Both the position numbers and the translations under genes were made by a program. Below, piece by piece: positions 1 to 64,000 of a DNA stretch of 64,000 nt (positions are counted from its first letter, which is position 1; each line of letters begins with the position of its first letter). Origin of the DNA: Ostrinia nubilalis (taxonomy: Eukaryota; Arthropoda; Insecta; Lepidoptera; Crambidae); contig NC_087119.1 in NCBI RefSeq assembly GCF_963855985.1, positions 9,588,001 through 9,652,000 of the forward strand, written 5' to 3'. Under the pieces are notes generated by a model, which was given only the letters and a program-made list of their open reading frames with translations, searched no databases and was not told where the DNA came from.

Positions 1-578
1 ATTAATTGCCTTTATGGCTAATTAAGATTATCACCAATTAAAAGTAAATAACTATAAAGATCTACACATAATTATCTATCTAATTTACATATTATAAATA
101 TGACTCGACATACATAACTATGCGAAATTATAGGTTTAATCGATATACATAAAACAAAGGGCTATCAAATTATACATTTCTATGGTTTTCTAAAATAAAC
201 TATGATTTATACATCTCCAACGTCCCACATACGCCTATTAATCAGTAATTAAGGACTCGACACATTACTAATTGAGAACCAACTAAGAGAAAGTGGACTG
301 TATTACGAAGTTATCGACATTCAAACTATACAAACTTTATAAAACGAAATAAAATGAAACAACTATGAAACAACTATGAAACAAAAACGAAACAATTATT
401 TACAGCTATAAGTTTCTATTCGGGGCCGTCCGTCGTGCACACCAACCTTATCTCGTTATTAATCACGAACCGCACTACAACTGAGAGCTAGTTCCGAATC
501 AAGTGATGAAAGTAGGTTATTGGATCCCGATGTCAAAGGGTTAATCCGCGCCGTGGTTAATGAATGCTTATAATGCAG
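1..578. other. intergenic, nothing recognised
   Basis: AT-rich sequence with no convincing reading frame. The only local structure is a short imperfect repeat of aaacaactatg around 355-395. No element ends were recognised. Confidence 0.5.
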
Positions 579-593
579 AAGCGGGCTTGCTTA

Positions 594-1113
594 GTTAGTT
601 AGTTAGTTTTGCAGGGCAATCGAATACCGCACTTAGCCTCATGATAGGGCCATTGTGCGCGATTTGTGGTTTATCTTCCTACTCCAACCACCCCAGATCC
701 CCCCAGAAGGCGAGCAGCCCGTCCAGGCTGCTGCAGGCTACCTGTAGCGACGACGGTGATCGAAGAAATTGAGCCCGTTGTTCTTCCACGCTACTGCACT
801 CCATGAGCACATGCTGCGGTGTTTCCTCTGCCTCCATGCACCCCCTGCATAGTGGGCTGTCTGTGACACCTATATTGTATAGGTGCTTGTTTAGCATACA
901 GTGTCCGGTTATGACACTCAAGACCTTGCGGATGCTGTCCCTGTTTAGTCTGATGAGGCTGCGGGAGAACTTTTTCGATACGTCCGGAACCGCATCTTTT
1001 GTTTGCCTGCATCCTTCGTTATTTTTCCATTCTGTGTGGTGTTTTTCTTCTGTTTTGGAATGCAGCCAGTTCCTGATCTGTGCTTGTGGTATCGGCAGTA
1101 TTGGTTCCGGGCC
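594..1113 (-). mobile_element. 5'-truncated jockey/R1-like LINE 3' end with 15-bp target duplication
   Basis: The minus strand is open from about 1113 to a stop near 679 and reads as the tail of a non-LTR retrotransposon ORF2. It carries a GPEP motif, a GCRQTK motif and a terminal CRGCMEAEETPQHVLMEC cysteine/histidine block, typical of the segment after RNase H in jockey/R1-type elements. The 3' UTR runs to a (TAGT)n/(ACTA)n tail at about 591-608. The 15-mer AAGCGGGCTTGCTTA stands at both 579-593 and 1114-1128, an exact target-site duplication. The element therefore inserted by target-primed reverse transcription as a dead 5'-truncated copy. Clade is uncertain between jockey and R1-like. Confidence 0.8.
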
Positions 1114-1128
1114 AAGCGGGCTTGCTTA

Positions 1129-1444
1129 CCGGGAGGTTTGCACGTCAGAGGTATGAAGGTGAGGTTTACTGGATAACTTTAAGTTCAGTGTAAGAAAACT
1201 AAAGTTTAAAAGTCTATTAATCTAAGCTGCGAAGGTCTAAAATAACTATTTGTCATTTCAAATCTTTTCGTACTGCCATAATCTTTTTATATTTTACCTA
1301 ATGTTTTTGCTAACAGACGTCTAACAAAGTACTTACACTTTTTTAAAATACGAGTATGTGGTATTTTAATACACAGTTATTATAATTAAACTAGTATTAC
1401 TTAATGTGCCATCCGATGCAGAAAATTATTTTTTTTCGGACAGT
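1129..1444. other. intergenic, nothing recognised
   Basis: AT-rich spacer between a LINE fragment and a MITE. No coding or structural signal was seen. Confidence 0.4.
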
Positions 1445-1590
1445 TAGCCTGGGCGCAGGCCACCGACTTTTAGTTGGCCGATAGTCGGGCCCGGTTCTTA
1501 TTTGTATGAAGAATCGGCCGATACCAAATCGGTGTAATGTGCGCACTGTCATACATGTCCATACTTATTAACAGCCTTGCGCCTAGGCTT
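1445..1590. mobile_element. MITE, family A copy 1
   Basis: The ends are inverted copies of tagcctgggcgcaggcc and gcgcctaggctta. The inner part has ccgacttttagttggccgat and a fragment reading atcggccgataccaaatcgg. Related copies occur at 25109-25296 and 58740-58864, so this is a repeated non-autonomous DNA element. No coding capacity. Confidence 0.7.
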
Positions 1591-1942
1591 AATTATTATA
1601 TTCATGTTTTTTTTAGAAGAATGTAAATTTTTATTGTCTCTGAAATCGGATGGTGTAAACCGCCCTACGAGACAGGGGGACCCGATAAGTTTCGCACTTA
1701 TGTTTATTGAACGTGAGCCACGCAAAGATTGTGTTCTTTGCGTAGACAGTGTGTTACTTCTACGATTTTGTGTTACACTTAGCCCAATTGTATTTAACTT
1801 GTATAAGACCTCAAGTTTTTCACTTTTGTTTTGTGACGACTAATCTTTCGTACGTTACAATTTCAAGTACAAAAGATGTTTCGATACAACAGCATAAATA
1901 CACCAAATATAATTGTTCATTAACAGTAAGTGGGTTAAGGGA
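1591..1942. other. intergenic, no supported gene
   Basis: Short frames are present but show no family motifs, no plausible splice structure and no conserved composition. Confidence 0.4.
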
Positions 1943-2222
1943 GTAGGCAAACAAAAAATGCAGTTCGGGATGTATCGAAAAAGTTTATCCATTAAAAAAT
2001 CAAAATCAAAAATCAAAATCAAAAATATTTATTCAGTTTAGACCACAAGTGGCATTACCTCATAAGACTAAACAGGGAAGTACTCGGATATCCGCTTAAT
2101 GTAAATCCATGAAGCAGCACACTGTTTAAATGTGTGTGATAGATAGTCCACTGTGCAGAGGTTGCAATGAGGCATAAGAAACTCCGCAGCACGTGCTCAT
2201 GGAGTGCAGGAGAGAAGCAGAG
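1943..2222 (+). mobile_element. degraded LINE fragment interrupted by another LINE tail
   Basis: The plus strand carries a decayed copy of the same LINE 3' region seen at 594-1113: the GKQ..MQFGMYRK part, then SPLCRGCNEA and ETPQHVLMEC with stops and shifts. At about 1996-2057 it is split by a (CAAAAT)n run followed by atttattcagtttagacc, a retroelement tail also seen at 41890-41945 and, in related form, at 38052-38130. Two insertions of different age are therefore nested here. Confidence 0.6.
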
Positions 2223-2437
2223 CCCAATAAAATAAAAAATAAGATTACTGTTAGATTTTATCTTATCTAAAGCTGGTTTTGTACAATATAATTTTCATTT
2301 CAAATCAAACTGACTGAAAATGACAATTTTTGACAGTTAATGACTAGTCTTTGACCAATTTGACCGTAAATGACGGTCAGTCAAATTCAATCACTTTAGT
2401 AATTTTCAACACTAGGCCACCGACGTCTGTTTGGTAC

Positions 2438-2680
2438 TGTAAAATAAGGGCCCAAATCTACTAAATAAAACCAACTGCTTTGAAAACAACACCAGGTTTA
2501 TTCAAAGAGCGAACGAAATCCTCATGACACCAAATGCTTATATAGATCAGAAAAAATAAAACGATACCGCGATCTAAAACCGTACAGCGCCATCTCTTGG
2601 TGTCGATGAGAACTAACTATTACATTGCTTAAGCATAACACACTAGTTTTGCACTTACATTTTAGTACCAAAATTGGACA
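2438..2680 (-). repeat. 3' LTR of the BEL/Pao element
   Basis: The 243-bp repeat matches 8621-8863 with no difference seen. In element orientation it starts TGTCCAATTTTGG and ends CTTATTTTACA, giving TG...CA ends. It is the 3' LTR because the polyprotein reads toward it on the minus strand. Confidence 0.93.
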
Positions 2681-2692
2681 TACCGCCCACCA
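2681..2692 (-). other. candidate polypurine tract
   Basis: Next to the 3' LTR the minus strand reads GGTGGGCGGTA. This G-rich stretch sits where the plus-strand primer of an LTR retrotransposon is expected. Assigned by position and composition only. Confidence 0.5.
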
Positions 2693-2801
2693 AGGACATC
2701 TGTTTATGTCCTTATACAAATAAAATAAAAAACTTATACAAACAAAACTCGGCCATCATCATGAGGTACACTAACTTCACCATACATACATATAAACTTA
2801 A

Positions 2802-5800
2802 TTAAAACGTTTCGGATTTAACAGGTAAAATACATAATTTGGATGTAGGCCGCTTAATTATGGATCCATTGCATTTGAGAGATACGACCCGCGTAACTCC
2901 GTCCAAACCTGGATGCTTTTCGACAACCTTGCCCATGAGCCAACGAGCCGGGGGAAGGTTATCTTCCTTTACTAAAATAATATCGCCTATAACTGGTTCT
3001 GGGGTACGATTTGTCCACTTGTACCGTTGCAACATATGCAGAAGGTACTCATTTGACCATCGCCGCCAAAAACCTTGCAACATACGTTGTGTAACCTGCC
3101 AGCGTCGCAGACTTCCTATGTTCATTTCGAGATAATCTCGGTCAGGCACAGTGACAAGGGGCTCGCCGATAAGAAAGTGTCCAGGTGTTAAAGGCATAGG
3201 GTCCTCACAGTTACTCGGTAATTGGGAGATCGGACGGGAATTAAGACAAGCCTCGATTTGGCTGAGTAGGGTGGTCATCTCTTCAAAGGTAAGCGTTGAA
3301 TCACCGATCACTCTTCTCAAGTGAAATTTGGTAGACTTAACTCCGGCTTCCCAAAGTCCACCAAAGTTGGGTGCATGAGGAGGGATAAAATGCCAAGTAA
3401 CACTGTTGTCGTTCAGCCAACTCCGAATTTCAAGAGCTACAGATGACCTTTCAAGCACAATTAAAGAATGTAGTTCTTTGGACGCACCTACAAAATTTGT
3501 GCCATTGTCACTCCATATTTCTCTACAAAGTCCTCTCCTTGAAACAAATCTTTTGAATCCTGCAATAAAACCTTCAGAATTTAAGTCACTTACAACTTCT
3601 AAGTGAATAGCCCGGGTAACCATACAAACGAAGAGACACACGTATCCCTTGTAAGACTTGTTGCCCCTACCTTTGGACATTCTGATGCTGATGGGTCCAG
3701 CAAAATCAACACCGCTTCTCAAGAATGCTCTTGCTGGTGTTACACGACAAGACGGTAACTGACCCATGATTTGTGGCTTTGTCACAGCAGCATGTCGCAC
3801 GCAAGTGACGCATTTGCGCACATGAGCCTTTGTTACGTTCTTTCCTGAGATGATCCAATATTTTGAACGTAAGTAATTGAGCATTACGGATGGACCACCA
3901 TGAAGGGTCTTCTTGTGTGCATCATCAACAAGTAAGTACGTAAAATGATTTTTCTGAGGGATGATGATCGGATTTTTTACATCATCGTCCAGTTGAGCAT
4001 TTGTAATTCTTCCGCCTACTCGCAAGATATCATCTTTATCTAATATTGGATTTAAACATTTTAGTTTACTTTTATTCTTCACTTTTCCTGTTCTTTTAAG
4101 ATCCTCTATTTCTTCCAAAAATTCTTTCCGTTGACATTGTCTCGTACATATCTTCAAAGATTCTGATATTTCATCACTTGTTAGGTAAGATTTATGTTGA
4201 TTCTTTTTATTTTCTTTTCTCGTTAGATTTAAGAACCTTTTGCAAAATGCTATGACCCGTACTAATCTGTGCAACGATGAAAACTTCGTCCAAACTTGGT
4301 CCTCTGGGACATTATCAGTAACTACATGTGATTTAAGTACTCTTTCTTCCATGTTGGTACTGATTGATTTTGGCCGCGTATACGTAATGGTTTCTTCCTG
4401 AAGCCATAACGGTCCCTGTATCCATAACTCGTTGCAATGAAGCTCTTGCGGAGTTAATCCCCGAGAAGCAATGTCAGCTGGATTTTGCGATGACGTCACA
4501 TGAGCCCAATGGGTGTTGTTCAACAAGGAGATAATGTGAGAAACCCTGTTTCCTACAAAGGTTGTCCATCGACTGGGATGACCACTAAGCCAAGCAAGAA
4601 CCACTGATGAGTCCGTCCAAGCACGTACACTTGATTTCGGAACGTTCATTACCTCTGCAACTTCAGTGATTAGCTCAACTAACAAAGCGGCTCCCATCAA
4701 CTCTAGTCGGGGAATGGATTGCTGCTTCACAGGTGCAACTTTAGTTCTGGATGTGACTAAGATTACTTTCACTTCACCCTGTGCATCTATGACCCTGACA
4801 TATACTACAGCTGCATATGCCGCTGTAGATGCATCGCAGAACCCGTGTAATTCTACTACCTTATCGTCATGACAAGTTGCAACCCATCTTGGAATTTGAC
4901 ACTTACTAATGTGCTCTAGGTCACATCTGTAGGCTTGCCATTCATCCAACAATTCCGCTGGCAACTCTTCGTCCCAATCAATTCCCGAAAGCCAAAGCTT
5001 TTGAATAAATATCTTAGAGACAATCACACATGGTGACACCCAACCTAGCGGATCATACAGACGAGATATGTCTGAAATCACTCTTCTCTTTGTGATTGGT
5101 GTTTGTTGAGTCGGCAGCTGCACTGAGTACTTAAACTTATCAGTATCACGATCCCAAGACAGCCCTAAAATTTTTATAACCTCGTCTATCTTGATATCCT
5201 TTCCCAATTGAGTTTCCTTTTCGCCTTTAGTGTCTGAAATTTGTTGATTCAATTCCTGATCATTACTAATCCACTTTTGCAGTTGAAAACCACTCTTGTC
5301 AAGTAATTCTGTAATTTTTTCCTTGATCATAAGTCCCTGTTCTATTGATTGACACCCTGACATCAAGTCATCGACATAAAAATCTCTCTTCACTATTTCA
5401 CGTATCTCTTGACAACTTTGACCGTCATCTTCTGCTACTTGCTGCAGTGTTTTCACTGCTAAGTAAGGAGCAGATGCTGTACCGAATGTAACACGTTGCA
5501 ATCTGTATTCTTCTAATTCAGAATCAGGATTATCTCGCCAAACTATCCGCTGAAAATCGCTGTGTTCATCCGAAACCTTAACTTGCCGATACATTTTTAT
5601 AATGTCAGCGCAAATTATGATTGGGTGCATTCTCCATCTCATAATAGTGTGTCGTAGAGGCGGTTGTAGAGTAGGGCCTACTAAAAGGTCATCATTAAGA
5701 GACACCCCATTAGAGCCCTTCATTGACGCATCGAATACAATTCGGACCTTTGTCGTAGACTTGTCTTCACGTATGACAGCGTGGTGGGGCAAATAGACGG

Positions 5801-8057
5801 CTGTATCTCTCTTTGAATCAACGCGGCTGTCTATACGTTGCATGTGTCCCAGCCCTAAGTATTCATGAATTACCTCAGAGTAACGTTCCTTGATTTGAGG
5901 TTGTCTTTTAAACTTATTTTCAAGTAGCAAAAATCTTTTGATTGCAAGTTCTCTAGAATTCCCATATTGGGATTTGGGATCTCTACTGCGAAATGGTAGA
6001 TTCACAACGTAGCGCCCACTCTGGTCTCTGCTTGTGGTTGCTTTGTATATTTCTTCGCAACGTTGCTCATCTTCAGACAGAATCCTTTTGGGAACAATGC
6101 TTTCTATCTCCCAAAATTGCCTTAGTAATTCATTATCATCCGCCTGATTAGTAGAGTCACTTACGACATGATGACAGTGAATGTTATTCTGCTCATGTCC
6201 GGTTTGTCCAGATAGGATCCAGCCCAACACAGTATTTTGAGCGGTAGGCGTCCCTCTAGGTCCCTTTATAATACCTTCCCTCAGGACTAGGCCATAAATT
6301 TCTGCACCAAGTAACATGTCCACTTTACTTGGCGTGTGGAACTCTGGATCAGCTAATGTGACCGCTTGAAACTCTGGCCATTGACACTGGTGAAGCTTCT
6401 CTGATGGCAGTAGAGACGTTATAGTGCTTAGCACATAAGCTCTTACTTGGACGCTAAACTTTGGATCTAAGCGGGATTGAATCGTTACCATTACGACAAA
6501 CCTGGAAGCTAAGGAGCTTTGATCTCCGCCTATTCCTGATATAACTGACTTAACAGGTATTTTCTTCAGCCCTAATAACTGAACTGCTGATTCGGTTATG
6601 AATGATGCTTGGGATCCCTGATCCAATAACACCCTCAACAGTTGAACATAGCCGCTGCTAGTCTGTGCTTCGACTAGAGCTGTTGCTAACAAAACTTGAG
6701 TAGGCACGGACATCGACTCTTTAGAAAAGTGAGTGACTACATTGGAAGTGGTTGGTTCGCCCTCTGACAGCTGTGCCTGAACCGTAGACACGGCTGCTGT
6801 ATTGACTTCAACTGCTGAATTAAATTTCTTTGTTGTTGCAGTGAAGTTTGAATTAGACTTGGGATGTAATAGTGAGTGATGTTTTTTATTGCAAATACGA
6901 CAAGTTGAATTGGTGCGGCAGTATTTAATTGAATGATTACTCCCCAAACAATTAAAGCAAAGTCCATTGTTTTGAACGAAACTGTGACGCGAATCGTAAC
7001 TCTCTTTTGCAAATTGTTTACAATTGGCGATTTTATGATTTTCTTTGCAAAATGAACATGAAATTACAGACTTAGAGTTATCATCATTGTTGATTACATG
7101 CATAACTTTTGGTTTATTATAATGAGAAGTGCTGTTTTGCTTAGACTTAATATTAGCTTTTGGATCTAAAAACTCAAGAGCACGAAATCTGGCTTCTAAA
7201 AATTCTTTAAATTCAGAAAACTTTGGCAAACTATCATTTGAACTTATCTTCGATTCCCATTGCTTTCGTGACTCTGCATCTAATTTAGAACCAATTATAT
7301 AAATAATTATAATGTCCCACGTACTGATGTCGACACTGAGATTTTGCAGACCATTCAAACACTCAACAGTTGTGTCTAAAAGACCCTTTATAGCTGTCGA
7401 AGATTCTACGACATTTGGCTGACTTATGAGTCGCTTTAGTAAGGTGTTTGATAGAAATCTCTTGTTTTTGTATCTACTGCTTAACTGAGACCAACATTGC
7501 TTATAATTACCAGCGGTTATTGGTATATGTCGAACAAGCTGTTCTGCCTCACCTGTCAAGAGACTCTTAAGATAATGCATTTTTTGCACATCATCTAAGC
7601 GGGCATTTCTATCGATCAATGACAAAAACAAATCCTCAAATGTGGTCCATTCGCTATATAAGCCCGAAAAGCTAGGGATGGATATTTGTGGTAGTTTTAC
7701 AAATGAACTTTCATTAGATTGACTCAAATCGGATGGAACCTGTCCTTTGCATGTTGATTGATTTGGTGTTAAACAATCAATGGCTTCCTTTAACTCAGAT
7801 TTATAAGCAAAATATAATTCCTCGGCATTTTCATAAACGTTATCTTTAAAGTACTGATCTCCCGAATGTTTTTCTGTGACTAAACGAATTATGTTTTCAT
7901 GCGTTGAAATAAATTGTGACCATTGATTGTCCAAAGCCTCCAACCTAGTTTGCAAATATGATAACTTAATTCTGTCTCTAGGTGATTTTCTGTAATTACT
8001 TCTAGCTTTATCAATTGACTTGTATTTATCAAACTGTAACTTATACAATTCTTCCAT
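2802..8057 (-). CDS. BEL/Pao Gag-Pol polyprotein (1751 aa, intact)
   Basis: This frame codes for the Gag and Pol functions that copy the element through an RNA intermediate. The N-terminal Gag region (about residues 125-275) resembles the DUF1759 domain. It is followed by three zinc knuckles near 335-400 (CSFCKENH, CFNCLGSNHSIKYC, CRICNKKHH). An aspartic protease of the DUF1758 type has LLDQGSQASF near 477. Reverse transcriptase carries FYVDDL near 893, and RNase H has GFCDAS near 1070. Integrase has a zinc-binding H-H-C-C region near 1385-1420, a WSDNGTNF motif near 1515 and GGLWEAGVKS downstream. The C terminus resembles DUF5641. The length suits a full Gag-Pol, and all key motifs look complete with no stop or frameshift. 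The ATG at 8057 is the first in frame and lies 563 bases inside the 5' LTR. Confidence 0.95.
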   Translation of the reverse strand: MEELYKLQFDKYKSIDKARSNYRKSPRDRIKLSYLQTRLEALDNQWSQFISTHENIIRLVTEKHSGDQYFKDNVYENAEELYFAYKSELKEAIDCLTPNQSTCKGQVPSDLSQSNESSFVKLPQISIPSFSGLYSEWTTFEDLFLSLIDRNARLDDVQKMHYLKSLLTGEAEQLVRHIPITAGNYKQCWSQLSSRYKNKRFLSNTLLKRLISQPNVVESSTAIKGLLDTTVECLNGLQNLSVDISTWDIIIIYIIGSKLDAESRKQWESKISSNDSLPKFSEFKEFLEARFRALEFLDPKANIKSKQNSTSHYNKPKVMHVINNDDNSKSVISCSFCKENHKIANCKQFAKESYDSRHSFVQNNGLCFNCLGSNHSIKYCRTNSTCRICNKKHHSLLHPKSNSNFTATTKKFNSAVEVNTAAVSTVQAQLSEGEPTTSNVVTHFSKESMSVPTQVLLATALVEAQTSSGYVQLLRVLLDQGSQASFITESAVQLLGLKKIPVKSVISGIGGDQSSLASRFVVMVTIQSRLDPKFSVQVRAYVLSTITSLLPSEKLHQCQWPEFQAVTLADPEFHTPSKVDMLLGAEIYGLVLREGIIKGPRGTPTAQNTVLGWILSGQTGHEQNNIHCHHVVSDSTNQADDNELLRQFWEIESIVPKRILSEDEQRCEEIYKATTSRDQSGRYVVNLPFRSRDPKSQYGNSRELAIKRFLLLENKFKRQPQIKERYSEVIHEYLGLGHMQRIDSRVDSKRDTAVYLPHHAVIREDKSTTKVRIVFDASMKGSNGVSLNDDLLVGPTLQPPLRHTIMRWRMHPIIICADIIKMYRQVKVSDEHSDFQRIVWRDNPDSELEEYRLQRVTFGTASAPYLAVKTLQQVAEDDGQSCQEIREIVKRDFYVDDLMSGCQSIEQGLMIKEKITELLDKSGFQLQKWISNDQELNQQISDTKGEKETQLGKDIKIDEVIKILGLSWDRDTDKFKYSVQLPTQQTPITKRRVISDISRLYDPLGWVSPCVIVSKIFIQKLWLSGIDWDEELPAELLDEWQAYRCDLEHISKCQIPRWVATCHDDKVVELHGFCDASTAAYAAVVYVRVIDAQGEVKVILVTSRTKVAPVKQQSIPRLELMGAALLVELITEVAEVMNVPKSSVRAWTDSSVVLAWLSGHPSRWTTFVGNRVSHIISLLNNTHWAHVTSSQNPADIASRGLTPQELHCNELWIQGPLWLQEETITYTRPKSISTNMEERVLKSHVVTDNVPEDQVWTKFSSLHRLVRVIAFCKRFLNLTRKENKKNQHKSYLTSDEISESLKICTRQCQRKEFLEEIEDLKRTGKVKNKSKLKCLNPILDKDDILRVGGRITNAQLDDDVKNPIIIPQKNHFTYLLVDDAHKKTLHGGPSVMLNYLRSKYWIISGKNVTKAHVRKCVTCVRHAAVTKPQIMGQLPSCRVTPARAFLRSGVDFAGPISIRMSKGRGNKSYKGYVCLFVCMVTRAIHLEVVSDLNSEGFIAGFKRFVSRRGLCREIWSDNGTNFVGASKELHSLIVLERSSVALEIRSWLNDNSVTWHFIPPHAPNFGGLWEAGVKSTKFHLRRVIGDSTLTFEEMTTLLSQIEACLNSRPISQLPSNCEDPMPLTPGHFLIGEPLVTVPDRDYLEMNIGSLRRWQVTQRMLQGFWRRWSNEYLLHMLQRYKWTNRTPEPVIGDIILVKEDNLPPARWLMGKVVEKHPGLDGVTRVVSLKCNGSIIKRPTSKLCILPVKSETF

Positions 8058-8602
8058 TATGAAGCAATTACTGTGTTAACAATATAAACAAATTATAATT
8101 TTCAAGTAGTTATGAAGCTAAAATTTTTACAAGTGTTTTAAACATGCAAAATCGATATAAAATCGGGCATAGGTTCCCCGTCTCACCACTTTTTACTTAA
8201 TTATTGCTAAGTCTTAACCAAAGTTACTCTAAATATTACAAAGTCCAATAACTGATTGAAACAACTCCAAATTTTTCTAAGTCCGGTTAATTTCTCAACT
8301 TGCAAAATATTCTTGAAGTTCCAAATAATTTCAAAGTACTCACAGTTATGCACCTCACTCACACTGATCACTTGGATTATTTACGCACGTCACAATATTG
8401 CCGCCGCGCCGTCCAAATTGTCTCCTCCGGCACCTTTGCACACCAATTTGCAGCAACAGCGCCCTCTAGCGCCGGTGAGCGCCCGTCCACCAAAGTACAC
8501 CTCCACCCGTCGAGACTGGTCTGCACTTCAGTAACGATCCGTCACTGGTTTCTATGCAGTGTTGCAAAAAGTCGCCGGAAGACACGAACTTGTGTCTTAA
8601 AT

Positions 8603-8620
8603 CCGACTCGATAAGGACCA
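8603..8620 (-). other. candidate primer-binding site
   Basis: Directly inside the 5' LTR the minus strand begins TGGTCCTTATCGAGTCGG, starting with the TGG expected opposite a tRNA CCA end. The matching tRNA could not be named without a tRNA set from the organism. Confidence 0.6.
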
Positions 8621-8863
8621 TGTAAAATAAGGGCCCAAATCTACTAAATAAAACCAACTGCTTTGAAAACAACACCAGGTTTATTCAAAGAGCGAACGAA
8701 ATCCTCATGACACCAAATGCTTATATAGATCAGAAAAAATAAAACGATACCGCGATCTAAAACCGTACAGCGCCATCTCTTGGTGTCGATGAGAACTAAC
8801 TATTACATTGCTTAAGCATAACACACTAGTTTTGCACTTACATTTTAGTACCAAAATTGGACA
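8621..8863 (-). repeat. 5' LTR of the BEL/Pao element
   Basis: Second copy of the 243-bp LTR, followed by the target duplication GGTAC at 8864-8868. It should carry the element's promoter. Confidence 0.93.
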
Positions 8864-8868
8864 GGTAC

Positions 8869-9894
8869 ATTCGCGACTTTTGAATCTCGAGCGCATCCCA
8901 AGATTTGAATTTCGAAGGAAAGTTGGCGTTGCGTCTGTTTATATGAAGTTACAATAGGTACTGTATGATATTATTACCGTGGCAGCGAGCATCACTAGTT
9001 CACTACCTCCTCGGGCGACATCCTGTCAACAACTGACAAGTGTGGACGGCCATGTTTCAGAAACCTGTAAAGGTATATTATGGTAAACTCACACTAGTCA
9101 TAAACAGTTTATCAACATAATTATGTTGCGTAATGAATACGTGGCTTTAGCTGTCAGTCTATTGCTATCTATGAAACACCGCAGCACCGAGTTTTACCGC
9201 ACCATTTACTCTGCCGCACCGCTCCGCACATCTCCGCACCGCAGCGCCGCCGCCGCTGTCATATTCTTCCTTTGCAGTACGTAACCATTCTGGCCCAGTT
9301 ACTTGAATATCGGAAGGTAAAATGCACATAAATTGCCCTGTCAAAGTAAACCAAATGAAACTGTTTCAGTATACTTGTTATAAAAACATTTTTGAAAAAG
9401 ATGGCTAAAAGTGAACGACCGAAGCTGGTACGCAATTCTGCTTTGATCTTACCTAGAAAATTATTTACAGTGTACGGGTCACGCAACTCATCCTTTATGT
9501 TTTCATGTAGTTATTAAAGGAACTTGGGTTTGCTTCACCATTAGTTAGGCAGCTATTTCAGTGCGCTTTTCAAATTAATCTACGAGAGTAAATTATTTTT
9601 ATTTCGCAACAATTTTTCGAGAAAAATCAAATTTCTCAAAATATTCATTTTGCAAATTTTAATTAAAACTACGTGTACAAGTAGCCAATTATATTGGTGT
9701 AGTTGATAAAAGCTGTACTTTTTAACTGTGCTTATAAAATCCAGGGATTTAACAAATTGTAAGAGGTTTGAAACGAAAACAGAGATTTTAAAATGTTGTT
9801 ATTAATTTTATGAAAATATTTTTTACATCATTGAGTGAAGAATCGTTTTTCCATTTTCACTATGAAATTCACAGAACATAGATAAATTCGAGTT
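8869..9894. other. intergenic, one low-complexity stretch
   Basis: No gene was recognised. About 9178-9258 is an imperfect repeat of short CCGCACCG-like words, unusually GC-rich against its surroundings. The rest is AT-rich. Confidence 0.4.
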
Positions 9895-10132
9895 ATTTCA
9901 GGCGTAAGTAACTTGTTTTTCGATCACTCAAAGTTCCCGTTAAAATACACTTGAATTAAAATATTATTTTTAAACTTAATTGGCTCGGCATGCTAACTTG
10001 GGAAATACATTATTAAATTTTCATTTCAGGCATAACTTGTTTTTCGACCACTTAAAGTTCCCATTAATATACACTTGAAATAAAATATTAATTTTAAACT
10101 TAATTGGCTAGGCATGCTACTTGAGAAAGCAT
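9895..10132. repeat. tandem duplication, two units, period 128 bp
   Basis: The segment starting atttcaggc...aacttgtttttcga at 9895 recurs at 10023. The similarity includes aaagttccc, atacacttgaa and the shared aacttaattggct word, up to about 10132. The units differ by scattered substitutions and small gaps, so the duplication is not recent. No coding signal. Confidence 0.75.
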
Positions 10133-11846
10133 TAAATCAGTTAATTACGTTTGGTAGGTACTCACAGCACAATGGACATGGCGCACCATTTTTGTTGAAG
10201 ATGCCAAAAAAAACTACAAAAAATTAGAATGAATACTGTATTTTTACTTTTTTGATATCTTTAAAAATGACTGAAATATTCAAGCTCAAAGTGCGCTCTT
10301 CCGCTAGGAGCGATTTTCCGCGCGGATTTTGAAAATGTGACGTAGTAACATGAAAAGCTGCATGTAAGATATTATCTGTGTACAATGGTTAGAATGGTTA
10401 GTAGGGGAGCCGAAGCGGGGATTTCGGGACTTACTAAAGAGTGGCAGACTAACATACAAGGAAATACTTTGTACCTGGTTGATTATCTCTAAGTATGCAT
10501 TTTTGATATAAAACGGCATTAGTTCTTATGCCTCTCACCCAAAAAATACCTCAATTAAGCCCAAATTAGAGACCGCAGCCAAACTTTGAGTGACGATGGA
10601 AACTAGCCTAGATGGAGGACACATGAAATTGAACTTCTGCTTCTTCATTGATAAAGACTTGTCATTTACCATACCTTATCATTTTGTATTCCATTTTCAA
10701 GTCACTTTTTTTTCGCTTACTGTTTAAAAAAAACGTGGGATTTTTTTAAATCTCAGGTCTTTTGAACGCACATCTGAACGATGTCTGGTTTTAATTTCTT
10801 CAGTTACTCCGTGACCATGGCGCTTGCAACAGTGCCGAAATATTGGAAACTCAAAACTAAATTACATGGTAATTGCTACCATGTACCTTAGTTTTGAGTT
10901 CAGAGTTACCCGTCAGTAATAATAATAGGAAAATGTCTTGAAAAATAAGTAAATCGTATATTACTTTATGTAACTAATTTTATTATGTATCATACTTATA
11001 ATTAATCACTTCATTCAGAACTAGAAAACGATTCCAAGGATTCCACTTTTCTTCAATAGATGATCAAGATAAAGAGGTATTTATTATAAATTGCTCTTCC
11101 ACCATTTCAATTATTCTATCTTACATCTTACTTGATGAAATCTTTTTCAATTTTATTTACATGGTCATAACATTTTCACCATTCCTCTGCACCAATTTGT
11201 GAGGTACACCTGAAACAACCCCCGATAAAGCAGCTATTATAAGAATAATATTTAGAAAAACCCTCCTTCTGACGCAGTTAGGTAATAAACTAAATGTATC
11301 CAATTTCACTCCAACTTACTGTCAACTCAACGACGCGCTTTAATATCAAAGATTGACTTTGAATTATGCCTTATTTTACAATACACATTGAAAACAATAT
11401 GACTTGCTTGAGCTTTTTCGACTTTTTCACAAAAATAACAAATAGGCATGAAGAGATTACAAAATTTCTGCAGCGACTGACAGTTCACTTGATTTACTTT
11501 GACAGGTGACAATAAATCCATAGACATTTGCCATATGAAAGACACACTTTTCCAATATTTTTGTTTGCCATGAGATTCTGGTACACCTATACCATTATCA
11601 TTACCATATATCATTTAATGAAAAGATAAAATAAATTTTTTCAGCACAACGAAAATCAGCTTTGGCGCGTAGCAATGCAACGTGTCAACTGCAGTTCGGA
11701 CTTCTTTATGCGTCCACTACACATACAATAAATTCGAACTATCGCACATTTTTTCTTTTTAATTCTAATTCAGTAAAAAATGTTTTTGAAACCTTCATTC
11801 AAAATTCAAAAGTGATTATCCTATGACAGAACTTATGACCAGACTA
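10133..11846. other. intergenic, small hairpin at 10848-10900
   Basis: No gene was recognised. At 10848-10871 and 10877-10900 there is an inverted repeat (aactcaaaactaa...tacatggta and its reverse complement) with a 5-base loop, probably a tiny MITE remnant. Short frames here have no support. Confidence 0.4.
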
Positions 11847-13369
11847 TGTACTATCGGGGACTCGAACGCCTTGACACCTTAAGGGCCTAAATTGTTTGCA
11901 CACACACGCTCGATTATGCTCCGCCCCCGTTCATTCATGTTTCGGGTCTAAGCAGCGTCGGCGCACCACTGTAGATGTTTGCCCTAGCAAACCAAGCTCT
12001 ATGTAAAGCATTTAGGATTGAGTATTGCTTATTACCCGCATCCGTAGCGCTCGTTTGGCAACGTCGCATTTTAGTCAATTTGAAACCCAATAAAGAATCG
12101 CTACAAAATATTATATGAGGCTTCGTGTGAAATTTGAACTAGCGATTGCCCGCTCGGGTCACAAAATTGCTATCGCACATTCCGAGGTAACTATGCAATT
12201 TCCCGAGAAAAAAGTAGCCCTTTCTACAATTATTGTTGATATTATGAGTGTAAATCTCATGATATTAGTTTAGCTAGTTAGGGCGAGAAATACAAAATCA
12301 TACAGTTACTTTCGAATTTTACTTATTTAATAGGTATTTAATTTATTCGGAACTTATAATTTAAAACAATATGTTATTGAATTAATTAGTAAAGAGTTAA
12401 GGAATATTTGTGGCTTAAAAACAATTATTGTAAGATCTGGCTATAACTTTCTTAAATCCTTGAATGTAAATAAAAACTTATAATAGGTTTCTATTTATTT
12501 TTAATGCATATTTTGTTTTCCGTTTTAAAGAAACACTTATCTACGTTATTAAAATTTTATAAATATTGCACTTGGTAGCAATGATCCAGGTAATTGGTTA
12601 TCGTAAATATTATAATATTAAGTTAGTTTTATTTCAAATTCAATTTTTTATTGCACATTAAGTGTCTTTACACAAGGTCTTAAATCAATAACAATTAAAC
12701 TTCAAACTAAATAATACTTAAACAGTTAACAATGTATAGATAAGTTTGTAAGTAAATATAAGAATTATTTTGAGAGGCATGGTTCAGTAATCGAGCGGAG
12801 GTCAATAAAAAGGCAATCAAACAGTCCAATTACTAGCACGGGTCAACACAAATCAATCGGTTATTGATCACGAAACTTCACAAAAAAACAAAGGAGAGAA
12901 TATGTCGACAGATCGCCAAAGCAAAAAGCAGACAGACCTCGTATAAAAACACAATATAAAAAAAAATACATATCTATTTGTTTGTAACCAAATTCTATTA
13001 TTAAAATTCTAAGGCTGAGTTGCACCATCTTACTTTAACTTTAACAAACGTCAAAATTCTGTCAAACTCCATACAAAAAGCACCGGTTACCGTTATAGTT
13101 ACGGTCAAAGTTAGGTGGTGCAACTCAGCCTAAAACTAAGAAAGATTGAAGAAAAAGAAACATTTCGTTTTAAACCTTAACCGTATGACAATAAAGTGCA
13201 CAATGGTATTTCGTATTGCAACCTAAGCCCTGATTGTCTCTTATTGGTCGTAGTAAAAATATAGTAAAATGCGTAACCAATTAGAGACGGGGTGAGCACG
13301 TGACCGGAGCGATGCGCTTACGCTAAAATTTCTACAAAGTGGTCAGGCGGAAGAGTCCCCGATAGTACA
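11847..13369. mobile_element. DNA element with perfect 17-bp terminal inverted repeats
   Basis: TGTACTATCGGGGACTC at 11847-11863 is the exact reverse complement of 13353-13369. The 1.5-kb interior has no transposase frame and contains a nested MITE at 13013-13130. A target duplication could not be made out. Probably a non-autonomous DNA transposon. Confidence 0.6.
13013..13130. mobile_element. MITE with TAA target duplication
   Basis: Its ends are GGCTGAGTTGCACCA and TGGTGCAACTCAGCC, and it is flanked by TAA on both sides (13010-13012 and 13131-13133). A 3-bp TTA/TAA duplication suggests a PIF/Harbinger-type MITE. It lies inside the larger inverted-repeat element. Confidence 0.75.
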
Positions 13370-13769
13370 TTGAATAAAATATTTTTCTTTTTATCATCAA
13401 GCTTAGCAGTCTAATAAGTTACTATGACACTCGAGTTAATCCACATTCAGCACCATAGCCTCCCCTTCTACAAGGCCCTCTACAAATGTCAAAACGTCAC
13501 TTAACCCTTTTAGCACCAGTTCTATTGTTTTTGAGAAGATGTACCCAAATTTTTATATCAATTAAATTATAGTCCAGTCGTTTGGTACAAATTAACGTGG
13601 TTACCTGGAAAGTGTTCCGGGAGTTTTGAAAATTGGTGATTAAAATAGATTTCGCTATGTTCTCTGTTAGTTAAGTGTGATTGCCGGGCTCGTTGCGAAA
13701 TTGGAAAAATGCTGCCTTAGAGAAGATTTTTGATAGTTACATTCTTTCCTATTTCGTCGTTACAGCCAA
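13370..13769. other. intergenic, nothing recognised
   Basis: AT-rich spacer with no supported gene. Confidence 0.35.
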
Positions 13770-13945
13770 ATGACGTTCACTGCTGGACAAAGGCGAGAGG
13801 CCTTTGGGTCTTCCATAGGTTTTTCATAATGAACAGTCCTGCGCTGCCCGCATTCAGGTTCTTCCCGCGACCTTTACCAGATCGTCGGTCCACCTAGTAG
13901 GAGGCCTGCCCACGCTACGTCTTCCAGCCCGTGGTCACCACTCAA
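13770..13945 (-). mobile_element. RTE-type LINE 3' fragment
   Basis: The minus strand matches the C-terminal coding segment of the RTE-like LINE better preserved at 25937-26496. It shows the GRPPTRWTDDLVKVAG region and the stretch around the tggacgtcatttggctg-type 3' end, with small indels. A dead copy. Confidence 0.6.
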
Positions 13946-13962
13946 GAAAGGACAATGGGCAA

Positions 13963-14218
13963 AATGGTACCCGGCTCCAATAGATATGTGTCTAGTATCG
14001 TTTGAAAGGTCTTACCAAGATGAACAACTTTTACTATGATCACCAGCCTCAGATCTGGTTGTGTACGAAGATATACATACTTTTTTGCAGAATGGTACCC
14101 GGCTCCAATAGTTATGTTTGTAGTGTCATTTGAAAGGTCTTACCAAGACGAACAACATTTACTATGGCCACCAGCCTCAGATCTGGTTGCGTTCGAAGAT
14201 AAAGATACTTTTTGTGTA
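13963..14218. repeat. tandem duplication, two units, period 128 bp
   Basis: aatggtacccggctccaat begins at 13963 and again at 14091. The copies share tttgaaaggtcttaccaaga and ccagcctcagatctggttg. They differ by a few substitutions. Not coding. Confidence 0.8.
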
Positions 14219-14233
14219 ACCTAAGTATCATAC

Positions 14234-14393
14234 AGTATGAAGGGGGACGCGCTCGGGGCAGGGCACCGACGAGATGGTCGGACGCGGTGAGGAAGACGGT
14301 GGGCGGGAGTTTGCATCGTGCGGTCCACACAGCTTATGAACACTATCTGTGGTCGCGATCCTCATCAGTGAGGGACCGAAGAAGAAGAAGAAG
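14234..14393 (+). mobile_element. short LINE 3' fragment with 11-bp target duplication
   Basis: The plus strand encodes a piece like a LINE ORF2 C terminus (GRAPTRWSDAVRKTVGGSL) ending in a (GAA)n tail. It is flanked by the exact 11-mer AAGTATCATAC at 14223-14233 and 14394-14404. A strongly 5'-truncated retroinsertion. Confidence 0.8.
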
Positions 14394-14531
14394 AAGTATC
14401 ATACGTGTCCATCGTATGGTACTTAGGTTATGCGAGGCAGGAAGGGTTTACTGCTCCAGCATCCTTCCTTAACTCTATTATTATTGATGGGGATAATTGT
14501 GAAATAAATATTTTTATTTAAAGAAGTACTA

Positions 14532-14650
14532 CCCCCTTATTAATAAAAAGTTACACCTAGGAAGAACCTTGGATTAAAATTACATTTAAATACTAAGTGA
14601 CAATTTAAGCCAGAGTTCAACTAGGGTGTAACTTTTATTAATAAAGGGGT
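14532..14650. mobile_element. MITE with about 29-bp inverted repeats
   Basis: ccccttattaataaaaagtt...acaccta at the left is matched in inverse by tagggtgtaacttttattaa...taaagggg at the right. Non-coding. Confidence 0.65.
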
Positions 14651-14694
14651 TGGAGTTTTATTACTTCTTAAGGGTTTTATTATGGGCGAATAAA

Positions 14695-14865
14695 CCCACA
14701 AGACCCAATAAGTCCACCCACAAGATGGACCGACGACCTCATAAAGGTAGCGGGAAGGCGCTGGATGCAGACCGCCACCAACCGGCCATTGTGGAAATCA
14801 TTGGGGGAGGCCTATGTTCAACTGGACGTCCTATGGCTAAAATGATCATGATGATGATGATGAAA
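14695..14865 (+). mobile_element. RTE-type LINE 3' fragment with 9-bp target duplication
   Basis: The plus strand carries the terminal coding segment of the RTE-like family (PTRWTDDLIKVAG-like, then a decayed WM.D region) ending in an (ATG)n tail. GCGAATAAA is present at 14686-14694 and 14866-14874, so the insertion boundaries are exact. Confidence 0.75.
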
Positions 14866-14874
14866 GCGAATAAA

Positions 14875-15109
14875 GGGCTAATAGCTTGGATAGTTCATCG
14901 TAGGTATAATCCTTTCCTTTTCAATGCTTCTTTTAGTTATATTAATAGATTGTAGTCATAATACATACTCGTATACATGGATGATTGTGTTATACTTTCA
15001 TTATAATACTTAGTGGAATTACTGCTTTCAAAACGTGAATTAGAACTGGCCCCATAGCAGACATTTTCCTACATCTAAAGGCCTTTTAAAATATATATTG
15101 GTTATGGCT
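14875..15109. other. intergenic
   Basis: No gene or element was recognised in this short spacer. Confidence 0.3.
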
Positions 15110-15358
15110 ATTGGAGCGGGTACCACTTTCCATACATTTGTGCCCATCATCCTTTTCTGCCCCAATGGCCATCGTCTCTACGGGCTATGTGTCCCGCCCA
15201 CTGCCACTTGATTTTAGCAATTCTGCGTGCTATGTCGGTCACTTTGGTTCTCCTGCGGATCTCCTCATTACTGAGCCCGAGCATAGCCCGCTCCATCACC
15301 CTTTGGGTGACCTTGAGCCTTCTTATGAGGCCCATAGTAAGCGACCACGTTTCAGAAC
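15110..15358 (-). mobile_element. RTE-type LINE fragment
   Basis: The minus strand reads MGLIRRLKVTQRVMERAML and then EEIRRRTKVTDIARRIAKIK and WQWAGHIAR, the segment just upstream of the RTE C terminus. It is the same family as 25937-26496, with a small internal deletion relative to it. No intact ends were seen. Confidence 0.75.
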
Positions 15359-15383
15359 CTTAAACTTTCCTATTTATTTCACG

Positions 15384-15713
15384 ACTAGCTTTTGCTTGCG
15401 GCTTCACCCGCGTGAAATTTAGTGTCACAGATCGGCATAAATTATAGCCTATATGTTAATCTGGGTTACAAACAATAATATTGTACAGTTTCAACATAAT
15501 CCGTTGAGTACTTTTTGCGTGAAAGAGTAACAAACCTGAGACACAGGAATCTTCCTAGTTCAGGTATCAACCCACCAACATTCTTACTTTTTGTTTTTCC
15601 TGATTGTTTGTTATCATAATATTATCTGTTATGTTGGTGAGAAATAAACATTACTTTACTTTATTTTAAACTTCCAGACATCCAAACTTTCGCATTTATA
15701 ATATTAGTAGGAT
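15384..15713 (-). mobile_element. Helitron-like element with internal insertion
   Basis: The ends are actagcttttgcttgcggc at the left (minus-strand 3' end, CTAG after a GC-rich hairpin) and tttcgcatttataatatta at the right. The same ends bound the copies at 26736-26976 and 27666-28090. The middle (about 15530-15675) has no counterpart in the other copies and is probably a second insertion. Confidence 0.6.
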
Positions 15714-16810
15714 ACAATTATGTAATGTAGAAACAAACAAGACAAAAAAAATGTATACTTCAGCAACGCGAATTTTTTTAAACTTCAGCATATTTAGGAC
15801 ACCCGGCAGCGTGTCCTGCCATGATCAAAGAAAAAAGAACTCGCAATTTAGCAGGTACATTAATTTGACTGTTTCACAACTCTAAATCTATTTAACTTAC
15901 ATTACATGAAATTTATCACATTTATCAAAGCTTCTTAGCTTGTCTATGTCCCAAAAATTATAAAATGAAAAAAGTAGTTGTCAAAAACCTTTTTTAAGGC
16001 GGATTTTTTTCAATGAGGCAGGCGCGCGCCGGCTATAATCGAGGTCACAAAATTCGGAAAGAACATAGCGAAATCCATTTATTCACCAATTTTCAAAAAT
16101 TCTGGAAAACTTTCCAAGTAAAATTAACAAATAACTGGACTATTTACTCGTTATTGAGCACAGAGACACAAACTTGGTTATTTTTCCAGAAAAAATATAT
16201 TTAAGTGCATAAATGTAAAAATGGCTTCATAGTGCACAAAATTGGCAATAGGTGGCATAATAATGGTTAATTTTTTAGCGCCTAATTTGAAATGTGATTG
16301 AACGATGACAACTAACAACAGTTGTCAGAATTAGGTAAAATTTTATTTTAGTTGGAAAAAGACAAAAAGTGGTAAATGGGTTAACGTGCGGGGGCTGCAA
16401 AATCATGTTGTGACGTCACGCGCGAATATTGGAAATTTTTGAAAATTTTAAAAAGTCCGTAAACTTCTCGAGGCTCTATCTTCGGTAATACTGGATGGAT
16501 TGAGGTGAAATAAAAACTAGTGTAATGTGTGTGATCTAAACTTTAAATTAGGTCATAATTTAACTTAATATTACAACTTATGCGTGTTGTCCATTATTGA
16601 ATATTATTGAATATTTATTACTAAAGGCTAGAATATGATATTTACCTATTGTAAAGTGTTTTATTCAAATTATACAATGACTTTGAAGTGGTTGGCGTTT
16701 AAGTCATCATGAATTTAAGTAGTAACATTTCCCTATTATAAAAAACTGTCCCGTCCTACAAATTGTTGAACAAAAGTCAAAATAGTTAAGATTCGTTAGG
16801 TCTCCCCTAA
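15714..16810. other. intergenic, nothing supported
   Basis: AT-rich sequence with a TGACGTCA word at about 16412. Similar words occur in several repeats in this window, so it is not evidence of a regulated promoter. No gene was recognised. Confidence 0.35.
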
Positions 16811-16892
16811 CCGGAGGAGAGTAGTAACAGAGGAGAGTTGTAACATTGTCGATTAATTACTAGTGAGCTCGTAACAGTGCGGGTTTTTAGGG

Positions 16893-17490
16893 TTCCGTAG
16901 CCAAATGGCAAAAAACGGAACCCTTATAGATTCGTCATGTCTGTCTGTCCGTCCGTATGTCACAGCCATTTTTTTCCGAAACTATAAGAGCTATACTGTT
17001 GAAACTTGGTAGATAGATGTAAGTATTCTGTGAACCGCATTAAGATTTTGATGCAAAAATAAAAATAAAAAGAAATATTGGGGGCTCCCCATACTTAGAA
17101 CTGAAACTCAAAAATATTTTTTTCATCAAACACATACGTGACTGTGGGGTATCTATGGATAGGTCTTCAAAAATGATATCGAGGTTTCAAAAATATTTTT
17201 TTTCTAAACCGAATAGTTTGCGTGACAGACGCTTCCAAAGTGGAAAAAAGTTGCCCCCCCCCCCCCCAAAAGTTGCCTAACTTCTAAAATAAGAAAATGA
17301 AAAATCTAAAAAAACAAATGATGTAGGTAGGTACATTACTATAAAAACTACCAACGAAAATTGTTTTGAACGAGATCTAGTAAGTAGTTTTTTTTTAATA
17401 ACTCGTAAATCGTAAACCGCTTATTACCGCGTAATCTTTCATACAAATAACTTAAATTAAAACATAATTAAAACGCACTTGGCCGGTTTT
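16893..17490. repeat. dispersed repeat starting gggttccgtagccaaatgg
   Basis: Begins with a short inverted repeat (gggttccg...cggaaccc), then a (TCTG)n stretch, a long AT-rich part and a C run at 17254-17268. From memory this is an abundant repeat in lepidopteran genomes. No coding capacity. Confidence 0.55.
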
Positions 17491-17549
17491 TTCAACCGAC
17501 TTCAAAAAAGGAGGAGGTTCTCAATTCGACCCGTATGTTTTTTTATAAC

Positions 17550-17850
17550 TCCGCCAATTATGAACCGATTTGAACAAATCTTTTTTCGGCGTATAGGTAA
17601 TACCTCAAGGGTGGTCCCATTTAAATTTAATAATAAAAAAACAACCCCCAAGGGTGGAAAATTGGGGATGAACTTTTTTATACGCAATATCTCCGCCGAT
17701 TATAAACCAATTTGAACGATTATTTTTTTGTTGAATAGGTATTATCAAAAGGGTGGTTTCATGCGAATTTGAAGAAAATATTTCACCCCCAAGGGTGGAA
17801 AATTGGGGATGAACTTTTTTATACGCAATATCTCCGCCGATTATGAACCA
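17550..17850. repeat. tandem repeat, about 141-bp units
   Basis: ctccgccgattatgaacc-type words recur near 17550, 17691 and 17838. The block cccaagggtggaaaattggg recurs at about 17647 and 17788, a 141-bp spacing. Roughly two units plus a partial. The upstream word ccgacttcaaaaaaggagg is typical of a repeated lepidopteran sequence. Confidence 0.65.
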
Positions 17851-17953
17851 ATTTTTTTTGGTCTCAGTGTACTGCCTACCTTCAGTGGTAACATCAAGGT
17901 AATAATTAGTTAACTAAAAAGCAAGAAATAAGTAAAATTTTATAAAAAAAAAA

Positions 17954-18231
17954 AAAAACCGACTCCAAAAAACCTACACTAAAACGTAGAAAAATAATTA
18001 GTAATTACCTACTTATTTATTAGGACGAATTATTAATATTTATGTAGGTATACCATGATTGATACTTTTGGAGTCGGTGCAGGCAAACATGTTTCATAAT
18101 CTTGGCACCGACTCCAGAAGTATCAATCATGGTATACCTACATAAATATTAATAATTCGTCCTAATAAATAAGTAGGTAATTAGTAATTATTTTTCTACG
18201 TTTTAGTGTAGGTTTTTTGGAGTCGGTTTTT
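17954..18231. repeat. near-perfect 127-bp hairpin
   Basis: 17954-18080 pairs with 18105-18231 around a 24-base loop. I see one mismatch, near the loop (cttttgg against ccagaag). Both arms end in the accgactcca word. A foldback MITE is the simplest reading. Confidence 0.85.
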
Positions 18232-18570
18232 ATTTTAGTTCTAGTCTCGAACTAACAAATACGCGCTGTTGCGAGCTCGCTGATAGAATAGGTTTTTATA
18301 AATCGACAATGTCACAACTCTTCTGTACAACTCTCCTCGGTTTAAAGGCGTTACTTTACTAAATCTTCCTGGTTCCTCGCGGGCTAAGTGGTGTTAGAAT
18401 CATAGCTGGGCACCGTTAATCAAATAGTTAACTTCGTTAATCGTTAAATCGTTAATAAAAAAATTAACTTCGTTAAACGTTAAAACGTTACATTTAGCAA
18501 GATTTAACGGAAGTTAACGTTAATCGTTAATCCGTTAACACATGATAATAAAACGAAAAAAATAATTGTA

Positions 18571-18668
18571 TGCAAGGTTCAAATAATTTCGAAAGCTTGT
18601 ATCGCGCATGGAATTTATTCCTCTTTTATGTTTGTGCTACAAGCTTTCGAAATTATTTGAACCTTGCA
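18571..18668. repeat. 31-bp perfect inverted repeat (small MITE)
   Basis: 18571-18601 and 18638-18668 are exact reverse complements starting tgcaaggttcaaataatttc, with a 36-base loop. It lies inside the hAT-like element. Confidence 0.75.
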
Positions 18669-18678
18669 TAAGTACAAT

Positions 18679-18812
18679 TGACCGTTTGGTGTAGTGGTTC
18701 AGAACGGACTACTATGCCGAGAGGTCCCGGGTTCGATTCCCGGCCGGGCAGAAATTAAAAAGATGAATTTTAATTTCTGTGACGGGTCTGGGTGTTTTCT
18801 ATGTATAATATT
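18679..18812 (+). mobile_element. tRNA-derived SINE, copy 1
   Basis: Starts with a tRNA-like head: an A-box-like tggtgtagtggttc, then the B-box gggttcgattccc. A tail follows (gaaattaaaaagatgaatttt, then gacgggtctgggtg) ending in a TTTA-rich run. A second copy is at 29690-29870. The head does not fold into a complete tRNA of its own, so this is a SINE rather than a tRNA gene. Confidence 0.75.
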
Positions 18813-20056
18813 TATTTATTTATTTAAACTTTTATGCCAAAATAAATTTGTACATAAGGCGAAATTAATGCACTAAAGCATTCTCGACCAGTTTACCTTT
18901 GGGTTGAGCAGAAAAGAAATTTGTTTGGCGGTACTTCTAGTGCAGGAAAGAAAAACAAAAACAAATATGCTACATACATAAATAATATATAAAATATATA
19001 ATAAATAAATACATACATAAAACAGATGATTGAGTTAAACTGAAATTACAATTCATGAAGATGAAATCATTTGGAGGAAGTGATTGTGGACAGATTTTTT
19101 AAAAGAAAACTTACTAGACGCTTGCCTGGTCCCTTCAGGCAGAGAGTTCCAGAGCCTTATGGCCTGGAGACGGAAGGAGTCGGAGAGAAAACCAGTTCGG
19201 TGAAGAGGGGTGGAAAGAACGGACTTGTTGGAGGAACGGAGCTGACGTGAGTGCGTAGAGCTGAGAAGATTAAACTGAGACTTAAGATATGAAGGAGAGT
19301 TGGGATCATTTAGAATTGAAAAAAGGGTAGAGAGAATTCTGACTTTGCGTCGAAGTGGGAGAGGCAACCATTGAAGCTGGGAACGGTAAGCGGAGATATG
19401 GTCGTATTTACGGAGACAGAAAATAAAGCGAATGGCATTGTTGACAAGGCGATCCAACTTTGTAAGTAGATCTTGATTCAGGTCGGGGTAACAGACGTCG
19501 GCATAGTCGATTTATTAGAGCTTGAATGAGGGAAATTTCCGTTTTTGTTGGGAGGAAGTTTTTGAGCCTCCAGAAGGAGCGCATTGTGGCTGTAACCTTC
19601 CGACTGACCTCCGCAACCTGTACATTCCAGCTGAGCGTGGTGTCCAAGTGCAAGCCAAGGTTTTTGACGCTCGCACAGTAAGGAATGTCAACTCCATTAA
19701 AGTTAACCGGTGGCACGCCGTTGAGGTGACATATTTGACGCTGACTTCCACTTGTTAGGGTTGACGGCTACACCAAATCGACCAGACCACTCAGCAATGT
19801 AATCAAGATCAGCATTAATATACTCCACAGCCCTGTTGATGTCCTTGAAGTGGCATTGACGGTAAAGTTGCAGATCGTCTGCATATAGATGGCAAGAGGA
19901 GCCAATACCGGAGGTGATAGAGTTTATAAAGAGAGAAAACAGTAAAGGAGAGAGTATGCCACCCTGCGGAACGCCAGTAAGCAAGTCACGCCAGTGGGAA
20001 ATAGAGTTATCGATACGGACCGCTTGCTGGCGGCCACGAAGGTAGGAAGCAAACCA
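18813..20056 (-). pseudogene. CR1-type LINE, 5'-truncated and frameshifted reverse transcriptase
   Basis: The minus strand encodes reverse transcriptase from LTGVPQGGILSPLLF and LYADDLQLY onward (19984-19703). The frame shifts into KNLGLHLDTTLSW (19716-19530) and shifts again into the C-terminal part RKVRILSTLFSILNDP...RLWNSLPEG (19457-19053). The RT palm motifs are present, but the endonuclease and most of the fingers are missing. The 3' end (18813-19050) carries a (TAAA)n tail and the agaatgctttagtgcatta region that I recall from CR1-like elements in Lepidoptera. At least two frameshifts make it inactive. Confidence 0.85.
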
Positions 20057-20139
20057 TTATAATTTTATTTTACACTTTTCAGTAGGTATTATCTCAATCT
20101 CAGAGCCTTGGTTTAATTACATTACAATTTAGAACCAAA

Positions 20140-20360
20140 GTGGACAAATCCAGCAAACCCAAACTCGATAAGTTTCCACCGTTTAGGAATTCCTATGGCC
20201 ACCTCCTGACTCCATCATCAGGACCCTGGACATCATCTAGTACTAAAGTGCTCGAAAAGACAAATCCAACGAACCCAAATTCGAAGCAATGCTTCTGTTT
20301 CATTTCAGAGTTCCTACGGCCACCTCATGACCCAATCATTAGACCAGCTCAATGGTACCA
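20140..20360. repeat. degenerate tandem repeat
   Basis: acaaatccagcaaacccaaa and ttcctatggccacctcctga recur about 118 bp downstream as acaaatccaacgaacccaaa and ttcctacggccacctcatga. A related piece is at 27450-27585. The frame over it looks incidental. Confidence 0.55.
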
Positions 20361-20769
20361 TAACATTGCATTGTCATCGTACTTACATAAGTATACCAAA
20401 CAGCACAATAGGGTCAGGAAAACTGGTCTTAGATTCAGTTGCAAGAGTTGTCCTACACATACTAACAATTAAGTGTCGTTAGTGATCTGGTTACAAAAAC
20501 TGTTGTTTTGGCTTCTGGAAGTTCTGGAAGCCCGAACGTACTTGTCAGAACGCGTTTTTCTAACGTTTTTTAGCGTGCCTGCTGTATCTTTTTGGTAAAT
20601 AGTAGGTACTGGATTAACGATTAACGGACTTAGGATAATTTAACGGAAGTTAACGAGTCCGTTAACATTTTTTAAAGTTAACTTAAAAGTTAATCCGTTA
20701 ATAGAAATGTTAACTTCGTTAATTAACGATTAACGGATTAACGAGTTAATGCCCAGCTATGGTTAGAAT

Positions 20770-21524
20770 CGACCACTACTTGTCGCAGTTTCAGTTTCAA
20801 AAGTAAACTTGTCGATTCCAAACTTGTCCCGCTAACTTTTGGCTGTCCCACTCGAATAGTCAGCCATCTATGGTCATATTATGTTGCTGTGTGTGTTACT
20901 TAAAACAGCATTTACTTATGAAAGCGTAGATTTAGTTAAAATTAATAATATTAAAATAAATACTGAGGCTGCAAGCTTTTGTAGTTTTATAGACTTATCA
21001 AAAAACACGTTTCCCATTACTAATTGATTGCATAATTATGTCAATTTGTATGAACAGCATTTTTTAAATATTGGAACTTCGATCCTGTCTCTGGGGAAAC
21101 TATTTAAACTAGTAGCATTTGAGCAGAAGAAGCTGTCCTTTTTGTTTGATCAAGTATAAACATTACTGTTTAAAAAGTCATCATACTGAACCTACTTCGC
21201 GAGTCTCACTTGTAATTATTAAAGGGTTTTTTTGTACTTTAACCAAATTGCTCTTTTATGTGCAGACATTTAACAGTTCACATAAATACTTGTAAATTGT
21301 ACATTTTACAGCAGTGTAAAAGTTTGACAGTAGAATCGATGCAGCAAAAATACATAAATGGATACAGGGATAAATCCTGCCGTGCAGGTACTCGAATGCT
21401 ATCAAAAATATTACTTTTACAAATCCAATACGGGAAGCTTCTACGAAAAATCAAACGGTATAGTTCGCAACGAATTTCGGACGTACCTACTCGTAGTTGC
21501 CTGCAAATTGAAATTAATAAGTCT
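20770..21524. other. intergenic, nothing recognised
   Basis: No gene or element end was seen. Overlapping frames at 21258-21610 extend into the inverted repeat that follows and have no family support. Confidence 0.4.
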
Positions 21525-22023
21525 ATCCCACCAAAAACATTCTGTAAAAAACTAGCCAAGTCTCGATGGAGCTGCTTGTTTATCTCTAAAAAGTAATGAA
21601 ATCTAGACAAAGTCGTGCCAAGTCTATGGTCTTTACTGCGATTTCTTTATTATTATAGTTAATGTTGTGTGACTTGGCCGTTTAAGGGTACAAAACCAGG
21701 TGCTCCATGACACCATTGCACCAATCTGTTGCCAGAACCGCTACCCATTGACGATGGAATATTGCTACTTGGAAAACGTTGATTTAATAACCAGTTAATT
21801 GTAGGCTTAATAAAGCTGCGTATTTCAACAATACTTACGCATGATTATCTTAATAAAGATTGTTCAACGGCCAAGTCACACAACATTAACTATAATAATA
21901 AAGAAATCGCAGTAAAGACCATAGACTTGGCACGACTTTGTCTAGATTTCATTACTTTTTAGAGATAAACAAGCAGCTCCATCGAGACTTGGCTAGTTTT
22001 TTACAGAATGTTTTTGGTGGGAT
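21525..22023. mobile_element. foldback element with 158-bp inverted repeats
   Basis: 21525-21682 and 21866-22023 are reverse complements at constant offset (sum 43548). The ends begin ATCCCACCAAAAACATTCTG and the loop is 183 bases. No transposase. The dinucleotide AT at both edges may be a short target duplication. A long-TIR MITE. Confidence 0.85.
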
Positions 22024-23251
22024 TTCACTTCTTTTTGTTGAATGTGGCATAATGAGGATCAGTACTGTTGTAGAAAATTCAATAAAACTAGTATCTACGT
22101 TAATCTTTAAGACATAAGAAAGATATATCTTTTTGAATTATACAAATCGGACCATTACTTACGAAGATATTAAGTAATAAACATAGGCCGTTTTTGCCGC
22201 TAAAAGTCAACGTACGCAGGGCCGCGTGACGTCACTATATCCGAATCGAGCGCAGCCGGCGTACTATTGGCATGGAAAATATTTTTTTCCAGCTAAACTA
22301 TCAGTTTTAGAAAAAAACTTTTAATAACATTTAATTTTATTCATCAAAATAAAGTAACCTATCGACCAGTAATTTTTAAAAATAAAAATTGTGAAAAATA
22401 GGTATCACCATGTCCAAAAACCACATTTTCATAGGATTCGATGCAATGCGGAGACGCGGTTGGGGTGAGTGTAACTTAATGATTGTTTGTATTGAACACA
22501 ATAATATGATAGTCCAGTCAATAAAGCATTATAGATGGAAATCCGTGGAACACAATTTTTGACTTCGGGACTTTATTTAGACTAGTTAGGAGGTGAACAT
22601 ACCAAAAGTCCCCGCCCTTAGCCGTTGAGCCGGCGGGGAGAGGGGAGTTTAAAGGTACCACTTTTCGGTTTTTCGCTTAATCCTCGGAAACTATGCGTCC
22701 TAGTGAATTCAATGCAGATGCAAAATCGCTTCCAGACCTATTTGCACTTCGCGATCAACAGCTCTAATACAAATCTGTTTCTCAACTGTCATTACGCCGA
22801 TTCGGTGGAGGCTCATTGATAGGGTCAAGATGACGCATCGTGATGAGGCCATGTCACGTTGACTGACGATAGTTTCAGTGCAGCTTCTGTAAAACTCAAG
22901 TTTCTACCCAATATGCACTTAGGTAGACTCTTATATCGTATGTCACTTACATTTCCAACGTAGTAGATGGTATAATGAAAAAATATCTTGTCTGTACTTA
23001 TGTATTTAGTAGACTCAAAAACATACTAACCATACTTCATACATAGATATAGGATTTCAATTTATTTCCTTTATGAAATTAATCGAAATAAGTATTTATA
23101 TTTAAAGGATCAAAATACGTCTCTTCGTATACGAGTAAATACCACCTACCTACTTAAAACAGGTCTTAGTTGACTGAAAAGACGACTTCACTCGTATAAA
23201 AATGCAAACAAAGTTATTATTCAACGATACAAAACACCCTCATCTGCCCCC
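22024..23251. other. intergenic
   Basis: Contains a TGACGTCAC word near 22228 and a GC-rich patch near 22610-22660. No gene was recognised. Confidence 0.35.
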
Positions 23252-23368
23252 CTAGACAAAACGCACTTTTTGATCGAATCGAAAATCGAATCCGTCAAAT
23301 TCCATACAAAAAAGGGGCTTTTCGACCACTTTTCGACTGGTTTGCGATTATAATGGCACTTTGTCTAG
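23252..23368. mobile_element. MITE, CTAGACAAA family
   Basis: Ends are ctagacaaa and tttgtctag. The inner part is cgcactttttgatcgaatcg...ggggcttttcgaccac. Close copies are in both palindrome arms (46621-46738 and 51669-51786), where one end is degraded. Confidence 0.75.
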
Positions 23369-25108
23369 ACCCACTGTTATATTTCAACAAATTCCACAAC
23401 ACTGCCATAATTGAATGAACAGATAATACCTAAACAATATACACTTCGGGCCGTGTTCAATGTTCATGTGTCACAGACCCAATTCGTACCTAGTTCATAG
23501 TTCTAAGCGGAAATTGAAGCCGATAGGGAAGGAGGAAGGTGTGTCGGCGTCACCCTATTTTCAATAATAATTACAGAACATTGAATAGCTATAGGACGAA
23601 TTTCGGATGTAGGTACCTACCTCCATTTAAGAGACTTCATTTACGGTCTGTTGTTGTATTGAAAAATGGTTTATTGTGTTTTCAGGTTCCAGTTATTTGG
23701 GCGTGTTTAAAGAAAATGAGATAAATGTCTGAAAAAATTAATGAAATTGCACAACAGATGTATACCCTTTAGTCGACAGTGTAATGTGTATTTCATTATC
23801 ATACAATCAATTTCATCTATTTGATGATCGAGGGTCTAGATGTTATTGAGTTACAATACCGCAGCTGCCATTTGCGAGTTCGAGTCCCGGTGACGACAAA
23901 TTAAGTTAATGTGATAGAGCATTTGAATCTGGAACTATTCTATATCCATAGATAAGTACGAATAGATCGATAGTGTTATAAAATGAAAAAATATACCAAA
24001 GTGAAAATTGCCCAAATAAAATTAGCTGCTTTTTAATTAGAGGACGGCAGCCATACTTACGGTTACAAACAAAAAAGTGATTGCAACAATGTATTATTTT
24101 ATAAAAAACATGACTGCAAATACGAGTTAAAGAATCCAAAAGCACTTAACTAAATGACTAGCTATTACTACCCTAATAGCAGGTAAGTGTACGTATCTTT
24201 GAGTACCTAAATACGTTAAAAGAACACGGAAAATATTCTACTACGCAAGATGCTTCCTATCATAACCAATTTCCTCTTATTACGTCGATGCAGATAAAGT
24301 ACCTACCTTCCATTACAATGTTTTCACTCCACTGAAAGCACAACGAAATGAAAATATTATTTAGAATCGAAACAAAAGTTCAATGAAGCCGTTTATAACG
24401 TTTCCACGTCTTTAATATAAAATGGTTGTCTTCGGTTACAAGGTTTGAATTCTTGTTGATTAATTTTCCGAGCGCCTCGTGGAGTCACTGCAAGATTCTA
24501 TAGAATTCATATTCCTGTACCAATGCAGAAGATTTCATTTCATCAGGTTTTAGTTCTTTATAATTTTTTCTTAGAATTGTTTTTGCTTTGACGAGGTAGA
24601 GTCTAGCGTGGGTAGTTTCGCTCGGCTTAACCTGATATAAATAGCTTCGTAATAGGATTATCAGATAAACTTAAGATTAAAAAATATTTTAGCGTTAATA
24701 TAAGACGAATATTATCCACCTTCACCAGTGAAAACTATTGCGAGCTACTTTCGCGGTTGTAAAGGTAGAAAATAGGCTCTAAGGCCCTTGGGAGACTCCT
24801 TCGCAATCCCAAGTCAAAAGTTTGTGGAAACAGTAAATTATTCTACTGCTCGCTGGACCCAGGGGATTCAAAGAATAACATAAGAACGCAGGCAGCGGGT
24901 AATCTATTGAGTTGCTAGTGGGATTTGCTTAGGTGGTTCTGATTTAATGTTAGAAGAAAAACACAGCGATTCTGATACATCAATTGACAGCTGTAGCTGT
25001 GGTGATGTTCATGGCGTTGTAATCAACAGAAAGATAAGAAAAGAGTTTTAGGAAGGGAGGAATCAAATAGGTAGGTAATCCTAGTATACCTAATCCATTG
25101 CAGTTGTT
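23369..25108. other. intergenic, nothing supported
   Basis: No coding exon, RNA gene or element was identified. The tRNA-like word gagttcgagtcccggtgacg near 23876 could be a worn SINE B-box, but there is no matching A-box. Confidence 0.35.
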
Positions 25109-25296
25109 TAACCTAGGCGCAAACCACCGATTTTTAATTTGGCCGATAGTTGGGTCGGGCTGTTGATCAGTATGGAGATGTATAAAAGTGCACACATTAC
25201 ACCGATTTGGTATCGACCGATTCTTCATAAAAATTTAAAAACGAGCCCAGCCCAACTATCGGCCAACTAAAAGTCGGTGATCTGCGCTTAGGCTTA
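25109..25296. mobile_element. MITE, family A copy 2
   Basis: Starts taacctaggcgcaaaccaccg and ends aagtcggtgatctgcgctta. The internal inverted pairs are gccgatagttgggtcgggct and agcccagcccaactatcggc. The longest of the three family A copies. Confidence 0.75.
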
Positions 25297-25923
25297 AACT
25301 AAAGATATTTGTTCTTTAATTGATTTGGATTGAAATGAAACATGTTTTATTATGATCTATTGGAATTTGATATGCTTACATAATAAGGTTCAGGGGCAAT
25401 CCTAGCATAATTATAAAGTTATTCCGCTAGCTATAATAACTGTATGGCCCAACCAGCGAAATAATGACGTGAGTAGAGGATGCGATCCCGGACCTTTTTT
25501 CTGATCTCGGGATTACGAGATTGTATACAGGGTGTTTGGTAAATGGGTATATGAGCCGACACTAGCCCATGTTAACATGAGCATATAAATGGTATGGTGA
25601 AGTCAGAAAATTGATATCTTCATTTTAATTATTTTAATTTTCATATAAATCGGATTTTATAAAATTTATTTACACGGGAACGGGAGTTAGCGGGAAAAAA
25701 ACATTTGTATGAAAAAGTCTTAACCGCGTAGACCGCTAGTTATTAATATTAAACTAAATGACATGCTACTTGCTACTATGACATAATGATACTTACCAAA
25801 AAACCTTTGATAATAATCAACAAATTACTAAAAGACTTCGTTTCAACACGTTTCAATGTTGTTGTAATAAAATTAGCTTTTTCCATAGACATCAGCATTT
25901 GAGTTTCGGTAGTTGTAAAGGGC
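25297..25923. other. intergenic with a tacagggtgt element trace
   Basis: At 25527 the sequence tacagggtgtttggtaaatg resembles the end of a DNA element. No partner end was found. Confidence 0.3.
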
Positions 25924-25936
25924 CAATTAACTAACT

Positions 25937-26496
25937 GTCTGTCTGTCTGTTTCAGCCAAATGACGTCCACTGCTGGACAAAGGCCTCCCCCAAGGTTTTC
26001 CACAATGAACGGTCCTGCGCTGCCCGCATCCAGGCTCTTCCCGCGACCTTTACCAGATCGTCGGTCCACCTAGTAGGAGTCCTGCCCACGCTACGTCTTC
26101 CAGCCCGTGGTCGCCACTCGAGAGCCCGCCCACTGCCACTTGATTTTAGCAATTCTGCGAGCTATGTCGGTTACTTTGGTTCTCCTACGGATCTCCTCAT
26201 TTCTGATTCGATCACGCAGGGAAACTCCGAGCATAGCCCGCTCCATCGCCCTTTGGGTGACCTTGAGCCTTCTTATGAGGCCCATAGTAAGCGACCACGT
26301 CTCAGATCCGTATACCATCACTGGCAACACACATTGGTCGAATACTTTCGACTTGAGACACTGCGGTATTTCGGACATGAGTATATGGCGAAGCTTCCCG
26401 AACGCTGCCCATCCGAGTTGGATTCGACGATTGACCTCTTTCTCGAAGTTGGACCTACCTAACTGGACCGTTTGTCCCAGGTATACATTTTTAATA
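25937..26496 (-). mobile_element. RTE-type LINE, 5'-truncated, 13-bp target duplication
   Basis: The minus strand carries the C-terminal part of an RTE-like ORF: QCLKSKVFDQCVLPVMVYG, ETWSLTMGLIRRLKVTQRAM, DIARRIAKIKWQWAG, then after a frameshift GRRSVGRTPTRWTDDLVKVAG and a WMRAAQDRSLW region. It ends in a (GACA)n tail. CAATTAACTAACT occurs exactly at 25924-25936 and 26497-26509. The reverse transcriptase core is missing, so the copy is dead. It is the best-preserved member of this family here. Confidence 0.88.
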
Positions 26497-26509
26497 CAAT
26501 TAACTAACT

Positions 26510-26735
26510 AATTAACTATAATAATAAAACACAAATAAAGATACTCATTCTGTTACCATTATTTATACTGAAAACCCAAATTTTACACAAACAAATTGAA
26601 AAGAACCTCCCTGAATGAGAGCGCAAATTAAATAAATTAGCTGATAAGACAAGATGGCTGCCAAATATCAAACGAAGAGTGTTTTTTTTTAGTTACAAAT
26701 TCCAAGCTTTTGAATACAAATACGCCATAATCCCA
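26510..26735. other. intergenic
   Basis: AT-rich, nothing recognised. Confidence 0.3.
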
Positions 26736-26763
26736 ACTATAATATTATAAATGCGAAAGTAAC

Positions 26764-26796
<33 letters not shown>

Positions 26797-26976
26797 TACG
26801 CTTTCCCGCTTAAACCTCGCAACCGATTTTGATGAAATTTGGCATAGAGATAGTTTGAGTCCCGGGAAAGAACATAGGATAGTTTTTATCCCGGTTTTTG
26901 AAACAGGGACGCGCGCGATAAAGTTTTTCTGTGACAGACATATTCCACGCGGGCGAAGCCGCGGGCGGAAAGCTAG
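26736..26976 (+). mobile_element. Helitron-like non-autonomous element
   Basis: Begins tataatattataaatgcgaa, holds a (CTGT)n microsatellite at 26766-26797, and ends gggcgaagccgcgggc...CTAG followed by T. A GC-rich hairpin just before CTAG is the Helitron 3' signature, and Helitrons make no target duplication. The family assignment is supported by the helicase remnant in the related element at 28103-29500. Confidence 0.65.
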
Positions 26977-27665
26977 TTCCTATATATGACCAAACTTCTT
27001 TAATTATCTGTGAACAATATATTTATAAAATTAAAAACAAGGTGCCGTAAAGAATCTTTTAAAAATAACCGGGTTTATTTGTTAACTTTGATTTTATCAG
27101 TCTATTTATACCTTACTAAGCAAGTGTTGTTTATAATTAAGAGCCATTTCACAAAAATATTCCGCGCGAATTTAGGTAAAAGCTGTCAACGCAACGTCAA
27201 AAGAGTAAAAAGAACGCTGAAATGGACAAAAAAATCTTGAGCCGTGACCGTATTAAGACTTGAATTAAGTTATTAATTTTAAGGTAGAATGAGGTATTCA
27301 AACTTGATAAATTAATTTAAATTTTTAATAGAGTTTATTAAGTCTTTTATATTTCGATTCATAATGAAACACGAATAGGTATAATATGTAAAATATATAT
27401 TAAGTACAAAATAAAGACAGTCACATAGTGAAAAAAAAATCTGCCCCCTTACAGCTCCATCATCGGACCCTGGATACGAACTATTCGTCAAGGCGAATCA
27501 CACAAGCCCAAACTCCATAGGGTTCTATTGTTTTGTTACGGAGGTGGCCATTGCATCTCCTCCAGATCCATTATCAGACAGAGCTAAGAAATAAATAAAT
27601 AAATATTATTATAAGTAAACAAATAACTAAAATAATTCATCTTACTATCTTACTTCTTACTAGTC
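26977..27665. other. intergenic with a dispersed repeat piece
   Basis: 27450-27585 (cagctccatcatcggaccctgg...ggaggtggccattgc) resembles the repeat at 20140-20360. No gene. Confidence 0.4.
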
Positions 27666-28090
27666 TTACTAATATTATAAATACGAAAGTTTGTGTGGAT
27701 GTCTGGGTGTTTGTTACACTTTCACGCAAAAACTACTGAACAGATTTTGATGAAACTTTACAGTACAGTACAGCAGTACTAGGCAGTCTGTGTTCAACTA
27801 TCACTCGGGTCGGACGTTCCTATCGCAAGACCTTTGGTTCACTCAGTTCCGATACGACTCTAGTGCTGTGTGTAATCATTTTCGTGAATACACTGAGTTT
27901 ATTAATTTCTACGAGTGGATTTCATTTTGACTGAGACCTACGCCATAAACCCTGAACCAGAAGACCCTGTCGCCAGCGACAGCGACGCTCATCCATCCCT
28001 GGCGTCGACCAGAATAACAATGTATAGGCTATAATTTATGACGATCTGTGACAAACTAAATTTCAAGCGGGTGAAGCCGCGGGCAATACT
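27666..28090 (+). mobile_element. Helitron-like element split by an unidentified insertion
   Basis: The left end is ctaatattataaatacgaaag and the right part is atgtataggctataatttatg...gcgggtgaagccgcgggc, as in the copy at 15384-15713. About 27770-28010 has no counterpart in other copies. It looks like inserted cargo, perhaps a solo LTR, but no clear ends were found. Confidence 0.55.
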
Positions 28091-28102
28091 ACATATTTCA
28101 TA

Positions 28103-29500
28103 CTAGCTTTTTGCCCGCGACTTCTTCTGCGATGAAGTGGAAAATGGTTCTAATAGAATTAAAATATTCTAAGAAAATTAATTTTGTTAAATGATTATAT
28201 TTTTTGATATAAAATCTACAAATTATTATGTTTAAATATTTGAATACTTACAAAATTATGAGATCTTTCTAAAACAAAATTAAAACACTACACCTGCCGC
28301 AGATTTCTTTGTAAACAATGTTTTTTTGTTTTTCCTTCAGGTGCTAAAATCACCAGGCTATTGTGTGCGCATACTCTGGAGTATTCCACATACAACTGGT
28401 CGTCGGAGAAGCATAGATTTCCATTAAGTCTACTCCCGCTACCATATAGAACTCCGCTAAAACTCGTGAGGGCGCCAACACTTACTTTTGTATCGAAAAT
28501 TAGTATGAGCAGCTGCGCACGCGGTTGCCCGTTGCAGGCTCTATGCAACCACACTATTTTAAACCGTGGTCCATAAGCATGAGATGGGAAACTGCACTCT
28601 CTTGAATTCTCTTGAATTTGATGGTGTTAGGGGAATCCTAGGAATGAATACAGACTTTCCAATGGAATCTCCTCATCAATATTGCGAAATTGCGAGTTGC
28701 AATGCAATGTTACGTTTTCACTTGTTATTTTATTGTTATCTGACCTTGATTTTTAAACACGTGTCAAAATAAAAAAAGTAATTTAAATCAAAAGTACTAA
28801 GGAATATTTCATTGATATCAACTTAGAAACAAGCACAGATCACAGAAACTAAAGGGAAATGTGACAAGGGACAAATTGGAACATATTGCTTGTGAAAGCA
28901 ATGATGACAGTAGCGACGTCATTATGTAAACAGTTTATATTGCTTGCATAGTACTAAAAATTATTCGAACGTTGAATGCTGATACCACAGTGGATAATGA
29001 GCACATAATTTGATTTCTTTGTGTGTGTGAATTTCTAATACGACACTGAGTTTCGAACTCAGCGCATTACTTAGCATCTCTCTATATTTCTATGGAACCA
29101 AGTTATCTCCAAAATAACATTCCACACCTTTTTAACCTAGTCAGGTAATAATTTTAATAAAATACGAAGCACGTCATCTATCAATAGGATATATGTATAT
29201 TTTAGAAGTTAATAAATTATGCATAAAATATAAACACTTAAGAAGTTTAGTTAAATCGTAGAATTTCTGAAAAACAAGTACTAAAATCGTACTGAAAAAA
29301 AAAGTATTAATAATATGTTATCTAATTTATTTATTAAACGTCGAATTTTATCAAAGATTTTGGACTAAAGTTTTTGAAAATATTTTATAGCCTACATAGA
29401 AAAAAATTAGGATTCTAAATCGTGAAAGAATTTTTTTTCGGAGCCTATTGCCTCCAAACAAACAAACAAACAATTAAATCTTTCCTCTTTTATTAGTATA
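28103..29500 (-). mobile_element. Helitron remnant with helicase fragment
   Basis: The left edge actagctttttgcccgcgac is the minus-strand 3' end (CTAG after gcgggc). The right edge, near tcttttattagtatagat, corresponds to the 5' end of the family. A helicase C-terminal remnant lies close to the 3' end, where the autonomous element would have it. The interior is heavily decayed. Confidence 0.65.
28288..28554 (-). pseudogene. Helitron Rep/helicase C-terminal remnant
   Basis: The minus strand reads CFSDDQLYVEYSRVCAHNSL followed by VILAPEGKTKK. This resembles the last helicase motif and C terminus of Helitron PIF1-type helicases, where an HGQLYVACSRV-like segment precedes an APEGKT-like end. The upstream residues do not match the expected helicase core. 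No Rep domain is present, so the fragment is non-functional. It ties the CTAG-ended repeats here to Helitrons. Confidence 0.7.
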
Positions 29501-29689
29501 GATTTAACAACAAAGCTTCCCTCTCGAAACAAAACGCTTCTTTTTCTTCTTCACGAAACAAAACTCAAAGCGGATAAATAAATAAACAAATCTTTGGACA
29601 ATTTCACAGCGCCATCTAGTCCAAAAGTAGGCAACCAATATGCTTGTGTTAAGGGTGCTAGCATAATGGATATACTTTTTTATAATTTA
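29501..29689. other. spacer
   Basis: Nothing recognised. Confidence 0.3.
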
Positions 29690-29870
29690 TTTATTAAATT
29701 AAATACATGGTACCTACATATTATACATAGTTACACCCAGATCCGTCAAAGAAATTAAAATTCATCATTTCAATTTCTGCTCGGCCGGCCGACTCGAAAC
29801 AGCCTCTCGGCATAGTATCAAATGCATTTGGTCGCCGTACAAATCACCGCTTCACGACACGAACGCACGT
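29690..29870 (-). mobile_element. tRNA-derived SINE, copy 2
   Basis: The reverse complement carries actatgccgagagg, a diverged B-box region, then gatgaattttaatttc and gacggatctgggtg, matching the SINE at 18679. More diverged in its head. Confidence 0.7.
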
Positions 29871-30515
29871 AAACGTCACGGCGGGAAAAATGACACAGGT
29901 CCTACCTTGACGGGCGCTCGCGCCATACTAATCGATGTCGGCTTGCGTATTGTAATTTATACTGATATTCACATCAATATTTTGACAAAGTGGTTACTAA
30001 TATTTAAACAATAACTGTAGAAATCAATTCTACAATGAATATTCTTTATTTTGGGATACTTTTATTGCAGTTATTGCTGTGTTTTTAAACCAAAAACCAC
30101 GATCAAAATGTGACGTTAATCTTCAAATTTGCCAAATTATTTTTAGATTTTACTCAATAATGGTAATGAAATTCAAGAATCTATTTCATTAATGGACTAC
30201 AAGAATATATGTCCGATGATTACTATATATTTTTAAGCTTATTATATGAGCATAAATAATAGATACATGACTTTGAAAATGAGTCTGCGGCAATTTTTCC
30301 GTAAAATGGTTGTGGGAGATGGGGCACTGTGAATTAAGCAAAACAGTTTTAGTAAATCCGTTTCATTAATGGTCAACACCAAGGATTGACCTATCTTTCG
30401 CAGTTATTAAATAATCTCTGGGTGTTGCTTAAGATAGTAATTCATGCTTCCAAAATCTTAGAAATTCGCACGAAAATGTAAAATGGCTCTTAAACAAAAT
30501 TAATTAGACTTAAAA
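29871..30515. other. intergenic
   Basis: No supported feature. Confidence 0.3.
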
Positions 30516-30997
30516 TTAACACGTTGCGCGCCACACGGCCCACCGGTGAGCCTAGTCGACTTTTCCATTCGGGCCACGCCAAAATCACGTAATCGGTCAT
30601 TTTTGACAACTTCTAATTTTTATTCCAGTGTTTATAAAATGCCATAATTCGCGCAGAAAATAAAAATTAGCGACTTCTACCGTGTAGTTTTAGCAATATA
30701 ACAAAAGGCTCACCGGTGGGTCGCGAAGCCCCCTGGGAAAGAATCAAGAATTTCCGTTGGCGGAGGCCACTGGGTCACGCCGCGGCTCACCCCGCGCGCT
30801 CGTGCGTTCATAACTTTGAAAAAGTGTACAAAGAAGAGTAGTCATTTATGACCCAAGCCCGACACGAAAGATGCCATTGTTTTGTAATTTTCAGTGCAAC
30901 ATAAATATGTAATTTTTGTATGAAATATTAGTGGCGAACATATAAATATGTAGCTTTATTTGTTCTTGAAGCGCAGACTGAAAAAAATATTTTCCAC

Positions 30998-31267
30998 CTA
31001 ATTTACTAGAATGCCCATCGAGTTTTTATGCTCATGTAAGTGTCTATGTACTGCATCCACATAAAAAAGTCCCAACTCAGCATCGTACTTGGCATCAGGG
31101 TTAGGTAGGTTAAATTCCTGCACGACGAGGTAGGAAAACTGTTCGAACGCATAATAGCATCCCGCCTCGTTGAGCACTTGACAGAAACGGGACTTCTCTA
31201 AGAGTAGTCTTTGTCTGAGGAATCTGTTGACCAACCACCTCTCAAGCCGGGAGATCTTCGATGGCAT
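30998..31267 (-). CDS. unassigned 89-aa frame inside piggyBac-like element 2
   Basis: Begins MPSKISRLERWLVNRF and is rich in aromatic residues near the middle (CYYAFEQFSYLVVQEF). It does not resemble a piggyBac transposase. Upstream on the same strand lie ttatttatttaca, then ctactggcgac and ttggtgccagaactgag. This could be the edge of an LTR retrotransposon (LTR end, primer site, Gag start) trapped in the element. That is a guess, and the frame may not be expressed. Confidence 0.3.
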   Translation of the reverse strand: MPSKISRLERWLVNRFLRQRLLLEKSRFCQVLNEAGCYYAFEQFSYLVVQEFNLPNPDAKYDAELGLFYVDAVHRHLHEHKNSMGILVN

Positions 31268-31489
31268 GGCGTCGAGTTAGGTGTTCCGGGTCTACTCAGT
31301 TCTGGCACCAAATCTTGTGGAACATCGAATACACCTGGGTCCTACGCGGCGATCTATCTCCCTCCCGGTCATGGACATCATTGTAACTGCCCGTGGGAGG
31401 AACTACAACGAGGCGGCCTGCCTAGTCGCTGCAGGTGGCACGATAGTCGCCAGTAGTGTAAATAAATAATATAATGACGTCTGGAGCTC

Positions 31490-31622
31490 GGGGAGGCTCT
31501 CCATAATTCGGGGGCTCTATATGCGGATACAGGGCCTCCGAATTATGAAGGGATCCAGAACCCAATCTCCCTGGCCTAGACGTAGATGGATGCGGCCTAG
31601 ACGTAGATGGATGCGGATCCAC
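31490..31622. repeat. hairpin and short direct repeat
   Basis: ccataattcgg at about 31500 pairs with ccgaattatg at about 31539. The 18-mer cctagacgtagatggatg occurs twice between 31574 and 31612. Function unknown; part of the cargo of piggyBac-like element 2. Confidence 0.55.
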
Positions 31623-32220
31623 CGAAAAAATCGTTCCGAAACCGAAAAATCGTTTTATCTTTGAATGTGTTATCAGGGAATATCATTTGAATGAACCTAA
31701 ACTCTATCCATCGAGTTTAGGTCCATAGTATGAACTACTTCTACTAGTATGAACTTCATACTAGTAGAAGTAGTTGAAAAAAAAAATTTCGCGCTTGATT
31801 AAAAAATCTAAGCAATATATTTATATGTTAGTCACTAATGTTGAATATAAAAATTACATACTTATGTTGCACTGCCTGAATATAGCAAAAACATGGGTTA
31901 TCTAGGTTTTCCTTCTTGTTGGGCCTTGGTAAGTTTTGTATGTGCCGTAACACCTCTCCTTTCTTTCGGATTCGAAAACCACGCCGTCCGGTTAGACTAG
32001 AGGGCCACGCGGCTCACTTCAATTAGCGTTTTGTTAGATAGCAACAATATTTGGCTCGTGAGAAGCGTTTTTGTTGAACCTTGCTCACGGCTCACCGGTG
32101 ACCCCCGTGGCCTGAACGGAACAGTAGGGGAAGGCTCACCGGTAAGTCTCATGGCCTGTACGGAAAGACTCGATTTTTAGCGTGGCGTTCAACGTGTTAA
32201 ACAAAATTAAACTTACCACT

Positions 32221-32284
32221 GACATGTTTTCCAGTTTAATTATTATGATCGAAGCATTCATATGAACTGGTGTTTGAGATCTAA
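32221..32284 (-). pseudogene. possible exon 7 of the odorant-receptor-like gene, with stop
   Basis: Acceptor aattttag precedes 32284 and a GTAAGT donor follows 32221. In the phase set by exon 6 it reads ISNTSSYECFDHNN and then a TAA. The Y-x-C-x-D piece might correspond to the loop before the last span, but similarity is weak. The stop suggests decay, or the call is wrong. Confidence 0.35.
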
Positions 32285-32330
32285 AATTAATAAAAGAAGA
32301 TTATGATTTCGATGTACTAGCTAAGATTCA

Positions 32331-32593
32331 GGCTCTTTACCTCTAGCACAAAAAACTTTCGTCTTCGAACCGTTTGCGTATTCGACAAAATTCGATAATC
32401 AGCCTTCGAATTCAATGATAACGTGACAATCTCAACTGTCAAATTAGTTTCGTGCTCCCATTTCTCGTACTAAGTTCACTTTACGTCACGTTCACAGGGG
32501 CGCTGTTTATGTTTAAATACTAAAGCTTTTGATGGCGATTCGAATACGCATACGATTCGAAGTCGAAACTTTTTCGTGCTAGAGGTACTGAGC
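32331..32593. mobile_element. MITE with 19-bp inverted repeats
   Basis: GGCTCTTTACCTCTAGCAC at 32331-32349 pairs with GTGCTAGAGGTACTGAGCC at 32575-32593, with two mismatches. The inner cgattcgaatacgca zone is related to 38230-38295. Confidence 0.65.
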
Positions 32594-33102
32594 CTAGACA
32601 AATTAATCCGTGATTCATTCTTCATAATCACCTTAACATGATGATGTTGAGTACTGTAGCGATCCTTCTGCTCCGAGTGTACCAGCGACTCCTGTAGGCT
32701 GCGAGCGCCAGGCTCTCACTCTGGGAAATGTGAGATAACCTTTATCACTTCATTTACCCAATTTGGCTTGTTTCTACAACACGAAGGGTTATGTGCCCTT
32801 GTAAAGCTAAAGTTGGGAAGAATACTACAAGGCCCGTGCAACCATGTGGGCTGCGGAGCGAGAGGCGAACTAAGCTAAACTAACTTAGCTTGGCTCTTGG
32901 TCTGCAACCCGCATTATGGTCTGGTTGGTAACTAAAGACAGTTAAGGATTTAATTTTCGAATAAACAATAGTAAATAAATAAAATATAATATTATCGAAA
33001 CTACTTGCTTATAAGAGCAAGCAAACGGAAAAAATAGGTAAAAATAGGCAGCAGTTCAAATGGAAAAATTAATAAGTACATAATGTAAGAACTGTTACTT
33101 AC

Positions 33103-33201
33103 CATGTCGACCACTACTTGTCCTGTCCAGTGGGCGATGAAGAGTGATAGAAAATGAATTACTATGATCCAGGTAGATCTAAGCGTACTCGTTGGGTTCA
33201 A
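33103..33201 (-). CDS. odorant-receptor-like gene, exon 6
   Basis: Acceptor tattttag precedes 33201 and donor GTAAGT follows 33103. The 33 codons include TWIIVIHFLSLFIAHWTGQV, a hydrophobic segment placed where the sixth span and its following loop are expected. Phase 0 at both ends. Confidence 0.72.
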
Positions 33202-33291
33202 CTAAAATATGATTGAATATTTAAAACTGTTAAAGTAAGGGAGTCTATTAAATACATAATATTAAATAAATATATTACTTACTAGTTTTAA

Positions 33292-35013
33292 CCCGGCGTC
33301 AATGACGCTGGGTCATATTGACCCGAGGCATTTTCAAAAGTTCATAATTTTTTTTTGCGGCCATTTTGTGGTTCGAGCGTTCGTAAAGCTGGAGATACAA
33401 TCTCCCTAAGCCCATTCCGTTAGTTAACTCAGTGTGACTCCGCTTGCGTAGCGAGATACACAGGCTTCAAATTAAAACGGGTCATTATGACCCGGCGTCA
33501 TCGGTGGCGCAGTGATTTTGTGGCTTACATTTATTCACTTATTTTGTGTTTAGTGCTAGCTTTTGTTGTTCTTTTTTAAGTTTTAGTCAAAATGACTGTT
33601 TAATGACCCAGCAAGAATGAAGCGCTGCTAGAAGAGTCGGATTCTGAGAGAGAAGAATTTTAGGCTGTAATAGTCAGAACTTAGGAATGGCAACGAATGT
33701 GAAAAATACGCAAGTAATGTGGACTCAGTCTTCGGATAATCTCAACCTTGCATTAGTATGACGCCGGCAAGTACGTCATACCACATTTACATGCCCAGAC
33801 CATTTGATTATATACTGCACCAGTTGCAGCAGTTCCATGGCTCTGAATGATGAAGTAGAAGACTGATCTCATTGTATATGCATATAAGAAGTTGATTTTA
33901 TCTCTTTTTCACTATATAACATTGTCGATTCCTATAAATATTAAAAATCTTTACCAAAATACAAAAATATAGACTCATTGTGTTTTTATACATGATTTTT
34001 TCATGTTTTGTTTAAAAATTAATAAAAAATTGATTTATATTATGTATTAGTATTATTTTTGTTTTATTAGCTCAGTAAAGAACCCTATAAACATAGACAG
34101 TAATTAAAATTAAGATTACTTGTTCAATTTCCTGAAAAGGATAGTGCCAGGGTCTGGACCAAGTGCTGCCCAGAATCAACACATAGTGCATTTTGTTCCT
34201 CAGACCTATACTAATGTGTGAACAAAAGCGCACTGAAATCTATCCCTGGAGTTAAGAGAAAAAAAGAGTTTTGTTTTGAATTATTTACATACAAAATATC
34301 ATCGATGTATACGTACTACGCATAAGATTTCGCGATTGTGGCATTAAATAACACTCGCTATGTTGAACTTAACCATACTGCATCCGTACACGTTACTTTA
34401 GTGCGATTTAGGCATTCTTTATAAACGATCTAGCGCTGTTTTAATTGTTTGGTAAGTTGACAGAAATTAATTATTTCCAAAATGAAGCAAGAAGTTTTAG
34501 TTTTTTATCCTTGCAAAAAGTTAATGTATTGGTGTATTACAATCGATTATTGAAGTTATTGTAAGCAAAAACTTCTTGCTCCATTTTGGAAATTATTAAT
34601 TTCTGTCAACTAACCAAACTACTGCAACAGCGCTTGATCGCTTAAAAAGAATGTCGAAGTCGTACTAAAGTAAGGTGTACGGATGCAGTATGGTTAACTT
34701 CAACATAGCGAGTGCTATTTAATGCCACAATCGCGAAATCTTATGGGTAGTACGTATACATCGATGATATTTTGTATGTAAATAATTCAAAACAAAACTC
34801 TTTTTTTCTCTTAACTCCAGGGATAGATTTCAGTGCGCTCCGGTTTACAAATTAGTATTGGCCTGAGGAATAAAATGCACTATGTTTTCATTCTGGGCAG
34901 CACTTGGTCCAACTTCCATACATGGATTGGCACTGTCCTTTATCGATGAAGTATGGGTCAATATGACCCGGGGTCATCGTCTTTGCAATAATTTTCACGT
35001 CATTGGCGCCGGG
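33292..35013. mobile_element. piggyBac-like element 1, inside odorant-receptor exon 5
   Basis: Flanked by TTAA at 33288-33291 and 35014-35017. The ends are CCCGGCGTCAATGACG and (inverted) CCCGGCGCCAATGACG, with one mismatch. A palindromic word gggtcaatatgacccg or a close variant lies near both ends. At about 33610-33700 a fragment reads LLEESDSEREEF, possibly the acidic start of a transposase, then stops. The middle is a large inverted repeat. Non-autonomous as seen. Confidence 0.88.
34137..34942. repeat. large inverted repeat inside piggyBac-like element 1
   Basis: 34137-34498 and 34568-34942 pair around a 69-base loop (sum 69066 through most of the stem), with scattered mismatches and small gaps toward the outside. 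The inner stem begins aaaacttcttgct. It is either a foldback element nested in the piggyBac or part of its own architecture. Confidence 0.8.
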
Positions 35014-35120
35014 TTAAACTAAGCAAAAAGTCTACTCCATTGTGTGCCAACAGTACTGATCCCTCTAATATATCAAAAAACAATGGAATGGAGAATACTT
35101 TTCGAATGTCGTCAGTAACC
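35014..35120 (-). CDS. odorant-receptor-like gene, exon 5 (main part, interrupted)
   Basis: Acceptor tttacag precedes 35120. The frame reads VTDDIRKVFSIPLFFDILEG, then SVLLAHNGVDFLLSL up to a TTAA at 35017-35014, where the transposon begins. The last five exon bases and the donor GTAAGT lie on the far side, at 33287-33277. Without the insert the exon is 112 bp and ends in phase 0, as exon 6 requires. Confidence 0.75.
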
Positions 35121-35488
35121 CTGTAAACAAATGACGACGCAAAATAAAAATCCATTAATTACCTACTGAAATGTTACGCTTTATACCGCGTACCCACTAT
35201 TCGGATAGAGTGTTCACATTAAACCGGATCCCGTAAGAAAATAGGACAGTCACGTCAGTCTACTTATATCACAAAATGCGAGCCGAATGACGCGAGGGGA
35301 GCACGGGTGGGGCGAGCGGGGAACCGATACCGGACAAACTCGTTCACACTGCTCCGGTCCGGAAAAAATGCCGGATCCGGGATAATGTGAATAGCTTCAT
35401 CTAAATTGTACAGCCACTAGCCCTTCCGGGAGTTTTACCGGTCCAGCAGATTTGCCGGTCCGGCGTAGGTGGAATCGAGCCTAATGCC

Positions 35489-35600
35489 TGTTTTCACCAT
35501 CAATACCTAATTTTTAAGTGACCCTTTTGCAAACAAAATTCCTGTTAAGTGTTACCATAGGGGTCACTTAAAAATTAGGGATTGATGGTGAAAACGGACA
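35489..35600. mobile_element. MITE in intron 4 of the odorant-receptor-like gene
   Basis: tgttttcaccatcaat and cctaatttttaagtgaccc are matched in inverse by ggggtcacttaaaaattagg and attgatggtgaaaac. About 112 bp, no coding. Confidence 0.75.
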
Positions 35601-35676
35601 TTAAGTGTCATATTCAAACAGAAATATAAAATGACAATCTTGAATACGTGAAATAAAAATACAATAAGACACTTAC

Positions 35677-35878
35677 TGCAGGATTTTCTGATGATATTTA
35701 ATTAAAAGTTTGAGTCTTTCTTCAAGTTCTGATTCGTTTAGTTCAGCGTTTCGTGCCTCGCCTATGTCGATGATGTTTGCCAACTCTATCTGTAGCGGCA
35801 GAAACAGCATACTCGCATTTATGATGATGGTACCCATCAGACAGCGAGAAGTTAGGGAAAAAATATCCATCAACAGAC
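35677..35878 (-). CDS. odorant-receptor-like gene, exon 4
   Basis: The acceptor cctttcag before 35878 is the one that keeps the phase of exon 3; an alternative at 35904 does not. It encodes LLMDIFSLTSRCLMGTIII, then a charged loop ending EERLKLLIKYHQKIL, and the donor GTAAGT follows 35677. The ERLKLLIKYHQKIL end resembles the third intracellular loop of insect odorant receptors. Confidence 0.78.
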
Positions 35879-36001
35879 CTGAAAGGTTACTAATGATTTG
35901 GTGGCTAACAGAAAATTAGACGCACCGCAATAGGTCCATCCACCTTACTCCTCCCATCTCGCAAGACTTTTCCAAATCTTTACAGCCTAACGCAGCATCA
36001 A

Positions 36002-36817
36002 TACAGGGTGGAAACGATAAGTGATCTCACTCGATTATTTCTAAACTACACAAGATATTGAAAAACTGGTTACTGATCCTGAAAGAGCTTCACGAGCTCT
36101 TTCTAACGGTATCAGTAATAGGTTACAGAATTAACTGGATCTATCAGAAAATTCAATGTTTTCAGCCTCCATACTAAATGTATGCCAGCCACACAATATG
36201 AAAAGTGTATTTTTTTTTTATTAAATAATAAACACTTAAAATGAACTCGTAAATTGCATTCTTATTTAAAATAATTCACGGAAAACATTGGTTCTAGGCT
36301 TTAGTTGCTATAATATTATCAAGACATGAGTGCCATGACTGTGGCAGTACTAAATGTATGGAAGTTGGAAACATTGAATTTTCGGATAGATCCAGTTTAT
36401 TTTGTAACTTATTGTTGGTACCGTTGGATAGAGCTCGAGAAGCACTTTCAGGATCAGTAACCAGTTTTTGGATAGCTTGTATAGTTTTTAATATTAAGTG
36501 GTTTTACTAAATGTATGGACGCTGGAAACATTGAATTTTCGGATAGATCCAGTTTATTTTGTAACCGTTAGATAGAGCTCGAGAAGCACTTTCAGGATCA
36601 GTAACCAGTTTTTGGATAGCTTGTATAGTTTTTAATATTAAGTGGTTTTACTAAATGTATGGAAGCTGGAAACATTGAATTTTCGGATAGATCCAGTTTA
36701 TTTTGTAACCGTTAGATAGAGCTCGTGAAGCAATTCCAGGATCAGTAACCAGTTTTTTTATATCTTGCATAGTTTAGAAATAATCGAGTGAGATCACTTA
36801 TCTTTTCCACCCTGTAT
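36002..36817. mobile_element. inverted-repeat element with internal tandem repeats (intron 3)
   Basis: tacagggtgg at the left and ccaccctgta at the right form the ends, possibly with a TA duplication. The inverted similarity extends over roughly 150 bp (gataagtgatctcactcgat...). Between them, ctaaatgtatgga...ggaaacattgaattttcgg starts at 36349, 36508 and 36650, three tandem units. No transposase. Confidence 0.75.
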
Positions 36818-38373
36818 ATCACAACAATAAATAAAACTTCTTTTTATTTAAATTGTCAATCAGTGATAGTGCACTTTTCTCATTATTTACACTTTTCGTT
36901 TTAAAAAACCTGTACCCCTATTACGAAAATCTTTCGAGTTTAAAAAGAGAACGTATTTTCTTACTATTCGATAACGCACTCGATACGATTACCTACACTT
37001 GTACTTATTTGGTGGCACAAAACACTTTCGACCGACTAACGTCAACTCGAAGTTCAACGACCTTTTATCGAGCTTCTATTGACGAATTATAGAGTATTTT
37101 ACAAGCTTTTTTCATCATATTATCATAATACGTAATTATTTAAAACCATTGTTTTACCAATCAATGAATATTCAAAAATGGAGAAGTTCCCAATTTTTTC
37201 CATTAATAAAACTTGAAAATATACATACATATACAAATAAAGAAGTTACAGGGCCCGAAAGTTGCGCATAACAAATATTTCACGCTAAGTATTTGATCGG
37301 TGACGTCACTGCACACATTCGGAGTTACAAACAGTGAATCACCCCTGGTCTAGTGATGACAGATCCGATTTTTTTAAATCTATCTAGTAGTTTTTAATTT
37401 TTCAGCCAGGATCACTCAAGATTCTTTTGTAAACCTTTTTTAAACATATCCCAGACCTGGCCATATACAACGTGCTCTTTTTGATTTCCTGAAACTCTAG
37501 GGTATTAATAAGACCACAATGGAATGGCATTACATTTTTTGTTAAATTCAAGAATTTTTTTCGACTTATTTTTTTATACGAAATTATTTAAAACTACATA
37601 CACTTATCAATAAAAAGTCTGCACAAAAAGACCAGGTGACAATTTTGAAAAAAAAAAACTAGACTGATGATACTATAATCTAAATCAACTAGGTATCTTC
37701 TAAATCTAAGAATCCACAATATCATCAAAAATATGCTTTTAGAAATACATATTCCAAAGACTTTAACTAGTTTTTATTTATAGAATATACCCCTAAAGTT
37801 TCCGAAAAGCAAAAGGAGCACGTTGTAGTAGGTATAAAAAGAAGAAGAAGACTTTGACATTATAGTGTCATTTTCGACAACGCGCCAGGGGTGGTCAGCA
37901 TTGTGGTTGAAACTTGAATATGTGGCGTGACGTCACGGAACCGCCCGTTTGAGTTCCACGCCAAAATAATAATATGTAGGTAGAGTGCGACATATGATAA
38001 AAGAGTAGAAATTAATTATTTCGGAACTAATACACTTTTTTTCTAGCAACACTGATTCAAAATCAAAATCAAAATTATCTTTATTTGTATAGACTAATTA
38101 AATTAGTACTTACAAATCGTCAAATGCTCTTAAGGAGCCTATACATGTCTCATTCTTTTTTTGCCTTATATTTTGATGTGTGTGTGAAGTGATTGGTAAA
38201 CATTGATACGACATTGCTATAAATTATACTAAATCTCTCGATGGCGATGCGAATACGCAAACGATACGAACTCGAAAGTTTTTCGTAATATAAAGGTACT
38301 GGTCGATATTTCTGGATCTAAAATGTTCTTATAAAATACTGATTGATAATACCATAATAATGTAGGCACCTAC
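36818..38373. other. rest of intron 3, repeat-rich
   Basis: Holds a LINE tail at 38052-38130 ((CAAAAT)n, then tctttatttgtatagac), a copy related to the MITE interior of 32331-32593 at 38230-38295, and TGACGTCA words at 37301 and 37930. No exon was recognised. Confidence 0.45.
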
Positions 38374-38526
38374 TTAAGATTTTTGATGTCGTCGCAAAGA
38401 TAATATACATCATCAATATTTCAGTTTTCCCATGCACGTGATATATCCAATTAATTAATAAAATACCTAAGCCTACACAATAGAGCAACCATATAACACC
38501 TCCAAGTGTGATCCAAAGGAATGTTC
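38374..38526 (-). CDS. odorant-receptor-like gene, exon 3
   Basis: Acceptor tttctag precedes 38526 and donor GTAGGT follows 38374. It encodes a hydrophobic segment (GGVIWLLYCVGLGILLINW), then HVHGKTEILMMYIIFATTSK. Phase agrees with exons 2 and 4. Confidence 0.75.
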
Positions 38527-38795
38527 CTAGAAATATAAATAATGGATTAAGTAATGAAGTTTTTATAGAGCTGTGGCTGTATTATTTCACTAAATAAAAT
38601 ATTTCAATAGTTAAGTAAGTAGGTATGCTACCGCACCAGCTCAATTAGAGAAAACTCGTAACAAAATAAAATATGCCCAAGACTTCCTTATGCCGCATTT
38701 ACACTGCGCGTCAATTAGCCAAGTCAAGGGTTACATTGACTTGGCTAATTGCCGCGCAGTATAAAAGCAGCATTATAACACACAAAACAACTTAC

Positions 38796-38933
38796 CTCCA
38801 AATAATATATTCATTGAGCGGATATATTTATTACGTCTTGGAATCTCGTATGTTGACCACAACTCATCAATGGATATTAATATGTTTTCAATTTTCTTTC
38901 TATGTACTACTAAGACAAAAATCTTTGATATCA
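38796..38933 (-). CDS. odorant-receptor-like gene, exon 2
   Basis: Acceptor ttttcag precedes 38933 and donor GTAAGT follows 38796. Two bases complete the codon from exon 1, then 45 codons read FVLVVHRKKIENILISIDEL and on to MNILFG, leaving one base. The HRKKIENIL segment is the soluble stretch expected after the second membrane span in odorant receptors. Confidence 0.75.
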
Positions 38934-39109
38934 CTGAAAATTAAATTTGATTTAAAAACCAGCCAAGAAAATGGTGATGGTGACCATAGTACCACAAGGG
39001 GGTACTTCAGAGGCGGCAATCTTGTTATTAGGAAAAAAATGGGTCCTTATTAAGCAGACCTAATAATAATGCTAAAGATTAATCTAGGTAGTCTATTAAT
39101 TAAACTTAC

Positions 39110-39368
39110 TTTGAGATAATGAACTGACACCGCAACACACATACATTATTTCTAATATTGATACTGAGCCCGCACTTGGCGGGCGATAATATATCAAACA
39201 TCTGAGTGTCGCGGCTGGACTAGCGAATGCAAGTACTAAGGTCAATATGGTTCGCTTCCAACTGAGAGAATCGTTAAACATGTTTGTCCCGTAAAACTTT
39301 AAAATAGTTAACCATATCTTTAAAGTGGTCTGATGGTCTTCGTGGAGATTTTTAAAACGATACATCAT
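39110..39368 (-). CDS. odorant-receptor-like gene, exon 1
   Basis: The ATG at 39368 gives MMYRFKNLHEDHQTTLKIWL, then a hydrophobic stretch (TILTLVLAFASPAATLR). Ends before the donor GTAAGT at 39109-39104, leaving one base of the next codon. Confidence 0.75.
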
Positions 39369-40286
39369 GATCTCACTTCACTCTGGTTCCGACAAAACTG
39401 GTGACATGTAAACATGAGTTATTGATCTTTTTGAAGGAAGGGCAATTGAAATAATAGTATGCAATTACTGTACACATGGACAGTAGATAAATATTCAGAC
39501 AAATAAACACTATGATGTTACAATGCTATAATACCGCGCTACACAAATACAGGAATCAATTTACCTAGTGAGGTAAACTCTGGTAATTTCAACAGTGTCT
39601 CAACTCGTCACATTTTATAAAAACGCTAGTAAAAATTTCCACTAATTTCATATTAAACTTATCATTTTTTATATCAACATATCAAAATTTGTGGTATTTT
39701 AATGTACAATAAAAAATGGCAACAATTACCTAGTTAAAACATGCATGGAGGCTGAAAAAAAATTGTTGAAAATTCTCATTCCAACTCAATTTTATTGAAT
39801 AACTAGACTGTTTGGTCAGGTATACCTACAAATGCTTCCACAACATGAAGTATCAAGTCTAACTCTACACAAGAGTGGGTGCAACCAGTGCTGCAATAAG
39901 CTCTATAACTAGAACAATTTAACAATACAACTTTATCGTAATTATTTTTAATAGTGGTAGTTTTCGCGAAAAAAAATTAAAATCGAATGCTTATTTTCGC
40001 GCATTATTATGTCTAATAAGCTTTGTAGATAACTGTGTGTACGTATTTTTCTATGAACGAAGAAAATTATCCACGTGTGCCAATTTGGAAACAGCGCGCT
40101 GCCCTAAGGCGCTGCCCGAAAAGGGTTAGGGTATAATAAAAAAAATCTTTACGTAAATCGATTAAGTTACTGATTCCGAGTCCCCCCTAAAATTTTTGGC
40201 AAAGATGATGATGATGGGAATGTATGACAAACATGAAATTTTCCAATATTTACAGACTTTCCTAGAGCAGATGTCTCGAAAACTAT
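39369..40286. other. upstream of the odorant-receptor-like gene, no feature
   Basis: The promoter should lie here, but no TATA or initiator element could be singled out. No other gene was seen. Confidence 0.35.
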
Positions 40287-41230
40287 AGGGGAGAGTTCGG
40301 TATATTGTACCGCCGGGTAAACTGTACCACCCTCATATATTTAGTAAAGTATTTATTGAATGTCTGTAATTGCAACACTCAGCGATACACAACTAAATTC
40401 ATTGAATATTGGCCATATGGTTTTTGCCGTGACAATTAACACGTGTGTTTTATTTTGAAAAGATTTTTTTCATTGTTTTCAAGTAACTTTTGAGAATGCA
40501 TGTTTGGTTTGTAATTTTGTTAAAATTAATCACGCAGTGTTTCTAATGTATTAATTAGAAGCATAAATTAGTGTGGATTACAATTATTTGAAACATTTTT
40601 CGGTATTTATAAACTATATTTTTTACCGATTTTTTAAAAGCACTATCACCTAGTCGGTTAAATTGTACCACATCAAGTTGTATGGAATGTTACCAAAGGA
40701 TTTTTAAAAATTTTTTAGTAAATCATATTTTGAAGTTATCATAGCATAGTTATGTTTGACTAACAATAAATGAAAACAAAAGACTGGCAAAGTAGATTAC
40801 GTACAAGTGTGCGTTACGATAATTGGAATTACAAAACTTGTACTCAAAATCGTGATAACGTGTAAAACAATATCGATTGTCTATGTTATTAACTACTGTT
40901 CCTTTTCGTTACCTAATTTGTTAAGAATGTATCGTATAATATTTTGCCATAGATATTTTATAATCTTGAAATTTATGGAAATCCAATTTAGTAACCCTGT
41001 GGTACAAATTATCAAACCGGTTGGCTAAATTGGACCCAAGTTCTGAATTCTGAAAATTATTTTGTTGATTTGTGCTAAATATACAATAATCATGTTGATT
41101 AAAACCTATGAAATAGTAAGTTGAATAGTTTCTCTTTCATTATATACCATGGACATTAGCAAAAACAAAACAAAACTATGTGTAAAATGGGATTGAAAAA
41201 AACTGGCCCAAATTACCGGACTCTCCCTTA
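40287..41230. mobile_element. DNA element with inverted ends
   Basis: aggggagagttcggtatatt at the left and an inverse-related aattaccggactctccctta at the right. The word taaattgtaccac or similar recurs inside. No transposase frame. About 0.94 kb. Confidence 0.6.
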
Positions 41231-41879
41231 CAAGATATAGAAAAAACTTGGCTAATTCGCCTGTAGCTTTAATCAGCTTTTTTTGGTTGTCACTAGTAGG
41301 TACGCATAGTCACGGTAATACTATCATAGTTTCCAAGAATTTTATTAAACGAAAAACCGAAAAATGAGACCTTCAAAATTTTTTTTTATTGTTTGTCTTC
41401 AAATTGACATAAAAAAAAATTCGCTCAGGGAATACGAAATTTTGGAAGTCATGATGACTGATATAATAGTGACAGCGAGGATGGTGACCTTCTTGATAAA
41501 TGTGTCTACTACTGGTCAAAGGCCTCCCCTACGGATTTCCTGCGGATAAATGCGTAAATACCGCGTTATTCAGCAGTTTAACCAAGCAATATGAAGGTTG
41601 AAATTTATACCCGCTATCTGAAAGTTTCAAGAGCAATTGTAAACTTGCCTGCGCCGGTTTTAGGCCGTTTTAAATAAGGCTACAGTTGCATACAGCCGTA
41701 TTTATTACAGCTAAAATTAAATTTTGGTCTTACAAAACGGCGTTGCTGACTTTACAATAGTTGAAAAACTGTTATAAAGCGATAAAATAGGGGTTGCTTA
41801 TTATTGCTCAATATCGTCTACGAATTCAGAACTCATGATCAAGTAGAGAGAGAGAGAAGTTCATAAGTGCCACTTACAT

Positions 41880-41950
41880 TTTGACGTTCATAAGTGCCAC
41901 TTGTGGTCTAAACTGAATAAATATTTTAGATTTTTATTTTGAATTTTTTT
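41880..41950 (-). mobile_element. LINE tail in left arm
   Basis: Reverse complement of a CAAAAT-rich run followed by atttattcagtttagacc, acaagtggcacttatgaacg. Same tail as at 1996-2057. Mirrored at about 56457-56527. Confidence 0.6.
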
Positions 41951-42096
41951 TTGAAGAGAAAAAGACCGAGAGAGAGAGAGACTGAGAGAGAGAGAGAGAT
42001 GACGCTGTTAAACTCTTCGACAGATAGGTTCTAGGATGTGACACATACACCTTTGCTTGCAATTTGACAGATGCTTAAGGACTGGGTTTTAAAGCA

Positions 42097-42305
42097 ATGA
42101 GGGCTATCGTTTTAGCGCTCACCAGTTAGCGCCACTGTAGAGTAAGGTCCTGTCACTTGCTAGTAGCGAAGACAGTGGCACCAACTTGTGAGCGTTAAAG
42201 TGGTAGGAGGACTATCGCATTTGCACTCATCAAGATGGCGCCACTGTAGAGTAAGGTCCTGTCAATCGCCAGGGGTGCCAACTGTTAAGTATAAAAACGA
42301 TAGCC
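42097..42305. mobile_element. MITE in left arm (gagggctatcg ends)
   Basis: gagggctatcgtttt at the left and aaaacgatagccctc at the right. The internal block ccactgtagagtaaggtcct occurs twice. Mirrored at 56102-56310. Confidence 0.75.
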
Positions 42306-43547
42306 CTCATTACAAGCGCTGCAAACAGTAAAACCATTTAGAAAGTTAGCACATTTAATATTCATCCAGTTATTATAATAATGGAAGCATCAAAATAGTG
42401 TCTAACTTCACTCTTACAATTTTGAAATGGCTGCTAAATTAATTTTAAATACCTCCAGAAAGGAATTTGTAAAATAATTAGGAGACAAGATCCGTCTCCT
42501 TTCCCCTTTTCCCTGCAACGGTGAATAATAATTAAAAGTAAGTAATAATGGGCAGGCAAATAAAGCAAACCGTACTGGTATGCATATTTCACAAACTAAT
42601 TTGGCCCGTCGTGTCGATCCAATTATACGAATGTTGCCCTCTCGCCGATGTCCCCTTAGTTTCACCAGTTATAAATTTGATATTCAGCTAGGGCTGCCAA
42701 AACGAAGCTTATAAGTTATAACGCTCGGCGTTAAAAATGTTTTTGGGGTGCCTCAGTTTTACATTGCTCGGTGTTAGGTAAATATTGTTTTTGGGGTTAC
42801 AAAATTATTTTAATGGTTGAAGTTTATATTATGTTTTAAATTATATTTAATAATAACATCTGCGGATCTGTTACAAAAGTAAAAGTTTTGATTTGCGTGG
42901 TTTTGAGAAACAGAGAAGAAGACACTTTGGTGAATAAAAAATATAAAATTTCTTAATAATTGTAGCAATATTGAGCACACCGTCTGTTTATAAACAAATT
43001 AAATGTAATTGCACTATAACATGTTATATTTTTTTTAAGTAAGTAATGTAATTTTAGTGATAAATCAAACGCTTATTGATGTTAAATAATCAATTAACCC
43101 ATTTATTAAGTGTATATCCAGTTCTAGGAATAATAACAGTACAGCAAAACGGGTATTTATTTGGAACTAAAGACAAATATTATTTTCATCATTTGCATAA
43201 ATACGGCAGCACATAAACATACATATTAATTTAATAATGTGCAGACAACATCACGTAAGCATTGTCATAGGTTTCATTTTACAACAAGAATTAAAATGTG
43301 CTGCTGCTATACAAGGGTATGTTATCGAAAAAATAATACGTCACGTACAGGTCACACAACAAGAGCATAGGGTCATTCCACCGGCCAAGAAAATCACGTG
43401 TCCGTGGCCAAAAAGTACCCGAATATCATAATATTTTAGTAACAAATATTTTTATCTAATAGTATAACTTTGGTTCTTGTTGTTAAACCACAGAGATAGT
43501 TAATAATAGTTAATTAAGTAATTTAAAAAAAATCGTAAGTCGTCAAA

Positions 43548-44640
43548 AATTATGCCTGCTATTTGGACCTATCAAAGGCGTTCGACCTAGTCTCATATAA
43601 CATACTATGGGAAAAGCTAAGCAACGAAACAAACATACCGCCTGAGATCGTGTCAATGTTTGGGTATTGGTACAACAATCAAAAGAACAGTGTTAAGTGG
43701 GCGGGGGCTTTCTCGGACGTGTACACGTTGGAGTGCGGGGTGAGGCAGGGGGGGTTGACCTCGCCAAGCCTCTTCAACTTGTACATGAACCGACTGATCG
43801 AGGGGCTCAGCAGCACCAAGGTCGGGTGTCATATCGACGGCGTTTGTATTAATAATATTAGTTATGCTGATGACATGGTGCTGCTGACCCCGTCTATTGC
43901 AGCTATGCGTAAACTGCTTAAGATATGCGAGGAGTATGCGATGGCACATGGACTCAAATATAATGTGTCGAAGAGTGAGTTCATGATCTTCAAATCGCGG
44001 ACTAAAACATACTCATCAGTTCCGCACTTAACACTTTGTGGTATGCCTCTGAAACGGGTTAACTCATTTAAATACCTTGGTCACTGGGTTACAGATGACT
44101 TAAAGGATAATGTAGACATAGAAAGGGAGCGCAGGGCGCTGTCAGTGCGTTGTAATATGTTGGCACGTAGGTTTGCGCGTTGTAAGGATGAAGTAAAAAT
44201 CACGCTTTTTAAAGCTTACTGCCAGTCTCTTTACACGTGCAGCCTATGGGTCAGCTTTACCCAGCGCGCTTACAGCGCACTGCGTGTGCAGTACAACAAT
44301 GCGTTCAGGGTGCTACTTGGCCTGCCGCGGTTCTGCAGCGCGTCAACCATGTTTGCGGAAGCGCACACCGACGGCTTCCACGCGATAATTCGGAAGCGGA
44401 GCGCATCGCTCCTAGAGCGTCTCCGCGCCAGTACAAATGGCATCCTGAGGGCATTGGCTGACAGGTGGGACTCGCCGCTGCTGGGGCGCTGGCTTAGCTT
44501 GCACGTCTCCAGTGCTATGTAAGCGGCTTCATATTTCATTATTTGTATCTTACTAACATAGGCTAAGTGAAAATTGTTACTAACACGATTATGGACCCCG
44601 GTCTGACAATAAATTTTTTCAATTTCAATTTCAATTCAAT
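43548..44640 (+). pseudogene. non-LTR retrotransposon, 5'-truncated reverse transcriptase (left arm)
   Basis: An open frame of about 320 codons to the stop at 44522 starts inside RT: ACYLDLSKAFD, then VRQGGLTSPSLFNLYMNRLI, ISYADDMVLL and KSEFMIFKS, followed by the thumb and a C-terminal segment. The catalytic YADD is present. There is no proper start codon (the frame opens on TTG) and endonuclease and fingers are missing, so it is a truncated insert. The 3' end has an (ATTTCA)n-like tail at about 44615-44645. Probably CR1/jockey-related. The uninterrupted frame suggests a fairly recent insertion. Inverted twin at 53767-54859. Confidence 0.85.
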
Positions 44641-44847
44641 TTCAAAAATTGATTACCACGACGTGTCCGCGCTCCCGATTTCAGAACAAATTTGCTCGTA
44701 TAAATTAATCCGTTATTATTACCGCTTTCAATGCTTATGTAATCGATTACTGATTAAATAAACATTGATAAATTAAATACGATATAACTATATCACTAAA
44801 AGGTTTTGTAAAATAACTATTTGAAGTTGTGTCCGGGCGTTAACCGT

Positions 44848-46534
44848 GATTACCCCGACACGTCACTAATGTGCGCCTACGTCCCTAGCTACGCAATTTA
44901 GAAACGAGCTCTATCCTCCCCCGTGAACCTTTAGTGGTGGCCTGCGTGCCGAGGTGATCGGTAATGCAACTCGTCGCAGGATTTCGGAGTTATCGAGATA
45001 AGAATATGATTACCCCGACCTTGGTTCAGTGCACGATTGATTTACTCTATCCTGTTTTTTTAGGTTTCTTTACATGGAAAGTTCTTGAGAATGTACAGGA
45101 ATAATGGTCCATGTAACCGCATTTTTGTGTATTAAAACATATGGGATTCAACTTACAGATTGGGCAGGGCTCAGGATAAACCTTAATTTTTTGACTACCC
45201 CGACCTTGATTACCCCGATTTTTGTCACCGAGTAATCAATAATACTGTAATTTTTACTAATGAATGATTAACTAAATAACGTTTAATAAGCAAAATTACC
45301 CTTTACTAAAATGAAATCCTATCTCCTATTAATACATAATATTATTATCCCTCAAAATTGGCAAGACCCCTGGACTCGACCTTATCACCGCTGAAATGCT
45401 GTAAGCCGATGTAAACTCCGCCGTTAACGTCCTGACACCTGTCTTCGAAAACATCTGGATGGAAGAGGAACTCCCAGACGACTGGCATAAGGGGCTTCTA
45501 ATTATTGTGCCGAAAAAAGGGTAAAGCAAGGGTATCAGTACCGGAAGACCCAAGAGATGCGATCTGGAGTGAGGATTGCACACCGTTGGTGCAGAGGATG
45601 TCCAACGAATCCACAATTTCACTTACCTCGGGAGCATCGTTTCAGAGCCTAGAGGTACCGAAGAGGACATCACTTCGCGCATTGCCAAGGCCAGAGCTAT
45701 TTTCGCACAACTTCGAGCCGTATGGCAGTCACGGAAATTGACCCAAGCAAGATCAAAATATTCGGGTCCAACGTCAAACCAGTTCTGCTCTATAAGCGTG
45801 AAACGTGGAAGGTCACTAAGGTTATCTCGCACCAGCTGCAGATCTTCTTCAGCCGCTGTCTTCGCCGAATTCTCCAAAATCTTCAAACGACGAACTTTTG
45901 GAGCGCTGCCACGAAATACCGATCTTTCAGCAGAATAAACGCTGCAAGTGGAACTGGATCGGCCATACTCTCCGAAGGGACCCCGATCACATCCCCAAGC
46001 AGGCTCTAGATTGGAACCCCCAGGGAAAATGCAAACGTGGTCGCGCCAAAAAAACATAGCGGCGCACTGTTAAGACTTGGAGCGAGATCAAATACGAAGC
46101 TCAAGACCGAATGCGATGGAGGACTGTTGTGGACGCCTTCTGTCCCATATAGGAGACATAGGACATTGAGTCACTAATATTATATGTATATGTATGTTTT
46201 TTACTCTTTTACGCAACAACTACTTAACAGATTTTGTTGAAACTTTACAATATTGTCGCTTATACATCAAAATAACAAATGGCTAGTTATAATAACATTT
46301 ATTTTACCATAACTTAAAAAAAACCTTAGAAAATAAAATATTTTGTTTTATTTTTGATTACTCTGACTCCCAACTTTGATTACCCCGACCATGAAAATGT
46401 TGATGTCGCATAACTTTTTATTCCTGCTTGCTACAGATGGGCCAATATAAAAAATATGCTCGTAATAATGTCTATTTTGAAATGTTTTACCTAAACTTAC
46501 TCTAAATTCAAAAATAAAAAAGGTCGGGGTAATC
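44848..46534. repeat. dispersed GATTACCCCGAC motif cluster (left arm)
   Basis: GATTACCCCGAC or a one-base variant occurs at 44848, 45008, 45193, 45208 and 46378, and in inverse at 46522. The copies lie around the decayed LINE at 45345-46155. They may be subterminal binding repeats of an older DNA transposon. Confidence 0.6.
45345..46155 (+). pseudogene. decayed LINE fragment with internal deletion (left arm)
   Basis: Pieces in order: KIGKTPGLDLITAEML near 45345, WMEEELPDDWHKGLLIIVPKKG at about 45455-45525, then a jump past the RT core to FTYLGSIVSEPRGTEEDITS, SRIAKARAIFAQLRAVW, NVKPVLLYKRETWK and finally AQDRMRWRTVVDAF near 46105-46145, across frameshifts. The order matches an RTE/CR1-related ORF2 with its YADD core deleted. 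Twin at 52252-53062. Confidence 0.75.
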
Positions 46535-46620
46535 AACAAAATAATCCAGATCCGGAGAATGACCGAGTAACACAAGCAAAGATTTTGTATCTGTATACTC
46601 AGGCCAAATAAGTCTGTGGG

Positions 46621-46738
46621 TCTAGACAAAGTGCAAATTATAATCGCAAACCAGTCGAAAAGTGGTCGAAAAGCCCCTTTTTTGTATGGAGTTTTGACGG
46701 ATTCGATTTTCGATTCGATCAAAAAGTGCGTTTTGTAA
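46621..46738 (-). mobile_element. MITE, CTAGACAAA family (left arm)
   Basis: Close to the copy at 23252-23368 in inverse orientation. The left end tctagacaaag is kept, while the other end is altered (gcgttttgtaaaa). Twin at 51669-51786. Confidence 0.75.
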
Positions 46739-46745
46739 AATAACA

Positions 46746-48083
46746 CACCACGCAGTAGGTACTATCGAATGTGGCAACCCTAACCACCCCTTCTTTGTTA
46801 AAAACGATATGCTCATTTATAGAAAAAGTTCTATAGCTATAAATTATAAATTTGCTCTTAATTATTAATATTCACGTTAATTAAAGTTGCTCGATGGAAA
46901 GAGAGCTTTTATTGTATGCTATCACGATACTGAGTGACCTTGTTTATTTAGTTAATGAGTTTTTTTCTATGTTTTTTCTATGTTTGGACACTACGGTGTG
47001 CTTTGTGCAGTTAGTTCGTGATTATTTTCTCATTACTGTGGATTATTAACTAAAGTACGGCCAACGAGAAGCGATACCAAATGTAAACAAACCCAATGTC
47101 ATGGTCATTGGGAATAGCAGGGGTGCATAACTTTTTAATAGTAGATTACATAAGTTGTTGAAAATAAATAAATAAAAAAAGAAAATGATACCAGCTACAA
47201 ATTCGATTCTCGATTTAGCAGTATACTTACCAGATACCACGTTTGAACTAATTTAATCATTTTATCAATAAAAAATAAAAAATGTTTTTGTAAACAATAT
47301 AGTTTTGAAGAATTTTGTTTTTGTTATAATTTGAATTATTATATAATGTAGATTTAAATGAAATTACGAGAATAATAATAATATTTCTGCTTCACAATGT
47401 GCCCGGTGTATGGCCACAGGCCTACCCTTTTTTCATAGAGACTTAATAAAATAAGAACCGACAAGTAACAGATTCGCCCTCGTGTTATAGGTACTAAATG
47501 TTGACGAAACCGTCTGACTTTGATATATTTTGGCGGGAGAACGAGACATTTTGACATATTTCAGAAGTGTTGCCAACATTGAAACATTCCCACTAAGAAT
47601 GGAGAGCATTTTCACAAATTAAAAAATAATCCTTTCTGGAATTCAAGGTGAAAAACTAAGGCTTAAAAATGTACTGATCATTGAAAATGGTTATTTGAAT
47701 TTTTATTATCATATTTTTGAAGTTACAAAAAAAATTGGGAAATTATTTTTCTATTACTGGACTCCCTGGCCAATAATCCATGGGTTACAAACATTTTCAT
47801 GAAAATCCTTTTGTTAATAAAATCTTAGCTTCATAAAATAACCAATAGGCTTTTCGCCCAAATTTCAATAATTAGTTAATAATATACCTTGATGCCTATT
47901 TTATACAAATGCGCTCTTATCTTGGAAAAAATCTCATCTCCAAGGATTATTTTGCATTTTCAATAATATTTGACATTATAGCCCTCAAAAACGCTCACGA
48001 CCGTCATAGCGTCTTGAATGACGTCACGCCTTGCAAAACACAGCTGTTTTAGTACGGAAATTGTAAAGTTAAATTAATTACAA
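46746..48083. other. left-arm sequence without recognised feature
   Basis: AT-rich DNA between a MITE and the THAP exon. Short frames here occur in both arms only because the arms are copies. A TGACGTCA word is near 48020, about 60 bp upstream of the THAP ATG. Confidence 0.35.
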
Positions 48084-49009
48084 ATGGATCCATCGTATTT
48101 CAAGTCATGTATAGTGCCCCAATGTACAAGCACAAGTATAAAAACGCCAAACAAGTTATTTATTAGTATGTACGTACCAAACAATCAGCAGATACGTAAA
48201 ATATGATGTCCATTGTTTAGCAACAAAATCAAGGATGTATAGCCTGACCAGGAACATAAAAACCCTGGCATAGAGGCGCGTCAATTGCATTTGATAGTGC
48301 AACACTGAGTACAGTCGTACCTGTGTTAAATTAATAGGCTAACTTTATGTATCAGGATTCAGGATTACGGGCTAATTTGATATTTTCATAAATTAACGAA
48401 AAAATATTATTATAGGTAACCTGGTTTAAATAAATTAAATGAAACCATCAATCGAGCTAGTAGGATTTATTTTATTATTCATCAATAATAAATGTGTCTT
48501 TCTTTCTTTCTTTCTTTCAATAATCAAATTCAGAACTTTAATATTCAACTGCAATGTCTGCTCATGAACGCTTCAAACTCGGTACTTCTTTCCCAATTCC
48601 ATAAAATTCAACACTTAGAAAGTGACAAAAAATTTTAAAATTGGTAGTTGAAACAAACCACAGCTAATTTTCATAGTGGACTGTACTATACGATAAACAT
48701 GTCAGTCAATTTGACAACCTTTGTCGGAAACATTATTCAATGAAAATATTGTCCGAATCCTTAGTATTTCTCTTCGACAAATACTTTAACACATTGTGAA
48801 CCACTTTTCTTTTAGCAATTTAATTCACAAAATCAATTGCGCACATTTAAAATAAAGTTTGTTTACACTTTGACAGCAATAGACTGACATGCAATGAAGT
48901 TTTCAGTTACTGTTGCCATTAAAAGAAATTAGTACCATTAGTTTTCCGCAGCATGGCGAGGGTTTTTATGTTCCTGGTCAGGCTATATTTTTGTGAAGAT
49001 CATTTCAAT
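48084..49009 (+). pseudogene. THAP-domain exon interrupted by a MITE
   Basis: From ATG 48084 the frame reads FKSCIVPQCTSTSIKTPNKL, the C-x-x-x-C start of a THAP zinc finger. It goes on to a TGA at 48204 where the family's conserved tryptophan is expected, then FSNKIKDV. A MITE (48242-48983) follows. Behind it the frame resumes as YFCEDHFN, supplying the C-x-x-H part, and ends at the donor GTAAGT at 49010. Removing the MITE and one TATA copy restores phase across the junction. THAP proteins bind DNA in host regulators and in P-element-like transposases; which type this was cannot be told. Stop and insertion make it non-functional. Confidence 0.8.
48242..48983 (-). mobile_element. MITE T copy 1 (inside the THAP exon)
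   Basis: Ends GCCTGACCAGGAACATAAAA and its inverse, flanked by TATA on both sides (48238-48241 and 48984-48987), consistent with a TATA target duplication. 742 bp with a (CTTT)5 microsatellite. It lacks two segments (13 and 19 bp) present in copy 2. No transposase. Confidence 0.85.
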
Positions 49010-49391
49010 GTAAGTAGAAAGATTTTATTTACAAAAAACAGATTTTTTTTTTTAAAACTAAGGCAAACTTAACTCTAAACGAAATAAAAATATAAACTTA
49101 TTTTACTCAAAAATAAAAGTGTGTCCGTGAGGCAAAGAGGCGAGAATGCTGGCTGCATTTCCTCGCTGAATGGCAATACTAAGCCTTTGTGCAAGGAAAG
49201 AGCCAGCATTTAGATTTTCCGAAATTTTAATTAATTTAGGGGAAATGGTCCGAAACAGTAAGTTAGATATATCACACAACATAATCTGATATCATATACC
49301 TACATATTATAATGAAATTGTTGAACTTTGTTTAAGAATAATGATAACAACAAAATGAGGTTAGGAACTATTCATGACATATTTAAATATA
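48988..49391. other. unique centre of the palindrome spacer
   Basis: About 400 bp not repeated in the arms: the end of the THAP exon, a GTAAGT donor and AT-rich DNA. The start of MITE T copy 2 follows. No second THAP exon could be assigned here. Confidence 0.5.
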
Positions 49392-50167
49392 GCCTGACCA
49401 GGAACATAAAAACCCTCGCCATGTTGCGGAAAACTAATGGTACTAATTTCTTTTAATGGCAACAGTAACTGAAAACTTCATTGACATGTCACCTTGCATG
49501 TCAGTCTATTGCTTTCAAAGTGTAAACAAACTTTATTTTAAATGTGCGCAATTGATTTTGTGAATTAAATTGCTAAAATCTTTTTATAGTCGTGACAGAA
49601 AAGTGGTTCACAATGTGTTAAAGTATTTGTCGAAGAGAAATACTAAGGATTCGGACAATATTTTCATTGAATAATGTTTCCGACAAAGGTTGTCAAATTG
49701 ACTGACATGTTTATCGTATAGTACAGTCCACTATGAAAATTAGCTGTGGTTTGTTTCAACTACCAATTTTAAAATTTTTTGTCACTTTCTAAGTGTTGAA
49801 TTTTATGGAATTGGGAAAGAAGTACCGAGTTTGAAGCGTTCATGAGCAGACATTGCAGTTGAATATTAAAGTTCTGAATTTGATTATTGAAAGAAAGAAA
49901 GAAAGAAAGACACATTTATTATTGATGAATAATAAAATAAATCCTACTAGCTCGATTGATGGTTTCATTTAATTTATTTAAACCAGGTTACCTATAATAA
50001 TATTTTTTCGTTAATTTATGAAAATATCAAATTAGCCCGTAATCCTGAATCCTGATACATAAAGTTAGCCTATTAATTTAACACAGGTACGACTGTACTC
50101 AGTGTTGCACTATCAAATGCAATTGACGCGCCTCTATGCCAGGGTTTTTATGTTCCTGGTCAGGCTA

Positions 50168-50323
50168 TACATCCTTGATTTTGTTGCTAAACAATGGACA
50201 TCATATTTTACGTATCTGCTGATTGTTTGGTACGTACATACTAATAAATAACTTGTTTGGCGTTTTTATACTTGTGCTTGTACATTGGGGCACTATACAT
50301 GACTTGAAATACGATGGATCCAT
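50168..50323 (-). pseudogene. THAP exon 5' part, duplicate in right arm
   Basis: Mirror of 48084-48239, with the same in-frame TGA. The C-terminal YFCEDHF piece is absent because the arm boundary lies inside the neighbouring MITE. Confidence 0.8.
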
Positions 50324-51668
50324 TTGTAATTAATTTAACTTTACAATTTCCGTACTAAAACAGCTGTGTTTTGCAAGGCGTGACGTCATTCAAGACGCTA
50401 TGACGGTCGTGAGCGTTTTTGAGGGCTATAATGTCAAATATTATTGAAAATGCAAAATAATCCTTGGAGATGAGATTTTTTCCAAGATAAGAGCGCATTT
50501 GTATAAAATAGGCATCAAGGTATATTATTAACTAATTATTGAAATTTGGGCGAAAAGCCTATTGGTTATTTTATGAAGCTAAGATTTTATTAACAAAAGG
50601 ATTTTCATGAAAATGTTTGTAACCCATGGATTATTGGCCAGGGAGTCCAGTAATAGAAAAATAATTTCCCAATTTTTTTTGTAACTTCAAAAATATGATA
50701 ATAAAAATTCAAATAACCATTTTCAATGATCAGTACATTTTTAAGCCTTAGTTTTTCACCTTGAATTCCAGAAAGGATTATTTTTTAATTTGTGAAAATG
50801 CTCTCCATTCTTAGTGGGAATGTTTCAATGTTGGCAACACTTCTGAAATATGTCAAAATGTCTCGTTCTCCCGCCAAAATATATCAAAGTCAGACGGTTT
50901 CGTCAACATTTAGTACCTATAACACGAGGGCGAATCTGTTACTTGTCGGTTCTTATTTTATTAAGTCTCTATGAAAAAAGGGTAGGCCTGTGGCCATACA
51001 CCGGGCACATTGTGAAGCAGAAATATTATTATTATTCTCGTAATTTCATTTAAATCTACATTATATAATAATTCAAATTATAACAAAAACAAAATTCTTC
51101 AAAACTATATTGTTTACAAAAACATTTTTTATTTTTTATTGATAAAATGATTAAATTAGTTCAAACGTGGTATCTGGTAAGTATACTGCTAAATCGAGAA
51201 TCGAATTTGTAGCTGGTATCATTTTCTTTTTTTATTTATTTATTTTCAACAACTTATGTAATCTACTATTAAAAAGTTATGCACCCCTGCTATTCCCAAT
51301 GACCATGACATTGGGTTTGTTTACATTTGGTATCGCTTCTCGTTGGCCGTACTTTAGTTAATAATCCACAGTAATGAGAAAATAATCACGAACTAACTGC
51401 ACAAAGCACACCGTAGTGTCCAAACATAGAAAAAACATAGAAAAAAACTCATTAACTAAATAAACAAGGTCACTCAGTATCGTGATAGCATACAATAAAA
51501 GCTCTCTTTCCATCGAGCAACTTTAATTAACGTGAATATTAATAATTAAGAGCAAATTTATAATTTATAGCTATAGAACTTTTTCTATAAATGAGCATAT
51601 CGTTTTTAACAAAGAAGGGGTGGTTAGGGTTGCCACATTCGATAGTACCTACTGCGTGGTGTGTTATT

Positions 51669-51786
51669 TTACAAAACGCACTTTTTGATCGAATCGAAAA
51701 TCGAATCCGTCAAAACTCCATACAAAAAAGGGGCTTTTCGACCACTTTTCGACTGGTTTGCGATTATAATTTGCACTTTGTCTAGA
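51669..51786 (+). mobile_element. MITE, CTAGACAAA family (right arm)
   Basis: Inverted twin of 46621-46738. Confidence 0.75.
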
Positions 51787-51872
51787 CCCACAGACTTATT
51801 TGGCCTGAGTATACAGATACAAAATCTTTGCTTGTGTTACTCGGTCATTCTCCGGATCTGGATTATTTTGTT

Positions 51873-53559
51873 GATTACCCCGACCTTTTTTATTTTTGAA
51901 TTTAGAGTAAGTTTAGGTAAAACATTTCAAAATAGACATTATTACGAGCATATTTTTTATATTGGCCCATCTGTAGCAAGCAGGAATAAAAAGTTATGCG
52001 ACATCAACATTTTCATGGTCGGGGTAATCAAAGTTGGGAGTCAGAGTAATCAAAAATAAAACAAAATATTTTATTTTCTAAGGTTTTTTTTAAGTTATGG
52101 TAAAATAAATGTTATTATAACTAGCCATTTGTTATTTTGATGTATAAGCGACAATATTGTAAAGTTTCAACAAAATCTGTTAAGTAGTTGTTGCGTAAAA
52201 GAGTAAAAAACATACATATACATATAATATTAGTGACTCAATGTCCTATGTCTCCTATATGGGACAGAAGGCGTCCACAACAGTCCTCCATCGCATTCGG
52301 TCTTGAGCTTCGTATTTGATCTCGCTCCAAGTCTTAACAGTGCGCCGCTATGTTTTTTTGGCGCGACCACGTTTGCATTTTCCCTGGGGGTTCCAATCTA
52401 GAGCCTGCTTGGGGATGTGATCGGGGTCCCTTCGGAGAGTATGGCCGATCCAGTTCCACTTGCAGCGTTTATTCTGCTGAAAGATCGGTATTTCGTGGCA
52501 GCGCTCCAAAAGTTCGTCGTTTGAAGATTTTGGAGAATTCGGCGAAGACAGCGGCTGAAGAAGATCTGCAGCTGGTGCGAGATAACCTTAGTGACCTTCC
52601 ACGTTTCACGCTTATAGAGCAGAACTGGTTTGACGTTGGACCCGAATATTTTGATCTTGCTTGGGTCAATTTCCGTGACTGCCATACGGCTCGAAGTTGT
52701 GCGAAAATAGCTCTGGCCTTGGCAATGCGCGAAGTGATGTCCTCTTCGGTACCTCTAGGCTCTGAAACGATGCTCCCGAGGTAAGTGAAATTGTGGATTC
52801 GTTGGACATCCTCTGCACCAACGGTGTGCAATCCTCACTCCAGATCGCATCTCTTGGGTCTTCCGGTACTGATACCCTTGCTTTACCCTTTTTTCGGCAC
52901 AATAATTAGAAGCCCCTTATGCCAGTCGTCTGGGAGTTCCTCTTCCATCCAGATGTTTTCGAAGACAGGTGTCAGGACGTTAACGGCGGAGTTTACATCG
53001 GCTTACAGCATTTCAGCGGTGATAAGGTCGAGTCCAGGGGTCTTGCCAATTTTGAGGGATAATAATATTATGTATTAATAGGAGATAGGATTTCATTTTA
53101 GTAAAGGGTAATTTTGCTTATTAAACGTTATTTAGTTAATCATTCATTAGTAAAAATTACAGTATTATTGATTACTCGGTGACAAAAATCGGGGTAATCA
53201 AGGTCGGGGTAGTCAAAAAATTAAGGTTTATCCTGAGCCCTGCCCAATCTGTAAGTTGAATCCCATATGTTTTAATACACAAAAATGCGGTTACATGGAC
53301 CATTATTCCTGTACATTCTCAAGAACTTTCCATGTAAAGAAACCTAAAAAAACAGGATAGAGTAAATCAATCGTGCACTGAACCAAGGTCGGGGTAATCA
53401 TATTCTTATCTCGATAACTCCGAAATCCTGCGACGAGTTGCATTACCGATCACCTCGGCACGCAGGCCACCACTAAAGGTTCACGGGGGAGGATAGAGCT
53501 CGTTTCTAAATTGCGTAGCTAGGGACGTAGGCGCACATTAGTGACGTGTCGGGGTAATC
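51873..53559. repeat. GATTACCCCGAC motif cluster (right arm)
   Basis: Inverted twin of 44848-46534. Confidence 0.6.
52252..53062 (-). pseudogene. decayed LINE fragment (right arm)
   Basis: Inverted twin of 45345-46155, with the same frameshifts and missing RT core. Confidence 0.75.
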
Positions 53560-53766
53560 ACGGTTAACGCCCGGACACAACTTCAAATAGTTATTTTACA
53601 AAACCTTTTAGTGATATAGTTATATCGTATTTAATTTATCAATGTTTATTTAATCAGTAATCGATTACATAAGCATTGAAAGCGGTAATAATAACGGATT
53701 AATTTATACGAGCAAATTTGTTCTGAAATCGGGAGCGCGGACACGTCGTGGTAATCAATTTTTGAA

Positions 53767-54859
53767 ATTGAATTGAAATTGAAATTGAAAAAATTTATTG
53801 TCAGACCGGGGTCCATAATCGTGTTAGTAACAATTTTCACTTAGCCTATGTTAGTAAGATACAAATAATGAAATATGAAGCCGCTTACATAGCACTGGAG
53901 ACGTGCAAGCTAAGCCAGCGCCCCAGCAGCGGCGAGTCCCACCTGTCAGCCAATGCCCTCAGGATGCCATTTGTACTGGCGCGGAGACGCTCTAGGAGCG
54001 ATGCGCTCCGCTTCCGAATTATCGCGTGGAAGCCGTCGGTGTGCGCTTCCGCAAACATGGTTGACGCGCTGCAGAACCGCGGCAGGCCAAGTAGCACCCT
54101 GAACGCATTGTTGTACTGCACACGCAGTGCGCTGTAAGCGCGCTGGGTAAAGCTGACCCATAGGCTGCACGTGTAAAGAGACTGGCAGTAAGCTTTAAAA
54201 AGCGTGATTTTTACTTCATCCTTACAACGCGCAAACCTACGTGCCAGCATATTACAACGCACTGACAGCGCCCTGCGCTCCCTTTCTATGTCTACATTAT
54301 CCTTTAAGTCATCTGTAACCCAGTGACCAAGGTATTTAAATGAGTTAACCCGTTTCAGAGGCATACCACAAAGTGTTAAGTGCGGAACTGATGAGTATGT
54401 TTTAGTCCGCGATTTGAAGATCATGAACTCACTCTTCGACACATTATATTTGAGTCCATGTGCCATCGCATACTCCTCGCATATCTTAAGCAGTTTACGC
54501 ATAGCTGCAATAGACGGGGTCAGCAGCACCATGTCATCAGCATAACTAATATTATTAATACAAACGCCGTCGATATGACACCCGACCTTGGTGCTGCTGA
54601 GCCCCTCGATCAGTCGGTTCATGTACAAGTTGAAGAGGCTTGGCGAGGTCAACCCCCCCTGCCTCACCCCGCACTCCAACGTGTACACGTCCGAGAAAGC
54701 CCCCGCCCACTTAACACTGTTCTTTTGATTGTTGTACCAATACCCAAACATTGACACGATCTCAGGCGGTATGTTTGTTTCGTTGCTTAGCTTTTCCCAT
54801 AGTATGTTATATGAGACTAGGTCGAACGCCTTTGATAGGTCCAAATAGCAGGCATAATT
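53767..54859 (-). pseudogene. non-LTR reverse transcriptase fragment (right arm)
   Basis: Inverted twin of 43548-44640. The same 319-codon frame (54844-53885), with no residue difference from the left copy in the translated frame. Confidence 0.85.
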
Positions 54860-56101
54860 TTTGACGACTTACGATTTTTTTTAAATTACTTAATTAACTA
54901 TTATTAACTATCTCTGTGGTTTAACAACAAGAACCAAAGTTATACTATTAGATAAAAATATTTGTTACTAAAATATTATGATATTCGGGTACTTTTTGGC
55001 CACGGACACGTGATTTTCTTGGCCGGTGGAATGACCCTATGCTCTTGTTGTGTGACCTGTACGTGACGTATTATTTTTTCGATAACATACCCTTGTATAG
55101 CAGCAGCACATTTTAATTCTTGTTGTAAAATGAAACCTATGACAATGCTTACGTGATGTTGTCTGCACATTATTAAATTAATATGTATGTTTATGTGCTG
55201 CCGTATTTATGCAAATGATGAAAATAATATTTGTCTTTAGTTCCAAATAAATACCCGTTTTGCTGTACTGTTATTATTCCCAGAACTGGATATACACTTA
55301 ATAAATGGGTTAATTGATTATTTAACATCAATAAGCGTTTGATTTATCACTAAAATTACATTACTTACTTAAAAAAAATATAACATGTTATAGTGCAATT
55401 ACATTTAATTTGTTTATAAACAGACGGTGTGCTCAATATTGCTACAATTATTAAGAAATTTTATATTTTTTATTCACCAAAGTGTCTTCTTCTCTGTTTC
55501 TCAAAACCACGCAAATCAAAACTTTTACTTTTGTAACAGATCCGCAGATGTTATTATTAAATATAATTTAAAACATAATATAAACTTCAACCATTAAAAT
55601 AATTTTGTAACCCCAAAAACAATATTTACCTAACACCGAGCAATGTAAAACTGAGGCACCCCAAAAACATTTTTAACGCCGAGCGTTATAACTTATAAGC
55701 TTCGTTTTGGCAGCCCTAGCTGAATATCAAATTTATAACTGGTGAAACTAAGGGGACATCGGCGAGAGGGCAACATTCGTATAATTGGATCGACACGACG
55801 GGCCAAATTAGTTTGTGAAATATGCATACCAGTACGGTTTGCTTTATTTGCCTGCCCATTATTACTTACTTTTAATTATTATTCACCGTTGCAGGGAAAA
55901 GGGGAAAGGAGACGGATCTTGTCTCCTAATTATTTTACAAATTCCTTTCTGGAGGTATTTAAAATTAATTTAGCAGCCATTTCAAAATTGTAAGAGTGAA
56001 GTTAGACACTATTTTGATGCTTCCATTATTATAATAACTGGATGAATATTAAATGTGCTAACTTTCTAAATGGTTTTACTGTTTGCAGCGCTTGTAATGA
56101 G

Positions 56102-56310
56102 GGCTATCGTTTTTATACTTAACAGTTGGCACCCCTGGCGATTGACAGGACCTTACTCTACAGTGGCGCCATCTTGATGAGTGCAAATGCGATAGTCCTC
56201 CTACCACTTTAACGCTCACAAGTTGGTGCCACTGTCTTCGCTACTAGCAAGTGACAGGACCTTACTCTACAGTGGCGCTAACTGGTGAGCGCTAAAACGA
56301 TAGCCCTCAT
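56102..56310. mobile_element. MITE in right arm (gagggctatcg ends)
   Basis: Inverted twin of the MITE at 42097-42305. Confidence 0.75.
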
Positions 56311-57527
56311 TGCTTTAAAACCCAGTCCTTAAGCATCTGTCAAATTGCAAGCAAAGGTGTATGTGTCACATCCTAGAACCTATCTGTCGAAGAGTTTAAC
56401 AGCGTCATCTCTCTCTCTCTCTCAGTCTCTCTCTCTCTCGGTCTTTTTCTCTTCAAAAAAAAATTCAAAATAAAAATCTAAAATATTTATTCAGTTTAGA
56501 CCACAAGTGGCACTTATGAACGTCAAAATGTAAGTGGCACTTATGAACTTCTCTCTCTCTCTACTTGATCATGAGTTCTGAATTCGTAGACGATATTGAG
56601 CAATAATAAGCAACCCCTATTTTATCGCTTTATAACAGTTTTTCAACTATTGTAAAGTCAGCAACGCCGTTTTGTAAGACCAAAATTTAATTTTAGCTGT
56701 AATAAATACGGCTGTATGCAACTGTAGCCTTATTTAAAACGGCCTAAAACCGGCGCAGGCAAGTTTACAATTGCTCTTGAAACTTTCAGATAGCGGGTAT
56801 AAATTTCAACCTTCATATTGCTTGGTTAAACTGCTGAATAACGCGGTATTTACGCATTTATCCGCAGGAAATCCGTAGGGGAGGCCTTTGACCAGTAGTA
56901 GACACATTTATCAAGAAGGTCACCATCCTCGCCTCCAAAAGTGGTTCACAATGTGTTAAAGTATTTGTCGAAGAGAAATACTAAGGATTCGGACAATATT
57001 TTCATTGAATAATGTTTCCGACAAAGGTTGTCAAATTGACTGACATGTTTATCGTATAGTACAGTCCACTATGAAAATTAGCTGTGGTTTGTTTCAACTA
57101 CCAATTTTAAAATTTTTTGTCACTTTCTAAGTGTTGAATTTTATGGAATTGGGAAAGAAGTACCGAGTTTGAAGCGTTCATGAGCAGACATTGCAGTTGA
57201 ATATTAAAGTTCTGAATTTGATTATTGAAAGAAAGAAAGAAAGAAAGACACATTTATTATTGATGAATAATAAAATAAATCCTACTAGCTCGATTGATGG
57301 TTTCATTTAATTTATTTAAACCAGGTTACCTATAATAATATTTTTTCGTTAATTTATGAAAATATCAAATTAGCCCGTAATCCTGAATCCTGATACATAA
57401 AGTTAGCCTATTAATTTAACACAGGTACGACTGTACTCAGTGTTGCACTATCAAATGCAATTGACGCGCCTCTATGCCAGGGTTTTTATGTTCCTGGTCA
57501 GGCTATACCAACAAACTTCACTTTTTT

Positions 57528-57916
57528 TTAAATATAGATTTTCACGGCTCTGGGTCAAGACTTCACATGAAGAAAAGTGTTGCCAGTCGGGTCTTGTCAG
57601 AAATTACCAGAAATATAAAAAAATTTAACCTATTTTTAAAATGTACTCTCTCATCTTATTCATATGGGAAACTATAGTAACGGTGTATGTTTTATATCAC
57701 TTAGTTGTACTGTACAGTACCTATATCTAACATTATTTGCCAAAACTCGAGACAATGTAAAATTATTTGTAGAGCCCTATAAAGGAAAAATATCTACAAA
57801 TTTCGAAAAATCACCTAACAGGTTACAAAAATAACCTTCTAGCAACACTCAAATGTTGGCAATGACAATCTGGCTTAAAAGGGCTTGCACCCAGAGCCGT
57901 AAAAAACTATATTTAA
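57528..57916. mobile_element. MITE with 28-bp inverted repeats
   Basis: Left taaatatagattttcacggc...tctgggt pairs with right acccagagccgtaaaaaact...atattta, with a few mismatches. Non-coding. Confidence 0.65.
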
Positions 57917-58456
57917 AAAAATAGAAAACGTGACGTAACGCTTTCTGATTGGTGTTTGCTGTCACGTGACTTATGGGCCATTTTTCCGAATTTATTTGCT
58001 AAAAATATAAATAATCTTTAATTATTATTTTATGTAGTTTCGTTTTTCATTAAGTAGGTATACGACTATCTTAATAGTTATACAATCTTATACTGCAGAT
58101 TTATTCACTGTGGATACAAGCCTATTTAAAGAACAAGAATGATGCCAATTTTATATACCTAATCCAAGTTGATTATGATGACGATAATGATGATTGATGA
58201 TCAATACATATTTTATTATCGTGGGTCATCTTATTTATATACCTACTACGGGTCTTTAGGAACCGATCCGAACGCTAAAGCAAATGAGGTTATATTATAA
58301 TCAGAAAAGTATTTACTTTACTTATTTATGGACACTAAAAACCAAAAACAAGCCGTCTCTTTGACATTTTTACTTTTTTTTTCGTTTGACGAAATTGGGC
58401 TCTCAGAATCAAAATTTGTAAATTAGTAATAATTTTAGCTTAGAAATAGTAACATA
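57917..58456. other. upstream of the RIIa-domain gene
   Basis: No element was identified. It should hold the 5' UTR and promoter of the gene starting at 58457; no core promoter motif was clear. Confidence 0.4.
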
Positions 58457-58624
58457 ATGTCGTTAAAGAAAGTAATGAAGGGGCTGCCTTCTGACCTCTT
58501 GGTTGCGGAGGGCTTAATGTACCAAGATTGGGACGCGCTGACTACATGTCAAAGGGAGTGCATCACCAGGCTTGGGATGACCATCCAGTTGGAACAGGAG
58601 GCTTACCTTACTGAGCATCCAGAG
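58457..58624 (+). CDS. RIIAD1-like gene, exon 1
   Basis: The ATG at 58457 is the first in frame (context ataATGtcg). 56 codons from MSLKKVMKGLPSDLL to EAYLTEHPE. Donor GTAAAT follows. Confidence 0.75.
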
Positions 58625-61600
58625 GTAAATTAAGTTAACGAATCATTCGGTTTAATCAGACCATGCCCTCTGCTGGAAAAGGAGTTTCCCACAGATTACC
58701 ACAACGGCTGGTTCTACACTAACCGCATCTATCAACTATAAACCTAGGCGCAGACCACCGATTTTAATTTGTTCGCACTTTCATACATGTCCATTGTCCA
58801 TACAGATTAACAGACCGACCCAAGAATCGGCCAGCTAAAAGTCGGTGGTTTGCGCCTAGGCTAAGACGTCCACTGCTGGACGTGCCTTCCCCAATGATTT
58901 CTACAACGAGCGGTTCTACGCAGTCCATTCCGCGCTTCCTGCGAGCTTCAACAGATCGTAGGGCCAAAGAGTGGGTAGCCAGCCTACACTACGTCTTCCT
59001 GTCCAAGAATATTAGAATGTATCAGTAAACAACTTTAAAAAGGCAGTGTAGTAGGCAGTTTTATTTTCAATGTAGAGAAAATTGAAAAAAATTCAGTTTG
59101 GATCATAAAATTCAATCCAGTGGGACGTTACTTTGGTCACTTTGTCTGAATTCTAAATTAAGGAACCACAGATCCTCCCAAATAAGGCAAACGGAGTACC
59201 GGGACTATTTTACGTCTTTTTGATAAAATGAATCCCACATAGGTACCACCCTACCATCCCGCCACCCTCAAGAAAAAAAGCAGAATATTAAATTTAATTT
59301 AATGTGTCTACCTAGTTAAATAAAGTAAGTTAAAGGTCCCCCCTTCCCCCGAGGATTTCTATTGCAACCGGCCTTGTATAGTGGACTTCCAGAAGAATAT
59401 GTAGCCAAAGTTAAAACTTTTTTTTCTTAGTAGTATTTATTTATCTGTACATGTTCTTAATTTAGCAGCTGTCTCCAACTTCGTGTTCTAATCATAAATA
59501 ACTTTTTCCGCGGCAATTGTGTGGTAAAACTGAAGTTCGCAGTCTCGCCTACTACTAAGGCTTCCCTGTGTAACCACTAACCAACCACTTCGAAACTACG
59601 TCATGTCTGAGAACTGATGAAGATGTTACTGTAAAAGCTCGAATTGCAGTAAATCCTAAGATATTCCAGTACAACCTAAGATCTACCAAATTCTAATGGT
59701 AAATGTCCCAAAAGGTTTGCGATTCGAACTCTTACCACCATTTCGTTGGTAAATCTTAAGATTTACATTAATGGCACGGTAAATGTTGAAAAACAAAACA
59801 TGTCATAATGTGCTCAGCGCATCTCATCATCATCATCATCATCATCATCAGAAATTACTTCAATTGGAAAAAATCGAATCTATCTTAATATTAAAGTAAT
59901 TTAGTCGCACGGACAGAATTTTAATATCTAAAATGGATTAAACATTACCCACTTTTTGTAAGCTCGTTCTGCATTTGATTATATTAATCAATATTCGTCG
60001 TTAGTTAAGTTAATTTTTCGCTTACTCAAATTCATACCGCTCAAGTTATTAAAACAGTAAGTATGCCATCATCAATCGCTAAGTTATTTTTTAGTCGATC
60101 GTTTTATAATTCCCCATTAAGAATTACTCATTGTTTTATTCCTAAAACCAACATCTACCAGCTGACAGAGGTAAAACCTAGCATATACTGAATTCGAATG
60201 GTAAAAGCTCGAAAAAATCGTCGTATTTTCAGAAATACTTACATTTACCAACTCATGTCGGTAAATCCTAAGACTTACACTTAAATCTTAAGATTAACCG
60301 TAGTTCGAGCTTTTACAGTAACAAAGACTGTTATTTTAAAAATGATTTTATTTGTCGCTAATTGTGTGCTTGCTTCAATAGAAAACTGTTTATTCTTAAC
60401 GCAGATCCGACCCTTTGTAGGTTATATATTTGTTCTGTTGCCGGTTATTTTTACTTTCCGCAGAATCTACTGCTATTTTATTATTTTTCTCGAAGTAGAC
60501 TAATTTACGAAGCCTTCGTAGTTTTAACTAGGTGTATAGGATTTTCCATCATGTAGGTAATATCATTTTCTGTTTTATTCTATTGAATTCACTTGATTGT
60601 TCAAAAATAGGTACGTCATTTTGTGCTTCGGAAAACTAAGTTAAATGTTAAGTCATGTCAGAACTAACCTTAGATATCCTCGTTACAAACGTATTATTTT
60701 TTTAAAAGCATTTTGTACACAAGAGACAATCAGAATCATATAAACCGTATTGTTTTCTTACAGCTTTCCATTGATCCTCCAACTTCGATGGCTTAAATTG
60801 TATTGTTAATTCAATCAAGTTTTTGACACAGGTTAGAGCTATGCTGGAAAACTTTTTCACGGGAATCGTCCTGCAACCAAAAAGGAAGGACTTGCTCGGC
60901 GAGGCGGCAAGATTTTTCACTCGGCCAGCCGAGGTTCTCGACGCTGAGATCAAAGAGCGAATTGGTGTGCAATCCAGTCCATACGTGCAGGTATTATCAC
61001 AGAATAATAATAAATGTACTACTACCCGATCGAGCTAACTGCTGCGCACCTCGCTGGAATACTCTCGCGTTCGCCGCAGCATCGATACGACGTCACGGTA
61101 GCCAAGTACGCAGTTAACTCGACCGGATTATACGTACAGAAAGATTTTTTCGCGAAGGTTTTTAAAAAAATGTCTACTCAATGTCGTCAACAATATGGTG
61201 TAGGTAATTTAGCTTGTCTCAAAGTCGAGTATCGTTACGTACATAGATCAGTGATCGGTACTGTGCCGATGCGATAGGGACGACTGCTATAAGAAGCTAG
61301 CGCACCATAGTACGTGTATTTTCTTCTTTAATTTTCATAACGAATATTTATTTTACAATGGGTAAAGAATACGCGCGCATACGTCACTATAACTGCTCAC
61401 TCGTAAATCCCTTTTAGATAAAACGGCGGGTACGCCGCGTGTTTTGTTTTCGATGCCTACTCGAGGAGCCTCGTATTATGCCTAATAAAGTATTTTTATA
61501 CATACCCAAGTAGTTATTTGACTGTAATTACACCTGATGTTAAGTGAGATGCAGTCTAGGATGTTACAAACCTACCCTGTAAGTGCCTAGGTATTCACTC

Positions 61601-62334
61601 TCGCCTTGAACAGTATGAAAAGGTCCGCGCGGATTTTTGGTATTCCAATCCCTCGCCGTTCACATTATAAAACAAAAGCAAAAGTAATGCATATAGCAAT
61701 GTTGAACGCTTCACGGCGGAGTACACAATTTTATTACTTTATAAGGACGACGTGGGAGTTACAAGTAGTAGCGGTGCCGCAAGAATGTCTTATTGCATCC
61801 TTGAAGAGTTTTCCTTGATAAAATTAAAACTTGTTGCAACGCATTCCGTTTAGTGAATATTAAACATTAATATTCTTTACATAACTTGGATTTTATTTAA
61901 CTTTGGATTTTTTATTGACTGTTTGTATAAAAAGCAAAGTAAAATTATCTGAGAATACTTACGCCCGTATTCACAAACATTACTATGAGGTTTCACAGTG
62001 CGCGTGGATGCATTGGGTGACACATGAACCAATCACAGATCTCCATTCAACGCTGTGCGTTTGATTTGCTGCTTCACTTTAACAAGCATCGTTCGTGAAT
62101 ACGGGCGTTAATCTTTATCCGATCTCCAGTATTTTATAATGCATTTATTTCAGGACCAAAAACCACCTTTTCGGTACAAAGACCTTGATTTGGAGTATGA
62201 CCTGAAGAACATCGTGATGCGGAACTACCCTCCAGAACAGTGGAAGATCCCTACGCCTGTCGTCAGCACTCCTAACACGGTGTCTTCGGACTTCTTGTCC
62301 ATTATCACGTCCGATACAACTTTACCAACCCCAG
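58457..62334 (+). CDS. RIIa-domain protein, RIIAD1-like (three exons, 3' end not found)
   Basis: Exons 58457-58624, 60832-60990 and 62154-62334 join in phase 0, 0, leaving phase 1, all with GT/AG borders (donors GTAAAT, GTATTA, GTAAGA). About 169 residues are encoded. The segment spanning exons 1 and 2 (ECITRLGMTIQLEQEAYLTE, HPEVRAMLENFFTGIVLQ, then EAARFFTRP) follows the pattern of the RIIa dimerisation/docking fold in RIIAD1-type proteins: a basic or polar helix, KYL.THPEV, and an FF..I motif ending in a FAA.YFT-like helix. Related proteins act in sperm flagella or as partners of A-kinase anchoring proteins; the role here is inferred. Exon 3 is hydrophilic, ends with a Thr/Pro/Ser-rich stretch and suggests a longer C terminus than in vertebrate RIIAD1. 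Confidence 0.75.
58740..58864. mobile_element. MITE, family A copy 3 (intron 1)
   Basis: Ends aacctaggcgcagaccaccg and gtcggtggtttgcgcctagg. Family mates are at 1445 and 25109. Confidence 0.75.
58865..59000 (-). mobile_element. RTE-type LINE 3' fragment (intron 1)
   Basis: The reverse complement matches the tail of the RTE-like family (the tccactgctgga stretch and the region around ctacgtcttcc). Degraded, directly next to the family A MITE. Confidence 0.5.
59001..59623. other. intron 1, no feature
   Basis: Nothing recognised. Confidence 0.35.
59624..60322. mobile_element. inverted-repeat element in intron 1
   Basis: GTTACTGTAAAAGCTCGAA at 59624-59642 is the exact reverse complement of 60304-60322. 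The interior repeats ggtaaat and palindromic taaatcttaagattta-like words, and holds a (CAT)n microsatellite at about 59826-59849. No transposase. Confidence 0.75.
60323..60831. other. intron 1, 3' part
   Basis: No feature apart from the pyrimidine-poor approach to the exon 2 acceptor. Confidence 0.35.
60832..60990 (+). CDS. RIIAD1-like gene, exon 2
   Basis: Acceptor ttgacacag before 60832, donor GTATTA after 60990. 53 codons carrying VRAMLENFFTGIVLQPKRKD and EAARFFTRPAEVLDAEI, the second half of the docking fold. Confidence 0.78.
60991..61961. other. intron 2, GC-richer stretch and a dispersed repeat
   Basis: 61030-61470 is less AT-rich than its surroundings and has an 87-codon frame (61014-61277) without recognisable motifs. 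61515-61615 (ttgactgtaattacacctga...gtgcctaggtattcactctc) resembles a dispersed lepidopteran repeat. Confidence 0.4.
61962..62107. mobile_element. MITE with TTA target duplication (intron 2)
   Basis: Ends CGCCCGTATTCAC and GTGAATACGGGCG, flanked by TTA at 61959-61961 and 62108-62110. It sits only about 45 bp before the exon 3 acceptor. Confidence 0.8.
62154..62334 (+). CDS. RIIAD1-like gene, exon 3
   Basis: Acceptor tttatttcag before 62154, donor GTAAGA after 62334. 60 codons plus one base: PPFRYKDLDLEYDLKNIVMR, then NYPPEQWKIPTP and a Ser/Thr-rich end. If the donor is not used, the frame stops shortly after, at 62351. Confidence 0.7.
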
Positions 62335-62400
62335 GTAAGATTACAATATGATTGGGATGTTTCCTGGGTAATAAAGCAAGTGTTTAAATTAGTCCGTTAG

Positions 62401-62612
62401 TTCATCATCATCATCAATAGCCCTTTACAGTCCACTGCTGGCCTATGAGCCTCCTCCACTATAGTGGAGGGTTTTGCCATAATCTCCACGCTTTGCAGGC
62501 GGGTTGGAGTTTAAAAGATTGATGTTTTTCAGAGAGCGCTGCTGCCCGTTCTCTGTTTGATGTGTAGTCCCTAAGTCGCCTCTTACGACACCCGTGGGAA
62601 AAGTAGGAGTAG
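62401..62612. repeat. dispersed repeat (ccctttacagtccactgctgg)
   Basis: Starts with a (CAT)n run, then tagccctttacagtccactg, a cctccactatagtggagg hairpin, and ends cctcttacgacacccgtggg. I recall this as a frequent lepidopteran repeat. No coding. Confidence 0.55.
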
Positions 62613-62914
62613 TCCGTCAGTTAACTTATCGAAAAATACTCGACACGTATTTTTCACTTTTTCAAACTATTGAAAATTTAAAGAGAAAAAGCCTGCTAAA
62701 GTACAATGGAAGAGGCCCGTGACGTCAAGAAGTGCTTAAAAGTGTAGCACTTTGAGACGTCACGCGGAACTTCAACTATGTTCAACTTCAACTAAAATAT
62801 GTTAAAAATATAATAAATCACGAATAATAGATTTAAGATATAAATCATGCAATCTAATTCAATCTAATCCAATTGCCAACCGGAAAAAAGTTCATGTAGT
62901 CCGATCGGTAGGCC
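62613..62914. other. non-coding, small hairpin
   Basis: gtgacgtcaagaagtgct and agcactttgagacgtcac form an imperfect hairpin at about 62730-62764. No gene. Confidence 0.4.
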
Positions 62915-63188
62915 AGGGTTTCTCAAACTTTCAGCTCCATGAAACCCTGTAATTAGTTCCCCCCTTCCCTCAAAAAAAATAATAAAAATGACTATTGAAG
63001 AAAATAAGGTTTAAATTCAACCAAACCTTAGTACCAAATAAAGTGCCAAAGAAACGTTTGATTTTGTGATGGTTATGCTTGTTTCTTGTCTTATCTGCCA
63101 CCATTACGTAAATCTTGTCGCGAACCCCCTGCCATCGAATGGCGAATCCCTAGGGGTTCGTGTACCCCACTTCGAGAAAACCTGGTAG
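62915..63188. mobile_element. possible hAT-like remnant
   Basis: ccagggtttctcaaactttc at the left and cttcgagaaaacctgg at the right are inverse-related. The expected 8-bp duplication is not clear (gtagg is shared). Confidence 0.4.
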
Positions 63189-64000
63189 GACGAAAGCAGT
63201 AGGACCACGTGGCCTCAGAGCATTTTACTTAGTATCCCGTTTACCTGACCTCGTAGGTAGCAATAACGAGCAAAATTTAAATAAAGTTGATAGCGGAAAA
63301 TATAAATATTTACAGCGCAGTGTGTAATAAAGGCCCCGTCAAACGGGGGTATATCTATTTGACAGCCTTTGCCGATGTTTGACGTGGAGCAGCGCGACTT
63401 TCTATGTATCAACTCAAACATTTCCATAGAAATTAGCACGACAAAGACTCCACGCTCAAGTGCGCTGTCAGCCTGCCTTTACAACAGACATTACCTTCAT
63501 CGGTCTTTTATATTTTGCCTGAGAGCTCCCTTCAACACGTCTATCCACTATCCGCAAACTGATAGGTGAATGAACAATGCAGGGGTGTAAGTAACGCATT
63601 ACTGTTATAAAATCGAGAAGAAAGGCTGAAGTAAAGCACTGAAAGACAATAGCGTATCGGATAAAGTGTTTCCAACTAATGAGGGCTTTACATCAACGTC
63701 TCACGCGGACTAATGAGTATTTATTCAGTTTACGTTTTCTCTGCACTACTTGAAAGTAATTGAATGTGGATACGTTGCATCTTGATGCTCTTATTATAGA
63801 CAAACAAGCTGTTTGAATGCCACTCAAAGTAAAGAAAAACCTGTATTTATTTAAGAGTTTTCTTGAAATATGTCTTGAAATATTATGTTACATAAGGGAA
63901 AAATTCTTGCAGTTATTTATTTTGAAGAAATAAGCTTTTAATATAACTATGTTGTAACTTAGGTGTTGTATTGAACTCAAGCTATGCACCCAAAACTGCG
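63189..64000. other. window end, nothing recognised
   Basis: No exon continuing the RIIAD1-like gene could be identified with confidence. Short frames lack support. Confidence 0.35.

Follow-up and report, generated by a model that had tools for sequence, protein, structure and literature searches.

A window of 64,000 nucleotides from Ostrinia nubilalis (contig NC_087119.1) contains a near-perfect palindrome that is probably a young, local inverted segmental duplication, produced by misrepair at two transposons lying in inverted orientation. Nested transposons at the locus, compared with their empty sites in other parts of the genome, reveal the polarity of the event at the level of single bases: the original arm, the insertion site of its copy, and the junction that used homology.

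Results

Arm identity and age

The left and right arms align as reverse complements with two mismatches in 7336 positions and no indels (Table 1). This alignment confirmed the arm coordinates, the constant sum of 98407, the absence of gaps and the 786-bp spacer that the sequence-only reading had described. The mismatch that it had noted at 43126/55281 is also present, but its count of a single substitution was wrong, as a second lies at 44160/54247. Both are transitions (A versus G, and T versus C, in left-arm orientation), and the second is synonymous in a leucine codon of a reverse-transcriptase fragment. The longest exact inverted repeat within 40001-58000 is 4650 bp, compared with a maximum of 18 bp in 20 mononucleotide shuffles. 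Since the spacer includes the inner portions of two transposon copies in inverted orientation, imperfect symmetry extends inwards as far as 48987/49388, which leaves a true loop of 400 bp. The inner 571 bp of the arms recur once more immediately beyond the right arm, a third copy that the earlier reading did not mention.

Table 1. Features of the palindrome and its surroundings (positions in the window).
Feature	Position	Strand	Basis or remark
Left arm, original copy	41475-48810	+	Arm alignment; T and A sequence contiguous into spacer
Non-LTR reverse transcriptase fragment, left arm	43539-44522	+	RVT_1, E 1.1e-22; mirrored at 53885-54868
Repeat T, first part	47844-48239	+	Weak THAP-like similarity, below cut-off
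Transposon A, 750 bp	48238-48987	+	Terminal inverted repeats, TA target duplication; 13 bp and 19 bp of family sequence missing
Repeat T, second part	48988-49021	+	Between A and 245-bp repeat
245-bp dispersed repeat, inserted in T	49022-49266	.	Genome copies
Repeat T, third part	49267-49387	+	T-copy alignment
Transposon A', one end, inverted versus A	49388-49598	-	Unbroken family sequence, two private substitutions
Right arm, copy	49597-56932	-	Arm alignment; located within A'
CTCC, unassigned, at outer junction; no homology	56933-56936	.	Arm versus A' comparison
Transposon A', other end	56937-57507	-	571 bp identical to 48238-48808 and 49599-50169
Repeat T, last part, beyond palindrome	57508-58126	+	Adjoins 49387 in other copies

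The arm differences support the earlier view that the duplication is very young, and no indel separates the arms even at a (TCTT)5 tract or at A or T runs 8-9 bases long. The suggestion that two haplotypes account for the mismatches fared less well: an allelic divergence of 0.2% predicts 14.7 differences (P for two or fewer = 5e-5), although this calculation does not hold for an inbred line. We also considered an older palindrome whose arms are kept identical by gene conversion between them, as in the palindromes of mammalian sex chromosomes. Arm identity above 99.9% is compatible with conversion, and A and A' may already have exchanged sequence (see below); however, the arm frames searched gave no recognised host gene to preserve, and no observation demands age, hence we regard this reading as very improbable.

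Transposons A and A' and the polarity of the event

A and A' have the terminal repeats and TA target duplication of TA-inserting terminal-inverted-repeat transposons; A' is inverted relative to A, and 400 bp separate them. The 13 bp and 19 bp missing from A are present in 11 of 11 other aligned family copies. Of 38 listed matches outside the window, five were aligned, and the other 33 were assessed from their listed spans alone. The transposon end had no match among viral contigs, and the window gave no hits to Rfam families or in a tRNA scan.

Both elements lie in a further repeat, T, which is interrupted here by the nested insertions A, a 245-bp repeat, and A', and is contiguous in all six of the other copies examined (out of 13 T-like matches listed). 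In each of these six, 48239 and 48988 are adjacent across a TA, as are 49387 and 57508; the empty site is clean for A, and approximately four extra bases lie to the left of that for A'. Positions 49387 and 57508 were therefore once neighbours, and A' spans 49388-57507. It follows that the right arm is a 7338-bp insertion (49599-56936) inside A', at which no base of A' was lost; comparison with family copies likewise showed that A' continues from 49598 to 56937 without base loss. The insert is the reverse complement of the outer 571 bp of A and the 6.76 kb further out, with CTCC added. Because T and A sequence run contiguously from the left arm into the spacer, that arm is the original. Given this single-insertion anatomy, a duplicate-read artefact, against which the single substitution had already been held to argue, is unlikely.

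An inversion of the spacer after a staggered break was ruled out, since the orientation of T is constant from 47844 through 49387 to 58126, here and in 6/6 other copies. A THAP reading frame across A was not retained as proof of polarity: its Pfam score was 18.1 bits against a cut-off of 23.9, and the joined query carried TATA where the empty sites show TA, hence the continuity of T was used instead.

Junctions and origin of the copied segment

The inner junction lies within the homology between A and A', where inverted repeats pre-existed. At the outer junction (56932, CTCC, 56937), by contrast, the left-flank and A' sequences do not match. A reading of 49578-49596 as filler DNA, with the inner junction formed by end joining, was considered and rejected, as other copies of the element contain these bases and A lacks them; a search of the window for a source gave only short matches, of 12 bases at most. 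Transposition of the arm as a unit was also rejected, because no target duplication was seen relative to the A family; AAAA flanks the insert on both sides but is element sequence. The copied segment is local, as judged from the arm parts 41475-42600 and 46800-48237, each of which has end-to-end matches at only two places, both in the window (495-Mb genome; best 40 candidates scored for each).

The arms hold transposon debris and repeats as far as their content was recognised. Relatives of the reverse-transcriptase fragment are 60-76% identical to it among the 120 matches listed. No host gene was recognised in six frames of at least 79 amino acids searched against Pfam, which gave one reverse transcriptase and sub-cut-off matches; short exons could be missed by such a search.

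A shared 571-bp half

The three 571-bp copies are mutually identical. All three carry a 35-bp insertion and one substitution that are found in 0/11 other aligned copies. Outside this half, one substitution and two deletions are private to A, and two substitutions to A'. The spread of A/A' differences is uneven when all events are counted (Fisher p 0.0013 or 0.0050, depending on gap placement), and for substitutions alone p is 0.019 or 0.062, again by gap placement. From these patterns, the 571-bp half was probably exchanged between A and A' by gene conversion, either during the duplication or earlier. The shared half would also be explained if A and A' were sister copies of one parent that carried both marks. 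The repair reading set out below is equally likely with or without this conversion step.

Discussion

We propose that a double-strand break occurred within A', and that its left end would have paired with the inverted, homologous A, either by folding back or on the sister chromatid. About 7.3 kb may then have been copied outward from A and released at 41475, and the copied strand would lastly have been attached by end joining to the right end of A', which was still free. An inner junction in homology and an outer junction without it support this reading. A caveat is that the right piece of A' begins at most two bases from the end of A/A' identity, where an assembly artefact could also place the boundary, since a perfect 571-bp repeat is an expected branch point of an assembly graph. 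The resulting locus is hairpin-prone and probably neutral.

In yeast, fold-back at inverted repeats near a break is an established source of inverted duplications (PMC10622511, PMC6103520). Similar to the events described there, the Ostrinia nubilalis locus has inverted repeats near the inferred break, and the copy starts in a repeat and heads away. Unlike the yeast route, which as described yields a dicentric or translocated chromosome (PMC10622511), copying here stops after 7.3 kb and the copy was rejoined nearby, on the opposite side of the same element. Synthesis-dependent strand annealing, as outlined in PMC7407515, also has one end copy a homologous donor before the ends are rejoined; here, however, the donor would be an ectopic copy in inverted orientation on the same chromosome, copying passes the homology by 6.76 kb, and rejoining took place without homology. 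The locus is a clear example of an already known type of accident.

A more specific version of the repair reading can be formulated from the shared half. The converted, perfect 571-bp stem, which ends at a 19-base bulge, might have been extruded as a hairpin or cruciform and cut precisely at the A' bulge, so that repair of the cut built the palindrome. We put this forward as a speculative possibility, with the odds against it.

Fork template switching (FoSTeS/MMBIR or ODIRA-like) at A/A', followed by a second switch back into A', would need no prior double-strand break. A similar product is described for a human F8 inverted duplication, with one junction in inverted repeats and the other with little or no homology (PMC10766186), and DUP-TRP/INV-DUP events likewise have a junction inside inverted repeats (PMC4352052). 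Unlike in those human accounts, neither duplication nor deletion nor triplication was seen flanking the arms here, and the repeats are dispersed transposon copies; rather than an inverted triplication flanked by direct duplications, the arms are present in two copies and only the 571-bp half in three. A return at most two bases from the point of departure in A' is natural for a two-ended break but is not required of a wandering fork. Fork switching is thus unlikely in our judgement, even though it and break repair cannot be separated from one product.

Slightly more doubtful still is an artefact in which a fold-back molecule, formed around A/A' by amplification or strand switching, was built into the contig and rejoined to the right flank at the 571-bp repeat. 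The palindrome is indeed centred between 571-bp repeats that are identical and inverted, and its outer junction falls where that repeat starts; fold-back of A and A' during amplification would yield the same spacer, and collapse is expected to render all three 571-bp copies identical. Approximately one third of mitochondrial reads were palindromic in one amplified tardigrade data set (PMC13265396). Nevertheless, a fold-back contig is expected to continue into the inverted left flank, whereas this one exits at sequence not recognised as a repeat, and A' resumes after four extra bases with no joining overlap. The two arm mismatches, and the absence of N characters from the window and from 200 kb downstream, also speak against an artefact.

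The sequence-only reading had raised the idea of a long hairpin RNA as a source of endo-siRNA. By geometry, 7.3-kb arms around a 786-bp loop would form double-stranded RNA if transcribed through, and Drosophila hpRNAs offer a precedent in the accounts cited (PMC10292708, PMC10317233), but with the recognised arm content given above and an origin accounted for without function, a long inverted repeat under selection as such a locus is extremely improbable; this role has no support, and the palindrome shows no sign of function.

In natural genomes, long near-perfect palindromes are, according to PMC10766186, unstable and rare, hence the birth of one is seldom caught. We found no comparable case from Lepidoptera among the open-licence papers listed. 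The arm-converting palindromes described for sex chromosomes (primate Y/X, willow) share arms above 99.9% identity and a short spacer, whereas the present palindrome is transposon-born, has no host gene recognised in the arm frames searched, and has an arm identity that youth would explain. The contig that carries it is, at 27.76 Mb, the longest of nine compared in length out of 52. Inverted duplications are also described in the invertebrate assemblies of Folsomia candida and Adineta vaga (PMC5490193); those are reported as collinear gene blocks, one with a synonymous rate of 0.2, while the Ostrinia nubilalis arms are 99.97% identical with no host gene recognised.

If extrusion of a converted stem were true and general, inverted transposon pairs would ripen by conversion into nurseries of palindromes, and fresh palindromes would be expected to begin at the edges of converted tracts. 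A perfect inverted repeat in an insect assembly requires neither function nor assembly error.

Anatomy of the palindrome and its surroundings

The two arms, separated by a 786-bp spacer, are reverse complements over 7336 positions, with two mismatches and no indels (the comparison was done twice). The coordinates and gapless match claimed in a sequence-only reading were thus recovered, and its single substitution became two. An exact inverted repeat of 4650 bp occurs in the region, versus at most 18 bp in mononucleotide shuffles (n = 20). We found no N bases in the window plus 200 kb downstream (264 kb), and no other comparable repeat pair within that span, where the runner-up inverted pair was 1472 bp at 93.6%. 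Two arm segments, 41475–42600 and 46800–48237, were searched against the genome (495 Mb, 52 contigs); among the best 40 candidates scored (of 2789 for the former), each matched end-to-end only at its two places in the window. The outer end of the arm lies ~245 bp past a high-copy repeat, and no recognised repeat was found at 41475 itself. Other features of the neighborhood are listed in the table.

Features of the palindrome and its neighborhood (window positions unless stated; the window is NC_087119.1:9588001–9652000)
Feature	Position	Strand	Remarks
Left arm	41475–48810	+	
Right arm	49597–56932	−	
Mismatch 1	43126/55281		Transition
Mismatch 2	44160/54247		Transition; synonymous, inside reverse-transcriptase fragment
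Element A	48238–48987	+	750 bp
A', inverted copy of A	49388–57507		Includes the 7338-bp insertion
Dispersed repeat in spacer	49022–49266		245 bp
Repeat T, outer parts	47844–48239, 57508–58126		~1.15 kb; THAP-like similarity weak, at 18.1 bits against a cut-off of 23.9
High-copy repeat	40600–41230		
Pao-type LTR retrotransposon	2438–8863	−	Intact-looking; 243-bp LTRs identical to each other; flanked by GGTAC on either side; 1751-aa open frame with Pao peptidase domain; a very recent insertion
Self-complementary stretch	17949–18236		288 bp, 92.5%; similar to the fold-back element at 34155–34911
Inverted pair	21525–21685/21863–22023		161 bp, 99.4%, 177-bp spacer; small, young inverted duplication, could be a second example
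Fold-back element	34155–34911		757 bp; own reverse complement at 88%, no spacer
Similarity to 7tm odorant receptors	35676–35915	−	Weak, below cut-off (E 0.04); frames nearby and the tandem repeat might be part of a receptor gene
Tandem repeat	36420–36775		144 bp
Fold-back unit beyond window	84190–85528 of joined 264 kb (NC_087119.1 ~9672190–9673528)		1.34 kb, self-complementary at 93%

The right arm is an insertion in A'

Element A has terminal inverted repeats matching five places within the window, and its relatives elsewhere in the genome are ~747 bp long. An alignment of 11 elements from 10 fetched loci showed that A lacks 13 bp and 19 bp present in all 11 relatives, and carries a 35-bp GAAA-rich insertion with an accompanying substitution found in none. 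A genome search gave 41 matches: three inside the window (100%, full length) and 38 outside at 87–99%, the full-length ones all at or below 94%; five of these 38 are in the alignment, and the other 33 were judged by span alone (one spans 599 bp).

Repeat T, which starts at ~47844, has 13 listed matches outside the window, six of which were examined (loci L050–L055). In all six, 47844–48240, 48984–49015, 49258–49385 and 57506–58126 are consecutive, the last part being interrupted and less similar in L054. Empty sites were present in each of the six (flanks joined by script), with TA as the insertion point of A, and 49387 and 57508 are adjacent in each, save ~4 bases at the A' site absent from those copies. 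These alignments indicate that three insertions have broken up T: A, the 245-bp repeat and A', the last lying inverted to A 400 bp away. T itself may be what remains of a THAP-domain transposon.

Against the family alignments, A' is correct up to 49598 and picks up again at 56937 with nothing missing; therefore, 49599–56936 is a 7338-bp insertion in A'. Its first 571 bp are identical to the outer half of A; the reverse complement of the sequence between A and 41475 follows, and CTCC closes the insertion. Since T crosses the left arm and continues into the spacer, this arm is the original. A/A' homology covers the inner junction but not the outer one.

Coding content

Six arm frames of at least 79 aa were searched against Pfam, a search that a short-exon gene could escape. 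The sole above-cut-off match was an RVT_1 reverse transcriptase. DUF6451 appeared below cut-off in two frames, in a stretch at 45.4–46.1 kb that we read as a probable second, decayed retrotransposon. The reverse-transcriptase fragment has 697 relatives at E ≤ 0.001; among the 120 matches listed, all species-named relatives are moths or butterflies, from genera that we take to belong to Lepidoptera. This Pfam search of six frames found no function for the palindrome. A long hairpin RNA could in principle arise if the locus is transcribed through.

Conversion and the position of the break

Relative to the 11 other copies, the changes private to A in the half adjoining the spacer are one substitution and two deletions; those private to A' are two substitutions. 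Over the 571-bp half A and A' are identical, and both bear the two private marks. The differences are spread unevenly. According to how gaps are placed, Fisher p is 0.0013 or 0.0050 when all events are counted, and 0.019 or 0.062 when only substitutions are. The likeliest reading of these patterns is that A and A' exchanged sequence by conversion, before or during the duplication event; possibly, they instead share this half as sister copies of one marked parent.

The split point of A' coincides with the edge of the identical half; the chance of such closeness is ~0.7% within the element, assuming uniform breakpoints over 763 bp in a calculation set up for an earlier junction model. The coincidence reflects either a directed break, or assembly-graph branching there, or chance. 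For a directed break, a perfect A/A' hairpin stem would end at a 19-base bulge. An assembly artefact is suited by this split as well as biology is, and we consider it an improbable source of the palindrome. Two haplotypes, also raised before, would be a poor source of the arms unless the line were inbred, with two differences observed versus 14.7, 36.7 and 73.4 expected at 0.2, 0.5 and 1% divergence.

Proposed mechanism and age

The most likely course would begin with a double-strand break in A'. The left end of the broken A' would pair with the inverted A, ~7.3 kb would be copied from A outward, and end joining would connect the copied strand to the right end of A'. The locus itself shows the anatomy, the polarity and the two types of junction, whereas the break, the polymerase step, the joining pathway and the conversion are inferred. 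Yeast studies show that fold-back and inverted duplication follow breaks near inverted repeats (PMC10622511), and that the spacing of the repeats settles whether fold-back or inter-sister annealing occurs (PMC6103520). A human F8 event described in PMC10766186 parallels the locus: inverted repeats hold one of its junctions, and homology at the other is slight or absent.

At the Heliconius mutation rate of 2.9 × 10–9 per site and generation, the two differences between the 7336-bp arms would correspond to an age of about 47,000 generations (Poisson range 5,700–170,000), an estimate that later arm-to-arm conversion would make too low. The event is of a type already known rather than a new class, and the locus provides an unusually readable inverted duplication whose reconstruction is clean.
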